From Cliona cf. orientalis (taxonomy: Eukaryota > Porifera > Demospongiae > Clionaida > Clionaidae), in contig OZ005689.1 in assembly GCA_963930775.1 (NCBI GenBank), positions 28,160,044 to 28,224,043 on the forward strand: a DNA stretch of 64,000 bases, written 5' to 3'. A program made the position numbers and the translations under genes. The number at the start of each line of letters is the position of its first letter. The first letter of the stretch is position 1. Under the pieces are notes generated by a model. That model saw nothing but the letters and a program-made list of their open reading frames with translations. It ran no database searches and had not been told where the DNA came from. Positions 1 through 64,000 of this stretch are shown in pieces.

Positions 1-233
1 GGTAATACTTCAAATTCATCCATATGCATTGACACTGAATGGTGGAAAGTAGTGTGAATCAGAGAACACCAGGGTAGTAACCACTGTGGGATATTATTCA
101 CCTTGGAAGTGTTTGTGGGCGATCAGTTTATGTAGGCTGGACATTATAATTCTGCCAGCAGGAGCACGCTCCTGCGTGCACATAAAACGCACATAGAGCG
201 CTAATCATTCAGTACAAGCACAAGAAGCTTAGT
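1..233. other. Region upstream of the first gene
   Basis: No coding signal seen. It precedes the first proposed coding exon and would hold the promoter or 5' untranslated region of the PD-(D/E)XK-like gene. No TATA box or other element could be named with confidence. Confidence 0.3.
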
Positions 234-3200
234 ATGAAGGTGAGTTTTTGTTCTCTTTGCTTGCATGCCTCCATGACCATAAATATAATACAATGTACTA
301 GTATAGTACGTAGAGCTAGAGACGAGTAGGTCACGTGTTCGTTTTTATTATTTGAGGTTAAGGGTTTCATTATGCGCGCCTGGTTATGTATAAAGCTAAA
401 GGGTCTCGCCGAGACTAATCGTCGTTGACGTCCAGGCTATAATGGAGGACAGTGGATATGATTCCGACTACGGGTATATCGCTTTTAGACATGTCCCCAC
501 TCTTCAGGTGTTGGCAGCGGTGAGCTATGATGAGTACTGCACTCGGACTAATCACCAGAAGTCCGAGGGAAGAGAGAAGCAGAGGGGAAGGATGAAAGGA
601 AAACTGACCGTGAACTGCCACGCAAGGGATCTGTGCTGTTTAGAAACACCAGCTGAGTTTATGGCGATAGTCCGAGCTGTATCGTCAGACCCCGACGGGC
701 AGAAAGTGTACTGCCTTGAGTCGGGGAGGCTGCCGAAACCACCTGTGGTGAGTAAATGAACGGAGTATAATGTATTGTATACTGGGGGCTACAGAGACAT
801 GCAGGTAGGTTGAGGGACTGAAACATTTGAGCAGAGTTGAAAGTGGCTATAGATCTTTTCATGGTTGAAGTGTGAAAGAATTTAGATGATGTTCAGCACT
901 AGAAATTTTCGCTGGTGCAAAATTTCGCGGAATTGCTTGCTACTGCTCTAGAAGAAATTTTCGTGGTTTTAATTTTCACGCCTTCTCCAGTGGAGACCAT
1001 ACCCACATAGATCGATCAGCATTTTCGCGGCGTCCTACCTACCCGTGAAAATTGCGAAATTTTTTTACACCATATAAAAATTTCCCGCTATACAGTATTT
1101 AGCTACATATACGCTAGTAGAACTTTCACAGAACTAGCAGTCGTGAAACAGTACTTGCATTATAGTTGAGATTATATGTACAGTGCAGTAGTACAGTATG
1201 GCTCATATCTATATGGGTCATGGCGGGTGGTTGTGATGTCAATATACATCACGCGACTCGTTTTCTACTTGATTGAATAATAAAGGTAGATGTGGACTTC
1301 CAGGCGGTCGGGGACGAGAAACTAGTAATATTATGCATGGCCTAAAGTTGGGCAAATATTAACATGCCTAGCAGCATCCAAAGGCCCCATAAGTTTGCAC
1401 ACACAAAGAAATTTTCTGATAGAACAGCCATCTCTCCCAGTTTTGAGGAAAATAGCTTCATCCCAGCATTATGGCTGTACAACTGTCCCCCCAGTGGTGG
1501 AGTTAACACCCAAGAGGGGTAAATGGTAACGCTGACATTCATTTGCATGTCATTAAAATTCATTCACACTTCAATGTTGAGCACATGTACAAGTTGCTTA
1601 CCAACTCAAATTCTAGTTCCTCAACCAGCCTATAAACCTTTCTATAGTTTTGTTTGTTTCCACCTTACTAGAGTTTGAGTTGGCAACCAAAAACTTGTAC
1701 ATAATTGAATTTCTAGACTACAATGCTGTAGGGTGTTGTTGTCAATACTGTATGCATGAGTAACTTTCAACTCTGCTTCATATGGGATAATTTCAAGTGC
1801 GTAACTTGAACTTAAGGGATGAATAAAAATAATTCCCCAAGGTCAAATCTCTCCCTCAACCTACCTGCAAACCTCTGTATAGGGAAGCCATGCATTTGCA
1901 ATATTTTCCGCCAACATGCGCACATAAACTTCACCAGATTTGCTCAAAATTGGAGTATCGGCTGCCTGTTTGCACTATATGGCTTTTCTGTGCAATCTAG
2001 GTGTACCATGTGCATTTCCAGACCATTTTTTTCTGCTTAGTGTGTTGGCTCCTTGTCCGATCCCCATAGGGGACCCATGCATGTTTAAACATGTGGTGTG
2101 CGTTATTTAGAAACATGCTCAAAATTGGAGTGTGGCTACCTGCTGCATTGTATGGCTCCACTGTGTATCCAGCTCAACTATGTGGTTGTTTCTGGACAAT
2201 TTTTACCCCACGTGCACGCATACACAGCAGGGGTAAAGCAACTGGTCTATCGTCCGCACAAAATCGCCAGATCTCAACATCTAGGCACCTGAGCGACTTG
2301 TAAGCACAACGAATTAGTCGAAGTCGTCGAAAAATCTGCTTCATTTATGCTTCGAATCGTTTGGTAAGGCCTAGGAGTGTCCCAAATGCGGTATTTATTG
2401 GCCTCGCCTATTAACCGCACCCCATATGCTTATGCACATGCGCACAACCTACCATATTATGTATGTAAAGGTTGTCAACAAGCAAGCATGCTGCTGCAGT
2501 GTACACAATCGAATGCACTGCGTGTGCGAGATGCAGTTGCAGCACGTGGAGTATGTGCTCTACAGAGCTCTACTGGCTTGCAAATTAAATAGAAATTACA
2601 TCCTAATTATTACTCGGAAAATACGGTATGTGACCGGATCTGAAAACCCAGCACATTTTTGTAACACACATACCGTATTTTCTCGTTATTAGGCGCATAT
2701 CACTTATAAGCGCATATTCGTTATTAAGCGCATGCTATTTTGTTGGCCTAAGCACTTGCTATTAGGTGCATTTCGCGTATAAGCGCATATATGACCCTTG
2801 ACCTCGATATCTGCATGCTTACTTGCTTTCCCAGAGTTCAAGTTAGTTGAAATCACGATTGCTAGTAGCCTACTGTCGATTCTCGGATTCTTTAAGCAAT
2901 GAGCGCCATTTCGAGCTGGGCGGAATACAGCAACGCGAACGATCGTGCAATCGATCGATTGGCCACGCCCCTTAACCGATACCGCGAACGCGCATGTATT
3001 CTTGGAAGCAGCTATTTTTTGTTAGGCGCACTTTGCTATTAAGCGCAGGTTTTCTTCCTGTGGAGATATAAGCACATGCGCTTAATAGCGGGAAAATACG
3101 GTATGGCACAATGCGCGTTTTTAGCATCTCTGGTCAAAAAATGTCGAAGTCCAGTTTTTGCCATATTCATGCCAAAGAACCTTTCTACTGATGGTCTGGC

Positions 3201-6200
3201 ATGCATTGGCTTTACGACATGCCAAGATGATTTTTAAACTAAATATACCGAGTGTTTTTAGAGTTTGGCCATACAAAGAGGCCAGAGGACTTTGCACTTT
3301 ACATGCAAGTACTGTTAATTTTACCCCTTTGTTTATATAGCCACAGTTGTCTGAGCTGGAAAAGCATGCACAGTGGGCGATTTCCTGCCTGGAGCTTTCA
3401 TTGAAAAGGGGCCCTGTATTCAGGGGTGTTCGAACGTATTCGCCACCTGAGAGTGTGAGTTCGTAGCCATGTTATTACGAATCTACATATCTGTTCACTT
3501 GCTGATGTTTTTGGTGATTTTTTCCACAGGAAATTTACAGTATTGTAGCACAGAAGAATGTCCCACTTGGGGAGAGCGATTCCCCACTTGCACTTGCCAG
3601 TGTTGGGGTTAGTTAAGTTTGTATTCATACGCTTGAACTTGGCATAACAGGGTTTCATTGGGGGGGGGGGGACGTTTGCCACCCCCCAAGAAGCTGGCTA
3701 CCAACCACACAGGCAATTATAGAAAGTGCCCAAATCGGCAGTTTTACCCCATAAATTGTCTTCAGCTTCACGCTCTGTGCGGGAGGAAATACACCCCCCA
3801 TCCTATATTTGACTAAGGGAGGGGAACCAGTGGATATTCAGAAGCCACCAGAGACAGTCTCAGAAAAGTTTCGTTGGAGAGCATTCCCCCAGACCCCCCA
3901 AGTTAACGAGCACTTTGCTGATGATAATATCATAACACTTACAGTATCTTCGCCCCCCCCTTAATTCTATAATTGTTGCGTTTGCCCCTGACGAAAATCC
4001 TAAATGAAAATACCATATTGTGTTAGCCATACAAGAAAGTGATGTTAATCTATCATTATTGTCCTCCATAATATGATTATTTTTTAGGAAAAACGTTCGT
4101 CAAGTGGAAGTGATGCAGATACGGTGGTGACTACGAAAGTATGTGTTCCCTCTGAGGTAAGTATCTCTGTGGATTGACCTCAGTGTACCCACATGTGCAG
4201 GCTGCAGGCAACTGACTCCCATGTGTGCACACATGGCCAACCGTATTGCTACACTTTTAGTAGAGTGCTGCTAGCTTTACTGTTGCTGTTAATTTTAATT
4301 GTCTAGCATCCTTCAAATCACTGGCCATCCAAATTATCTACATTGATCACACATGGTCATTTAGTCCAACTTGGCAGCCAAGAATTGTGGTTGCATGTTA
4401 TGTGAGCTTCCATATGTAATTTTGATTGCATTACTTTTCAGTGATACTTAGCCTCAATTCCATGATCGCATATTCAACCCCACCCATTGCTGTCAGCCTG
4501 CCTGCACATGTGTTTCCGTGGATATGAGGCATAGTACAGATATTATGTGTTTACCAAAATATGACCTTTCCTGCATGTGCATTCGGCAGAGGATAGGGAA
4601 GAATTTTTGCAAATGAAATGTGTAGAAAATTTTGCCCTATCCTGCACATTTCCTTCATGCATGAAATCCATAAATACATTTGGTCTAGTGTATGAAGATG
4701 GAATAGTAAGCTTATTGTAGCATCAAACAAACAGAGAAAACAGAACGTTTCGGCTCGTCAGCCTTCATCAGCTGTAACTGAATAGCACCTAGCTGCACAT
4801 GCAAAGAAGCACCAACACCAAGTAAACTGGGAAGGGGCAGAGGTTCTACTCCAGGAACCCAGGTACTGGAAAAGGAGGGTGCTAGAGGCCATGGAGATCC
4901 AGAAATGTACCAGGACAACTAACCTCGACTGCGGGCTGAAGCTGGACCCAGTCTGGATGCCTTTCATATCATACATGCACAGTGCAACAATTCAATATTT
5001 CATCGGTGACATCACTTCCTGTGTTTCTACAGTACAGTGCTACGCAGCAAGAGAGTAGGTTTTTTTCTAACTTTGCATGCACACTTATTTTGACCTACGT
5101 AGCAAAGCTGCAGTGGTAGTGTACAAAGTGTCAAACAGGGACCGCTCCGTAACAGAAGCTATGATGTTCATCTGGTATCACGTGCACAATACATAGTAAT
5201 ACAAACGATCAAAAATCGCAAGATCGAAGGCTATAAACAACGTGAAGTAAATTTATGAAGGTAGAGAAACGCTCTGGTATATCTACTTCTACACAGATTT
5301 ACCGTACGTAGCTAACACGGACGACCAGCGAACCTCATAGTGAAGCAGGGGCTGTCGAACTCATTGAACTACTTCGGAACTTTAAAAAAGGATTTTGGGC
5401 TGCCTATTGTTACTATCTTACCTTGCTGGGACGTTTTAGAAGCGAAGGACTCCACACATTCAACGCTAACAACTCTATTTTCGCTACCTTCTCGTTCTTA
5501 GATCGCCAGTGGGTGTGGTCAATGAAAACGTCACTATTGTATACGTGCGTTTGGTGCAACGTCATCAAGGCAGACCGTAACCCATTTTTAGCAACCGGCG
5601 GAAATGTTTGCTTCCAGATTCGGTGTTTGCTGCAAAACATTCGCAGTTTCACATATGCACTAGGATTATTAATGCATATAGATGCATAGAGCACAATATT
5701 GACTCTTAACTAAATATTTCATGCAAACTTCTGTGCCTAACGTAAATAGGCCATAATATTTTAGACTATTTTAGGCTATTTTGGTCAATATCTCCATGAC
5801 TGTTTATAGTTAAGACTTCTTAGTTGGCACAAAGATTCATCTTGTTGGTGGCCTATCTTCAGCTCAAACCATTGTTCTTATATTGACCTAAACTGGATAT
5901 CAAGTTAGATGAAGATACATGCAAGTTTAACCTAAAAACGCTGCGAAAAACCACACAGTGGTAAAAATCTACTCTCTTGCTGTGTAGCACTGTACACTTA
6001 TTTAATTCATTTGTTTCTAGGTGCTATTCAGTTACAGCTGATGAAGGCTCACGAGCCGAAACGTTCTGTTTTCTCTGTTGTTTGATGCTACGATAAGCTC
6101 AATAAGTTGTTTTCAAGTGAATCCATGTAGAAATGAGCCTATACTGCATAGTACAGTGTCTGCACCCAAGAAGACATTCAACCAATTACCTCTGCTGTTT

Positions 6201-9200
6201 TCTTTTTTGCAGCCCTCTGAACCAACTATGAGTACTACAGTTGAAGTAAGTACACCACAGCATTTGCAGTGCTTGTGTAATTTGTGGTAGTGTTTTTATC
6301 TTTGATTCCATACCAAAAGCACGTTGTTATAATTACTAATGGTGATGAAAATTATCTGTGTGGGGCGAGCCTTCACGAAAGTCACATGATTTCTTTGAAA
6401 GCACAAAGGTATGGGGCTGGTACTCCAAACTACAACAGTATATCAGTCAGTTGAGTAGCCTTAGTACCGTATCCTCCCGAAAATAAGCCCCCACTTTTTC
6501 AGCAGTAGACATGGCCCAGACTGGGAGGGGGCTTATTTTCAAATATGCGCAACTTGCCTCGAATATAAGCCCCCTCCAGCAGATGGCTTAGCTTACTGTC
6601 TCTTTTCCGCCTATATAATGCTTATTTAGCCATCGTACGGAGTCTACTCTCGTTTTGAGCTCCAACACATAAGCAAGAAGAGGCGCTACGCTCACGCAAT
6701 TGACTCTGCGATACTAACTAGACCAACAGCTAGGCTACTGCCGCCATCCTAGGAACTTTTTTTTACCGTGCTTTTGCCATGATATTCAGTAGAAAGAGCT
6801 GACAGATGACAGAGACATACTGTTCGGACTACGAATAATATTCAGCGTGTTTGTCAATCTCCAGGCGTTAATTTTGCTGATAGTGCAATTTTCACATGGT
6901 AGGGGCGCGGGCTTATAAACGAGGCTGGCTACTCAAGTTCATACTTTGACAGATTACTATCGTAAACAAATTATTACCAGACTGTACTGTGGGTGATGAC
7001 TCTTATAAGACTCTAAACTTAAAGGTATTTGCTTTGAATGACTTCAGCATTTCTGCATATTTACCCCGATGCATAGTTTGTATGGAGAACTCTAGATTTG
7101 GCTACTTTTTTGATCTACACTATTAGTCTTGCCTAAAGCACACTTGTGATTATTGCTGTTTGTGCAGTATACGTGTATATGTAGCAGGATATTGTGTGTG
7201 AGCAATGAATACCATACAGCCTGAAACTTTGCTGGACAAACATTTAGCCCAACACCTACATTCACATTGCATATATATTTCACGAATAAAAAATTTTGCT
7301 GATGCAGTAAAGGTTCCAGGCTTAAATTTCCAGCTGTACAGTATATTCAGGGTTCTCTCCACACTGGTTGGTTGGTTCTGGTACAGGGCCTCCCAACTCT
7401 GGTAAAGGGCCGACCAGTTGCTTACTTAAATTTAGTAGTACTTACCTAGCTGTGGTGCACTACCAATGACTGCTTTGGGCATACCTATAACCACTAATTT
7501 CATAGTAATCACAGCTTACAAGTACGCTACTACCGTCACCACTAGGCTACAGCTTGTATTTGCATACACATCTCAAGATTTACCAATTTCTGGGGAGAAC
7601 CCTGTATATTGCTCTTTATGCTGTCATTATTGACCACTATAATATGATTTCTGTAGGTCTTTTCTCAGAAGAGGCGCAGAGTGGAGCAGTCAGGGCTTAA
7701 CCGTGAGGAGCTAATGGTATATTTTAATTTACGGTGTTTATGCTAATAGAACACAAGCCAAAAAAATGTAATTTTTAACTTTTTTTTGTAAAAGGTCATT
7801 GGTCACTACTATGAAAAGATCTTTAGAATGCACATTTTCTTGCATTAATTAGCTGCGTGGATTACAGTAGTAGTTTCATATGTGTGTTTGCAAAAAATAA
7901 ACTGACGATTCTTGACACGACCGTAAATAGCACAGTATTTTATACGAACTGCATGATGATGACAACATCAGCATGAGTGGTTTGTCTGGCTGGCACGAGT
8001 GGTGGTAATACATGCCACGCCATACTATTGTACTGTACTGTGGATATTCCTGTGGTTACTTCATTACTGTCATGCTGGCTAGTTGCTAGTTCATCCCCAG
8101 CCTAGCTGCTCTGCAGCAAGCATCCAAGAGCTTACATGAATTATTTTTCTAATAGGAATAAGTGACTGTTGCTAGCAAAACGAACATGGCTGAACTATGA
8201 GGCCACTAGCCAAGTAGCCTAAATGTCCAGATCTGGCGATTTTTGTGCTAACAACAGATAATAGACAAAACCGATTACTTCTCCCCTTACGCATGCGCGC
8301 AGGGTAATTATAAGTAGTATCATGGTGTGATAAGGTAGAAATTCTTGCCCTGTAGTACTGATACCCTTGCACATTTTTACAAGAAGTTTGAGGACTTGAC
8401 ACTGTGTTCATGCATCCGTACAGGTGACTGGGGTGCTGCGCACACGTTTGAACTATATTTTGGGGTTATTCGATGATCCAAGGACAGTGGACTTAAAGAA
8501 CGATGCAGGGAAGAAGCTGATATATGAAGTCATGGTGCTACTGTTCAACCCCCATTACACCGACGTTCGTATGTAAGTGTTTGGTGGTTGAATGTAGTGT
8601 GTGAGGTATATGATTGGTGTATTGTATATGAATGCTGCAGAGATTTTACTACAGGCCAAGATCCTGAACAGGCTGGTGGATTTAGAGCAGAGATTGAGTT
8701 CAGATCCAGCAAACAGAAGCAGATTGCTCCATCAAAGAAGGCGCCCAAGAAATTATTTTACTCACTTGCGGTATGCTGTTACCATAATATTAATATATAT
8801 ATATATATATATATACAAGGAGTGAGCTCGCTTCGCTCGCTCACTCCTTGTATGTGTTTTAATAGCTTCAATGTGCATGGTTTTGGTGTGGTCGAGTAGT
8901 TTGTGGAGGTGGGAATGTTTATTTTACTTTACTGGTTTGTGGTATATCTTCTGGAATATTTTAAACTGCTTTGGTGCAGTTCGTTTGTGAGATTGAGCAC
9001 TGTAGGAGGTTAAAAATTAATGTGTTAATTATGAGTGCAAAGATGATTGGAGATGACATAATTATTGGGAATTGAGAGGTCAGTTTGATATAGATGGGAG
9101 TATAGTTTGAAGGTGATATAGTCATGTGTGTACATCGTCATCATTCCAGAAGTGGATTACTTCATAAGGATGAGGTTTGAGAGTTATAACAGAATGTGGA

Positions 9201-12200
9201 TACGTGTGCTTAGGAGGAAAAGGGATATGTTGAGGTTCCATGTCAATTTCTGGTAAAGGCATGAAACTGGAAGATGAGTGCTGGACCACGTTGGCAAGGC
9301 TCAGGTCCACAATTAACATCACTGATACTTCCCTAACTAAATATGACGGTGACTGCATGGAGGCTTCAACTTGTCCCCTGGCTCAGTACAGGTACTGATG
9401 GTCATGACATATAGACTGGAGTACACTAGCTATTGATCAATATCATAGGACTATATATTAGCAGTCTATGATATACCTTCACTCTCATGGTAGCTTCTTA
9501 GAGAGGAATCAAGGCCACTCTGACACTATTCATGCAACTGAACTTGATCAGACTAACTGACATGCCGCTGTAGTCTAGGGTACCAGCCCCATGCCATGCC
9601 CACTGATGCATGTGATGGTAGTCTATACCATGAGCATGATGAATCTTTTGACTTTCGCGAAGGCTCGCCCCGCACAGATGATTTTCATCACCACTAGTAT
9701 ATATATGTTATATTATAATATTATGTTTGTGGGGTGATCATTTCAGTGAGGAGAGAGTTATAACTATGCGTAGGTAATGGTCGTCAAGCGCCTACACGTA
9801 CACTCTGACACATGCAATCTGAATGACAACTTGGCAGACTTGGATCTGTACCTGTAAGCAAAGGCATGAAACTGGAAAGGTGAGTAATGGACCACACTGG
9901 AAAGGTTCAGGTCCATAATTAGCATCACTGATACTTCCCTGAGCATGATAGTGACTGCATTGCTGAGGCTTGTCCCCTGGCTCAGTACAGGTAGACTCTA
10001 CTTGGACTCGCATTGATGGTCATGGTATGTAGACTGGAGTAAACTATTTATATAGGCGATCAATGTCATTGGACTACTAGCAGTCTATGATACGTTCACT
10101 CTCGTAGTAGCTTCTTTGACAGGAATCAGGCCTATACTAAGGTCCTACTATGTAACTGAATCAGCCTGGGACTGACTGACATGCTGCTATAGTTTGGGGT
10201 AACCACCAGCCCCATGCCCCTGATGCATGTGCATGATGGTAGTGTATACCATGAACATGATGAATCGTGACTTTAGCGAAGGCTCGCCCCACACAGATGA
10301 TTTTCATCACCACGTTACAGACTATATACTTTGAATGCAGACCATCATTATAAGATGATCGGGATAATCACGTACTTGACCCCCGAACAAAGGATCCTGT
10401 ATTCACACAAATGCCAGTCCCTTCCACTTTTTACCCCTACTAAAGCCCTATTTACACTTACAATACCGGTTTAGGCCATGGAAAGCGATTTATTCTGTGT
10501 AGGGCATTGCTTACGTAAGCGCCTTGAGCCAGCTTAGAGGATTTACATATGGACAGCAACATATCCTGAACCTGTTTGAAACCGGTTTCAAACCACCATG
10601 GTTTACAATGGACAAATTCCGGAGATAATTTCATAATATCCAGTCATGTGACTGACAGGCAGACATTGTGTCCAGGTTGGTGTAATAGTTAATGTCAAAT
10701 GTGTGTGCCAGTTCAAATCCCACCTGGACCTTTTTTTCACTACCGGTGACATTGGGAAACATTTACGTGCATGGTAACTTTAAAAATACTCTACCTCAAT
10801 GATCAATGACATGCATACAAATTGAAGTTTTCACACAATATGCTATTTCAAAGCTACTTTTTCCTACTTATGATTCACTTAGTCTACCTGACATTGTTAT
10901 ATCCGAACATTTTTTTGATGTCTGGTAAAACTGAATGATGCACCTGACATTGTGTCAGAACAGTTATCATAAGCCCCTGTGCATGTATTCAGTGGTTGGT
11001 GCAATCATGGGTGGCGGTTCCGGGTAGAAAAACAAAATATTATTCCATTTCTATGAAAATCACATTTAGCGTTTCTTTTGATGCATCGGCCGTAGTTCAC
11101 GATTGCTTGTACACATGCAATGATTTCCTAAGGACTGTGAAACACTGCCCATTTTGGTGTAGCCGCTGATTGCAATTATTGCCGTGTGAGCAAATGGGCA
11201 GAAAAGATTGAGACAAGGAGCGACTTGTGTGCTTATATGGCTATTTGTTAGTTACCTGTGCACTCATCAGGGTTGCATACAGGATTTTTTCTTGGGGGGG
11301 GGGGGGGGGGGGGGGGGGTCTCACGGATGATTTCCCAACCAGTCTTCAGAGGGATTGAAGTGCTCACTGAGTGAAGGCGAAAGGACTACACGGTGTGGTA
11401 GAGGCTAATTGCTTTCAGCAATTTTTAAGCTTTATTTCGGGATTCACGCTATCGCTTGCTATCGTGGAAGGTCAGATAATGCTAGAGAAGTTCAAATGAA
11501 AAACTGACTTCAAAATGCAAAAATAACCCCCCAATTTCAAATGCATTTTTCTCAATTGGAATGTTTGTTTTTCTACCCGGTACTGCCACATGTATATATG
11601 TGTTGAAAATGAAAGTTTGTGAAATATTCAGCTGTATGATAGTTCTATTGTCTTATATGGTATAACTTAGAATCAATGCAATGGTTTCATTTCTAGGGAG
11701 TGCCAGATCTTGTAGGGTACATTCCACTAGGAAGAGGAAAGCGTCGCATCTTGTTTGTTATCGAGGTAAGCACAAGAAAGTGTGTAATTTTTTGTGATGA
11801 TGATACACTTTAGTTAACAGGAAATTTTTAAGGGGTTTACTCTTCACAGATATGTGTGATCTCTACCATTTGATATTTTTAATTTCACTGTGATACATTG
11901 TACCATGTTGATATAGTATTGTGTGGATACCACATTCTTCTGTGAGGATAAACAACTATTAAATCAGTAGGTAGTCTCACAAGCCCCTTCAAGCCTACAA
12001 GATCAGTAGCTAGCAACTGGTCAGCTGAAAATTTTTAATTTTTCAACATCTGAGACTGTTTCTGGTGGCTTCTGAGACCCGGTTTTCAGTGATATCCACT
12101 GGTTCCCCTCCCTTAGTCAAATATAGGATGTGGGGTATACTACCTCCCACGCGGAGTGCGAAGCTGAAGATAATTAGTGGGTTAAAACTGCCGATTTGGG

Positions 12201-13823
12201 CACTTTCTATATATTGCCTGTGTGGTTGGTAGCTACTCTCAGGGGGGGGGGGGCAGCCAGCTTCCGGGGGGGGGGGGGGGGGGGGGGGAGGGCGGCGAAT
12301 GCCCCCCCCCCCCAAATGAAACCCTGATACGATATATGTTGCGATCTTAATTTAGGCACCACTTCTCGTTTCGTCCTAAGTATGACGCCAACCAGCATCT
12401 CAAATTATTTTTGGTGGTGCTTATTAAATAAAGAAGCATAGCGCATGTACTATTTTGTAGCCTCACTCTCATCCCCACCATTGAAAACATGGGAGTGGCT
12501 CACCAAGTACCAGAGTCCTAACACTTTTATGAATATGAAACCCATGTATGACGCTTCTGAACTCAACATAGAAATTGCCAGACATAGCTACCCAGCAACA
12601 TGTGGCAATGTCTGTGGAACATAATGCAACATTATCAGTAAGCGCCACTCTGATTTATGCGCCAGTCGCAATCTCATGCAATTTCATCGTACATATTTAA
12701 GTACCAGGAATTATTTTTTCTAAGGCCTTAATTACAACAAATACGATTGATGTGCTTTTGGCCCATGTGAGCAACTTGCAGTAATAAATATTATTGGATA
12801 TGCATGCAACACTGCTCACTCCACACTGATGTACTTTATCTTAACTTTAGTCTTAATACATGCAGATCAAGTCTTTGAGTGACACAAATGGAAGTGGAGT
12901 TGGGCAGCTGCTGATGTCCACTGTCATGGCCGCTGTGAAGCAGCAGAGCTGTGTATTTGCTATCAATATGCATCCCCAAGCTGTAAGCAATGCTGTGTAT
13001 CCTCTGTGTGTGTGTGTGGGGGGGGGGGGGGGGGGGGATAAGGAAGGTATAACATATTACCTGCAGTATTTGAAATTTGGCATGGCTGTACGCCATTACA
13101 TGCGCATGCGCTAAAATATTACCGTAGAATCCCGCGATTACACCCCCCCCCTTTGTGCATGCTAGCATTGGGCAAAAGTGGGGAGGGGGCTTATTCGCAG
13201 GAACAGTATATTTCCGTGTGACGACCATTACCGACCGACGAATGCCACGTGGGCGTGTACTTTCTGATGGGCAAAACTCTAGAAAACGACGAAGTAAGGC
13301 ATAATGTACACAAATGACTAGTTTGCTAGCTGTAGCTACTGTTTTTATTGGCTTATGGACTCTATAAATATCCACAGTTTACAGTCGGGGAGGGGGGGGG
13401 CTTATACGTGAGATAAAACTACCTATGCAGGAACTTGAGCTAAAAGTGCAGGGGGGGCTTATTCACGAGGGGGGGGGCGTAATCGCGGGATTCTACGGTG
13501 TATTATTGAAAGTTGTTAACATGATCATGAAGCTAAATCCCCCCCTCTATATTTAGGAAACGCTGTGGATTATGTATGATCGTGTGTGCTAGTGTTACGG
13601 CTATCATCTAGGTTATCTTGAAGCCTTGAAAGGGGAAGGCTACGGGATAGTATTCAACACGCAATTTATAGATATTTGCACGCTAATGCAATTCACGTTT
13701 AAATGCAGATTAGTCGGAAATGCAAACGTTGACCATTTCCAACTTTTGAAGACAAGAGACTCGAACGAACTAACTTCACTATTGTTCACGATAGTCCATC
13801 AATCAGAGCAGGGCCAGGTATAG
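234..13823 (+). CDS. Ten-exon gene with PD-(D/E)XK nuclease-like motif; in-frame TAG in last exon
   Basis: Proposed exons: 234-239, 436-747, 4088-4156, 6213-6245, 7657-7716, 8424-8572, 8641-8770, 11697-11765, 12866-12982 and 13557-13823. All junctions are GT..AG and every phase agrees; most donors are GTAAGT or GTGAGT. The product would be about 403 aa. It starts with MK plus an acidic, tyrosine-rich segment (MEDSGYDSDYGY), then short linkers and a basic KKRR-type stretch. Exon 8 begins GVPDLVGY and ends in E, and exon 9 begins IK, so D257-x18-E276-I-K278 forms a D...ExK motif. A Q in GQLLM follows. This is the active-site layout of PD-(D/E)XK nuclease-like domains. The family assignment is inference; a non-catalytic relative is possible. 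The last exon carries TAG at 13590-13592 (about codon 327), with clean coding sequence after it to a stop at 13821-13823. The copy may therefore be truncated, decaying or miscalled at one base. An alternative start is the ATG at 442. Confidence 0.6.
2190..2590 (+). repeat. Repeat family R1, copy 1
   Basis: This copy shares its order of blocks (GGGGTAAAG, AAAATCGCCAGATCT, GTCGTCGAAAAA, GTATGTGCTCTACAGAGCTC) with copies at about 24945-25260, 28790-29150 and 59893-60330. An inverted partial copy lies near 8214-8310. It sits in intron 2 of the PD-(D/E)XK-like gene. It has no coding capacity and no terminal repeats that I could define, so it could be a SINE-like or a non-autonomous DNA element. 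Confidence 0.6.
2671..3103. mobile_element. MITE with TACCGTATTTTC terminal inverted repeats
   Basis: The left end TACCGTATTTTCTCG is mirrored at the right by GGGAAAATACGGTA. Inside, AAGCGCAT-type blocks repeat in both orientations. The termini begin and end with TA, as expected for a Tc1/mariner-type non-autonomous element. It lies in an intron and has no open frame worth calling. Confidence 0.7.
3651..3870 (-). repeat. Repeat family R4, inverted partner of 12046-12330
   Basis: The stretch from the poly-G at about 3660, through a segment reading as a reverse copy of ACTGGTTCCCCTCCCTTAG, to 3870 is the reverse complement of 12046-12330. Both copies lie in introns of the PD-(D/E)XK-like gene and flank its exons 3-8. 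Confidence 0.65.
4740..4775 (-). ncRNA. Hammerhead ribozyme-like motif (left, minus strand)
   Basis: On the minus strand the order is ACAG, CTGATGA, an extra A, GGCT-GACG-AGCC (4 bp stem II), GAAAC, GTT, CTGT. The flanking ACAG and CTGT pair as stem I, and AC/GT would give the minimal 2 bp stem III typical of type I motifs in Penelope-like elements. The core matches the hammerhead consensus except for one extra A between A9 and stem II. Self-cleavage is therefore likely in ancestry but unproven for this copy. Confidence 0.6.
6034..6069 (+). ncRNA. Hammerhead ribozyme-like motif (right, plus strand)
   Basis: Same architecture as the motif at 4740-4775 but on the plus strand: ACAG (stem I), CTGATGA, A, GGCT-CACG-AGCC, GAAAC, GTT, CTGT (stem I partner). 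The only difference in the core is one base in the stem II loop, so paired and core positions are conserved between the two copies. Predicted cleavage would follow GTT at 6065. Confidence 0.6.
7348..7604. mobile_element. MITE with CAGGGTTCTC ends and TATATT duplication
   Basis: The left terminus CAGGGTTCTCTCCA and right terminus TGGGGAGAACCCTG are inverted. They are flanked by identical TATATT at 7342-7347 and 7605-7610. It lies in the intron before exon 5. A longer relative is at 20601-21117. Confidence 0.7.
8815..8851. repeat. Perfect hairpin ACAAGGAGTGAGC
   Basis: A 13 bp perfect stem (ACAAGGAGTGAGC / GCTCACTCCTTGT) with an 11 nt loop, directly after a TA dinucleotide run (about 8790-8814). 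The same hairpin recurs at 16037-16072. It lies just downstream of exon 7's donor site. Confidence 0.75.
9225..9705 (+). repeat. Repeat family R2, copy 1
   Basis: This and 9850-10318 are tandem diverged copies. Both contain GGCATGAAACTGGAA, CCTGGCTCAGTACAGGTA and a tail GCGAAGGCTCGCCCC followed by ATGATTTTCATCACCAC. A third copy is at 21391-21720, and the tail alone appears inverted at about 6337-6400. No coding capacity is evident. Confidence 0.7.
9850..10318 (+). repeat. Repeat family R2, copy 2
   Basis: Second tandem copy of R2. It shares the whole block order with 9225-9705 and differs by many substitutions and small indels. With copy 1 it makes up most of the 2.9 kb intron between exons 7 and 8 of the PD-(D/E)XK-like gene. 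Confidence 0.7.
10670..10730 (+). other. tRNA-like relic with perfect 7 bp end stem
   Basis: GTCCAGG at 10670-10676 pairs perfectly with CCTGGAC at 10723-10729, and a run of seven T follows. A B-box-like AGTTCAAATCCC lies inside. Only about 61 nt long, it lacks a convincing anticodon arm and its T stem is mispaired. It is probably a decayed tRNA or tRNA-derived SINE head. Confidence 0.35.
12046..12330 (+). repeat. Repeat family R4, inverted partner of 3651-3870
   Basis: Reverse-complement match to 3651-3870, ending in long poly-G and poly-C runs (12242-12252, 12266-12288, 12303-12313). It lies in the intron between exons 8 and 9. The proline-rich frame readable on the minus strand here is just the poly-G tract. 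Confidence 0.65.
13120..13499. mobile_element. MITE with TACCGTAGAATCCCGCG ends
   Basis: The left end TTACCGTAGAATCCCGCG is mirrored by CGCGGGATTCTACGGTG, each followed inward by a run of C or G. It lies in the last intron of the PD-(D/E)XK-like gene. The 179-codon frame on the minus strand (12836-13375) spans the MITE and antisense exon 9, and I do not regard it as a gene. Confidence 0.7.
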
Positions 13824-13968
13824 CGCTTTTTTTGAAAACTTGAAGATGGTTAACACTTGTAAAATTTGCATATAACACTCATAAAATTTGTTGCCTATGG
13901 TTAGGTTTGTTGCTAGGCAGCAGTTTATACGTCAAGCTTTAGGGCATTGTTGCTAGGATCTAAAGTTA

Positions 13969-14088
13969 TTAGACACTGTTTAGTTGGTTTCTACGTGATT
14001 TAGAAGACCTCAGGGCTCAGTAGAACCCCGAGCGAACTGAGCCCTTCGGTCTTCTAAATCACGTAGAAACCTCCTAAACAGTGTCTAA
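13969..14088. mobile_element. Fold-back element FB1, copy 1
   Basis: TTAGACACTGTTTAG..GATTTAGAAGACC..GGGCTC is mirrored by GAGCCC..GGTCTTCTAAATC..CTAAACAGTGTCTAA, a hairpin with about 50 bp arms. Related copies at 41735-41868 and 51286-51420 share even the sequence upstream (GTTGCTAGGCAGCAG at copies 1 and 2). Confidence 0.75.
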
Positions 14089-14099
14089 CTATTATATAA

Positions 14100-15149
14100 T
14101 GAACAAAATAATCTGGAAATTATTGAAAGGATGTGGGGGAAACAACTAATCATATTGGAGTGGCCTTAAGGTTACGGGATAGTGTTTCACAGCTGTTCCA
14201 CGCATTTCACACGTCATAGTACAATTGTGTGCCATGCTGTTGCCAATATGTAACTTTTTGGCTGCACCTTTGAAGTAATAGGGTACAGTGAAACATCTGA
14301 AGGGCAGATGGTTTTGCGGCAGCACTCGTGTCCATTTTAGCGAAGTCCTCCAACGTCGTAGGTCAGCTAGCAAGCTATACTAAGGTCATTTTCAATGCAT
14401 TGGAGTGTGGCATAGGAGAGACTGAATCAACTTTCGTGAGTAGACACTGAGACAGAACAATAAAATCAACAAAACAATAAGAGCACAAGATCGCTTTGTT
14501 TAGGTGGTAGGGCACTTTTGTTCATGATTTCACTATACGCATAAATATCGAGAAATTACGGTCTGTAGGCGTTACTACGTATTATGGTATAGTGTTTCCG
14601 CATACTACACATGAACCGGAAATCAATTAAATGGACCTGGGTGGAGCCATTCAAAATGACCATAAAGATCGGGCGAGGGTCGAATTTTGTCGTCAACAAA
14701 GGCAGCCGATTGTTCTTCGATGCCTATGAAGCTTAAAAGGTGAGCCAACGTGCAGCATACAGTAGTTCAATGAATCTAGCTGTACCTAGATAGCCTGGGC
14801 GCGGGAATTCTAATTAGCGCCTTCATCAATAGGCTCCGTGTACAGCAGCTGTACAGACTAGGCTTATTTCGCCTTTGTAACTTACGGTTAGCCTCCGTAG
14901 ATGATGGCAAAGGTTAGTAGAAAGGTTCTTTGACATGAATATGACAAAAACTCGACTTCAACATTTTTTTAGCGTGCGGATCCCATATGCCGTGTTTTCC
15001 TGTAGACAGTCACATTTTTGTACAGGCTAGTAGAGAGGTATCCACTTTTCAGATATTTCAATACACGTTGTTTGTCCACTGTATAGAAGTTGTCCGCTTT
15101 TAGAGTATTTGCTGCTAGAGATCACTGTATGTGTACTTTTTTCGTCCAG
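14100..15149. other. Stretch without a supported gene
   Basis: A 41-codon frame beginning ATG at 14611 ends in TAA just before a GTGAGC, so it could be an upstream exon of the next gene, but the phase does not fit the exon at 15150. I see nothing else I can name. Confidence 0.3.
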
Positions 15150-16347
15150 ATCTCTGTGTACCGAGTGTACCCTGCAGCTGAAGACAGAGTACTTTGTATC
15201 CAGCGGCTGTACCAAAAAGTTGGGACGACCTCCAATCCTCACAATATAACTTCCGAGGAATTTATTGATTGTCTAAAGATAATAAGTAAATATTGTAAGT
15301 AATATCTTCTCCCCGAATGTCTGTTTTCTGTGTGATATTTAACTGTCAGTGCATGCGCAAGGGATGCAGTAGACGCTCTATATAATATCACTGTGCCAGA
15401 TGCTACGTACATATACATGTACTTTGTTTATTAGTCTCAAGCAAGATTCTTATCACATTTAACTGCTTTGTTCACCAATTGTGGTGGTCAACCTTTGCAT
15501 GAGCAGCAGTCTGAGCTCTTCAAGGTGTGTACTGTCATCATACTATTAGCTCTTATATGCATTAGTCAAGACTTTACCTTTTCTTAATCTCAGTTCCAAG
15601 CTAGCTGAGCTCACAGGTTCATTTTCATATTAATGCGGTTGCTTAATATTCCATGTGACTTTTTGCATACCGATGTGCCTTGTCAAGAGTACATTAGCAA
15701 TGAGAGTGTAAAACTACTGCAGACAGCATTCTTTCATATTGACGTCACGAATGCTATTAATGGTGGTGTAATTGTATAGCAGTGTAAACTGTAGTAAGGC
15801 TGTACCTTCTGAGCCAGTACACATTGTGCCGTAGAAACAATTACATTAATTAGCTTTCTCAGTTGAGGGACTGGTACGCAGGTAATCGAGGATGCCTAAT
15901 TCTTAGTGTTCCATTTAGGATGAACTATGAGGGTGCTGGGAAACAGGAGCCCAGGGGCTATGACAGTGAAGGGTCCAGAATACTAGACATCTGGTATATA
16001 ATAGAGAGAGAGAGAGCATGTATTTATATAGTATTTACAAGGAGTGAGCTCGCTTCGCTCGCTCACTCCTATACCCCACATGCGCACGCGCTTCATCCGT
16101 GGCTATCCATCTGCACACAATCTATTGATGACCTTTACCCTTTGCGCATGCGTGCATAGAGCACGTGCACATCCTGGTTGATCATGTGACATTGTCAATC
16201 AGCAAGCTAGAGAAATTCGTTAGTAGTCTCGCAGCTTCGCTCGCAAGGGCTCCCAAGCTTAGAATAGAATCGCCTCCTTCTGGAAAGCACCTATGGACAA
16301 CATCAACTCCAGAACGTCGCTCTATTGGATTGACCAGGCCACCATAT
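15150..16347 (+). CDS. Partial multi-exon gene of unknown function
   Basis: Three phase-compatible exons: 15150-15295 (begins ISVYRVYPAAEDRV), 15442-15524 (ends QQSELFK) and 16207-16347 (begins LEKFVSS, ends TRPPY before GTAAGT). Together they give about 123 aa of non-repetitive, soluble-looking sequence. The first exon starts in phase 0, which also fits splicing from the preceding gene at 13817 (GGCCAG then GTATAG). The two models could be one gene, although that donor is weak. I do not recognise a domain, and the 5' and 3' ends are not found. Confidence 0.4.
16037..16072. repeat. Second copy of the ACAAGGAGTGAGC hairpin
   Basis: Same inverted repeat and loop as at 8815-8851, again next to an AT-rich run. 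The 3' arm ends CTCCTAT here, so the outermost pairs are lost. Confidence 0.65.
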
Positions 16348-17390
16348 GTAAGTGTACACTTCAATCTAATTTTGCCCCACCGTCATTTTGAAGCAGCTCA
16401 CTTTAGTCATTGATAGGGCCATAGGCAGCCGTGTCAGTGGGCTGTCTGTTGTAACGTCCCAAGTCCAGCGATGCCGAAATAGAAAACTTTTTAGCGCGGG
16501 TCAAAACGTTTCCGGTCACCTCCCACTCGTAAATCACGCATGGACAAATGTAACCTTAGTATAATGATGTACATAATTATAATATGTATGATAGTGGGAG
16601 CATGCATGGGTGGGAGTTCAAATATAACGATCCCATATAATGCAGGCAAAAATGTCATCAAATCCCTCCCATCTAGTGGACACTGGCTGCATGCTTGTAA
16701 GACGAGAACTTCCTTTGTGCTCACAAGGGTGTGCTAGCTTCTAGCTCTAGGCAGCAACAGTACATATGTGTACTAAAGCCCAGCAAGCATACCCCCTGAT
16801 TTTCAATGTCTCCACCTGATTTCGCTGCAGTGAAATACCCTATTGCTTCATGTATGTTGAGTAGCTCTATCAATGTAGTAGAAGTGTAACAGTACTACAT
16901 GTAGATCACGTCTGTAGCACCCACCCAACTACAACTTAGCACAGATGCAGCACTGTACAGGTAGTGAACTCGCCCGATGTGGTGGACCTATATTATAGTT
17001 GTACCAACTAGGTTCGGCCAATGCCTGGCCTCATCAGCAGCACTGTGGGTTCCCAGCAGCAGCCACAGATGAGTGAGAGGGAGCACCAGCACACCATATT
17101 ATATGTTAGTACAGGCAAACTTTTCACATAAAAAATACATATATATTTGCAAACTTCTCGGTATTGAGCCAACAATTCCTGTAAGAATCCTGTAGACAGA
17201 ATAATTATGGCATCTGTTCTCACTATAATGGTACATTGTGACCTCATGATGAGATAACATACATAAACTTCGAGTTTACAAAGCATCAATATTGTCAGGA
17301 GCCATAATATAACATCATGTGTTCATTAATTCTCACTAGTGTATGCGTGTGTGAGAGAGGGACTTTGCCGAGCAAACCTTTGCAACGTAC
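16348..17390. other. Stretch without a supported gene
   Basis: A 65-codon frame at 16540-16737 (+) is open but has no acceptor in a matching phase for the upstream gene. No repeats with clear ends seen. Confidence 0.3.
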
Positions 17391-17760
17391 CTTATGTCTG
17401 TCACAACTCTTTGTGATGTACCAATAATCACCAGACACCACATCCTGTGTAAAAACAACACGTATGAATGATAATGAAATAATAGGTGGAATCACTAGGC
17501 ATGTGAATTTCACTTTCTTGCAGCAGTCGCTTCGTGTGCATCAGCACCAACAGTTGAATCCAGGAGGAGTGGAGTATTCATGAAACAAACTGCAGAAAAC
17601 ACAAATGTGCATGCACATATGCACACACACACACAATTGCAATTGAGTTGGCTGTGTTTGACACTTTCCACAGGCTCATATATATTATAGTGTAACAGAG
17701 CACTGCTCTGCAGACAAGCAATTCTGAGAACTAGATCACATGCTGACACTGCTGAGGAAG
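17391..17760 (-). pseudogene. Duplicated gene fragment, copy 1
   Basis: A candidate exon on the minus strand (17444-17391, DVVSGDYWYITKSCDRHK) has a good ACAG acceptor and a GTACGT donor. It corresponds to the exon at 22716-22657 (DMDMVSGDTPERPVMDS..). Upstream of both lies a block encoding a GADAHE or SADAQ motif (17523-17590; 22788-22828) and a shared GCTCTGCAGACAA segment. The pair is a duplicated gene piece. Function unknown, and both copies look incomplete. Confidence 0.4.
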
Positions 17761-18325
17761 TGAACAGTAAACTCTTCCTTTTGAGTGTCAGAGGGTGTCG
17801 TCAAACGTGTGCCCAGCATCCTTGGATTACAATGGGTTTCCCTCCAACTGCCAGGCAACTCCATTGTCACTACCCTCACATCCTTGGGTCTGCTCCACCT
17901 ATTTCTTCCTGTGACCTTGTCATAAAGTGGTTCCTGATGTCCCATCAACTCTGTCCGAATATCAACTGGAAGCTGTGAACCAGAATAAGTCTAAAACCTG
18001 AAGTTAGGCAGATATTTCTCACACAACCCTATCCCTAATACAAAGTTTTTAGTTGGAAGTATGTTAACTGCATCTGAATGATACGATTACTTAGTGGCTA
18101 GTATATAGTCAGAGGAGCTAGTGGGAAACAATAACAGTACACATGCAAAACCTACAGATTTTATCTGGGCCAAACAGTTTGAGGGGGAATTAAGCAACAA
18201 TTTAGATCCCATTAAAGGTAGTGCACAGGAACAAAAATGTATTGGGTGTCACTAAGACCAAATACTGATAGATAATAAAGATTATTTTACTGTAAATGGG
18301 GGGGGGGGGGGGGGGGGGGGACAGA

Positions 18326-18481
18326 AGGGTAATAGTGTGCCCTATACAGATCGATAAACCTGTCAATGTCCTCCTCCACCATCTTCACTAGGCTTATCCT
18401 TGACCCCAGGTCCTTCCTTCCCTGGTACACACTGCAGTTTGTCCTGGTCCCAGAATCTGGATACAGATCGTATACTCCCAT
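18326..18481 (-). pseudogene. Possible exon next to a poly-G tract
   Basis: A 51-codon open stretch begins MGVYDLYPDSGTRTN and runs into the poly-G tract at 18297-18320, which reads as polyproline. The non-repetitive part has coding-like composition (VKMVEEDIDRFIDLYRAHYY). No matching neighbours were found. Not recognised. Confidence 0.25.
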
Positions 18482-19664
18482 GAAATATGAAGTAAGCTAT
18501 CAATCAATTTATATATACGCAATGTAGTATAAAGACAATTTTAGTCACAATAGTTTGCTGGCAAGAATAATTAATAATAATTATTATGGTACCATCTTTA
18601 TCAGTAGTGAAGAGTCCACCCTGGCAGCCATGGGCACACAGGTGCACAGGTAGTGAAGCTATCACCACTTGCACTCTGTGCACTCACAACTAAACAGGGG
18701 GCAGGGCCAATGGGCGGGGAGACCACACCTCCTTTTCTTCAACATCATAGTGGACGTCCAGTATGGAGTGATATGGAGGCTTTGGCCACCACAGTGGAGA
18801 GAGATCTCTGTGTGTGACAGCATCGACACATGTAGGGATATCCACCCTTGGAATCTAACCATGTCACCAAAGTGATATCTACAGTACTACTTAGTTCCAA
18901 CACCAATAACTATATTCACTAGAAAGTTTTCCAGTGGAGGTCACCAAGATCACCATCAACACATCTGAAACTGCTGGTTTGACCATAGTGAGGCTACTAA
19001 ACTAGTACTCTCCCTCCATTATAAATTGTACATGCTTGTCTCCCCTACATTATTTGTGGTTTAAATTTCATGACAGCAACCCGGCCCGTACAGGGGAGCG
19101 ATTGTTGCTTGCCAGCACTGAGAACAGGTGGCTGCGATGTTTTTGACCACGCCCCTCATCTGTAATTGGATCCACTTGCACGTATCTACTTCAGGCATTA
19201 ATTATCGTGGGTGAAAATTTTTGTGACTGCCTAGTCAACCATGAAAAAAACACCCCACGAAATTATCCACCATAGAGTATTTGTTTATTTTGCTGTATTT
19301 AACACTTATATGACTATACAAGTTTGTGCAAGGAGATCTCAAGGTATCACTCAGACACAGACACAGATACACACACTAAGGCCATACCTATTTAATATTA
19401 TGTTGCACGGGCCAACCGACTCTGATCGATTTTCTGTTTCAAGGATTAAAAATGATAATAATTAGTAGTTACATAATATTTCATCATGCTTAGGCATGTG
19501 AGCAACAGCATGAGTTCAGCCAGCGAAAATGGCTGCTAGCTTCGCTTGTCAGAATGATTAATATCGTAAAAAGGTTTTGGATAACGTGAAAAGTTTCTGG
19601 TTTCCATAGAAACCACTAGTCACATGACTATCATTTTTATTTTTAAACCAACCTACTTCGTCAG

Positions 19665-19828
19665 CTACTCCATCAGTTCAGAGTTCCTCTCCTTGGCGTG
19701 CTCATCCTCTGTCGGCTCCTTTGTCAGCTCAGAGTTCCCCTCCTCCTCTGCCTGGCCTGTCAGCTCCCATTCCTCCACCATCTGCTCTTCAGCCTAGAAA
19801 AACTATTGAAGAGCCTTGTATATGTTAG
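19665..19828 (+). CDS. Possible proline/serine-rich terminal exon
   Basis: Following a CAG acceptor at 19662-19664, a frame of about 54 codons rich in Ser, Pro and Ala (SAPLSAQSSPPPLPGLSAP) ends in KTIEEPCIC and a TAG at 19826-19828. It contains an internal near-repeat of about 42 bp (TCAGTTCAGAGTTCC.. / TCAGCTCAGAGTTCC..). There is no start codon, so it would be a 3' exon. No upstream partner found. Confidence 0.25.
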
Positions 19829-20029
19829 ATCAGTCCTCTGTACGTCTTAGCTGGTGAATTAAAATTTGGGTTATAATTATCAGCTGAGATTACTAATGTG
19901 CTATTACCACTATGGTAATGGAATGCGTGAATCCCCATCTCGAGCTCGTGCTCCGTGGCTGTTCTACACATAAACAAAGGGCTTACTTGATTTGCAGTGT
20001 TTACGTGAAAAGAGTGGACGATAATTTGC

Positions 20030-20250
20030 GCATGCACAGGTAGACATGTATAGGGGAGGGGCTTGGTTGGAATATGCATGCACAATTGACAGGGGTGGGG
20101 CTGAAAGCATGACCTTTGACTTTAAAACTGGCGACCGTTGGTAGATGACTGATAAGATGTCTCCACCTGGACATTGAACTAGAGTAGGCGGGTACACTGC
20201 TGCTGAAGATTGGAGAAGCCACCCTGCATACCGTGAATACAAAAGGCCTC
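20030..20250 (+). repeat. Repeat family R3, copy (GGGGAGGGGCTG / GGGGTGGGGCTG)
   Basis: A block with GCACAG, GGGGAGGGGCT, a spacer of about 30 bp, CAGGGGTGGGGCTGAAA and a TTTGACTTTAAAACTGG tail. Further copies are at 24098-24250, 26640-26880, 31505-31850 (doubled) and 34310-34577, all in the same orientation. Confidence 0.65.
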
Positions 20251-20600
20251 ATTACCTAATGCACACACATCAGTACAGGAGGCATAGGCCAGTTGCAAGA
20301 TGTCACCATCACAACAGTCGACCAGTTACCATTGAATGCAGTATAAGTCCAGTACTACCACAGCTTTTCCATGTATTTGACCGTACTGTCTAGGAGTAAT
20401 ATAATGCTAAATCACTGCATCTTTACTCAGTAGTAGACCGTTGAGCAGAGACAGATATGTACCCTGGGGGGAAATAGAGACAGAGAGAGAGAAGCAAAAA
20501 AGTACATGTTAACCTGCATCTATTATGTGTACATGTCCTATGGTGATAACTTACTCCAACCACGACACACACACACACACACAACTACTTAGTGTGTAAT

Positions 20601-21117
20601 CAGTGTTCTCTCCAGGCCTTTTCAGCATAGCGGCCCCCCCCATGCCTTCAGTATCTTTGATGTGGCAGCCAAAATGATTGATGTGGTCACAAACTCCGCC
20701 CAGACCACGCCCACCCGCTATGCCTTAAAGGCGCAGTTGCACGGAAGCGGAAGCAGTTCAAAGGCATGTCCAACCACCGCATGCATTGTGTATGCGCATT
20801 GTACGCGAATAATACCTTTGGAGATTTGTACACTCAACTGCTTGCTGGTTGCCTTGTTTAGCCTTTTTTCGCTAGCTTCTCGTCTCGCAACCACCTTCCT
20901 ACTGCTTCTGATCGTGTTTGAGCTCATCGTTGAGTGCCTTTCCAGATAACGCATACTCCAAAATATTCGCGAGCACTCGAGACATCACTGCATTCCAATG
21001 ACGTTTAACTGACCAATCAGGTTTGAGTATTGAAATCTGCTAGCATTTTTCAAAAAATTTGGCGCCAAAACTACTTCCATGCAACTGCGTCTTTAAATTT
21101 TGCCTGGGAGAACCCTG
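20601..21117. mobile_element. MITE, longer relative of 7348-7604
   Basis: The left end CAGTGTTCTCTCCAGG and right end CCTGGGAGAACCCTG are inverted and flanked by TAAT on both sides. A 95-codon frame lies inside (20662-20949, +) with a hydrophobic tail. It shows no sign of conservation, so I treat it as chance. Confidence 0.6.
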
Positions 21118-21390
21118 TAATGTGAGGTTTCAGAATGCTTAATTTCTTTTGTAAGGCACTAGACTTGTATGAATTACTCTGCAGACAAGCATACGTACAT
21201 ATAGATCAAATTGATCTCTATCAACCACACCCAGCAAACAGTTCCACCTCATCATCAATGAGGCTGAGCTTCCCTCGCTAACTTGCCCATCTCTCCCTCT
21301 CTCTCTGGCAATTTGCAATAACACAGAAAAGCTGTTAGTTAGTAAAAAAAAAAAAAATAGATGCTTACAAACACATGCCCTCGCTGGACA

Positions 21391-21720
21391 CACGTGTCCC
21401 CTGGCTCAGTACAGGTACAGGCTTGGACTCATGACGGTCGTGACATGTAGACTGGAGTACACTATTTAATATAGGTGATCAACATCATAGGACTACTAGC
21501 AGTCTATCTTCACTCTAGTGGTAGCTTCTTAGAGGCCTATACTAAGGTCACTATTCATGCAACTGCTGGAACTGACTGACATGCTACTGTAGTCTGGGGT
21601 ACCAGCCCCATGCCGCTGATGCATGTGATCGTAGTCTATACCACGAGCATATTATGATGAATCTTATGATTTTCGCGAAGACTCGCCCCGCACAGATGAT
21701 TTTCATCACCACTAGTATAT
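21391..21720 (+). repeat. Repeat family R2, copy 3
   Basis: Matches the 3' two thirds of 9225-9705, from CCCCTGGCTCAGTACAGG to the CGCCCCGCACAGATGATTT tail and CACTAGTATATA. Confidence 0.7.
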
Positions 21721-22600
21721 AAACATACATGTGGGAGCTTCAGGCAACTGACATCAGCAAGGAGAAAAGAGAGTGTAATGCACACCCTGTTTGCTGACTT
21801 GGCATTTGTGTATTTCCTTATAAGGTAGTACAAAAACCAGTCAGCTGTTAGTGGTGTTGTATAATCACATCCTATTAGGTTTCAGGCCAATTGTTACATG
21901 CATGAGGACAGCACAGCAGCTGAAATAGATTTCAAGAGAGAATATTATACCGTATTTCCTTGAAATCTTGCTGCCCTCAAAATCCTGCCACGTTTCAAGC
22001 AACTCATCCTACACACTCAAAATGTTGGTACATGTTGTATGGTTACCAGATGGAGCCTAGTCATCAAGAGAATTATATATCTGTAGTTCAAGTACAAACT
22101 ATGTTCATACTATGATAGAGGTAGCTACTTCAGTATTACATTGAGTAGGAGTAGGAGGGCAGGTCCTTTCCACCCTCCAAGCAAGGCTGACATTGATTTC
22201 AAGGACATACAGATACTAGCATAATAAAATACCTTCTAATGATGAAATTTGGTACTTTATTATGCAGTATCTTTGCCTTGTACAAAATGAAGAATTATGA
22301 TTTACTAACTTATGCATTGCGCCAGTTGAAAATATTACACCGCATACCCAGAAACACTGATGGAAATTAAACTTGGAGATAGGGCCCAAAATCGTTATTG
22401 CAACAATATTGGTGGGTCTAAACTTGGTGGCTCGGTACAGGATTGCCGTACATAGCAGCTGGCAGAGTTGAAGGATGAAAAAATATATAACCATTCTTGT
22501 GTGGCCCCCAGAGACAATAGTATTAGCATGTGTAAATTATAAACTGTCATTGATGCCTATTTTGTCCAGACCCCGTAGAGATGGTAAGTACATGTACTCC
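21721..22600. other. Stretch without a supported gene
   Basis: Short frames on both strands, none with conserved features. Ends in a poly-C tract at 22601-22618. Confidence 0.3.
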
Positions 22601-22656
22601 CCCCCCCCCCCCCCCCCGAACACGATCAAACACGTAACATGCGTTTGCCACCTTAC

Positions 22657-23100
22657 CTTGATAATACTGTCCATCACCGGCCTTTCTGGTGTATCACCAG
22701 ACACCATGTCCATATCCTGTGCAAAAACGATAATAAAGTAAATCGCTCAGGTCTGAGGCTAATAAAAACATTTTCTTCAAGTACTCACTTTTTGTGCATC
22801 AGCACTCTCAACTGACTCCATATCACTGCAGAAGATGAAGATACAGTATTACCATGCAAGCACTCCATTTTGGTCACAATTACACTATGGTACGTATACT
22901 CACGTAAATATGTTGAATAACAAACTTGGATGAACTGCCAAAACTTGCAATGCAGAAATCACATAACAGACCGTACATGTCCCTGAGTTTCACAAGAAAA
23001 TTGTATCTACTCTTGTATGGATACACCCACATTTGATAGTAACCCAGTATTGCTCTGCAGACAATGCAATTATGAGAGCAAGACCACATGCTGAGCTAGT
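22657..23100 (-). pseudogene. Duplicated gene fragment, copy 2
   Basis: Candidate exon 22716-22657 (minus, phase 0 both sides, donor GTAAGG) plus an upstream exon-like block near 22828-22788 ending in a GTGAGT donor. Homologous block by block with 17391-17760, in the same orientation, about 5.3 kb away. Confidence 0.4.
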
Positions 23101-24536
23101 GAACATAGTTAACCCTTTCTTTCTCATTTCTAATATCTGCTGATTTGGCCCCATAGGCTTCACACAGCAAACAGTGCATGTCAGTAAAATATCAGTTCCA
23201 TAGGACTATCCTCAGTCTCTCTCTGCCACAGATCAAGCAAGAGACTGCTACCAATTATCTATTTGATATCCCATCTGATTGCACAGAACTGCACATGTTA
23301 GCTGAATATTTGTGAAGAATGTGCTTTGGTCTACACTTGCTTGAATGCCGTCAGAGTGTCTTACGCTAGCAGCTGGCACTACATAATTTCTCGGAGAACT
23401 TGACAATCAGCAATGAACTAGCTGGAGACCTGAAAACGCATTACCACGCATGCGCAGAAGGTGTGCCCGATGATCTTCTGTGGATGTGGTTACATGTTGA
23501 GTGATGGGCTACGAGGATCTACAGATTTGCCTTGGCCAAAACTGACTGACCAACATACTTTCCCGAACACTACTGGCCATGATCATACTGTATAGGCATC
23601 GTTTATAGGCTAGGCTAGAGCTAGGTATCATAAACCAGACATTTCAGTTATCCGGACGTACATTCACTTATCCGGTATGGCAGCGATCGGCCAGTGGACA
23701 AAGGGGTCCGGATAATCGAGGCTGCACTGTAGTTCACTGTGAAACATCTTATACGGTGTTGTGTGGAATTCACCACATCTCTCAGTCATCAGTAACAAGA
23801 CAGTAACACTTCCGAAATTAGGTTTTTTTTTGCTAATAGCCCTACAAAGCCACTCTCTGAAACACTAGACTCACAATATGGGCACACGGGATGCACGATA
23901 CATATTGCACTCAGTCCTCACGCCATTCTGTGCCTTCAAGTTTCTGTGCAAAAGAATGCCATACATCCTAGCGCTGGTGCTATTCACCTGCTGTCTGTTC
24001 TACACACAAACCCATACATATGCACAAGACTTACATGAATCACAAGCAGCAGATATGTTAGAACTGGGACCATGTTAGCGTGAAACAACAGACAACGTGC
24101 ATGCATGCACAGGTAGACAAGGGAGGGGCTGGCTTGCTATGCATGTGCAACTGACAGGGGTAGGGCTGTAAACATAACCCTCGACCTTAAACTGGTAGAC
24201 AGGAGAGGGGCTAGCAAAGGTGCAATTTGGTAATATGCCACCCACGCAATTACTGCTCATAAACAAGTTTCAGTTTCACGCTACACACTCAGTATCTGCT
24301 GACTGTTGAAGTTCGGTGCTCAGGCTAGGCACGAGGACAGGAAACTAACTCCCTTCATTAGCAGGTATGTGGAATTTGAGAGAGCCTAGTACCGATTTCT
24401 TTCGGTGGTATACAACGTATTTTGGATGCCGAGATGAAACTGCTTCATGCTCAAGGCCTAGGAACACAGCAAGAGTAAATAATAAGGAAGGAAAGAGAGT
24501 ATTGAACACAGTATATGCTCCGTATAATATATTTTC
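23101..24536. other. Stretch without a supported gene
   Basis: Holds the pogo-like MITE (23632-23729), an R3 copy (24098-24250) and short open frames such as 23878-24078 (+) without recognisable features. Confidence 0.3.
23632..23729. mobile_element. Decayed pogo/Tigger-type MITE
   Basis: The right end reads GATAATCGAGGCTGCACTG then TA. Inside, TTATCCGGAC-type blocks occur in both orientations. The ATTATCCGGA signature is typical of pogo-like non-autonomous elements. The left terminus is eroded. Confidence 0.5.
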
Positions 24537-25258
24537 GGAAAGTCACACACCGATAAAAGCACTCGATTAAAATAGCTCATTGTCGAGTGCAAGCAACGCG
24601 AGCACAATTTCAACTGAAAATGCTGGTAGATCACAATACAGAACGAGCATTCATGAAGAATCTTACATGAAAGTCACGAAAATGCCTCCATTCTTCACAA
24701 ACCTGAGAAAAATCGAATGTTTAGCCCCTAGAGTTAGTCACATGTGCAAGGAGGGAAATCACATTACTCTCTGAATACATATTAGATGGGTATATAGCAC
24801 ATTTGATACTCTCTTCCCTTCTGTATTAATTACTCTTGAACAAAAGTATTGAGGATATGTTGTGGGCAAGTCATGATCATGTGATCACAGTTCTCAATAC
24901 AAACACCTGTATATTTTATTCGTTTGGAACTCACTACCCTGCGCACATGTACAAGGAGTAAAGTAATCCGTCTGTCTGTCTGTCATCACAAAATTGCCAG
25001 ATCTGGACAGCTAGGCATCTGAGTGACTAGTAAATACAACAAATCCATCAAAGTCGTCGAAAAACTGGCTTCATTATATTTGGCAAGGCCCACAAGCACT
25101 GCATCTTATCGACTCTACCCACTGCAGGCCATGTGCATACGTCAGCTACATGTACGCACACTGCTGCTGCAGCTCTCATTTCTATGCAAATAGATGTGGA
25201 TGCAGATGCAATGTGCTGTGTATGTGCTCTATAGGGCTCAAGTTGTTTCGCAATGCAC
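24537..25258 (+). repeat. Duplicated segment S1, copy 1
   Basis: Corresponds to 28385-29153. Both carry a matching 64-codon frame (24580-24774 here) with about as many silent as replacement changes by my count, so there is no sign of strong protein constraint. The segment ends with an R1 copy (24945 on). Confidence 0.7.
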
Positions 25259-25266
25259 TGGGTATG

Positions 25267-26312
25267 AGCAGTCTCTATTCAGTGGACTGGACCACTGGAC
25301 TGGACTACTGGACTGGAATACTGGACTCACCTTTGACCCCAAAAATAGCATACAAAAGGCTTCATTTAGCCCCTTATAGCTTGGTGGGGCGAGTGGGGTT
25401 ATAGAATAAGACGGCCTAATGGCCTTTGGCCTTGTGGCTTTATGGCCAAACGGCTAAGCAAGCAATTTATCTCCATTTGAGGTGGGATAGCATGTCCCCA
25501 GGTCTCTTGCTGGGAATGATCTGACACTGAATGAATATTAACTGATCAGTGAAAAGAATAGGTACACATGCACTCTTTTAATTGTGCTGGTGCAATTAGA
25601 TTCTTCCAAGATAAATAGTCCCCATAACAACAGTATCCTGTCCAGGTGTACTCTGGGGTACCAGCCCCTTCGCAGGCTGGTATATGCCCCAGACTAGTTC
25701 AGGTGCACGACAGTTGAGTCCAACTTAACGTCAGTAACATTCTTGTATCGTTTTGAATACTAATAGTATGACACTACACCCAAAGTGACACAAAATTGAT
25801 AATAAGATGTAACTTACTCATAACACATGATAGCTAATATTAATTATTATTATAATATGTTAATCGCAGCTATGTAGCTAAATTAATAGAGTTCCCCTGT
25901 CATGTAGACACAAACATGTTACTGACGATAAGTTGGACTTGACTGTCGTGTACTGTTGTTATGGGGACTACGTATCTCGGAAGAATCATAATTGCACCAG
26001 CATGATCAAACGAGTGCATGTGTGTCTATCTTTTCATTGATCAGATAGTTGAACATTCATTCTGTGTCAGATCATTCCCAGCAAGAGACCTGGGGACATG
26101 CTATCCCACCTTAAATGGAGATAAATTACTTCATTTGGCCATAAAGCCACAAGGCCAAAGGCCATTAGGCCGTCTTATTCCACTACTGATAACCCCACTC
26201 GCCCCACCAAGTTATAGGGGGCTAAATGAAGCCTTTTGTATGCTATTTTTGGGGTCAAAGGTGATTCCAGTAGTCCAGTCCAGTGGTCCAGTCCACTGAA
26301 TAGAGACTGCCC
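25267..26312. mobile_element. Fold-back element FB2, copy a
   Basis: The ends are inverted (left AGCAGTCTCTATTCAG; right complement GGGCAGTCTCTATTCAG). The arms are roughly 400-480 bp and continue through CTGGACTGGACTACTGG and ACCTTTGACCCCAAA. The target duplication TGGGTATG is at 25259-25266 and 26313-26320. The related segment at 29139-29160 shows the unoccupied site. No transposase is encoded. Confidence 0.8.
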
Positions 26313-26477
26313 TGGGTATGGGCAAGTTTATTCCTGGTTTTGTATGTGTGTGAAACTTGCAGTGAATGAAGCCAGATATGCCAGACATTCAGCTTGAAGC
26401 CTTTCAAATCAAAGGCAGGAATAATCTTGCCCAAGGTCACTAAATCACTGGGGCATGGCCACAGTATCAATGTGGGA

Positions 26478-26530
26478 TCAGGCCATGTCAGCAGATCTGA
26501 TAATAACGGGACGTGTAGCTGCGCGAATCG

Positions 26531-26571
<41 letters not shown>

Positions 26572-26898
26572 AGAACTTATCAATTATCTCGGTCGGCAGT
26601 GCGCAGACGTAGACTGCATTCACGTGGCATGACAGACGATGTGCGCGTGCGCAGATGGACAGGGGAGGGGCTGATTCATGCACATTTGGTAGGGGTGGGG
26701 CTGAAAATTGACAATAGACAGCAGATACCAAACTGAGTTATTCATGTCTTCTAGAACGCTAAAAATGCTCAGCAAAGGGCAAGCAGCTAAAATAGAATTA
26801 TATGAGCGCTTCTGGGGAAATTTAGTGATATATCCACCCAGGCAGTTAGTGGGTACCTTAAAGCCTTTCAAATCAAAGGCAGGAATAATCTTGCCCAA
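26478..26898 (+). repeat. Short copy of the 2.6 kb unit (unit 0)
   Basis: Begins ATCAGGCCATGTCAGC like units 1 and 2, then jumps to their end block: a CA run at about 26535-26565, R3, AACGCTAAAAATGCTCAGC and ATATCCACCC. It is interrupted at its 3' side by FB2 copy b. Confidence 0.6.
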
Positions 26899-28236
26899 GG
26901 GCAGTATCTATTCACTGGACTGGATCACTGGAATGGACTACTGGACTGGACTACTGGACTCACCTTTGACCCCAAATACCAACTTAAAATATTTTAATGA
27001 CCATTATTCAGTTGTGTGTCCCTATAATTATGCTTCTATTAAGTAGGATAAGGTATAATCACCTACTTGGATGTGGACAACCGTGAATGCAGTGTGAGGT
27101 AGCTAGCTAAGTGAAGCTATAAATACCCATTGTGCTAAGCAACAAACTGGAGCAAAGAAATGTAGTAATGAAGAATTGACTCATGAAGCATCGACTCATG
27201 AAGCATCATTTCAGTATCAGTACAAGTCTCCAAAAGATGTTGGAGGGTGTAGGTGTGGCTCCATGGCAGGGGGAGCCCGGAGAGGATTATTTAATTCAAA
27301 TCAAGTGTTGAAGATAGACGATGCTATAGGCTAAATTTAGCCAGCTATAGCTTGGTGGGGCAGTTAAATTATACTACGTTGAGCCTGGCTTACTTTTAGT
27401 GGTAGCTATAAGTATGCAACATCTACCTGGGCACTGCCCTGGTAGCCTCAGGCATGCAGGTACCTGAGTGATGTGTAATGGTCTGAGATTACCTCAAGAA
27501 AGGTGTGCTTCAACCCAAGTTTACGGTAATAGCTACTAAATATCAAATTCTAGCCACAGTGACCCTGCTGTGGATACAGTTGTCACGATACAGTCTTTTA
27601 GTGACTGCGGCAGGATCAACCTACCATTGTAAGAAAACAAGCATGATGTATATTGTCAAAGTTACTTGTTATGTATTACAGCCACAGATTAAGTTGCAGT
27701 ACGCCTCCCCCTCACCTCCCGGGCCCACCCTCCCCCACTGGTTTGCCCAAAAGCCATGGAAGAGTACAAGCTATGGCAGTACACACAGAACAGTGGGCTT
27801 CCTAATCATAATTATTGGATAATCGATTTCAGGTAGCTAAGCCTATAGCATCAACACTTGATCTAAACAAGCGAATTAATTAATCCTCGATCTCCGGGCT
27901 CCCCCTGCCATGGGGGCACACCTACACCCTCCAATATCTTTTGGAGACTTGTACTAAACTGAAAATGATGCTTCATGAGTCAACTCTTCATTCATTGCTC
28001 CAGTTTGTTACTTATCACAATGGATATTTAGCTATAGCTTCACTTAGCTAGCTATGCATTCATTGTTGTCCACATCCAAGTAGGTGATTGTACCATATCC
28101 TACTTAATAGAAGCATAATTATAGGGGCACAACTGAATAATGCTCATTTAAGTTGGTATTTGGGGTCAAAGGTGAGTCCAGTAGTCCAGTCCAGTAGTCC
28201 ATTCCAGTGGTCCAGGCCAGTGAATAGACACTGCCC
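26899..28236. mobile_element. Fold-back element FB2, copy b
   Basis: The outer 90 bp are shared with FB2 copy a (GGGCAGT.TCTATTCA, GGACTACTGGACTCACC). The remaining arm (about 26990-27340 against 27832-28150) is different, so the two are relatives with unlike interiors. The pre-insertion sequence survives at 26411-26450 (ATCTTGCCCAAGG then CACTAAATCACTG), which gives a duplication of about 7-8 bp starting TTGCC. The unpaired centre is about 490 bp. Confidence 0.8.
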
Positions 28237-28384
28237 TTGCCGGCACTAAATCACTGGGGCATGGCCACAGTATCAATGTGGGATCAGGCCATGTCAGCAG
28301 ATCTGATTATAGATAAATTTCACTGATGCAATTGCACAATGGGCAAAGTGGGGGGGGGGGGGGGGGGGTATATGCTCAGTTTTC

Positions 28385-29153
28385 AGAAAGTCACGCATCA
28401 ATGAGAGTGCTCGATTCAAATAGCTCATTGTCGAGTGCAAGCAATGCGAGCACGATTTCGACTGCAAACGCTGGTAGATCGCAATACAGAACGAGCATTC
28501 ATGAAGAATCTTGCATGAAAGTCACGAAAACGCCTCTATTCTTCACAGACTTGAGAAAAATCGAATGTTTAGCCCCTAGAGTTAGTCACATGTGCAAGGA
28601 GGGAAATCACGTTACTTTCCGAATACATATTACACGGGGTCAAGGGCTTATAGACCCCAGCAGTCTATAAGCCCTTGACGGGGTATATAGCGCATTCAAT
28701 ACTTTCTTCCCTGGGCAAGTCATGATCATGTGATCACAGTTCTCAATACAAACACCTGTATATTTTGTTCGTTTGGAACTCATTACCCCGCGCACATGCA
28801 CAAGGGGTAAAGTAATCGGTTTTGTCCGTCTGTCTGTCTGTCTGTCACCACAAAATCGCCAGATCTGGACAGCTAGGCATCTAAGTGACTAGTAAATACA
28901 ATAAATCCATCCAAGTCGTCAAAAACTGGCTTCAAATTGTTTGGCAAGGCCCACAAGCATTGCAAACACTGCATCTTTATTGGCGACACCTATCGACTCT
29001 ACCCAATGAAGGCCATGTGCATACATCAGCTACATGCACGCACACTGCTGCTGCAGCTCTCATTTCTATGCAAATAGGCAAAATACATGTGGATGCAGAT
29101 GCAATGTGCGACTGCTCTATAGAGCTCAAGTTGTTTCGCAATGCACTGGGTAT
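28385..29153 (+). repeat. Duplicated segment S1, copy 2
   Basis: Second copy of 24537-25258. It has a 46 bp hairpin insertion (28639-28679 and flanks) that is absent from copy 1, and a TCTG tetranucleotide run near 28828-28845. Confidence 0.7.
28639..28679. repeat. Perfect 17 bp hairpin inserted in S1 copy 2
   Basis: GTCAAGGGCTTATAGAC and its exact complement are separated by 7 nt. The aligned position in S1 copy 1 (about 24784) reads straight through, so this is an insertion or a locally templated event. Confidence 0.8.
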
Positions 29154-30115
29154 GGGCATGTTTTTTGCATTTGAAACTTCAGGTGACAGATATGCCAGAC
29201 ATTCATCTCATGGTGAGGTGAAATACTACCTTGGGCAAGAGTATTCTTGCGTTTGATTTGAAAGGCTTCAAGCTACACTAAGTGGGATCAGGCCATGTCA
29301 GCAGATCTGATTATAGATAAATTTCACTGATGCAATGGGCAATTGCGCAAAGGAGGGGGGGGGGGGCAGGAGTGTCATCATGGAATGATGTGCACAGCTC
29401 TGAGACTAAGATTATATATAGGCCTTGAAAGTTGCTGGTCCAAAGAAAGATCATTGCTATTCGTAACCCAGTCAGCCGTTCACTTCTGGGCTACAAGTGT
29501 CCATAGGCTCTGCTGGATTTACACAAGTGAGTGGTGCTGTATGCTACATAGCCTCACTAACTAACTAGCAAGTATTGGAAGTGTTTGCTGTATAAAACAA
29601 TGGAGCACTCCAGTTTGTAGCTCAAGGTATAGACCAATGCTAGCTGCATAAAGAGATCTAGCTGCTTCAGGACGTATGGCAGTGACTCCCTTGTTTAGCA
29701 CATAATTTACTCAGTTGGGCAAAAGCGTAAACAATGTTCATCGCATTGTCAAGCGCAAAAAGCAGGCATTGTCAGGTAAATTTTTATCACTTCTTGCTCA
29801 CACACGGGCACAATGTGTGGCTAGTTATATCTCTAGTCTTAGTTTCTGCAGAGAAGTTTTTGCTGTTTGAGTTAGCACTGTACATAAATCTGTGATGGCA
29901 ATTTTGATCCCGCTACAATGTATGTAAACGGAAAAGGGGCGTGTGAGATCGTATACTGCAAAAAAATCTAAGGATCAAGACTCTTTGATCAAACCATCAA
30001 GCAAGTTTCAAGACTCAAGCGATCAAGGCCTATCTTTGTATTGATTACCATTGCAGGTGCCGCATTGAGACGACTATCCCTGTAATCAGTAGTCTCGTGC
30101 CAGCCTCTTTGTTGC

Positions 30116-30361
30116 ATGCGGAAAAAAAGTATGGTGAAATGCGCATGGTTCCGGCAATATCTATTGCGTCCATTCCGATTGCAAAATAGTGTCTGTGAAG
30201 TTCACACGAAAGCGATAAGCTCAAATGTAGCTGGCAAGGATGTGGATGATCCATGGTTTATCTCTCTACTGACTGGGACAGGAAAATCTCTCGTTTTTCA
30301 CTTATACTGCTGCTGTTTGACTGTCTGTTTGGTTACGAATCAGACACTGAAACAAGCATAG
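30116..30361 (+). pseudogene. Helicase fragment with Walker A (TGTGKS), copy 1
   Basis: Frame of 81 codons containing KAISSNVAGKDV and then LTGTGKSLVFHLY, the layout of motif I in RecQ/DEAD-type helicases (..GKDV....TGTGKSL..). A few residues between the two blocks (DDPW) look like the product of small indels. No other helicase motif follows in frame. Unit 2 has the same fragment with different damage, so this is a relic carried by the repeat unit. Confidence 0.45.
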
Positions 30362-30687
30362 CACTCGAACTCCACCAAGATTGTGTTTTCGAGGCTCCTG
30401 CTAGGCGTAAGGCTGCGTGAATTACGCATAAGCAAAACAAACGTGATCGCGCTATCACTGATAATATTTCTTGTTTGCACGTCATAATATGATGCCGTGT
30501 ACGTCTGGAATCAAAATTGAATAAGCATTTCACCACACTCTTTTTCCGATCCGCGTGTGGGTACGAGACTATGTAATCAGGTACTTCCGGGAAAATTCCT
30601 GTTCTGTTTGTAATATATCATAAGGGAGGAGGAGGAAGGGTCTGGTGTCATGCCCATACCGGAGTTGTACCAGTGCTTAGCTGTTAT

Positions 30688-30949
30688 GCACCTATCAATG
30701 TATTGCCCCATCTACCCCCCCCCCCCCCTCCTCCCCACTGGTGGGGATTTGATCTCATTTGACCAATAAACATGCCCCAAATCAGGGGGATTTGATCAAA
30801 ATTCACAGATAGTAGGGTGAAATATACAGTCCCGATGGGGGCATTTGATCATAGAATTTGCTCCAGGGGAGAGGCAATTGATTTCATATAGGTCAAATCC
30901 CCACCATTTGCCCGTGGGGTGGTACCTGGGGCAATACATTGATAGGTGC
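30688..30949. mobile_element. MITE with GCACCTATCAATG ends
   Basis: GCACCTATCAATGTATTGCC at the left is mirrored by GGGCAATACATTGATAGGTGC at the right. Unit copy 2 reads GCTTAGCTGCTATGCCTGTG through the same point (about 33870), showing the empty site. The exact duplication is ambiguous (TA or TATGC). Confidence 0.75.
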
Positions 30950-31294
30950 AGTATGCCTGTGTGCAAAACCTCATTCGTGAAGATCTAGTCTAGTACCCTA
31001 GCTAGCCCTGTAAAATTGGTGATGACGTGGAGCAATCTGATCGGGCGCCACTACTGGCTGCAGCATGTACTAGTCTCATATATATATAGGCATAACACCA
31101 GATCCTTTCTCCTCCCCAGTGATAAAATACAAACCTGGCGTTCCAAGCCCAGTATATTAGGTGATATTATACAGTTCGATAATCAGGAGAAACGCCATAT
31201 AATATTATGCTCACACAAATAGAGATCACCTCTCAACTATGAGATTACTTACGTGCTACTTTATCGCTACGTACGCGTAGCTGCGCGAATCGTG

Positions 31295-31410
<116 letters not shown>

Positions 31411-32468
31411 CTTACCAATTATCTCGCTCGGCAGTGCGCGCGGTAGACTGCGTTCACGTGGCACGACGGACCATAGATAATCTATTATCTATGGACGGAC
31501 GATATATATGCATGCGCGTGTGCAGATGGACAGGGGAGGGGCTGATTTGGTAGGGGTGGGGCTGAAAATCGTCCGTCGCGCGCGCGTGCGATCGCAACGT
31601 GAACGCGCAGACTGCGTTCATGTGGCAAGACGGACGATATGCGCGTGCGCAGATGGACAGGGGAGGGGCTGATTCATGCACATTTGGTAGGGGTGGGGCT
31701 GAAAATTGACAATCGATAGCAGATACCAAACTGAGTTATTCATGTCTTCTAGAACGCTAAAAATGCTCAGCAAAGGGTAAGCAGCTAAAATAGAATTATA
31801 TGAGCGCTTCTGGGGCAATTTGGTGAGATATCCACCCACGCAATTAGAAGGCTTCATGCTGGTATTAGGCAATATTATCAGGCCATGTCAGCAGATCTGA
31901 TTATACATGTAGATAAATTTCACTGATGCAATGGGCAAAGCAGGGGCGCCCGCCACAATATTATGCAGGAGTGAATGATGTTGCACAGCTCTGAGACTAG
32001 GATTATAGGCCTTGAAGTTGCTGGTCCAAAGGAAGCTCATTGCTATTCATAATCCAGTCAGCCGTTCACTTCTGGGCTACAAGTGTGTATAGGCTCTGCG
32101 GGATTTACACAAGTAAGTGGTGCTGTACGTACAATTCCCCATAGCCTTGCCAACTAACTAGCAAGTAGCGGAAACGTTTGCTGTGTAAAACAATAGAGCA
32201 CTCGAGTTTGTAGCTCAAGGTATAGACCAATGCTAGCTAGCTTGTCTGCATGACGAAAAGACCTAGCTGCTCCGGGGGCGTATGGCAGCGACTCCCTTGT
32301 TGAGCACATAATTTACTCAGTTGGGCAAAGCGTAAACAATGTTCATCACATTGTCAAGCGCAAACAGTAGGTATTTTCAGGTACATTTTCATCAGTTCTT
32401 GCTCATACACGGGCACAATGTATGGCTAGTTATAGCTTAGTTTTAGTTTCTGCAGAGACTTTTTTCAA

Positions 32469-32916
32469 CACTGTGTCTACTGTACTGTCACCGGTACCCA
32501 AGATTTAGTGCTTGGAGTACCGGAAGCTCTAATATTAGCTATAGCTAATAGCCACTAATACTGAGTGCTAGACGGCTAGCGAGGCTAGTAGTTGGGGGGG
32601 GGGTTTGGTTTCGCTAATCGGTTAGTGATGAGGGGTTTTGGATTTAGGCTATGGTTGTTGACAAAGGGTTAGTATTATAGTGACAAGGTGTATAAAGGTG
32701 GCAAAAAACGACATCCAGCAGCAGCGAGCTGGGTTAGCAGAGCGGACTAGGGCTAGGGCTGGTGGAGCGGTGGTCGTGGGTTCGAAACCCGCTTGATCTT
32801 TAGATTTCTTTTTTTATTCCACTTTCGAACAATTTTTTACGTTTTTTGGCGGGCTAGTTTGCCGGTACTCGAAGCGCTAAATTTTCAGTACCGGTGCCGG
32901 TACAGTAGACACAGCG
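32469..32916. mobile_element. MULE-like MITE with 9 bp duplication and tRNA-like core
   Basis: The left end CACTGTGTCTACTGTAC and right end GTACAGTAGACACAGCG are inverted and flanked by TTTTTTCAA at 32460-32468 and 32917-32925. A 9 bp duplication suggests a Mutator-type element. Unit copy 1 (about 29855) has the unoccupied site. Inside is a tRNA-like segment with a strong B box. Confidence 0.75.
32726..32797 (+). other. tRNA-derived segment inside a MITE
   Basis: An A-box-like GGGTTAGCAGAGCGGAC and a good B box/T arm (GTGGGTTCGAAACCCGC) with an extended middle as in class II tRNAs. A T-rich run (CTTTTTTT) lies just beyond. Acceptor ends do not pair. It is probably a tRNA-derived SINE or relic trapped in the MITE. 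Confidence 0.45.
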
Positions 32917-33074
32917 TTTTTTCAATTGTTGCTGTTTGAGTTAGCACTGTACATCAATCTGTGATGGTAATCTCGCTACAATGCATGGTGCAAGTACAAG
33001 CCACATTGAGACTACTATCCCCGTAATCAGTAGTCTCGTGCCCAGCCTCTATGTTGCATGCAGAAAATAAAAGT

Positions 33075-33266
33075 ATGGTGAAATGCGCATTGTTCCGGAA
33101 ATATCTCATTGCGTCCTTTCAGAATAGTGTCCGTAAAGTTCAGACGAGGGCAATAAGCTCAAATGTAGCTGGCGAGGATGTGGATGATCCATGCCTACCT
33201 AATGGGACAGGAAAATCTCATTTATACAGCTGCCGTTTGATCGTCTGGTTGAGAATCAGGCACTGA
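33075..33266 (+). pseudogene. Helicase fragment, copy 2
   Basis: Counterpart of 30116-30361. NVAGEDVDDP is followed by NGTGKS, retaining the GKS of Walker A but losing residues before it. The lesions differ from copy 1, as expected of independently decaying relics. Confidence 0.45.
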
Positions 33267-33381
33267 CACACTCGGACTCCATAATTTGCCAAGATTGTGC
33301 TTTCAAGGCGTCGGTTGGGTGTAAGGCTGCGTGAATTGTGCATACAAGCAAAACATCGTGATAACGCTATCACTGATAATA

Positions 33382-33683
33382 CAGTGGAATCCTGCATGAC
33401 GGACACCCCTCAACGGCGGACACCTGCGATATAACAGAAAATTCTGAATGTCCGGATTGTATTTCCATAGACTTCAATACATTCAAACCCCCTTAACAGC
33501 GGACACCCCGCTATTCCGTATAACGGACACTTATTTTGGTCCCGCAGTGATACTTTATCATAGCTGGCCTCGATTCGATTGTAGGAGGGGCATGGTCAAC
33601 CACTACCCCTGAGCTAAGGACACTTCGCTATAGCGGACTAAAATTTTGGTCCTAATGGTGTCCGCTTTAGAGGGTTTCCACTG
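33382..33683. mobile_element. Tc1/mariner-type MITE, TA target
   Basis: CAGTGGAATCCTGCATGACG at the left, complemented at the right by GTTTCCACTG, with GGACACC blocks inward from both ends. TA flanks both sides. Unit copy 1 at about 30463 reads GATAATATTTCTTG with a single TA, the empty site. Confidence 0.85.
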
Positions 33684-34957
33684 TATTTGTTTGCGTGTCA
33701 TAATAATATTATGTCGTGTACATCTGGAACCAAAGTTGAAAAAACATTTCACCACACTCTTTTTCCGATCTACGTATGGGTACGAGAATATGCAATCAGG
33801 TACTTGTAACATATCAGGAGAAGGAGGAAGGATCAGATTCTGGTGTTGTGCCCATACTGGAGTTGTACCAGTGCTTAGCTGCTATGCCTGTGTGCAAACC
33901 TCACTCGTGAGATGTAGTCTATAACACCAGAGCCTTCCTCCTCCCCAGTCATAACCCTAGCGTTCCAAGCAAGCCCAATAAATCAGGCGACATGCTAGCC
34001 TCGTCCCCAGGCCCCTCCCAACGCGGGGACGAGGCTACACATGAGGCTAGCGACATGCATACAGTTCCATAGTCAGGAAAGGCGAGAAAACTATCAGTAA
34101 GCCATATTATTATATTATGCTCACACAAATAGAGATCATCTCACAACTGTGAGAATCGAATCGTGTCACACACGACAGACACAGACACGCACACAAAACT
34201 TACCTATAATCTCGGTAGTGCGCAGACGAAGTTCACGTAGCTGTAGTCTCGTCCCGGTCCCGATCCCCAGACTAAAGTTCACGTGGCACGATGGCCGATA
34301 TGCGCACGCGCAGTTTGACAGGGGAGGGGCTGGTGCAGATATGCGCGTGCGCAGTTGGACAGGGGAGGGGCTGATGCATGTGCATTTGGAAGGGGTGGGG
34401 CTGAAAGCACGACCTTTGACCTTAAAATTGACGACTGACAGCGGATACCAAACGGAGTCATTCATGTCTCCTACAACGCTAAAAATGCTCAGCAAAGGGT
34501 AAGCGGCTAAAATAGACTTATATCAGCGCTTCTGGGGCAATTTGGGGATATATCCACCCACGCAAATAAATGGTACCTTAAAATCTTTATGCTATGATAC
34601 AATGTCACATAATATTATGCAAATTGGAGGCTGAATTTAAGTTCATTATTAATGCTGTTATACGTATAACCACTCTCCACCCACTATAAGTTCACATGAA
34701 AATCACATGACTCGTGATTATTCCAAATAAAGTGCTCCATAATGACTAGTTTCAATACAAATCACATAGGTTCAATGATAATAATATATCAGTATAGGAA
34801 TAGAATAGTTTCCAATGATCGAGATTTAGGTATAGGAATAGAATAGTTTCCAATGATATTTCAGCATAGGAATGGAATAGTCTCCAACGAGATTTCAGTT
34901 CAAAATTAATATCATTGATGTGGCTGCCGATAGCCTGGTCACTAGCCTTATCCAGCA

Positions 34958-36900
34958 TCAGTCAATGAGGTCACGGTCACGGTCACCCTCATCATCTTCT
35001 TCTGGATTAGCTCCATCCAAGAGAGGGGCAATACCCGTCAGGAAGTCATCCAGGCCATTCACTTTGCAGGTCTCAACATATGCTCTGTCACTCCTGCACC
35101 TCGGACACGTCCTCGACTGCCCCTGCTCCCCACGATACCACGTGTCAACGCACTGCTGACACCCCAAGATATTCTTACAGCATTTGGCAAAAATGACTGG
35201 CGGCGTCATTGGGGTAGCTTGGCAAATGCTACATTTGAATGTATCGTAGAGTAGGTTTCTCAGACCGAGGGGAACCGACATGCTGCTGGTCAGCCGAAAC
35301 ACCTTTGACATGGTGTCCTTCATCTCCCTTATGTCATCGGACATGATGGACAGCTTGGCAGCTTCAGCTGTACGTTTACGCCTGGTAATGGGTGTGGGCA
35401 ACTCCTCTTCTGAATCAGAAGATGGAATGCTGATGATATTGGCAGACAATCGCTTTCTCGACTCCTTCAGGTCGGACTCTTTCACCGCATACAACTTCCG
35501 GCTACCCACTTTCCAGAACTTGAGCCCTACACAAAAATAATAGCACTTCATTCATATACCGGCAGTACCAATAATAATTATTTACCATGAGTTCCCGAGC
35601 TGTCGTCAAGCTTTAAACCATCTGAAGTCACCAGGTTGTAGTCCAACCCCCACTTGCGTTGGACTGCTGAAGAGACATAGTTCACATTGGCAGTTGCTTC
35701 GGTCACGTCCACGAACGTCTGATTGTGCGCCATGAACTCCAACTTCCCATTAGCCAGCCGCTTGACTGATGCCTGAATAACTTTAACGTTGATGGACTGG
35801 GTCTTCCTCATGGTTGGCACTGATTGCGTCCCAGAAGTCGATGGCTCGTTGGCAAGGGAAGATATGGCGGCCACTCTCCCAGCAGATGGAGCACTAGCAA
35901 AGGACTGTCCCTGCATGGGAGAACCCATTGCAACGAGATCCGTGATCAGGACCCCCACGTCAGCACTCAGGACGAAGTGTGCGTTCTGTAAATCAGGGAA
36001 GAAGGCTCTACTACCACCCTCCTCGCGTAGCCACACTGTCGATGGATCAAGCTGCACATAAATAATAGCACCATGGATAGCTTTTTCGTCAAGAGGGAAA
36101 TTCTAGCATGGGGTAGCGTAGCCAAACTAGTGGGCAGGGGCCATGCTCCCCCAGGAAAATTTTGAAATGTTACTACCTCTGTGGTTTCTGAAACCACATA
36201 ATTATTATTATATACACGTTATTGTCTTTAATCACATTATCATCATACTTGGTAATTTTAGTGGGTGGGGGAATCCCGGCCCAGGGTGCCCCCCCCTGTA
36301 CTTAATGTACTCACAATGCCTTGCACATGAATGCAGTACAGACCATCGCTGTATGTTTATTAACAGTGGCGTAGGCAGGGGGGGTGCTCAGGGGGCTCGA
36401 GCACCCCCCTCTGCTCTTGGCCTAGTCATGCCTAGTTCACATAGTCCATAGAACAGCCTCATCCAGCACCCCCTTGGCTACTCCAAACTATCATCTACTA
36501 CAAAAAAACAGCTTAGAAGATAGTTAGAAACTTATCTCATCCCAAGATTCGGCCGAAAACCTTGAGCTAGCTCGCTAGCTACATTCAGAACGCGTTCTCT
36601 TTGACAATTTGAACTTCGACCTTGACGGTTAATAAGTGGGCGTGGCTTAAAATTTTGCGCGCGTACTCCAGCACCCCCTTACCTAAAATCCTGGCTACGC
36701 CCCTGATTAATATGAATGTCCCTCCCCCCCCCCCCGACGCATAGGCCAGTCATAGTACATAATTTATAGTGATAATCACTCACTGAAAAAACCCTGGCGA
36801 TGGACGACGGTGTCACTTGAGCCACATCTAGTTCTATAGCTTGCTGTCCTTCCCGAGACACACGCACATGGTCTACCAGGGCAAATCTCGAAGATGCCAT
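34958..36900 (-). CDS. RING-finger protein, left copy (383 aa)
   Basis: Exons on the minus strand: 36900-36784, 36051-35586 and 35526-34958. Donors are GTGAGT and GTAAAT, phases 0 and 1, stop at 34958-34960. The N-terminal region (MASSRFALVDHVRVS.., about 120 aa) is globular and unrecognised. The middle is Ser/Thr-rich with a basic TRRKR patch near 243-247, and the C-terminus is an acidic EEDDEGDRDRD tail. Residues 293-338 hold C-x2-C, CC, C-x2-C and C-x2-C with a WYRGEQGQ segment, a RING/U-box-like cross-brace zinc site, so E3 ubiquitin ligase activity is the likely role. The start could instead be the in-frame ATG at 37020, adding 40 residues. It faces integrase exon 1 across about 260 bp, suggesting a shared two-way promoter. 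Confidence 0.75.
36364..36705. mobile_element. MITE nested in RING intron 1, left arm
   Basis: CAGTGGCGTAGGCAGG at the left and CCTGGCTACGCCCCTG at the right, flanked by ATTAA. The same insertion occurs in the right arm (38942-39296), so it predates the inverted duplication or was spread by conversion between arms. Confidence 0.75.
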
Positions 36901-37163
36901 GTCAAACCCCGAGTAGTGACACACTGTCGGTAGCGAGGCGCGCAAAGTTTGTAATAGCAGTGGCTGTGCTGCACAGATTCTGTCACTTTTTTTTTTATCG
37001 AAGATGTTCCTCCACAGCACAGTCGGGCAAGGCCAAGATCAGCACGAATCTATACTAGCGCGCGCACTTTTGGCGGGTACTGGGCAATTATTACTATCGC
37101 GACCTTTGGCCTCTCAAAGTGCGCTTTAATCAGAAAATTAGTTTGAATTGATCCGAGACTCTG
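36901..37163. promoter_or_regulatory. Divergent intergenic region, RING gene and integrase (left)
   Basis: A 263 bp gap between the RING start and the oppositely facing integrase start, repeated in the right arm (38481-38743). No promoter motif could be named. The call rests only on the divergent layout. Confidence 0.35.
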
Positions 37164-37397
37164 ATGATGGCGACACTGGCAACGATACCTGGTATTCATT
37201 CCCTGGTTATGAAGTTAATTGTGCAGGATAGAAAAAGCTATCAGCATGTCAGCGACGTCCTAAAAAGACGGTATCCCATGTTGAGAGGACTGAGTTCGAG
37301 AAGTGTCCGACGGTTCTGTGAGGCCTACAGTATTCACGCCACGTCTCGCATATCGGATTATGATTTGGATGCATCTGTTCGACACTGTATAACTAGG
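37164..37397 (+). CDS. Integrase first exon, left arm
   Basis: 78 codons from MMATLATIPG to CITR, followed by GTAAGT in phase 0. The segment SYQHVSDVLKRRY..GLSSRSVRRFC looks like the helix-turn-helix region that precedes the rve catalytic core in animal integrase core domain proteins. The same exon is in the right arm. In this arm it could splice on to the central exons, but no catalytic-core exon lies between. Confidence 0.6.
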
Positions 37398-37481
37398 GTA
37401 AGTATTCTGTAATAAAATTAACAATAATGATGAAGGCTATAGAAGAGGTGTGCAGGAATGGTCTGAGGTAGTGTATGACTG

Positions 37482-38161
37482 AAATTAGCGTGACGGTATA
37501 TCGGGAAGTTTTTTTGTTGGTGCAGATTTTCAAATTTCTTGCCAAAAAGCCTACAGAATATTTTGATTGCTAGCCTTGACCTGCTAGACCTAGTCTCGCG
37601 GAGCCAGACCCTTACGCGCGGGGAGAGGGTCTGGTGACTTGCTATACACGGAGTTGTTCTGCTGGAATGCAATAATTGGCCAATCACATGATTGAAAGAC
37701 TTTGGGTTGAAATAAACTCAAGGATAAATTATCCTGTAAAGCAAGTGCTAGTGGAGATGGACAACAACGGAGACATAAACATGGCGGATAGTCTACACAG
37801 GTACTGTGTGTTGTGGATAGCTATTGAGGTACTTAAAAAAGGAGCTGAAACCTTCATTTGTTCTTGGAATAGTCACACTATTCCTGGTAAGACCATGATT
37901 GCATGGACTATAATAATATTAAATTTTGTGTTACACGTATTTTGTGTATGCATGACATTATAGGAAGAAGGAGAGGTGGAATGCGTAGTCATGTACCCAA
38001 TGAAGTGATGAGAACAAACAATAGAATAGCTCGAGTTGACATGAGACATGTACCAAGTCCTCACCACGCTGTCAGAATGTACCATGAAGAGGGAGGGAGG
38101 ATTTCTGATGAAACTTATTTTGGGGACGATCCTATTTGTGCTGATCTTACTAAGTGCTCAA
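37482..38161. other. Unique centre of the palindrome
   Basis: 680 bp present once. Its left part (37482-37681) is non-coding and contains a short inverted GGGTCTGG / CCAGACCC pair (37609-37633). The rest is integrase 3' coding sequence. Confidence 0.7.
37682..38160 (+). pseudogene. Integrase C-terminal exons, catalytic core missing
   Basis: Exon 37682-37886 starts NHMIERLWVEINSR and ends SWNSHTIPG; then GTAAGA, an acceptor at 37962-37963, and an exon from 37964 (RRRGGMRSHVPNEVMR..) that runs into the inverted arm. The N-x3-ER-W block matches the stretch around the third acidic residue of DDE/rve integrases, and IPGRRRGG is a typical family end. The two catalytic Asp residues should lie between SVRRFC and NHMIER, but only about 280 bp of non-coding DNA is there. 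No AG acceptor directly precedes NHM and a TAA stop is in frame at 37673, so a deletion junction is likely. This copy cannot encode a working integrase. Confidence 0.6.
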
Positions 38162-38246
38162 TCAGTCATACACTACCTCAGACCATTCCTGCACACCTCT
38201 TCTATAGCCTTCATCATTATTGTTAATTTTATTACAGAATACTTAC

Positions 38247-38480
38247 CCTAGTTATACAGTGTCGAACAGATGCATCCAAATCATAATCCGATATGCGAGA
38301 CGTGGCGTGAATACTGTAGGCCTCACAGAACCGTCGGACACTTCTCGAACTCAGTCCTCTCAACATGGGATACCGTCTTTTTAGGACGTCGCTGACATGC
38401 TGATAGCTTTTTCTATCCTGCACAATTAACTTCATAACCAGGGAATGAATACCAGGTATCGTTGCCAGTGTCGCCATCAT
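38247..38480 (-). CDS. Integrase first exon, right arm
   Basis: Protein identical to that of 37164-37397, read on the minus strand. Downstream (toward the centre) it meets the 3' exons in antisense orientation, so it can never splice to them. It is a dead-end exon. Confidence 0.6.
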
Positions 38481-38743
38481 CAGAGTCTCGGATCAATTCA
38501 AACTAATTTTCTGATTAAAGCGCACTTTGAGAGGCCAAAGGTCGCGATAGTAATAATTGCCCAGTACCCGCCAAAAGTGCGCGCGCTAGTATAGATTCGT
38601 GCTGATCTTGGCCTTGCCCGACTGTGCTGTGGAGGAACATCTTCGATAAAAAAAAAAGTGACAGAATCTGTGCAGCACAGCCACTGCTATTACAAACTTT
38701 GCGCGCCTCGCTACCGACAGTGTGTCACTACTCGGGGTTTGAC

Positions 38744-40692
38744 ATGGCATCTTCGAGATTTGCCCTGGTAGACCATGTGCGTGTGTCTCGGGAAGGACAG
38801 CAAACTATAGAACTAGATGTGGCTCAAGTGACACCGTCGTCCATCGCCAGGGTTTTTTCAGTGAGTGATTATCACTATAAATTATGTACTATGACTGGCC
38901 TATGCGTCGGGGGGGGGGGGGGGAGGGACATTCATATTAATCAGGGGCGTAGCCAGGATTTTAGGTAAGGGGGTGCTGGAGTACGCGCGCGAAGTGCGCG
39001 CGCAAAATTTTAAGCCACGCCCACTTATTAACCGTCAAGGTCGAAGTTCAAATTGTCAAAGAGAACGCGTTCTGAATGTAGCTAGCGAGCTAGCTCAAGG
39101 TTTTCGGCCGAATCTTGGGATGAGATAAGTTTCTAACTATCTTCTAAGCTGTTTTTTTGTAGTAGATGATAGTTTGGAGTAGCCAAGGGGGTGCTGGATG
39201 AGGCTGTTCTATGGACTATGTGAACTAGGCATGACTAGGCCAAGAGCAGAGGGGGGTGCTCGAGCCCCCTGAGCACCCCCCCTGCCTACGCCACTGTTAA
39301 TAAACATACAGCGATGGTCTGTACTGCATTCATGTGCAAGGCATTGTGAGTACATTAAGTACAGGGGGGGCACCCTGGGCCGGGATTCCCCCACCCACTA
39401 AAATTACCAAGTATGATGATAATGTGATTAAAGACAATAACGTGTATATAATAATAATTATGTGGTTTCAGAAACCACAGAGGTAGTAACATTTCAAAAT
39501 TTTCCTGGGGGAGCATGGCCCCTGCCCACTAGTTTGGCTACGCTACCCCATGCTAGAATTTCCCTCTTGACGAAAAAGCTATCCATGGTGCTATTATTTA
39601 TGTGCAGCTTGATCCATCGACAGTGTGGCTACGCGAGGAGGGTGGTAGTAGAGCCTTCTTCCCTGATTTACAGAACGCACACTTCGTCCTGAGTGCTGAC
39701 GTGGGGGTCCTGATCACGGATCTCGTTGCAATGGGTTCTCCCATGCAGGGACAGTCCTTTGCTAGTGCTCCATCTGCTGGGAGAGTGGCCGCCATATCTT
39801 CCCTTGCCAACGAGCCATCGACTTCTGGGACGCAATCAGTGCCAACCATGAGGAAGACCCAGTCCATCAACGTTAAAGTTATTCAGGCATCAGTCAAGCG
39901 GCTGGCTAATGGGAAGTTGGAGTTCATGGCGCACAATCAGACGTTCGTGGACGTGACCGAAGCAACTGCCAATGTGAACTCAGCAGTCCAACGCAAGTGG
40001 GGGTTGGACTACAACCTGGTGACTTCAGATGGTTTAAAGCTTGACGACAGCTCGGGAACTCATGGTAAATAATTATTATTGGTACTGCCGGTATATGAAT
40101 GAAGTGCTATTATTTTTGTGTAGGGCTCAAGTTCTGGAAAGTGGGTAGCCGGAAGTTGTATGCGGTGAAAGAGTCCGACCTGAAGGAGTCGAGAAAGCGA
40201 TTGTCTGCCAATATCATCAGCATTCCATCTTCTGATTCAGAAGAGGAGTTGCCCACACCCATTACCAGGCGTAAACGTACAGCTGAAGCTGCCAAGCTGT
40301 CCATCATGTCCGATGACATAAGGGAGATGAAGGACACCATGTCAAAGGTGTTTCGGCTGACCAGCAGCATGTCGGTTCCCCTCGGTCTGAGAAACCTACT
40401 CTACGATACATTCAAATGTAGCATTTGCCAAGCTACCCCAATGACGCCGCCAGTCATTTTTGCCAAATGCTGTAAGAATATCTTGGGGTGTCAGCAGTGC
40501 GTTGACACGTGGTATCGTGGGGAGCAGGGGCAGTCGAGGACGTGTCCGAGGTGCAGGAGTGACAGAGCATATGTTGAGACCTGCAAAGTGAATGGCCTGG
40601 ATGACTTCCTGACGGGTATTGCCCCTCTCTTGGATGGAGCTAATCCAGAAGAAGATGATGAGGGTGACCGTGACCGTGACCTCATTGACTGA
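38744..40692 (+). CDS. RING-finger protein, right copy (380 aa)
   Basis: Exons 38744-38860, 39608-40064 and 40124-40692, matching the left copy. Exon 2 is 9 bp shorter (the residues after NVN are SAVQ, against YVSSAVQ at left). One substitution gives Thr for Ala in the EGQQ.IELD segment of exon 1. The frame and all zinc ligands are intact in both copies, so two outward-facing, probably functional RING genes are retained while the integrase is broken. An in-frame ATG lies upstream at 38624. Confidence 0.75.
38942..39296. mobile_element. MITE nested in RING intron 1, right arm
   Basis: Mirror of 36364-36705. It is about 12 bp longer owing to an extra GCGCGAAGTGCG-like segment near 38990. Confidence 0.75.
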
Positions 40693-41072
40693 TGCTGGAT
40701 AAGGCTAGTGACCAGGCTATCGGCAGCCACATCAATGATATTAATTTTGAACTGAAATCTCGTTGGAGACTATTCCATTCCTATGCTGAAATATCATTGG
40801 AAACTATTCTATTCCTATACCTAAATCTCGATCATTGGAAACTATTCTATTCCTATACTGATATATTATTATCATTGAACCTATGTGATTTGTATTGAAA
40901 CTAGTCATTATGGAGCACTTTATTTGGAATAATCACGAGTCATGTGATTTTCATGTGAACTTATAGTGGGTGGAGAGTGGTTATACGTATAACAGCATTA
41001 ATAATGAACTTAAATTCAGCCTCCAATTTGCATAATATTATGTGACATTGTATCATAGCATAAAGATTTTAA

Positions 41073-41734
41073 AATTTGACATTCATTTTCACCCACATTG
41101 CAAACTTGAATGCTGTAGCTACAGAATTGAGGCATTAAAAATAGACTCTAAAATTCAATTTTCAATTTTAAACTGGGAATTGAAAATGGAACGCAAGATT
41201 AGTGATCTGTGATTGTTTAAAAAAGAATTAATTGCATTTTGAATGGCAACTTCTGACAAATATTTCAATAAAATGAAAATTGGACTGGACACTTTAATTT
41301 TTAATTTTCTGATGTAACGGTTGTTGAGGAGTGCCAAAATAGACATCTTTCGATTTTTTAAGCAATAAAATGACAACTGGACCAACTATACACTCACCCA
41401 TCATCTACGTTTATTTCAATAGTCTCCTTTGTGCCTGTGTTGATATCTCTCGTTATGACCTGAACGGGAATTAATCCTTATTGTTTCAGCCAGTTCAAGG
41501 AAGCTTCACAGCCTTCTTTTCTATTCCGCTTTAGATCCTACTTGTAACAAATACTGTGATTTGATTGGTTAAACTGAAGTATCTATCCTTCATAGAAAAT
41601 CATGTAAGCTCTATAGAAAATCATGTAAAGCTCTGTAGAAAATCATGTAAATTTTCTTGCCTATGGTTAGGGTTGTTGCTAGGCAGCAGTTTATATGTCT
41701 AGCTTTTGGGCATTGTTGCTAGGATCTAAACATG
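41073..41734. other. Stretch without a supported gene
   Basis: AT-rich, with several overlapping TTTAAAATT-like blocks. A 76-codon frame on the minus strand (41155-41385) is low-complexity. The region also holds a short AAATCATGTAA triple repeat at about 41598-41652. Confidence 0.35.
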
Positions 41735-41868
41735 TTAGACACTGCTTAGTCGGTTTGTACGTGATTTAGAAGACCTCAGGGCTCAGTAGAACCCTCGCTT
41801 CGCTCGGGATTCTACACAGAGCCCTTTGGTCTTCTAAATCACGTAGAAACCTCCTAAACAGTGTCTAA
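41735..41868. mobile_element. Fold-back element FB1, copy 2
   Basis: Same arms as 13969-14088. The centre reads CTCGCTTCGCTCGGG here. It directly adjoins the coiled-coil fragment. Confidence 0.75.
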
Positions 41869-41882
41869 CTATTATTGATCCT

Positions 41883-42290
41883 TCATTGGTGTGGTTTTGA
41901 ATATTCAGCAATTGGCTTTCTTAAGGGTTCCGTCGCTTTTTGCTGAAGTTGGAGGGCACTATTTTGAACCTTAAGAGAGTTGTTTTCTTGAAATAGTGAG
42001 TCGTGCTCTTTCTGAAGACTCTCCTCCTTTTGTAAGGTGGTATTCTGTCCTCGTAAAATATCGTTATGTTCTTGAAGGGAGCTGTTCTCACGAACCACGC
42101 TGGCACTTTGTTCCTGGAGATGACATAGCTGCTCTTGTGGAGAACCCTGCTGTTCTATAGGAGTCATTTTCATGTTGAAGGGAGTGATTTTCTGCATGTA
42201 GAGAATGATTTTCTTCTTGAAGGATGCTGTTTTGCTGATGTAGTTTCAGCTCGTCGACTCGAACAGAAAATTTCCAGGATCCTTGAAGAA
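41883..42290 (-). pseudogene. Frameshifted coiled-coil gene fragment
   Basis: Two frames carry one continuous heptad pattern. Upstream (about 42270-42170): DELKLHQQNSILQEENHS and two further LxxEN heptads. Then in the next frame: LQEQSASVVRENSSLQ through QNSALQLQQKA, ending SKPHQ and a stop at 41883. The repeated LQxEN unit predicts a parallel coiled coil. One or two missing bases near 42165 break the frame. It is a decayed gene or fragment that has not been identified further. Confidence 0.5.
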
Positions 42291-42339
42291 ACGCTGCCCT
42301 TTGTCAACCACCTTGAAACTTTTTTTCTACCATAATTAT

Positions 42340-43837
42340 AGCGAGCTCTACGGATGAGAATACGACTGAGTCTTGTTGTGCATCTTAGTACGATACCTAG
42401 CTTTTCTCCGATAGTTTCTAGCTATTCATGTACCGTTTCTTCGGCAGGAGAGATTGCATCCAAGTGGGTGAGTTCATAGATGAACCGACTGCAGAGCAAA
42501 ATAATATTGAGGATGATATACTCTTCAATGGACTAGGCTACATGCATATTTACCATTAACAGGGATGATAGGTTGTGAGGGAGGGGGGTGTTAGAGCATA
42601 GATTATGAATATATGGTTAGACCATGCATGCTGTGACTGAAGTTGGGTGCTAAAATTTAATATACACAGCCACAGATATAAGTGATTTAATAGCCGTAGT
42701 TCAGAAAGTAGTCTTTCCCCAACGTACAGGTGCTTATCCGGATACCTAAATACATAGCTGTGAGGCCCTTTGTAGCTATCAGCAGCTTGTAGTCGAGATC
42801 ATAAAACCGCCGTAATGAATATCTTACTTTGTGAGAAGATAATCAATGAAGCTGTCCACCAACACACATAGGAGTACAACCAGTACGAGGATGATCTTTC
42901 CTTTCATCTTACAGCTGGCCGATCGGAGGTGCTGATTCAGTGGTAATTAAAGTTTGCTTTGTAGATTTGGAACTGTTCCACCTTAGCCCCTCCCACTTGG
43001 GTGAAAAACCATCCAACGTAACTAACTGTGATATCACTACAAAGGTATTTCATTATAGAACTGTGGACTGCGTTGGATTTTGGATTGTTCACTTAAGTTC
43101 TGCAATAATTCACAATCACTTCATGTCTCTCTGCTCAGAATGTATTTCCCTATTGCTAGAAGAGCATGAAAATGACAGAAGTAAAATGATATTAAATTTT
43201 ACTATTTCTACCTACCTACATCCAAACGCATAAAATGATCTAAATTTTAATGGACTGGGTTGGAATTTTTCAATTTTGGGTCCAGATTGGTGCAATCTTT
43301 AAGAAAAGCACATTTTTACATACATAACTTCAACTGGTGTTATGTTGATATTATGGTTCTTCAGTGGTGTGGATTGGCGTAAAAGATGTATAAATCATCA
43401 TAGTTGCCAACCTTATAAGAAATGGATGCGGGACAGATGAGCTAACGCGTGCGAAATTTTGGGGCCACGCCCATTTTTGCATTGCCACACCCACTATTTG
43501 GCAACGTCCGCGACTATGCATAAAAATCCACCTACCACGCCCACTAAATCACGAGATATACGGACAAAAACAGGGTAGTATACTAAGGTTAGGCTTATGC
43601 CACACCCCTTTCGTGCATTGTAAGTAGTGACGTACTATGATGTCAGCAGAGGGGGAATTCAGGACAAGAGCGGGACATATCCAATATTTTCGGGACTGTC
43701 CCGCCAGTTTCGGGACAGTTGGCAACTATGAATCATTAACAATGAGCACTAGTTCTGCATATGAAATAATTAGTTATTGCACATTCATGATTATACTATT
43801 TCAGACCTGAAGACAGTGACAGTCACACAGTGAAACA
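42340..43837. other. Stretch without a supported gene
   Basis: A 97-codon frame at 42940-43233 (+) has no recognisable features. 43480-43720 has CACGCCC-rich, repeat-like sequence ending TTTCGGGACAGTTGG. No confident element boundaries. Confidence 0.3.
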
Positions 43838-45447
43838 CTACATATCTAACAGAGAAATAATCTTGTTGGGATAGTAAGCCAAATACTTTGTACCATTCAG
43901 TGAGAATAGTAAACATCTATCAATGATAGTGCATGGCATAATGAACATCATGCTAACTTCTCTGTTAACTTTCTGTAGATGAGTAGCTGGAGATAGTACT
44001 TCCACTAAAGCAACCTCAATAACAGATACAGCAGCAAATTGGATCCACTGACGTGCTTGAATTTGAAGAGCTATGAAGTACAGCACACAGGCATATAGAA
44101 TTTGATCATCACTTGTTTGATGTATGAATTGACTCTAGCCGAGGCTCTCTTGTATGAATATTCACTTGCTGCTAAATGTAAATGCTGCCAATGTAACATA
44201 TAGGACTTATATGCATGATTTGGCTGAAACACTTTCAAGCAATCAGGGAGTGTGCTAACAGCGATGAAATCTGAAGGTCCGCTCTGCCATCTGCCCTCAA
44301 AATATCTTGTCTTCTTTATATTCCTGGTGTATGAACAAATTTTAATTACAAAGGCTCAGCCTAATATGGATGCATGGGCTTTAGCATTCATTTAATAGCA
44401 GCCAAACTATATTATACTAGAGCACCACAGACCCTTTTGCTCGTATCTATGTTGATAGCAGCCGAACTATATACTAGAGCACAATACAGCCCTCACCCCA
44501 TTCATATCTGTGTTGATAGCAGCTGAGTTGTACTAGAGCAACACAGATCATTCATCCCATCAGATTCTTCATTAGTTAGCCAGCTGGATAGTGGAGATTG
44601 AACCCAGGGCCTCCTGCTTATGCTGCAGGTGCTCTAACCACTGAGCTACGGAGCCACCTGAGCAATTTCACTCCAGCTTTAAGGGTGATAAACAATCCTA
44701 TACCCAAACTGGTGCTAGATGAGTCTGTCGGGGTAATTAAATCACCAAAAACTGAACACCAACATCGGTAGAGACATGATAGTTCATTAATAATTTAATA
44801 TTAAGCATGGCCTATGATAGCAGATTAAATTATCACACCTGACATGTGGGAACAAGTTTGCACCTTAATAGTCCTCTGCGATTTTCAAATGTTGGACATG
44901 TATCAATATTCTAACATGACAGTACATGCACCTGCCAAATCTGTGCACGGTTATAGCACAGTAAGAGATTTTATGCTAACCGTGTTTCAGTTCTTTCATT
45001 AGTTCTTTGGCTATTGGTGACATATCCTCAACCTCTTCCAGTTTCGGCAAATACTGAATAGCGATGTAGCTGAAGAGAACCTACATACAATGTTAAAATA
45101 TTCTAACTGATATAGTGCATACTTCAGCATAGGCCTGTATGGAGACATAATAGTATAATAATATTATTATGTAGCCTATAAGACCATGCTCTTTCAAGGA
45201 GAGCCACAGATTTTATTAGTCATAGAGGATCTATAGCTAAATATTCTGAAAGTAGAGTATAAACAGTTACATAATTTAGTTGGCCATGTAAGTATATGAT
45301 ATCAAGTACCTGGTTACTTAGTACGATGAAAAAGATGCTTAAGATCTCCGATACAATGCATGATTTGAGAATGAGTGTTTGAGCACAAAAGTTTTGTGAC
45401 ACCCCACTTGTCACGTATCCTAAGTAAGTATTGAGCATAAGTTGCAA
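43838..45447 (-). CDS. Small predicted three-exon gene, unknown function
   Basis: Minus-strand exons 45447-45310, 45080-44981 and 44070-43838 join in agreeing phases (0, then 1) to a product of about 155 aa ending at 43838. The junction of exons 1 and 2 lies in a hydrophobic stretch (LSIFFIVLSNQ / VLFSYIAIQYLP) that could be a membrane helix. Exon 2 continues as a charged helix (KLEEVEDMSPIAKELMKEL), and exon 3 has another hydrophobic helix (FAAVSVIEVALVEVL). The second donor, GTTAGC, is weak. It might be the 3' part of a larger gene. Not recognised. Confidence 0.35.
44580..44655 (-). pseudogene. tRNA-Met-like relic or SINE head
   Basis: On the minus strand: TAGCTCAGTGGTTAGAGC (perfect A box and D arm), a 5 bp stem CCTGC/GCAGG around AGCATAA (compare CTCATAA of elongator tRNA-Met), then GGGTTCAATC as B box. 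The acceptor ends do not pair, T33 is lost and the T stem is weak. It is not a working tRNA. Confidence 0.6.
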
Positions 45448-45597
45448 TTGCTAAAGTAATCCATAGCTAATAATGTTTATGCATAACTTATTCCTGGTCA
45501 CTCCCATGTTTTCAATGCTACATGCAGAAATATTGAAATGTGGGAGTGGCATGGGGACAGGGCTAAGTGCTTAAGCTATCATTGTTTGGTGTAATAG

Positions 45598-46845
45598 GTA
45601 TGTTCACATGCTCACAAGCTAACACATTATTTCATATGTCAATCCATGTTCATGTGCTCACAAACTCACAGATTAAATTAGGGTAGGGGTACTCATTACT
45701 CCGAGGCACATGTTCACATGTACAAGCTCTCAACCATTAGGCTAATGGTATCCTTCCTAAAAATGGGTATATCCATGTTCACATGTTCACAAGCTCACAC
45801 ACATTAGGGTGGTGGGTATCCATGTTCCAAGTGCTCATATACATCAGGGTATAATACTGGTATCCATGTTCACATGCTCACAAGCTCACACACATTAGGG
45901 TATATCCATGTTTACATGCTCACAAGCTCACACACATTAGAGTATATCCATGTTCATGCACTTGTTCACAAGCTCACACACTTTAATGATTAGGGTTCGG
46001 CATTCTCGCATACGTTAGGGTATATCCATGTTCACATGCTCACAAGCTCACACACATTAGGGTATGTACATCCATGCTCACACACGCTATATCCATGTTC
46101 ATATGCTCACAAGCTCACACATTAAAGTACATCCGCTCACATATACATTAGGGTACATCTATGTTCACATGTTCACAAGCTCACACATACTAGGATATAT
46201 TATCCATGTTCACATGCTCACAAGCTAGCTCACACATTAGGGTATGTACATCCATGCTCACACACATTAGGGTATATCCATGTTCACATGCTCATATGCT
46301 AACATACATTAGGGTATGTACATCCATGCTCACAAGCTCACACACATTAGGGTATATCCATGTTCACATGCTCACAAGCTCACACACATTAGGGTGTGTA
46401 CATCCATGCTCACATGCTCACACACATTAGGGTATGTACATCCATGCTCACAAGCTCACACACATTAGGGTATATCCATGTTCACATGCTCACACACATT
46501 AGGGTATGTACATCCATGCTCACATGCATTAGGGTATATATAGCTATATCCATGCTCACATGCTCACAAGCTCACACACATTAAGGTATATTCGTGTTCA
46601 CATACTCACATATACATTAGGGTACATCTATGTTCACATATTCACAAGCTCACACATACTAGGATATATTACTATCCATGTTCACATGCACAAGCTCACA
46701 CACATAAGGGTATATCCATGCATGTTCACATGATCACAAGCTCACACACATTAGGGTATGTACATCCATGTTCACCTATTCACACATTAGGGTATTCATG
46801 TTTACATGCTCACATGCTCACACACATTAGGGTGTAGTGGGTATC
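45598..46845 (+). repeat. Minisatellite of ~40 bp units with TTAGGG
   Basis: About 1.2 kb of irregular tandem units built from TCCATGTTCACATGCTCAC, AAGCTCACACACA and TTAGGGTATA. About 25 units by eye, with higher-order alternation between TATATCCATGTT and TGTACATCCATGCT forms. Frames crossing it are repeat artefacts. Confidence 0.9.
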
Positions 46846-47006
46846 CTCACAAACCTTGTACATCGTATAATACTTACATACAATGCAGTATAGAGGGTGG
46901 TTATTAGTAGAACAGCTTCTTTATTATTATAATAAGTAGGAATCTGGATAAAGTGGTAATGAAATTAGAGAAAAAAGTCCATAGAGGAATAGCAATAGTT
47001 ATTCAG

Positions 47007-50000
47007 TCATTCAGTGTTGCATTTGCTGCATAACCAGTTTTTTTTACGGTAATCGCTAGGTCTAGCCTTTATGCAGAAGCCATGAAACCACTTATCACAT
47101 GACTCGCAACCTAGCCCTAGCCATCGAATTGACTTCATCTTCTTTGGTGCTTGATCAATGATGCACCTATCTGCAGCACATGGTCCAGAATCCTCTGCTG
47201 TACCTATACAATAGTGACATTCAATACGATGGGGTAGGTCTACAATAGCCACGTCAGTTTACCTGACTTGCCCTTTGATTTTGATCGCAACTTGCTCAGG
47301 TACTTAGTGTTATCTGTAAGATTTCAGAATCAGGTACATTATATACACTAATAATTTGGCTATACATTAATCATTTATACCTCTTCGAATCCTGCAAGAA
47401 ATCTGCTTCTTCATGACGTGAGCAATTATCAGAAGTTTAGCTAAGTATAGTAATTAACATAATTTTCGTCAGATTCTGCAATATTCAGTTTGCTATATTA
47501 TAATTAATATTTCTACTCACAGTGAAGATTCTTCTTGGGAGATAGACCATAGTGATCCAAACGTCGTTTCCAAACGCATCTGGTTAGCTCTATTAGAGTG
47601 CGTTAATCAGTTGCAGGACTATTATAATATTATTATTATAGAAAGCATACTTGGTCTCCTAATTGGGCTCAGCCCAAGTTGTGCAAGTTGACGACTACTC
47701 AGCTGGATGTCAGGTAGTGAAACTGTATACGAGTAAACTGATGGATTATTGCATACCAAATTAACAAGTTCTTGTCAATGGACATTGATGGGATAGATTA
47801 ATTAGGTCAGTATTATAGGTAGATAAAAAAGGAAGTTATCCGTAGTATATATCAGCAAAAACTATTGATTGTCGTGATTAAATTTCAATAAAAACATTTG
47901 GGTTCAGATCATTCAACAATACATTGATTTTCTCTTACATTCTAATTTTATCCTCACAGAAATTTGATCAATTCTTTCTCCACTCTTGCATCTGTGCTCT
48001 TTATGCAGGCAGATACTAATAATATAATAATACTATAATTGGTATGCTACTATTCACTATAATTATTATAATAAATAATAATTATTATGATCCCAATGAC
48101 TCACTTGCAATGGGAGTTTCTTTAATTACCGAGCTAGTGCTGATGACTGTCATTTCCTGGGAATTACTACTATTCTCTGAGTTAGTATCACTTCTCTCAT
48201 CAACACTTTCAGCAACTATAACATTAATAATTACTATCAGGAATAAACTATTGTTTCATTGTGATAAAATTACCTTGATTAACCTCCGCACCCATTGGTG
48301 TAGTCAGGTCACCTTCAATAGCCTCTTGTATCTCACTTTGCATACCTGTAACTGACAGCTGAGTGTTTTCCTCTATAACTTCACCTTCAGATAGGCTTCT
48401 CCTAATCCCCAAACTATCTCCTTCAAAATCTCCAGGGTTAACTTCACTACCACGCTCGAGCTCTTCTCCATCACCTTCAGTGCCCGAGTCCTCTCCATAC
48501 AAATCTCCGGGGCCCACTTCACTACCTCCATCGTTTCCAGCACCTTCAGTGGTTTCTTGATTTCTATCTTTATCTACATACAATATTATTATCGTTATTG
48601 CTCAAAAGGCATATCATTCTATTACTAGGGTATGCTCGTCTGCACAGATAGATACAGATGCAGGATGTGCACATGCATGAACAAAACATCACTATAGTCA
48701 CATTATAGGTATGGTACGTGATTATCTTGTATAATATTTAGTGTTGGACCTCACACACATAAGCCCCATTACACGTACCTAACAGTTTAGATTAAACTGC
48801 ATTTACGTACACGCATGCATGTGCTTAACCCGAGTTAAGATATTCATAGTCCACTACTATGCATGTAACCCACTTTGAATTCCCCGGATTAACTAGCTAC
48901 CTCGGTTTACAAATGGGTTAGCACGTTAACATGGACTTTGAGTTAACCACTACGTGTAAACAGGGCTATAGGGTGCCCAATCACACACTGTCAGTTAGTG
49001 CTAATAAATATACCGATCAAGAAATTGTAGACATACTCTGATACCCAGTCCTTGGGGATGGCCACTGATGTTCGGTACTTAACGTGAGTCTTGGCATGTG
49101 GACCTGATCTGGTAATTTTTCGATCCTTAGATTTTCCTGTCAAGAAGTATTGCTTGTATCTTCCAATGACAGCCCTCTCTCGCCTGTGCAAACGTTTCCT
49201 GATGATATCAGCTGATGGGTGTTCAATTCCAATTCCATCCAAGTGTTTAAGGAAGAGATTCAGGGATATGGCAACACCAGGAACACTGACTCTGGTTTTT
49301 GGATCAGTGTAACTTATAGATGGATTAACACATCTCAGGACCTGCTTAGTAATTGATATACAATATCCTGGACATAATAATACTAGAGAAATAAAGCACC
49401 TTTGATGAGGAAGGTTTCTTATCCACCATCTTCTCCAACAGTTTCTCTATGTCATTGTCACTCTCTTGAGTTTCCTTCATTGGCATCTGACGGGAGATCA
49501 CTTCTGGACCAACAACATTCTCGATGTATCGCCACATGTCTTTCACAGTTATGCCGGGTACTTTGACCTTCTTAATAATCTAGTCGTACACACAGTATAT
49601 TATGCATGTTCTATATTTCCGTGCATGATGCCCTATAGCTCACAATATTACATCCCCAGTAGCAATTTACTTTTCTGTGGTTATTAGGTAATGATGACAT
49701 ACTCAGTGCCTTTAAGGACTGTCTCAAGTCTTATCGCGCGCGCCGTACTAACGCCACTTAGCGTGCATGTTTGTGGCCAATTAAGCGGTTAGACGTGACG
49801 TCACCCGATAGTGGCGTAGTACAAGCCATGGCTGTGTAGCCGCATAGCTGCAATAATCGAGCAAATTATTTCGTTCTGCGAGTTCCAACATTGTTCCAGG
49901 GGTTGTTTCGCAGTTTGAATGATGGAAAGCTAAACTTCCAGATAGTTATCGAGGATCTGCCGAGGGAGCAGTTGACTGCTCACTCGGCTTTGTGGGCGTG

Positions 50001-53000
50001 TGCGAAAGATCGTACCGTCAGGGTAGCTGAAAAGGCGTTTTTTGCAATTATTTTCTTAACACGATGTTATTTCCGAATCTCCCTCGGTGAAAATCAAGAA
50101 AAGCAGCTTAGATTTAACTTTGTCTACTTAAGGTAAGAAAAATCTGACAGGAACAATGTTGGAAAACTACAAATACTGTTTCAGAGGGCGTGGCTAATCG
50201 CGGTTATACCGCTTAATTGATTAGATATTTGTGGTTTGTTGTTTCATATTATGAAAGTACTAGAGTTGGGCTTCAATTTCAATATCATGATCAGTACTCA
50301 ATTGTCACACAAGACACTAGTATTAGCTCCTGAAAATATGCATATTTCATTGATGAACACAGATGAGACAGTCCTTAACTGCACTGAGTAATCTATCCTT
50401 ACTGACTGTATCCAGTGAATACAAGCTGAGTGCTACTTTCTCTGATAAGTACCGCCGGCCGAATCGATGTGGCTTGAACAGTGTACGCACTATATTGATG
50501 ACCTTTTTACCATAATATGACCCATTAGAACTATGAAGCTACTGGGGATGTGGTCAAGTTTTTCATAACTATTAAAATATGAATGCACTGGAGTACAGAG
50601 CCCTCACTGTTACATGCATACATGATTCGTGCGCGTGCATAGCATGGCTCACTGTGTAGGTCTGTTCTGATCGAATCAGTAACTGCATACCCAAACTGGT
50701 GTTTTCTTCAGAATCAGTGCACGATCTAGAATTCGAAGTAGGGGGAAAGGCACCTGGCTATGACTAGAAGCCTCTGTGACATACCAGTAATAATATTATT
50801 GTATACCCCTAAGTTGAATTACGCACTTGAGAGCCACTCCCTGTTTACACTGTTGATAACTGACCAGCAAAAACAGAATGGCAATCAGTCATGCATGTAG
50901 CTGAGGTAGCTATAGGTGGCTGCGCACTACTGCACCTCTGGGCAGGACTTGTCCACTGCAGAGTAGACGTTGAATGCATACTTTTCTCTCAGACGACCCT
51001 TACCATTCAACACGGGAGGATTCAAAATCCTTGGGGCATTCAGCCTATTAGTTGAGTACACCACAGCATATGCACCTATGCTATGTCATACCATAACAGA
51101 GGACTGTCACCCTTCTGATGCACCTAGGGTTAATTATTACTATTTATAGATCATAATTGTAACAAATACTGCAATCTAATTGGTCATTAGCAGGTATTTA
51201 TAATTATGTGCTATACGATTTTGATAGAACCCCTACATCTTGTATCCTCAGGCTATTAAAGTGTTTTACTATGATCTAAACTTGTTATAGACACTGTTTA
51301 GTCAGATTCCACATGATTTAGAAGACCTCAGGGCTCTGTAGAACCCTCGCCTCGCTTGGGATTCTACATAGAGCCCTTTAGTCTTCTAAATCACATAGAA
51401 ACCTCGTAAACAGCGTCTAACTAATAATAATTATTGTTATGTTTTACCTTCTTCACACAAGCAATGAATAAGGAATAGTGTGTCGTCAGTCTAGAATCCT
51501 GTCTATCTTCACTTATTTCAACTTTCCTGCAGAACTTCTCTCTGATGGCATATACCTTATCTGCAGATATTTGTGTAATGTAATGTCCAACACGTAAGGC
51601 CTGCGGGAATGCAGCTCCGGCAACTGAAAGTAACTCAGATAGGACATCCAACTCAACAGATGATGCCAAACCACAACATGGTAGAAGTACACACCTGCTT
51701 ATGTACCTATAATCATTATCTGGAAATGATAATTATGCGTCTCATGATTTGAAATTATTACCTTGGTACAGCTGCTGTCAGCTTATCAATTACATCCAGG
51801 TTTGCGCTGATAATTGGAACGCAATGGGCGCTAATATTTTCACGTTGATTTTCCATTGAAGCCCCACCATATGCTTCAACTAGCAGCTGCTTGAACTTGG
51901 TTTCACAATTGCTAGGGTCATCGTAAACAAATGGTAATGAGCCAGCCAATTTATGGCGACCAGAGCTCTCGGTTAAATGGGTAATAAAACCTCTGTCGAG
52001 GTTGTTGCACATGGCCAGAGCCATACGGAGCATATTGGATTTACCAGCACTGATTTTTCCAAATACAACTGGTATAGCCACGCTACCACACCTTCTCTGT
52101 ACAGAGTCATAGAATAATGACAGAATAGCTCCACCTATGTGTATATAGCAGGAATAGAGTACTGCACTGCCACACTGACGTGCCAATTGATCATGAATTT
52201 AAAGGTCATGGGAGATTCTCTTACTATAGCTATCATTAAGCATGGGTGCCAGACATACTATGATAGCCATAAGTGATCCCATATACTGGCTATAGCCCCA
52301 TGACAGTTGCATAATGCCAAGATGATCATGTACTTAATAGCTGTCAAGTCTCCTGTAGAGTTGTCACTGAGCTCAGAATTGCTGTTCTATGCATGGTCAA
52401 CTCTGCAGGAGATTTGACAGGTAGCTAAGTGAACATCCCATGGACCTTAATATGGCACTTTGGCCTTAGGTATCACATTGATACTAGAGCATAATATTAT
52501 ACCCCTGGGGCTGCATCTGCATCCTGCAGTGCATCTATCTTAATGCATATTATTATTATGACAAGAGATATTAAATTTATCTACACTGCTCGAGAATCCT
52601 TACTACAAAGCAATAATTTATTATAATAGTATAGGATATTAACAGGCTTGCATTTCTTCAACACCGAGTAAAGTATATTCCATTACGAGAGCTAGCTATA
52701 ACTCACCTAGACAAAATAGTCCACACATGGCATTCTCTCCACCAATTCGTTGCATACCCTCAACCACATGTTGGAGTGCATCCTTTTCAGCCGGACATTC
52801 TGGCAAAGACTGAATTGCAGAGCTGCTCTTCAAAGCTCCAAGTTGCTTTAGCAACATTGGAATGTATTTGAACTCCTGATTCTCTTTCTCAATGTGGTTT
52901 CCATCCGATGTGAAATGCAAATCTGGTCCAAGCACAAATATGTCACTGTTGGGCTGTCGTCCGATACAGGTTACTGCTTTCATAGTGGATTTGGTTTCTC

Positions 53001-53913
53001 CTTCTGTATCCATTTCTGATTCTGAGCCAGATCCTGTATATGCCTCAAATCTGTGGGGGTATAGCATGGGGAAGGGATAGAGGATTGCATGTCTATAGCA
53101 CGTTCTCAAGGTTGTTATTTTTAATAACCAGCTGAGTACCTATAAGGCTCCAAACTGCATGATCCTCACTGTCCTATAAGCTTTATATGTATTTATATAG
53201 ACCCCTCCCCCCCACGACCATCCATACTCATCACATCACACTTAGATATTCATTAGTTTTGCCCAAATTCTACTGCAAAATTTAGTTAATCCTAGCCCCC
53301 CCCCCCCCCCCCCCCACATCATACACCACTAAATATCATGTCACAAATGAATGATGATCGTACTGAGTATTTTTTTTTTTTACTTACTCTTCCCAGAGAT
53401 CCTGGAGATATGAACTGGTCTGATCTCTTGAAAAACGGCATATAATCGTATTCTCTGGAAAGTCCTCTCCCACATACTTGCGCAGCTCATCGCTGCTGTT
53501 TATGTGGTACCAGGGCAAAAAGCACTCCCTATTAAAAGAATGCATGATGATAATTTTAGCGATGATAGTCAGATTACAATCATAATAATAACAAACACTA
53601 CAATTAATAGTGTCTATCGTTAAAATTAATTATGCTGGACCATTTGGCACACACGTTTAGTAAGCTATACATGCATTAAGGGACAAAAACTATAGCTAAA
53701 ATTATTATGCGTACTAGCTATAGCTCACCGAGGTTCGGTTCTTTTATGAAGTGTTGCCGTGGCAATATAGCCCTGCCAATCTTCTAGCTCGCTTGGTGAA
53801 GGAATGAAATGTTTAAAGCGAAGGCTGAAGTTGGTCAATACACGAAAGCTCTTCTTATCTCCCTTTCCCTCCCAGTACCCCATTCTATGCTGGTACTGGC
53901 TTATCTTTGGCAT
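47007..53913 (-). CDS. Orphan P-loop protein with FLPW motif and C-terminal PHD finger
   Basis: Minus-strand exons: 53913-53729, 53528-53388, 53050-52707, 52134-51762, 51706-51448, 49579-49400, 49341-49037, 48573-48274, 48215-48105, 47589-47521, 47313-47263 and 47203-47007. Phases agree throughout except between 49037 and 48573, where a small exon is probably missed. The product is about 840 aa. Exons 1-2 carry a conserved-looking N-terminal module ending ECFLPWYHI. Exon 4 has a Walker A-like GKISAGKS (249-256), LPFVYDDP as Walker B (290-297) and VPIISAN as sensor 1 (Asn335), so an AAA+/SF3-like ATPase is likely. Exons 8-9 are acidic and Ser-rich. The last exon is a PHD finger (C-x4-C, then C-x2-C, KWFHGFC, NWLCSKC). 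From memory, FLPW-plus-P-loop proteins are an expanded, uncharacterised family in sponges and cnidarians; the PHD tail suggests chromatin reading. Confidence 0.65.
49704..50386. mobile_element. Element with CAGTGC ends in an intron of the P-loop gene
   Basis: CAGTGCCTTTAAGGACTGTC at the left is mirrored by GACAGTCCTTAACTGCACTG at the right. Between them is about 640 bp including an 81-codon plus-strand frame (49891-50136, MFQGLFRSLNDGK..) with no recognised domain. A second inverted motif around AAGCGGTTA / TACCGCTTAA lies inside. Target duplication not clear. Confidence 0.6.
51286..51420. mobile_element. Fold-back element FB1, copy 3
   Basis: Same hairpin arms as copies 1 and 2. It ends only 27 bp downstream of exon 5 of the P-loop gene (donor at 51447), so it lies almost at the splice donor. 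Confidence 0.75.
53280..53320. repeat. Poly-C tract and neighbouring poly-T
   Basis: A run of about 20 C at 53297-53316 and a run of 12 T near 53370-53381, just downstream of exon 2's donor in the P-loop gene. Confidence 0.8.
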
Positions 53914-54577
53914 CTTCAAGTCCAACGAAATCGCGATTGGCAAAAAAAAAAAAGAATTGAGTGCTGAGCAGTGATAGTTGCACACTAGCTATGCAGCGAA
54001 CGCTGAGGTTATATAGCACGAGTGCCAGCTGAAAGGAAACTGAGTAGGCGCACATACAAGTACGCGCGTGCGCGCAATTAATTATACGCGACGTCGATCA
54101 GCTATAGCTAGCTACGTATTGTCAGGCCGCTCGTGTCAGGCTGTTACATCTTGTATAGCAGACCTTCAGCTGCCAGCTGTAAAGCAATAACAACAACAAT
54201 AATAATAATAATAATAGTATTACCGGTATACAATGTCATGTTTCATAATAATAATTTGCGCGCGAATTGCACATTCTTAATTCCCTGCTTTCCTGGGTAT
54301 AATTATGTTACTGGTATTAATATTTATTATGCACATGCAATAGCTATCAATGCAAATTTCCATGTCACATTACATTACAATAATCATTATTGTATAGGCT
54401 CAGATTGATAGAATAACAACAACGAATAATTATAATTATAACATTTTACTTGGCTGCTTAGTTCACATAACTATCATAATAATAGATTTGTTACTCATAT
54501 CAGGTTTTCAATTCAAGGTTCACTGTTCTCATGACCATATTATAATAATCTGTATACAATTAAATGTCATTGACAAG

Positions 54578-57162
54578 TTATTTCTTCTTTGGTAAGATGG
54601 GTTTTCGTCCACTACTGTAGCACCGGGCAGAGTATAGATTGCGTCTAATGACCATCCGATGTAAAAAGAAAAGATGGTGTTGCTTGGGCATTGATGATAG
54701 TATTTTGCTGAAATTGTGAAGCCATGTAAACGTTTGCTCTCCAACTTGGGTGTTAAAATGTGGGTATTTTTTCTTCATTCGCTCTGGAGAGTACACTTCT
54801 TTGCATGCCTTGCTGCGGTGGTTAGGCAGATGAAAAGAGTCGATGATCTTGGTTAGGGTTAGATTGTGCCACACATCATTCAATGGGGATGGAAGTGGGA
54901 GGGGTCTAGAAGCCGCCTTCATTGTCGCCAAATGGCACATGTTGTCATAGGCAAGGAACATTTCATCTGTCTTCACACCAGCTGAGATGGCAGCTGCTAA
55001 CCATTGAAGTAGCAGCACAAACACCTGCAATGGAGATTCTGACCTATAATACAAAAAATAATTCAATAAACAATGCCCTGGTATTATATTAAGTAGACTT
55101 ACTTGTAGAGTGGTGCCCACATTTCTATGTGGCCCCCGCCTCTGACAATAAACTGATGCCCGCGAGACCATTTCCGCAACTTATGGCTCTTTCCTGTATC
55201 TTTGCGACATATTGGCTCATCTCCAGCAACCTTAACAGCGTCTATAAGCTCTGGATTATTGGACAAGAGAGTCATAGTACCTGCCAGCAGTGTAGTGAAG
55301 TAAAGATTTATAGTGTATGTACTATAGTGCCTATATAATAATTATGATAGTGTGATAGTGTCACGGTTGGGTGCTGAGTCATGAGCAGCATTAATTGGTG
55401 TCAAATACTGCATCAGCAGAAATTTACTAAGTATCATACCTTGAGAAGTTGCAGCTGAAGTTCCCACATCCACACTAGAAGGTAATACATTCGTGACAAC
55501 TGTTTCCACCTTGTCAGCATCACAGTCCTCGAGATTTTCTTCTCCTGTATTGTTGTGTAATTGCTAATTATAGCCCTATATAGCTATGCTTTGATTTCAG
55601 ATAAATTACCAGGTTTTAAAGCTTTGCAGAATACAAGGAAGTCACGCAATGAAAGGGGAACATCAGGTGCGTTGTGAGAGAGAAAATTGCAATGGTCCTT
55701 GCAAAATGCCCGACCATACATAGGGGAGTTTGTGCAAACATCTGGAAGGTTAACTGTGGGAAATCCCTGGATGGCATAATATGTGGTAGAATTACACTTA
55801 TTAATTATACAATCATGTACCTAGTCATGTATAGTGAATGGTATAATAGCTAGCCTACCTGAACCTGATATAAACAGTGTGCAAAATTAAGGCTCCAAAT
55901 GCCATCTGTAACCCATAACTTGCCACACCCTACAATAACAAGGTCTATAATTAGTAAGCATCATGAAAACTCAAAGGTAATATTTACAAACCTCTTTCCT
56001 TACAATCTGTGGTGCAATCAGTGTCTAGGTGAGGATAAATACTTGTCTGGCGGCATTCTTCTATCATATCCATACATAACTCAATATCAGCATCAGATCT
56101 GAACACAAAATCAATTTTTCCAATTCTTCTCAATTCATTTTCCACCTCTCCAACCCAGAAAGCCTTGGCAGTAATCTTTGGTGTCAGCTCTAATAATTAT
56201 GATTTAGTAGTATTATAATAGAATGCATGAACCTGGATGTATACCTAGCTCTGAAGGTTGCTGCAGTGCAGTATTGAAAGCTTCACAAAATCCCTGAAAT
56301 GACACCCACGAGTAGTTCCTGGGAAATACAGTAATTAACCATTCAGTCACGCATAATTTCAGGTAAAATAATGATGAAATTGCTATGGAAGCTTCCAGGC
56401 ATGCACATGTATAATGACGCATCTATTATTAAAAAATTACAATGCTACAGCCACTATAATAATATTCTTACGCCAAGGAGCACTGCCAATCAAGCAACTG
56501 CCTGTCAAAATACACAGTGTCATTTACTTCCACAGCTGGTTGTTCCTGTGGATAGTAGCGGAACCCCCTTTCATGCTTGTCTCCATACTGAGAGTAATTG
56601 TACAGAAGACAACACTTTGCACATCTCAGTGTAAACTTTTTAGCATAGTAGACTTCCTTGGTACTGTAATACTTAACATCACAACTATGATAAGCCACAA
56701 GTTTATCACCACATTCGATGCATGTATCTGTAGGTGGTGCCATCACATGCGTATGTTGTGGCGTACTCATATACTCATTGGCAAATCATTCATACACAAT
56801 TTTGAAAGAATAGTGCTAACTCTCTTCAGATCGTCATTGCTAATGCCGCTAGGGCACGCCTGCATTAGCATTGCCTCTCTCTGGCATTCAGTGAGCGATT
56901 TTGGTAGCGAATGGAGGGCTTTCATTAGTGAAAAGATTGTCGTCGAACCATGCTTGGCTATCAACCACACGAGGATGTTGTCTGGGTGTAGATCTCTTAG
57001 CCTCTCTACTGATGTCACATTAGCAGCGTCCCTCATACGATCCATAGCTGTCTTAATTACCGTTACAGTAGCTTTATCAGCGCACCTTTGAGAGTGCAAG
57101 TCATCGAGGCTAGGGAGAAGACGTGGCTTCTTTTTCTTTGGTTGGCCTTTTTGCGAAGACAT
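54578..57162 (-). CDS. KDZ-transposase-like gene with cysteine clusters, frame broken by 8 bp duplication
   Basis: Minus-strand exons: 57162-56472, 56318-56245, 56189-55992, 55929-55859, 55766-55610, 55544-55440, 55280-55103 and 55043-54578; all phases agree. The product would be about 643 aa. Order: basic N-terminus (PKKKKPR), a helical region, and a CxC-type cluster (CIECGDK.., RCAKC, GFRYY). Then come CRQTSIYP.., C-x7-C-x3-C, GCGKLWVTDG, AFCKDHC, and KDTGKSHK with RGGGHIEMW. The last exon has the transposase-like core (AYDNMCHL, NHRSKACK, NTQVGEQTF, LFFLHRMVIRRN). These are hallmarks of the KDZ-associated cysteine-cluster families as I recall them from sponges and cnidarians. ATGAGTAT at 56778-56771 is tandemly repeated (ATGAGTAC follows), putting a TGA in frame at 56769-56767. 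Without these 8 bp the frame is continuous. As written, the first frame stops and a second ATG overlaps the stop as ATGA. Confidence 0.7.
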
Positions 57163-57264
57163 TTCGATCATTAATTCACTATATAGCACTTCTACAATAA
57201 TTTGTACATCTGCCAATGTAGTCAGTTTATAATTTAATACAGGCATGTCTTGCGCAAGCCACAC

Positions 57265-58699
57265 CCACCTAAATATTTATAATTGATTTTTATTGCTCGA
57301 TAAACTTAAGCATAATGGTACTGTAGTTTTTAATAATAGTACATGCAATTAAGGCCTATATAATTTATGTGCTAACACTAATTAAACCATTGATTTGGCG
57401 ATGAACTGTAAAGATAGCACAAAATTTAAATTATGTATAAGCTACCACAGTAAGTATTACTATGAATATCTAATCACTTGCATACCTGTGGTCAAAATGA
57501 GTGCATGTGTATTGGAGAGAAATAGAAAGCTGATAGTAAGTTGACTGAATTTTGCAATAAGTTAGTAGCTAAATCAAGCTTACACTATCATGTGATATTG
57601 TGATGCTCACAAATTATTGACAGTAGATACTGTATGACAAATTGTGCGGCATATGAGATCTCCATTGCGGGACTCAAAACTAAAACAGGAATAAACCCAT
57701 AGTGGGCCAAAATTTCTGACATGATAAACTAAGTGTCACAGCTGATGAACATTCATGACACTGATGTAGGACCTGTATGAATGTATGTGGCAGGAAACGA
57801 ATCCCAAATGTATGTCATTGTACTATATTCCAGCCTATTCAGCCATACATTTCTTTCTGTTGTGTGATAGCTATATAGCTATATAGCTGAAGAAGGCTTA
57901 CAAGCCAAAAAGTCTTATCAATTTGATGACTGATGTTATACTTTAAGTTTGTGAATGTGTAACAAATTTTGCTATCTATACAATTATATGGACATGCATA
58001 AATCACCTAATCTTTTTTATTAAGTAGCCAGTGCATTATGATCAAAAAATTGATAATAATTCTACTGTATGGTAGGAAACTTCAGTGAGCATTTAATTTG
58101 GCACTGTCATAAGAATGCATTGAGTGTTTCAGCATAGTGCAATAGTGCATGAAATAGTATACTAGCAGATATTTAATTAGGCAATTTTCTATGAATAGTG
58201 AATATCACTACTTGGTAGTGCACATAAAATAAAAGTGTGTTATTTCAACTTAAAAATGTGTGCTAAACTCTTGTCTCCAGTTTCAACACATTGCACAGCG
58301 TGCTAGAAGTTAGTGTGCTGTACTTAACATTGACTTCTGTGCTAATCTAACGCATGAAGTTGTGTTACATTTAATGTGCTATTTACAGTTGTGCTAAATG
58401 AGCCTGCATGCAACACTGCAGGTATATATACAGTGAAATTTTAGGCATGCCAAACCCACCATGGAACGCTCACTTCCTTGCATTCCTTGGCCACCGATCT
58501 GTGAAAGTTTCCAGTTCACTATGCAAATCTACAAACCACATCATATGAAGCTATAACTTATCATAATAAACAACAAATAACAATATAGTATACAATGGTA
58601 TTATATTCAATAGCTGCACAATAATAATAATTCCTGTATAGCAATTATTTATTATACCAGTCTCAGGTTTGTACTATTTCTTCAGTTATTATAGCTACC
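57265..58699. other. Stretch without a supported gene
   Basis: AT-rich intergenic DNA between two minus-strand genes. It holds the decayed hammerhead-like motif at 57884-57917 and a TAGCTATATAGCTATATAGC palindromic run just before it. No coding exons found. Confidence 0.4.
57884..57917 (+). ncRNA. Decayed hammerhead-like motif
   Basis: CTGAAGAAGGCT-TACA-AGCC then AAAAAGTC. Stem II is kept but the core has changed (CTGAAGA for CTGATGA, AAAAA for GAAAC). The same extra A after the first core block is seen at 4740-4775 and 6034-6069, tying the three together. Very unlikely to cleave. Confidence 0.4.
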
Positions 58700-59035
58700 T
58701 CAGTCACGAATCTGAACAATGGAGTTGATAAGGGCAACATACTTGGTGGTCTTTTTTACAGTAACATCAGGCTGCTCAAGAGGGAGCTCTTGAATGAAGA
58801 GAAGCATCCCTGTGGCAGGTGATGACTTGGGATAGCTCACGTAAAAAGCGTAATAGGAAGCTATCAATGACACCAGACCATCCACTACTGTGAAGCTGTC
58901 CACCTCAAATAAAATTTGCTTCTCAGCAACGATGAATCTCTGTGCTTCTTTTATATCTTGCTTTTGTGCAAAGATAATGAGCCTGGGTTCTGGAAAACTC
59001 TTCATATTGTATATTTCTTCAATTGCTGTTCCAGG
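58700..59035 (-). CDS. Terminal exon of an orphan-family gene
   Basis: 111 codons in phase 0 after a TGTGCAG acceptor, ending IVQIRD and a stop at 58700. The pattern (RLIIFAQ.., FIVAEKQILFEV, then YYAFYVSYPKS and a FIQE segment) resembles the C-terminal exon of a family of uncharacterised sponge and cnidarian proteins that I recall being found near KDZ-like genes. No catalytic motif visible. It may belong with the exons at 61505-62065, but the middle exons were not found. Confidence 0.5.
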   Translation of the reverse strand, partial: PGTAIEEIYNMKSFPEPRLIIFAQKQDIKEAQRFIVAEKQILFEVDSFTVVDGLVSLIASYYAFYVSYPKSSPATGMLLFIQELPLEQPDVTVKKTTKYVALINSIVQIRD

Positions 59036-61504
59036 CTGCACACAGTAAAAAGAAGAAAAGGAAAATCATTATACTGACCAACTAACTACTATCCAATCAT
59101 ATGCTTGAATAGAAGCCTCCCCCAAATAAATGCCTGTCTCATTTAGAAGCCAGGCCTGGTTCGCCAGTGTCTCGAGAAAACAAACACCGGATTTCAAATA
59201 GAGGACAGGTGTCTTCTAGGGCACATGGCACCTAGTATCCCACAAGCTGATTGGCTGTGGTATGATCTTAGTATATTATGTGCACTTGCATGCTCACGCA
59301 TGTGATCATGAGTGCAGACGTTTGGGAGCAGCTAAGGGCAATAGCTAGAGGTGGCAGAAACTCAAACTTAAGAGGCTGCGGTCACAAAATTAATGTATTA
59401 GCTAGCTATTATGCATAGTAAGGCCATGCCCAGCGCTGTGTGTACTCATGCTGCCAGAAGCCAGTACAGTACTGCATAAACAAAGGCCAGCCTCATTTCG
59501 AAGCAGGCCCGTCCAGGATTCACGAGTCAGGAAAGAAATAAAGCCCCGGGTTTGTATTTTAGCATACACGATAGTTTTATTATATCAAGTATAAAAACAA
59601 TTGTGACCCTCCACGACAAAACCAACCATATTGCACTGGATATCAATCTGAGATACAGGCCTGCTGTATTTCTTCTAAAAATTCAGCCCTTCTAATTATT
59701 CGGCACCCTTTACTGAATGATTGAAAATAGTCTCTAATTTTCGGCAAAGGTCGTCATGCATATATGCTATAAATGGGAATGGAATGCGAGAATGTTGAAT
59801 ATTAACCTCTAAAATTCGGTGAAGCTAAAGTAATATTATTTTCATGCCGAATTTTTAGAACAAGTATGGTATTTAGTTGTCCAAGGTCATAATTACCCCG
59901 TGCGCATGCGCAAAGGGTAAAGTAATTGGTCGTGTCGTCGTTGTCGTTGTTGTTGTCGTTAGCACAAAAATCGCCATGTTTGGAGGTCTAGGCACTGGAG
60001 GGACTAGTAAGTACAATGAATCAATCGCATTTGGCGAAAAACGGGCTTCAGAAGGCTTCAAATCGAGGGACATGGTCCACGAGCGTCACAAATAGTGCCT
60101 TTTTGTTAGCCATCGTAACCACGCCTATCCACAGTGCCCACTCAATGCATTATGCATGCAGGCCTTGTGCTTTCTGCTCATGCGCATAACAAATATTACG
60201 AGCTGGTAAAGGTCGTCAATAATGCTAGTGGCTCATGTTTGGCTGCTACTAGCTACGTATCCACAGAGAGGAATGCAAAGCCCCATCGAATCTGAAGGTG
60301 CGCGCAGGGTATGTGCTCTACAGAGCTCTAATTATTATCATTTTTCATTTTTTGGTATTGATCGACAGAGGATCGAATCACTCCTCTACACAAAAATCTA
60401 CTTCGTAGCTTCTAGAACGTTATACTTACTGAGTTATGGCTGGAAGAAATTGGCCTTGTAGCTAACATTGACCGTCCATGATACGGAGCCGTTGCCATAG
60501 TTGCAGGTAGGCAAGCACGGCAGCTGCACACAGAAAAAAAACTCTCCAGTCACTTCTTCCTTCGAATTTGTGTACTAACGATCTATAGACACGCTGATCT
60601 TTTCGTTCTTTTCCATCAAAACGCCAGCTGCTGCTTTCTTTCCGACGTTTTGGCCGCCATCTGGCTAACTTAGTGGGTGTGGCCACGTATTTTGCATAAA
60701 CAGCGAGTATACGGACTTACGCATGCAATGTATGTACGTTGCAATGTTTCATTGCGCTTGCTGTACATTTTTATTATGGGCGATCCGGGTACATTTTGGC
60801 TCATATCTCCATGACTACATAGGCTAGAGACTTCAAATTTGCAGGAGCAATAGTTCAAAGGTTGTACTTGGTAATGGTGGCCTTAACTAAAATCGGTTGT
60901 CAGCGCAATATGGTTGGTTCTGTCATGGAAGGTCACAATTAAATAAAATTGAAGGATGAAGTAGGGATGGCAGGATCAAGAAGTACACGAACAAGATTTG
61001 TAAGGGATAATCGCATCTATTATACATCCCTATGCTTGCTTTATTTGATTATAACGCATCTATTAATGTCGACGTAGGGATGTATAATAGATGTGATTAT
61101 CCTGATCACATCTGCTCTTGGTCAACAGACTGCCATCCGATCGCTGACCCCTTGACCCTGTGTCATAGCAATGAGCAAGGCTAGCAGCAAGTACAGCTAC
61201 GCCTACGCCGGCAATGGCGTCTCTCTCTGCTACGAGGAGCTCAATGGCCATGCTCAAGTCATTGTAGAATCGATGCCATGGATACGGCGCAGTCTGTCAT
61301 TAAGAAAGCTACCTTCAAAGTGACTTCCAGCAGTGGCTGATAACCGCCTAATGTAAGTCGAGTAACTATTGACAGTCAAAACTCTACACTATACATGGTG
61401 AAAATTTTCAAATCTAGGCAGAATTTCACCCCCTTGGTATCCAAATCCTATCATTATAAAATGGATCTTCAGTAGCCCCCCACACTACTGGATGCATTCC
61501 TTAC
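59036..61504. other. Stretch without a supported gene
   Basis: Apart from the R1 copy I see two weak coding candidates: a basic 74-codon frame on the minus strand (60462-60686) and a 50-codon plus-strand frame from 61170 with GC-rich third positions (MSKASSKYSYAYAGNGVSLC). Neither is supported by neighbours. TAGGGATGTATAATAGATG at 61074-61092 is an inverted copy of the segment at about 61014-61032. Confidence 0.3.
59893..60330 (+). repeat. Repeat family R1, copy 4
   Basis: GCGCATGCGCAAAGGGTAAA, AAAAATCGCCATG, GACTAGTAAGTACAA and GTATGTGCTCTACAGAGCTC in the R1 order. A GTCGTTGT run replaces the TCTG run of the 28.8 kb copy. Confidence 0.65.
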
Positions 61505-62065
61505 CCTCTACGTCATCGCTGCTCTGGTTTAAAAGCGATTCAATCTTCTCCCACAGGCAAGGAATGTAGGCAAGAGGGACTTCCTCGATGACTTCTCCTC
61601 CATCCTTATGATTGAAGGACATTGGATCCCACTCTGCCTCAAGGTTGTCATCTATCAACTCTGCTGCCGCTATCCTCATCCTCTTCTCGCTGGCAATGGT
61701 AAGACTCCACTCCATCCACCTACATGTACGTTTTCAGTAGTTTGGAGTTGAGCCCATCTTTGGGTGAGGAATTCTTACCTACTCATTATTCGTAACTTGC
61801 TCCAGGGGATACTGAGATCTGCTTTCAGTGCTACTGACTGCTCGACTGAGATGCGGAAGCCACCCTCAGCCCGTCTGATCTCCTCTATCAGCTTCCTCCT
61901 CTCTTGACAGCAGCCATGTACCTCGTGTGCCAGCTGAGTGGTGTCATCCCCAGCACTGACAGCAAAACGAACACTTGCTAGGGAATGTGACCTTTTCCGG
62001 AGGGTTCGTGGGGCCGCTTCTCCTGATGGCACTTGTGCCTGTCTCACCCGTACAAAGGTCATTGG
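61505..62065 (-). CDS. Two exons of an orphan-family gene
   Basis: Minus-strand exons 62065-61779 and 61719-61505 join in phase (AG|G). Encoded features: a basic segment (RTLRKRSHSLAS), a helical region with CCQERRKLIEEIRRAEGG, IPWSKLRIMSRW, TIASEKRMR, and an acidic helix near the end (IPCLWEKIESLLNQSS). The pattern W-x-KLR..SRW followed by ASE-x-R is one I recall from a large uncharacterised family in sponges and cnidarians. Donors are GTAAGA and GTAAGG. Neither a first exon nor the following exon could be placed. Confidence 0.45.
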
Positions 62066-63756
62066 CTGCGATTGTATGTACATTATTATCCAAGCATGTG
62101 TGCATAATAAATGAGTATATGATTATGTGCATACCCTCCCTCCTGTCTTCATTTGTAGAATATATTGTGTAGTGTTGTACATGTACCCCTCTAATCATTA
62201 TTATGTGTCACATTGCATGCACTGTATATACATGTATTATACTGCTGTATCCCTTACCCTACGATTTGTAGCTCTTGCAACTAGCATCAGACTGATCAAC
62301 AGCTAAGGACCCAAGGCTTTTACCGAGCAATTCCTCAAGAGAACTGACAAGGACGTGATCACTTTCATGTCGTCACCACTTTGGGCATCATCACCAATAG
62401 CAGCGGTATGAGATAGTCGTAAACAGCTGGAAGAGTGTGGGAGCAGCTTGCTTTATCTCTGTTCTTATGCTCTCCAAGGAGAACTTGCTAAAGTAGCCGA
62501 TCGTATTTGGACCATGGTACATAGTCATATTGCGACAAAATAAGTGATCAGCCTGTGTCATCAGGGATGAAGTGGATGTTGATGTCGTGGCCTGTAGCAG
62601 TCTACGCTAAGACCACCGGAAGTCCATATATTCTACGTGCAATTTAATGTCACACGCATGTTTGTACTATACGTATGGGAGATCATGATATGCACACCAC
62701 ATGGGTAGCCACAAAAAGTCTGTCCAAATACGAAGGGCTATAACTTTTGAAACAGAAGAGTACTCGCCTCAACTAAGGTAAGTACAGATCCAGGAGCTCC
62801 TCAGCTTCAACCTGATACCTAACATACCATTTACGGCGTGCATCTAGTACGGGTGCTTGACAAAGACAATAATGCCGTTTGGCTGATGCTATCTTTGAAT
62901 TCGGGGCAAATCTGTAACACTCAACCAGGCCATGCAATTGTACGCTCGATGTAAATGTAAGTACCAGGCTTACCAACAGACAAACCCAAGAGAGAGCTGT
63001 TCCAGGTTAGGGTTAGGTCGGTTTTTAGCCACATCATAAACGTCAAAAATTTAGTTGATTTCACGGGCCTGAACAGCCCTCCATAGCGATTTCAAGTTAT
63101 ATAGCCTAGATCTACCTAAATTTTAGCTCCATAACTTGCTACAAATCCATTGATAGCTATAGAGCTGGGACCATGATGGTCCCATAGTCCTTCCAGTATG
63201 ACAACTATTCAAGAACTCGTGTCTGACTTGACTTTGAATTCGGGGCAAATCTGTAACACTCATGTTGGAACCAAATTTCATACCATCAGGTCTATCACTG
63301 CTCTTCATGCTAAACAAATCTGGAATACCGAATCCAAGATATGAGACTCTGAAAATCCAAAAAAGTTCAGTCTGGCTGCTTTCTCCTGGCATAGGGACAC
63401 ACCCCCTTAAGGGGCGCGCGCCATAGTATATGGTAGTTTACCTTAAAATATACTGATTTCCTCACGTGGTCAGCCCGCGCCCTGCCCGGGAGATTCCTCG
63501 TGGTTCGTTCGATGGTAATCTGAGAGCTGCTCTTACTTTTGTGCGACTTCTGCTACCCACCTGTGGTAATCTGGTTTATCTAGCTACTGCCCCACCCGTG
63601 TTAGCCTTTCCTGCCTTTGTAAGTTTGCCCTAGAATTCCCTTTTTTGGCCTTATTTACTGTTCCATAATTAAGTCCATAGCCTTTTTTTTTACTTAACGA
63701 CTTCTGTAGCCACCATTTTGTCTTCTAACCCTACCCTAGGCCTTTTTGGTGGACAG
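62066..63756. other. Stretch without a supported gene
   Basis: Contains a direct repeat, CTTTGAATTCGGGGCAAATC at 62891-62910 and at 63234-63253, each followed by TGTAACACTCA. No coding exon supported. Confidence 0.35.
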
Positions 63757-64000
63757 GAATCAAAACCCAAGCTAGTTACAGCTGCACATGCAACTCCAGC
63801 TGCTGGTACTCTTCCACGGAGCGATGTGAAGAAAGGTGACCCTGTAGGTTATGAAAGGAGCATGGAAAGCCTTCCTGGAGGAGCTAAATAGACCACAGGA
63901 AAGGAACGAAATAATCAAATCTCTCATTAAGATAACTTTTGATGAGAGGAGGGAGAAGATAAACAGCAGTACATCCCACACTACCACTCTGCTGAATAAT
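63757..64000 (+). CDS. Partial gene running off the right edge
   Basis: An acceptor at 63755-63756 opens a frame ESKPKLVTAAHATPAAG..RSDVKK. From about 63847 the next frame is strongly coding (MKGAWKAFLEELNRPQERN, then IIKSLIKITFDERREKI) up to the window edge. The two frames meet near 63838-63850 without room for an intron, so either a frameshift or two alternative starts (an acceptor at 63846, CTGTAG, would suit the second). The second part resembles the FLxxL..R..IIxSL pattern of the orphan family that also ends in the 58700 exon. Confidence 0.45.

Follow-up and report, generated by a model that had tools for sequence, protein, structure and literature searches.

The locus lies in Cliona cf. 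orientalis (GCA_963930775.1, contig OZ005689.1, positions 28,160,044-28,224,043 of the forward strand); these 64,000 nt form the window, by whose positions the features below are given. In the assembly sequence, two inverted arms, 34578-37482 (2905 nt) and 38162-41072 (2911 nt), flank a centre of 679 bp. Alignment of the left arm with the right revealed one substitution and four indels (9, 1, 13 and 3 nt), of which the sole substitution is missense and the only coding indel is an in-frame 9-bp deletion. The two 2.9 kb inverted copies described in the initial annotation were thus recovered, as was the arrangement of each, with a RING gene facing outward and the first integrase exon facing inward. 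The features and the evidence used to place them are as follows.

34170..34577, + strand: unrelated multicopy repeat adjoining the left arm, possibly longer leftward, with edge GGTACC then TTAA (other genomic copies)
34578..37482, unstranded: left inverted arm, outer edge cut (arm alignment)
34958..35526, - strand: left RING exon 3, with C4C4-like RING and stop (open frame; mirror of right copy)
35586..36051, - strand: left RING exon 2, retaining 9 bp missing in the right copy (open frame, arm alignment)
36364..36705, unstranded: high-copy repeat of ~343 bp in RING intron 1, left arm (genome repeat match, query 1787-2128)
36784..36900, - strand: left RING exon 1 (mirror of right copy)
37164..37397, + strand: integrase exon 1, left arm (frame, comparison with relative)
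37483..38161, + strand: single-copy centre (arm alignment)
37588..37682, unstranded: 95-bp fragment of an unrelated high-copy repeat, immediately 5' of integrase exon 4 (genome repeat match, query 829-923)
37683..37886, + strand: integrase exon 4 with the catalytic Glu (IERLW), start approximate (Pfam rva_4, comparison with relative)
37964..38161, + strand: integrase exon 5, truncated at the palindrome junction (comparison with relative)
38162..41072, unstranded: right inverted arm (arm alignment)
38247..38480, - strand: integrase exon 1, right arm (frame, comparison with relative)
38744..38860, + strand: right RING exon 1 (three-exon open frame)
38942..39296, unstranded: right-arm copy of the ~343-bp repeat (mirror positions)
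39608..40064, + strand: right RING exon 2 (three-exon open frame)
40124..40692, + strand: right RING exon 3 (three-exon open frame)
41073..41398, - strand: outer right end beyond the palindrome, terminus GGTGAGTGTATAGTTGGTCCA at 41398 (terminal-motif match, second copy, relatives' ends)

The RING gene has three exons in each arm. The right copy encodes 380 aa in a frame open across all three exons, with GT..AG introns, while the left copy is likewise open and gains three residues from the 9-bp indel; both frames are therefore intact, as had been claimed. The accompanying claim that all zinc ligands survive holds for a C4C4-like RING only, since eight Cys and no His are invariant among four aligned RING proteins. 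RING scores in the profile search fell below the Pfam cut-off (left exon 3 against zf-RING_2: E 0.0034, 18 bits, cut-off 27.3), the best match to solved structures was UHRF1 (E 0.015), and the predicted structure of exon 3 was too poor for use (pLDDT 42.6). The ~343-bp repeat of intron 1 occurs in at least 39 further genomic places (40 of 674 candidates scored), 38 at 92-99% identity and one as an 85% fragment.

As first annotated, the centre keeps only the 3' end of the integrase: what remains is exon 4 and a portion of exon 5, and exons 2 and 3, which carry both catalytic Asp residues (motifs HIDQNEKL and RVDKG in a relative), are absent from the window element. No acceptor site of its own was seen for exon 4 in the window copy, and exon 5 breaks off about 44 residues short of the relative's stop. 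The frame 37676-37963 matched Pfam rva_4 (PF24764) with an E value of 3.7e-8 and 33.8 bits, and the integrase of a relative on C7 scored 94.3 bits (cut-off 26 for both), so that both integrases pass the curated Pfam score of the rva_4 integrase core. Comparison of the integrase with solved structures by sequence gave no useful match.

The element had been taken to span 34578-41072, with ends of the form TTAA-AATCTTTATGC. On the right, however, it continues to a terminus at 41398 (GGTGAGTGTATAG), and the abutting multicopy repeat accounts for the TTAA at 34578-34581, which forms its edge. Among the matches listed for this repeat (40 scored out of 160 candidates, with the window's own flanks accounting for two) there were 38 further copies, whose edges fall at query positions 102-110, all within six bases of the last TTAA base at 104. 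Past the repeat edge, both in one of these copies (L016) and at window position 26858, GGTACC and TTAA are followed by unrelated sequence, and the repeat also adjoins another RING element at TTAA in L067. The position 41398 was accepted as the terminus because it matches the relatives' terminal motif with one mismatch (GGTG at the right end), its terminal 63 bp recur at C1:18529361 with 95% identity from the identical base, and the right end resembles the RING-side end of three non-palindromic relatives (73% over 78 bp). At a tolerance of two mismatches, the motif was found twice in the window against 1.31 expected, which is chance level. The 63-bp copy lies within a 303-bp fragment, C1:18529361-18529663, which combines a window-type end with a relative-type end; it was rejected as a mobile unit, as it has no 6-bp duplication. 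An alternative terminus at 41093 (GGTGAAAATG) was replaced by 41398, which fits the longer terminal motif and has the second genomic copy. A target duplication ACCCAC, with weak inverted repeats beside it, 16-18 bp beyond the palindrome edges, was also discarded because its left copy is part of the abutting repeat, which shows the same letters in its L016 copy; TTAA was dismissed as the palindrome's target duplication since it comes with the repeat and the right terminus lies elsewhere. The right flank of the window element has CATCAT, but its left end is lost, and a target duplication is thus not demonstrable for this copy.

Relatives come from the same genome. An integrase match lay within 5 kb of a RING in 15 of 21 RING loci (13 of 19 when the window's two are set aside), against a mean of 0.1 and a maximum of 2 in 2000 random placements. 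The pairing of the two genes sought elsewhere is thus present, and the possibility that they are never adjacent outside this locus clearly fails. Neighbouring RING and integrase genes occur in divergent, convergent and tandem arrangements. Three non-palindromic relatives have one RING, one integrase and GGTG ends, in divergent order: C1:18522664-18529262 (duplication GGGTCT), C13:8111022-8117628 (GAGGTT) and C6:10241161-10247705 (CTTCTC), the last with its match to integrase exon 1 limited to the final 29 residues. Two palindromic relatives, C7:8374174-8380247 (GAAGAG) and C1:25627436-25633517 (ATACCC), hold two RINGs in 2.23-kb arms around one integrase, and their kb-long inverted arms reach the termini; the left arm of the window element has no outer end. 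All five relatives with both ends located have 6-bp target duplications and ends GGTG..CACC, so the ends are not always TTAA.

The two palindromic relatives form a second family, distant from that of the window element, and the two-RING palindrome is therefore not unique to the window element. A full 409-aa integrase frame is kept in one of these two copies, and the pair hints that this design may transpose as a unit. Three substitutions are common to both arms of one copy as against both arms of the other, and therefore fit conversion between arms. In a tree of 10 integrases the window element groups with the non-palindromic family with moderate support (88/88), and the C7 element and two others lie beyond a 99/99 branch; since this branch separates C7 from the window element, the simplest account has palindromes arising two or more times. 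The nearest family is 66-73% identical to the window element in matching DNA segments. Between the window left arm and the C13 relative, pN/pS was 0.24 (0.19-0.29) for the RING and 0.28 (0.22-0.35) for the integrase, with synonymous sites saturated in both comparisons, and both genes are by this measure conserved between families. Outside the sponge assembly, viral contigs gave two sets of pattern matches (18 and 51), none of which was confirmed as a relative. Of 117 such matches in prokaryote genomes one stood up to checking: a 4.4-kb contig from a sponge-symbiont assembly, which holds integrase exons 1-3, lacks any RING match and is presumably host DNA.

We consider it likely that the window element descends by fold-back from a two-gene DNA transposon with an rva_4 DDE integrase and a C4C4-like RING, and that it is now dead and truncated on the left. 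The initial annotation had proposed a fold-back, non-autonomous derivative; this is supported, the parent being a mobile element that pairs RING and integrase genes, while continued movement by an integrase supplied elsewhere is unsupported, because no second copy of the window family was found in the genome (all 33 candidates scored) and the left end is lost. We infer the following order of events. The ancestor would have had one RING and one integrase in divergent order, as in the C1, C13 and C6 relatives. Its RING-side half may have been copied, inverted, over the integrase side, by excision-gap repair or by inverted recombination between the ends, and the terminal repeats would so have recruited internal sequence and grown to about 3 kb, engulfing integrase exon 1 together with the RING gene. 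Exons 2-3 of the integrase would have gone in another deletion event, gene conversion may have maintained the near-identity of the arms, as in the other palindromic family, and a TTAA-sited repeat would later have inserted into the left arm, with loss of the outer left end.

It had also been suggested that the survival of the RING reflects selection for this gene. On such a view the RING would have been domesticated and kept by the host while the integrase decayed. Two open RING frames beside a broken integrase agree with this, but the arms are separated by only the missense substitution and the in-frame 9-bp coding deletion, and with so little difference they preserve no trace of selection acting after the palindrome formed or after its latest conversion. 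With one arm-arm substitution and signs of homogenisation in the related palindromic family, the intactness of the RING is uninformative on selection at this locus, and we regard domestication as improbable. We give the same low credence to a natural silencing locus, at which transcripts reading through the palindrome would form 2.9 kb of double-stranded RNA and so silence the family. The model here is Mu killer, which silences MuDR in maize. Half a transposon duplicated in inverted orientation, its transposase broken, and the lack of any further family copy found in the genome agree with such a locus; however, RING transcription is predicted to run outward, no promoter is shown crossing the centre, and the nearest family was judged too distant for small-RNA targeting.

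A still less probable explanation is that a single true arm was given its mirror image by the assembler or by a fold-back read. The near-identity of the arms would be expected from this, but the flanks are not mirrored, with the repeat stopping the left arm and the right continuing for 326 bp to a family-type terminus, distinct 9- and 13-bp indels separate the arms, and the same type of palindrome stands at two further places in the genome, where the 6-bp target duplications differ; the palindrome is confirmed in the assembly sequence. A transposon targeting TTAA, with piggyBac/Kolobok-like ends, is very improbable and largely refuted, as TTAA does lie at both palindrome edges but the left one belongs to an unrelated repeat, the relatives and the right terminus indicate other ends, and no further copy bounded by TTAA/AATCTTTATGC was found in the genome within 3 mismatches over the palindrome's terminal 25 bases.

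The proposed fold-back derivative of a RING/integrase transposon can be set beside known systems, as far as the excerpted accounts of these describe them. IS3EU/GingerRoot DNA transposons, like the five relatives, combine an integrase-type DDE transposase with 6-bp target duplications, and their fungal members have additional genes next to the transposase, including one in the opposite orientation (PMC10045372, PMC12730594). Unlike IS3EU (TA..TA; fungal TAYGG..CCRTA), however, the ends here are GGTG..CACC, and the passengers described there are TET/JBP and alpha-kinase genes rather than a RING gene; the word RING is absent from the main text of both papers. Galileo fold-back elements, of the P superfamily, also have long terminal inverted repeats extended with internal non-TIR sequence, and gap repair with template switching is discussed as the origin of their defective copies; in contrast to the sponge element, their transposase is of another superfamily and no accessory gene is seen within their arms in the excerpted text (PMC4168063). 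The composite-like KolobokP transposons have a transposase, a second gene and long repeats at both ends, but the repeats are direct, the transposase is of Kolobok type and the internal gene encodes a His-Me nuclease (PMC9587614), in place of inverted arms with a RING; the TTAA target duplication of piggyBac and Kolobok also differs from the varied 6-bp sites of the relatives. RING-like domains are tied to recombinase or integrase elements in RAG1 (PMC10799480), the piggyBac transposase C-terminus (PMC2533014), Isis-like gypsy gag (PMC3630058) and an element protein of one Mutator family (PMC6446971). In these the domain sits inside the transposase or gag, whereas here it has a gene of its own next to an rva_4 integrase, a layout for which no description was found in the openly licensed literature, as far as its text was available.

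The RING protein, putatively ubiquitin-ligase-like, most likely assists transposition as an accessory factor and is not random cargo. We advance only tentatively, as a reading we think rather unlikely, that this group of integrase transposons repeatedly adopted a two-ended design, with a complete RING at each end, arms kept alike by conversion and moving as a unit, the RING as obligate partner of the integrase and the extra arm raising its dose or guarding against its loss; the window copy would be a broken example of independent origin. It is seldom understood what accessory genes do for eukaryotic DNA transposons. With a RING gene that stays near an integrase and matches it roughly in conservation between two families, a ubiquitin-like step in transposition becomes open to direct testing. 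Palindromes in two distant families of one genome indicate how terminal repeats can take up accessory genes.

The palindrome reported in the initial annotation was borne out by arm alignment. The window (C1:28160044-28224043) comes from a 217-Mb assembly in which genes carry introns, and the element there consists of:

34578-37482, left arm, with a RING gene facing outward and integrase exon 1 pointing inward
between the arms, a 679-bp centre with integrase exon 4 (rva_4) and exon 5, truncated at the junction
38162-41072, right arm, with a RING gene facing outward and integrase exon 1 pointing inward

The arms differ by one substitution and four indels (9, 1, 13 and 3 nt). The right-arm RING gene has three exons with GT..AG introns and a product of 380 aa. 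Its left-arm counterpart retains 9 more bases, and since these are also present in the non-palindromic relative on C13 (C13:8111022-8117628), the 9-base deletion was assigned to the right arm. The RING protein has eight conserved Cys and no conserved His, a pattern that may resemble the C4C4-type RING found, for example, in CNOT4.

The integrase of the C13 relative has five exons, with HIDQNEKL in exon 2, RVDKG in exon 3 and IERLW in exon 4. Of the five, the window keeps only exons 1 and 4 together with part of exon 5, which is shorter by about 44 residues than in the C13 relative; exons 2 and 3 are missing, and the earlier claim that the exons for the catalytic Asp residues are absent was correct. 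A 95-bp stretch from an unrelated repeat present in many copies adjoins exon 4.

Adjacent RING and integrase genes, which the initial annotation proposed should be sought elsewhere, do recur in the genome. RING matches (24 rows, three of them merged into neighbours) gave 21 loci, and integrase matches were grouped by hand into 35 clusters. An integrase cluster lay within 5 kb of 15 of the 21 RING loci, six of which are those of the three palindromes, and within 10 kb of 18. Random placement brought a mean of 0.1 RING loci within 5 kb (maximum 2 in 2000 trials), or 0.14 when C1 placements were confined to its part beyond 16 Mb. The loci more than 10 kb away are at C1:26.84 Mb, C1:19.36 Mb and C3:3.37 Mb. 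The order of the two genes differs among loci, being divergent in, for example, the window, C1:18.5 Mb, C13 and C6, convergent at C2:8.38 Mb, C1:22.3 Mb and the left half of the C7 copy, and tandem at C1:28.35 Mb, C1:31.05 Mb and C17. The 16-37 Mb part of C1 holds 13/21 RING loci, 22/35 integrase clusters and, among the matches listed, 33/38 copies of the repeat flanking the window element on the left, pointing to a compartment of the largest contig that is rich in transposons. Beyond this genome, viral contigs and prokaryote genomes yielded a single integrase relative, at 442-1944 of LWTN01000144.1, a contig of a sponge-symbiont assembly that is presumably sponge host DNA.

Both ends could be located in five related elements. 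Three non-palindromic copies (C1:18522664-18529262, C13:8111022-8117628 and C6:10241161-10247705) are 6545-6607 bp long, with ends GGTGCATGTATG and 6-bp duplications GGGTCT, GAGGTT and CTTCTC; in the C6 copy, the last 29 residues alone of exon 1 were matched. The others form a palindromic family:

C7:8374174-8380247, 6074 bp, 6-bp duplication GAAGAG
C1:25627436-25633517, 6082 bp, duplication ATACCC, integrase frame stopping at 340 aa

In the C7 copy, two inward-facing RING frames (343 and 342 aa) lie in 2.23-kb arms flanking a 409-aa integrase. Across the four 2.23-kb arms of this family, three substitutions distinguish one copy from the other in both arms, and six are private to single arms. 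This substitution pattern fits gene conversion between arms, and the identity of the window arms therefore need not date their palindrome.

The terminus first proposed for the window element, TTAA-AATCTTTATGC, did not hold, as TTAA belongs to a multicopy repeat that forms the left flank through 34581, and the right side extends to 41398. With both flanks joined as one query, 40 of 160 candidates were scored, two of these being the window's own flanks; the remaining 38 among the matches listed stop at query positions 102-110, the last base of TTAA being 104. Beyond the repeat edge, one of the 38 (locus L016) and the window copy at 26858 both read GGTACC+TTAA and thereafter differ, and at position 2794 of a C3 locus (L067) a similar repeat adjoins another RING element exactly at TTAA. 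A terminal motif built from the ends of the two relative families, GGTGNNTGTANNNNNNGGCCA, occurs at 41378-41398 with one mismatch, the sole such match within the window. By itself the motif is weak, since the window held 2 matches when up to two mismatches were tolerated, 1.31 being expected; across the genome it matched exactly 22 times, against 0 for a reversed control, and 10 of these matches are the two termini of each of the five elements used to derive it. The last 63 bp of the right end recur at C1:18529361 with 95% identity and the same starting base; over the last 78 bp, identity with the RING-side end of the three non-palindromic relatives is 73%. The fragment at C1:18529361-18529663 (303 bp) has the window-type terminus at one end and that of the non-palindromic family at the other, with no 6-bp duplication.

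With up to three mismatches, the terminal 27 bases match at three genomic positions, and none of these is left of the palindrome within the window; the left end has therefore been lost or much changed. It could have been removed through recombination among copies of the adjoining repeat. Repeats and other features in the window are:

24100-34577, related repeats packed closely together
26608-26849, 31606-31847 and 34338-34568, copies of the palindrome-adjoining repeat, all in identical orientation
45600-46836, repetitive, with many overlapping self-matches (identity about 69-75%)
54578-55180, minus strand, KDZ (Kyakuja-Dileera-Zisupton) transposase fragment (Pfam PF18758, E 2.1e-5, slightly under the curated cut-off); of four neighbouring frames (region 48991-57276), three were without a match and the fourth matched weakly (ChrB_N, E 0.004)

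We propose that the ancestor would have been an element like the C13 copy, whose RING-side half was copied in inverted orientation over the integrase side. For Galileo, PMC4168063 discusses how terminal repeats recruit internal sequence, as well as template switching during gap repair. The window integrase has been destroyed and the element is a relic; no second copy of it was found in the genome. Since a 99/99 branch of a 10-row tree separates the window element from the other palindromic family, whose RINGs face inward, the palindrome-forming process most simply occurred twice.

Between the window left arm and the C13 copy, pN and pS were 0.21 and 0.87 for the RING (341 codons) and 0.23 and 0.81 for the integrase (209 codons); synonymous sites are saturated, so the claim is limited to a strong excess of silent change. 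On these codon comparisons, both genes were similarly constrained in the lineages separating the two families, which is not a measure of constraint since palindrome formation.

The 6-bp duplication and integrase type resemble those of IS3EU/GingerRoot, as described in PMC10045372, but the TA..TA ends were not encountered here and the group was thus not filed under that name. Fungal IS3EU elements carry TET/JBP and alpha-kinase genes, according to PMC12730594; the word RING is absent from the main text of both papers. RING-like domains are reported, in the portions consulted, inside RAG1 (PMC10799480), piggyBac transposase (PMC2533014), gypsy gag (PMC3630058) and a Mutator family (PMC6446971). 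In those accounts the RING is within the protein, whereas here it is a separate gene beside the integrase. We consider the RING protein a probable accessory factor. Taken by itself, the window copy is a relic, and the interest lies in its relatives.
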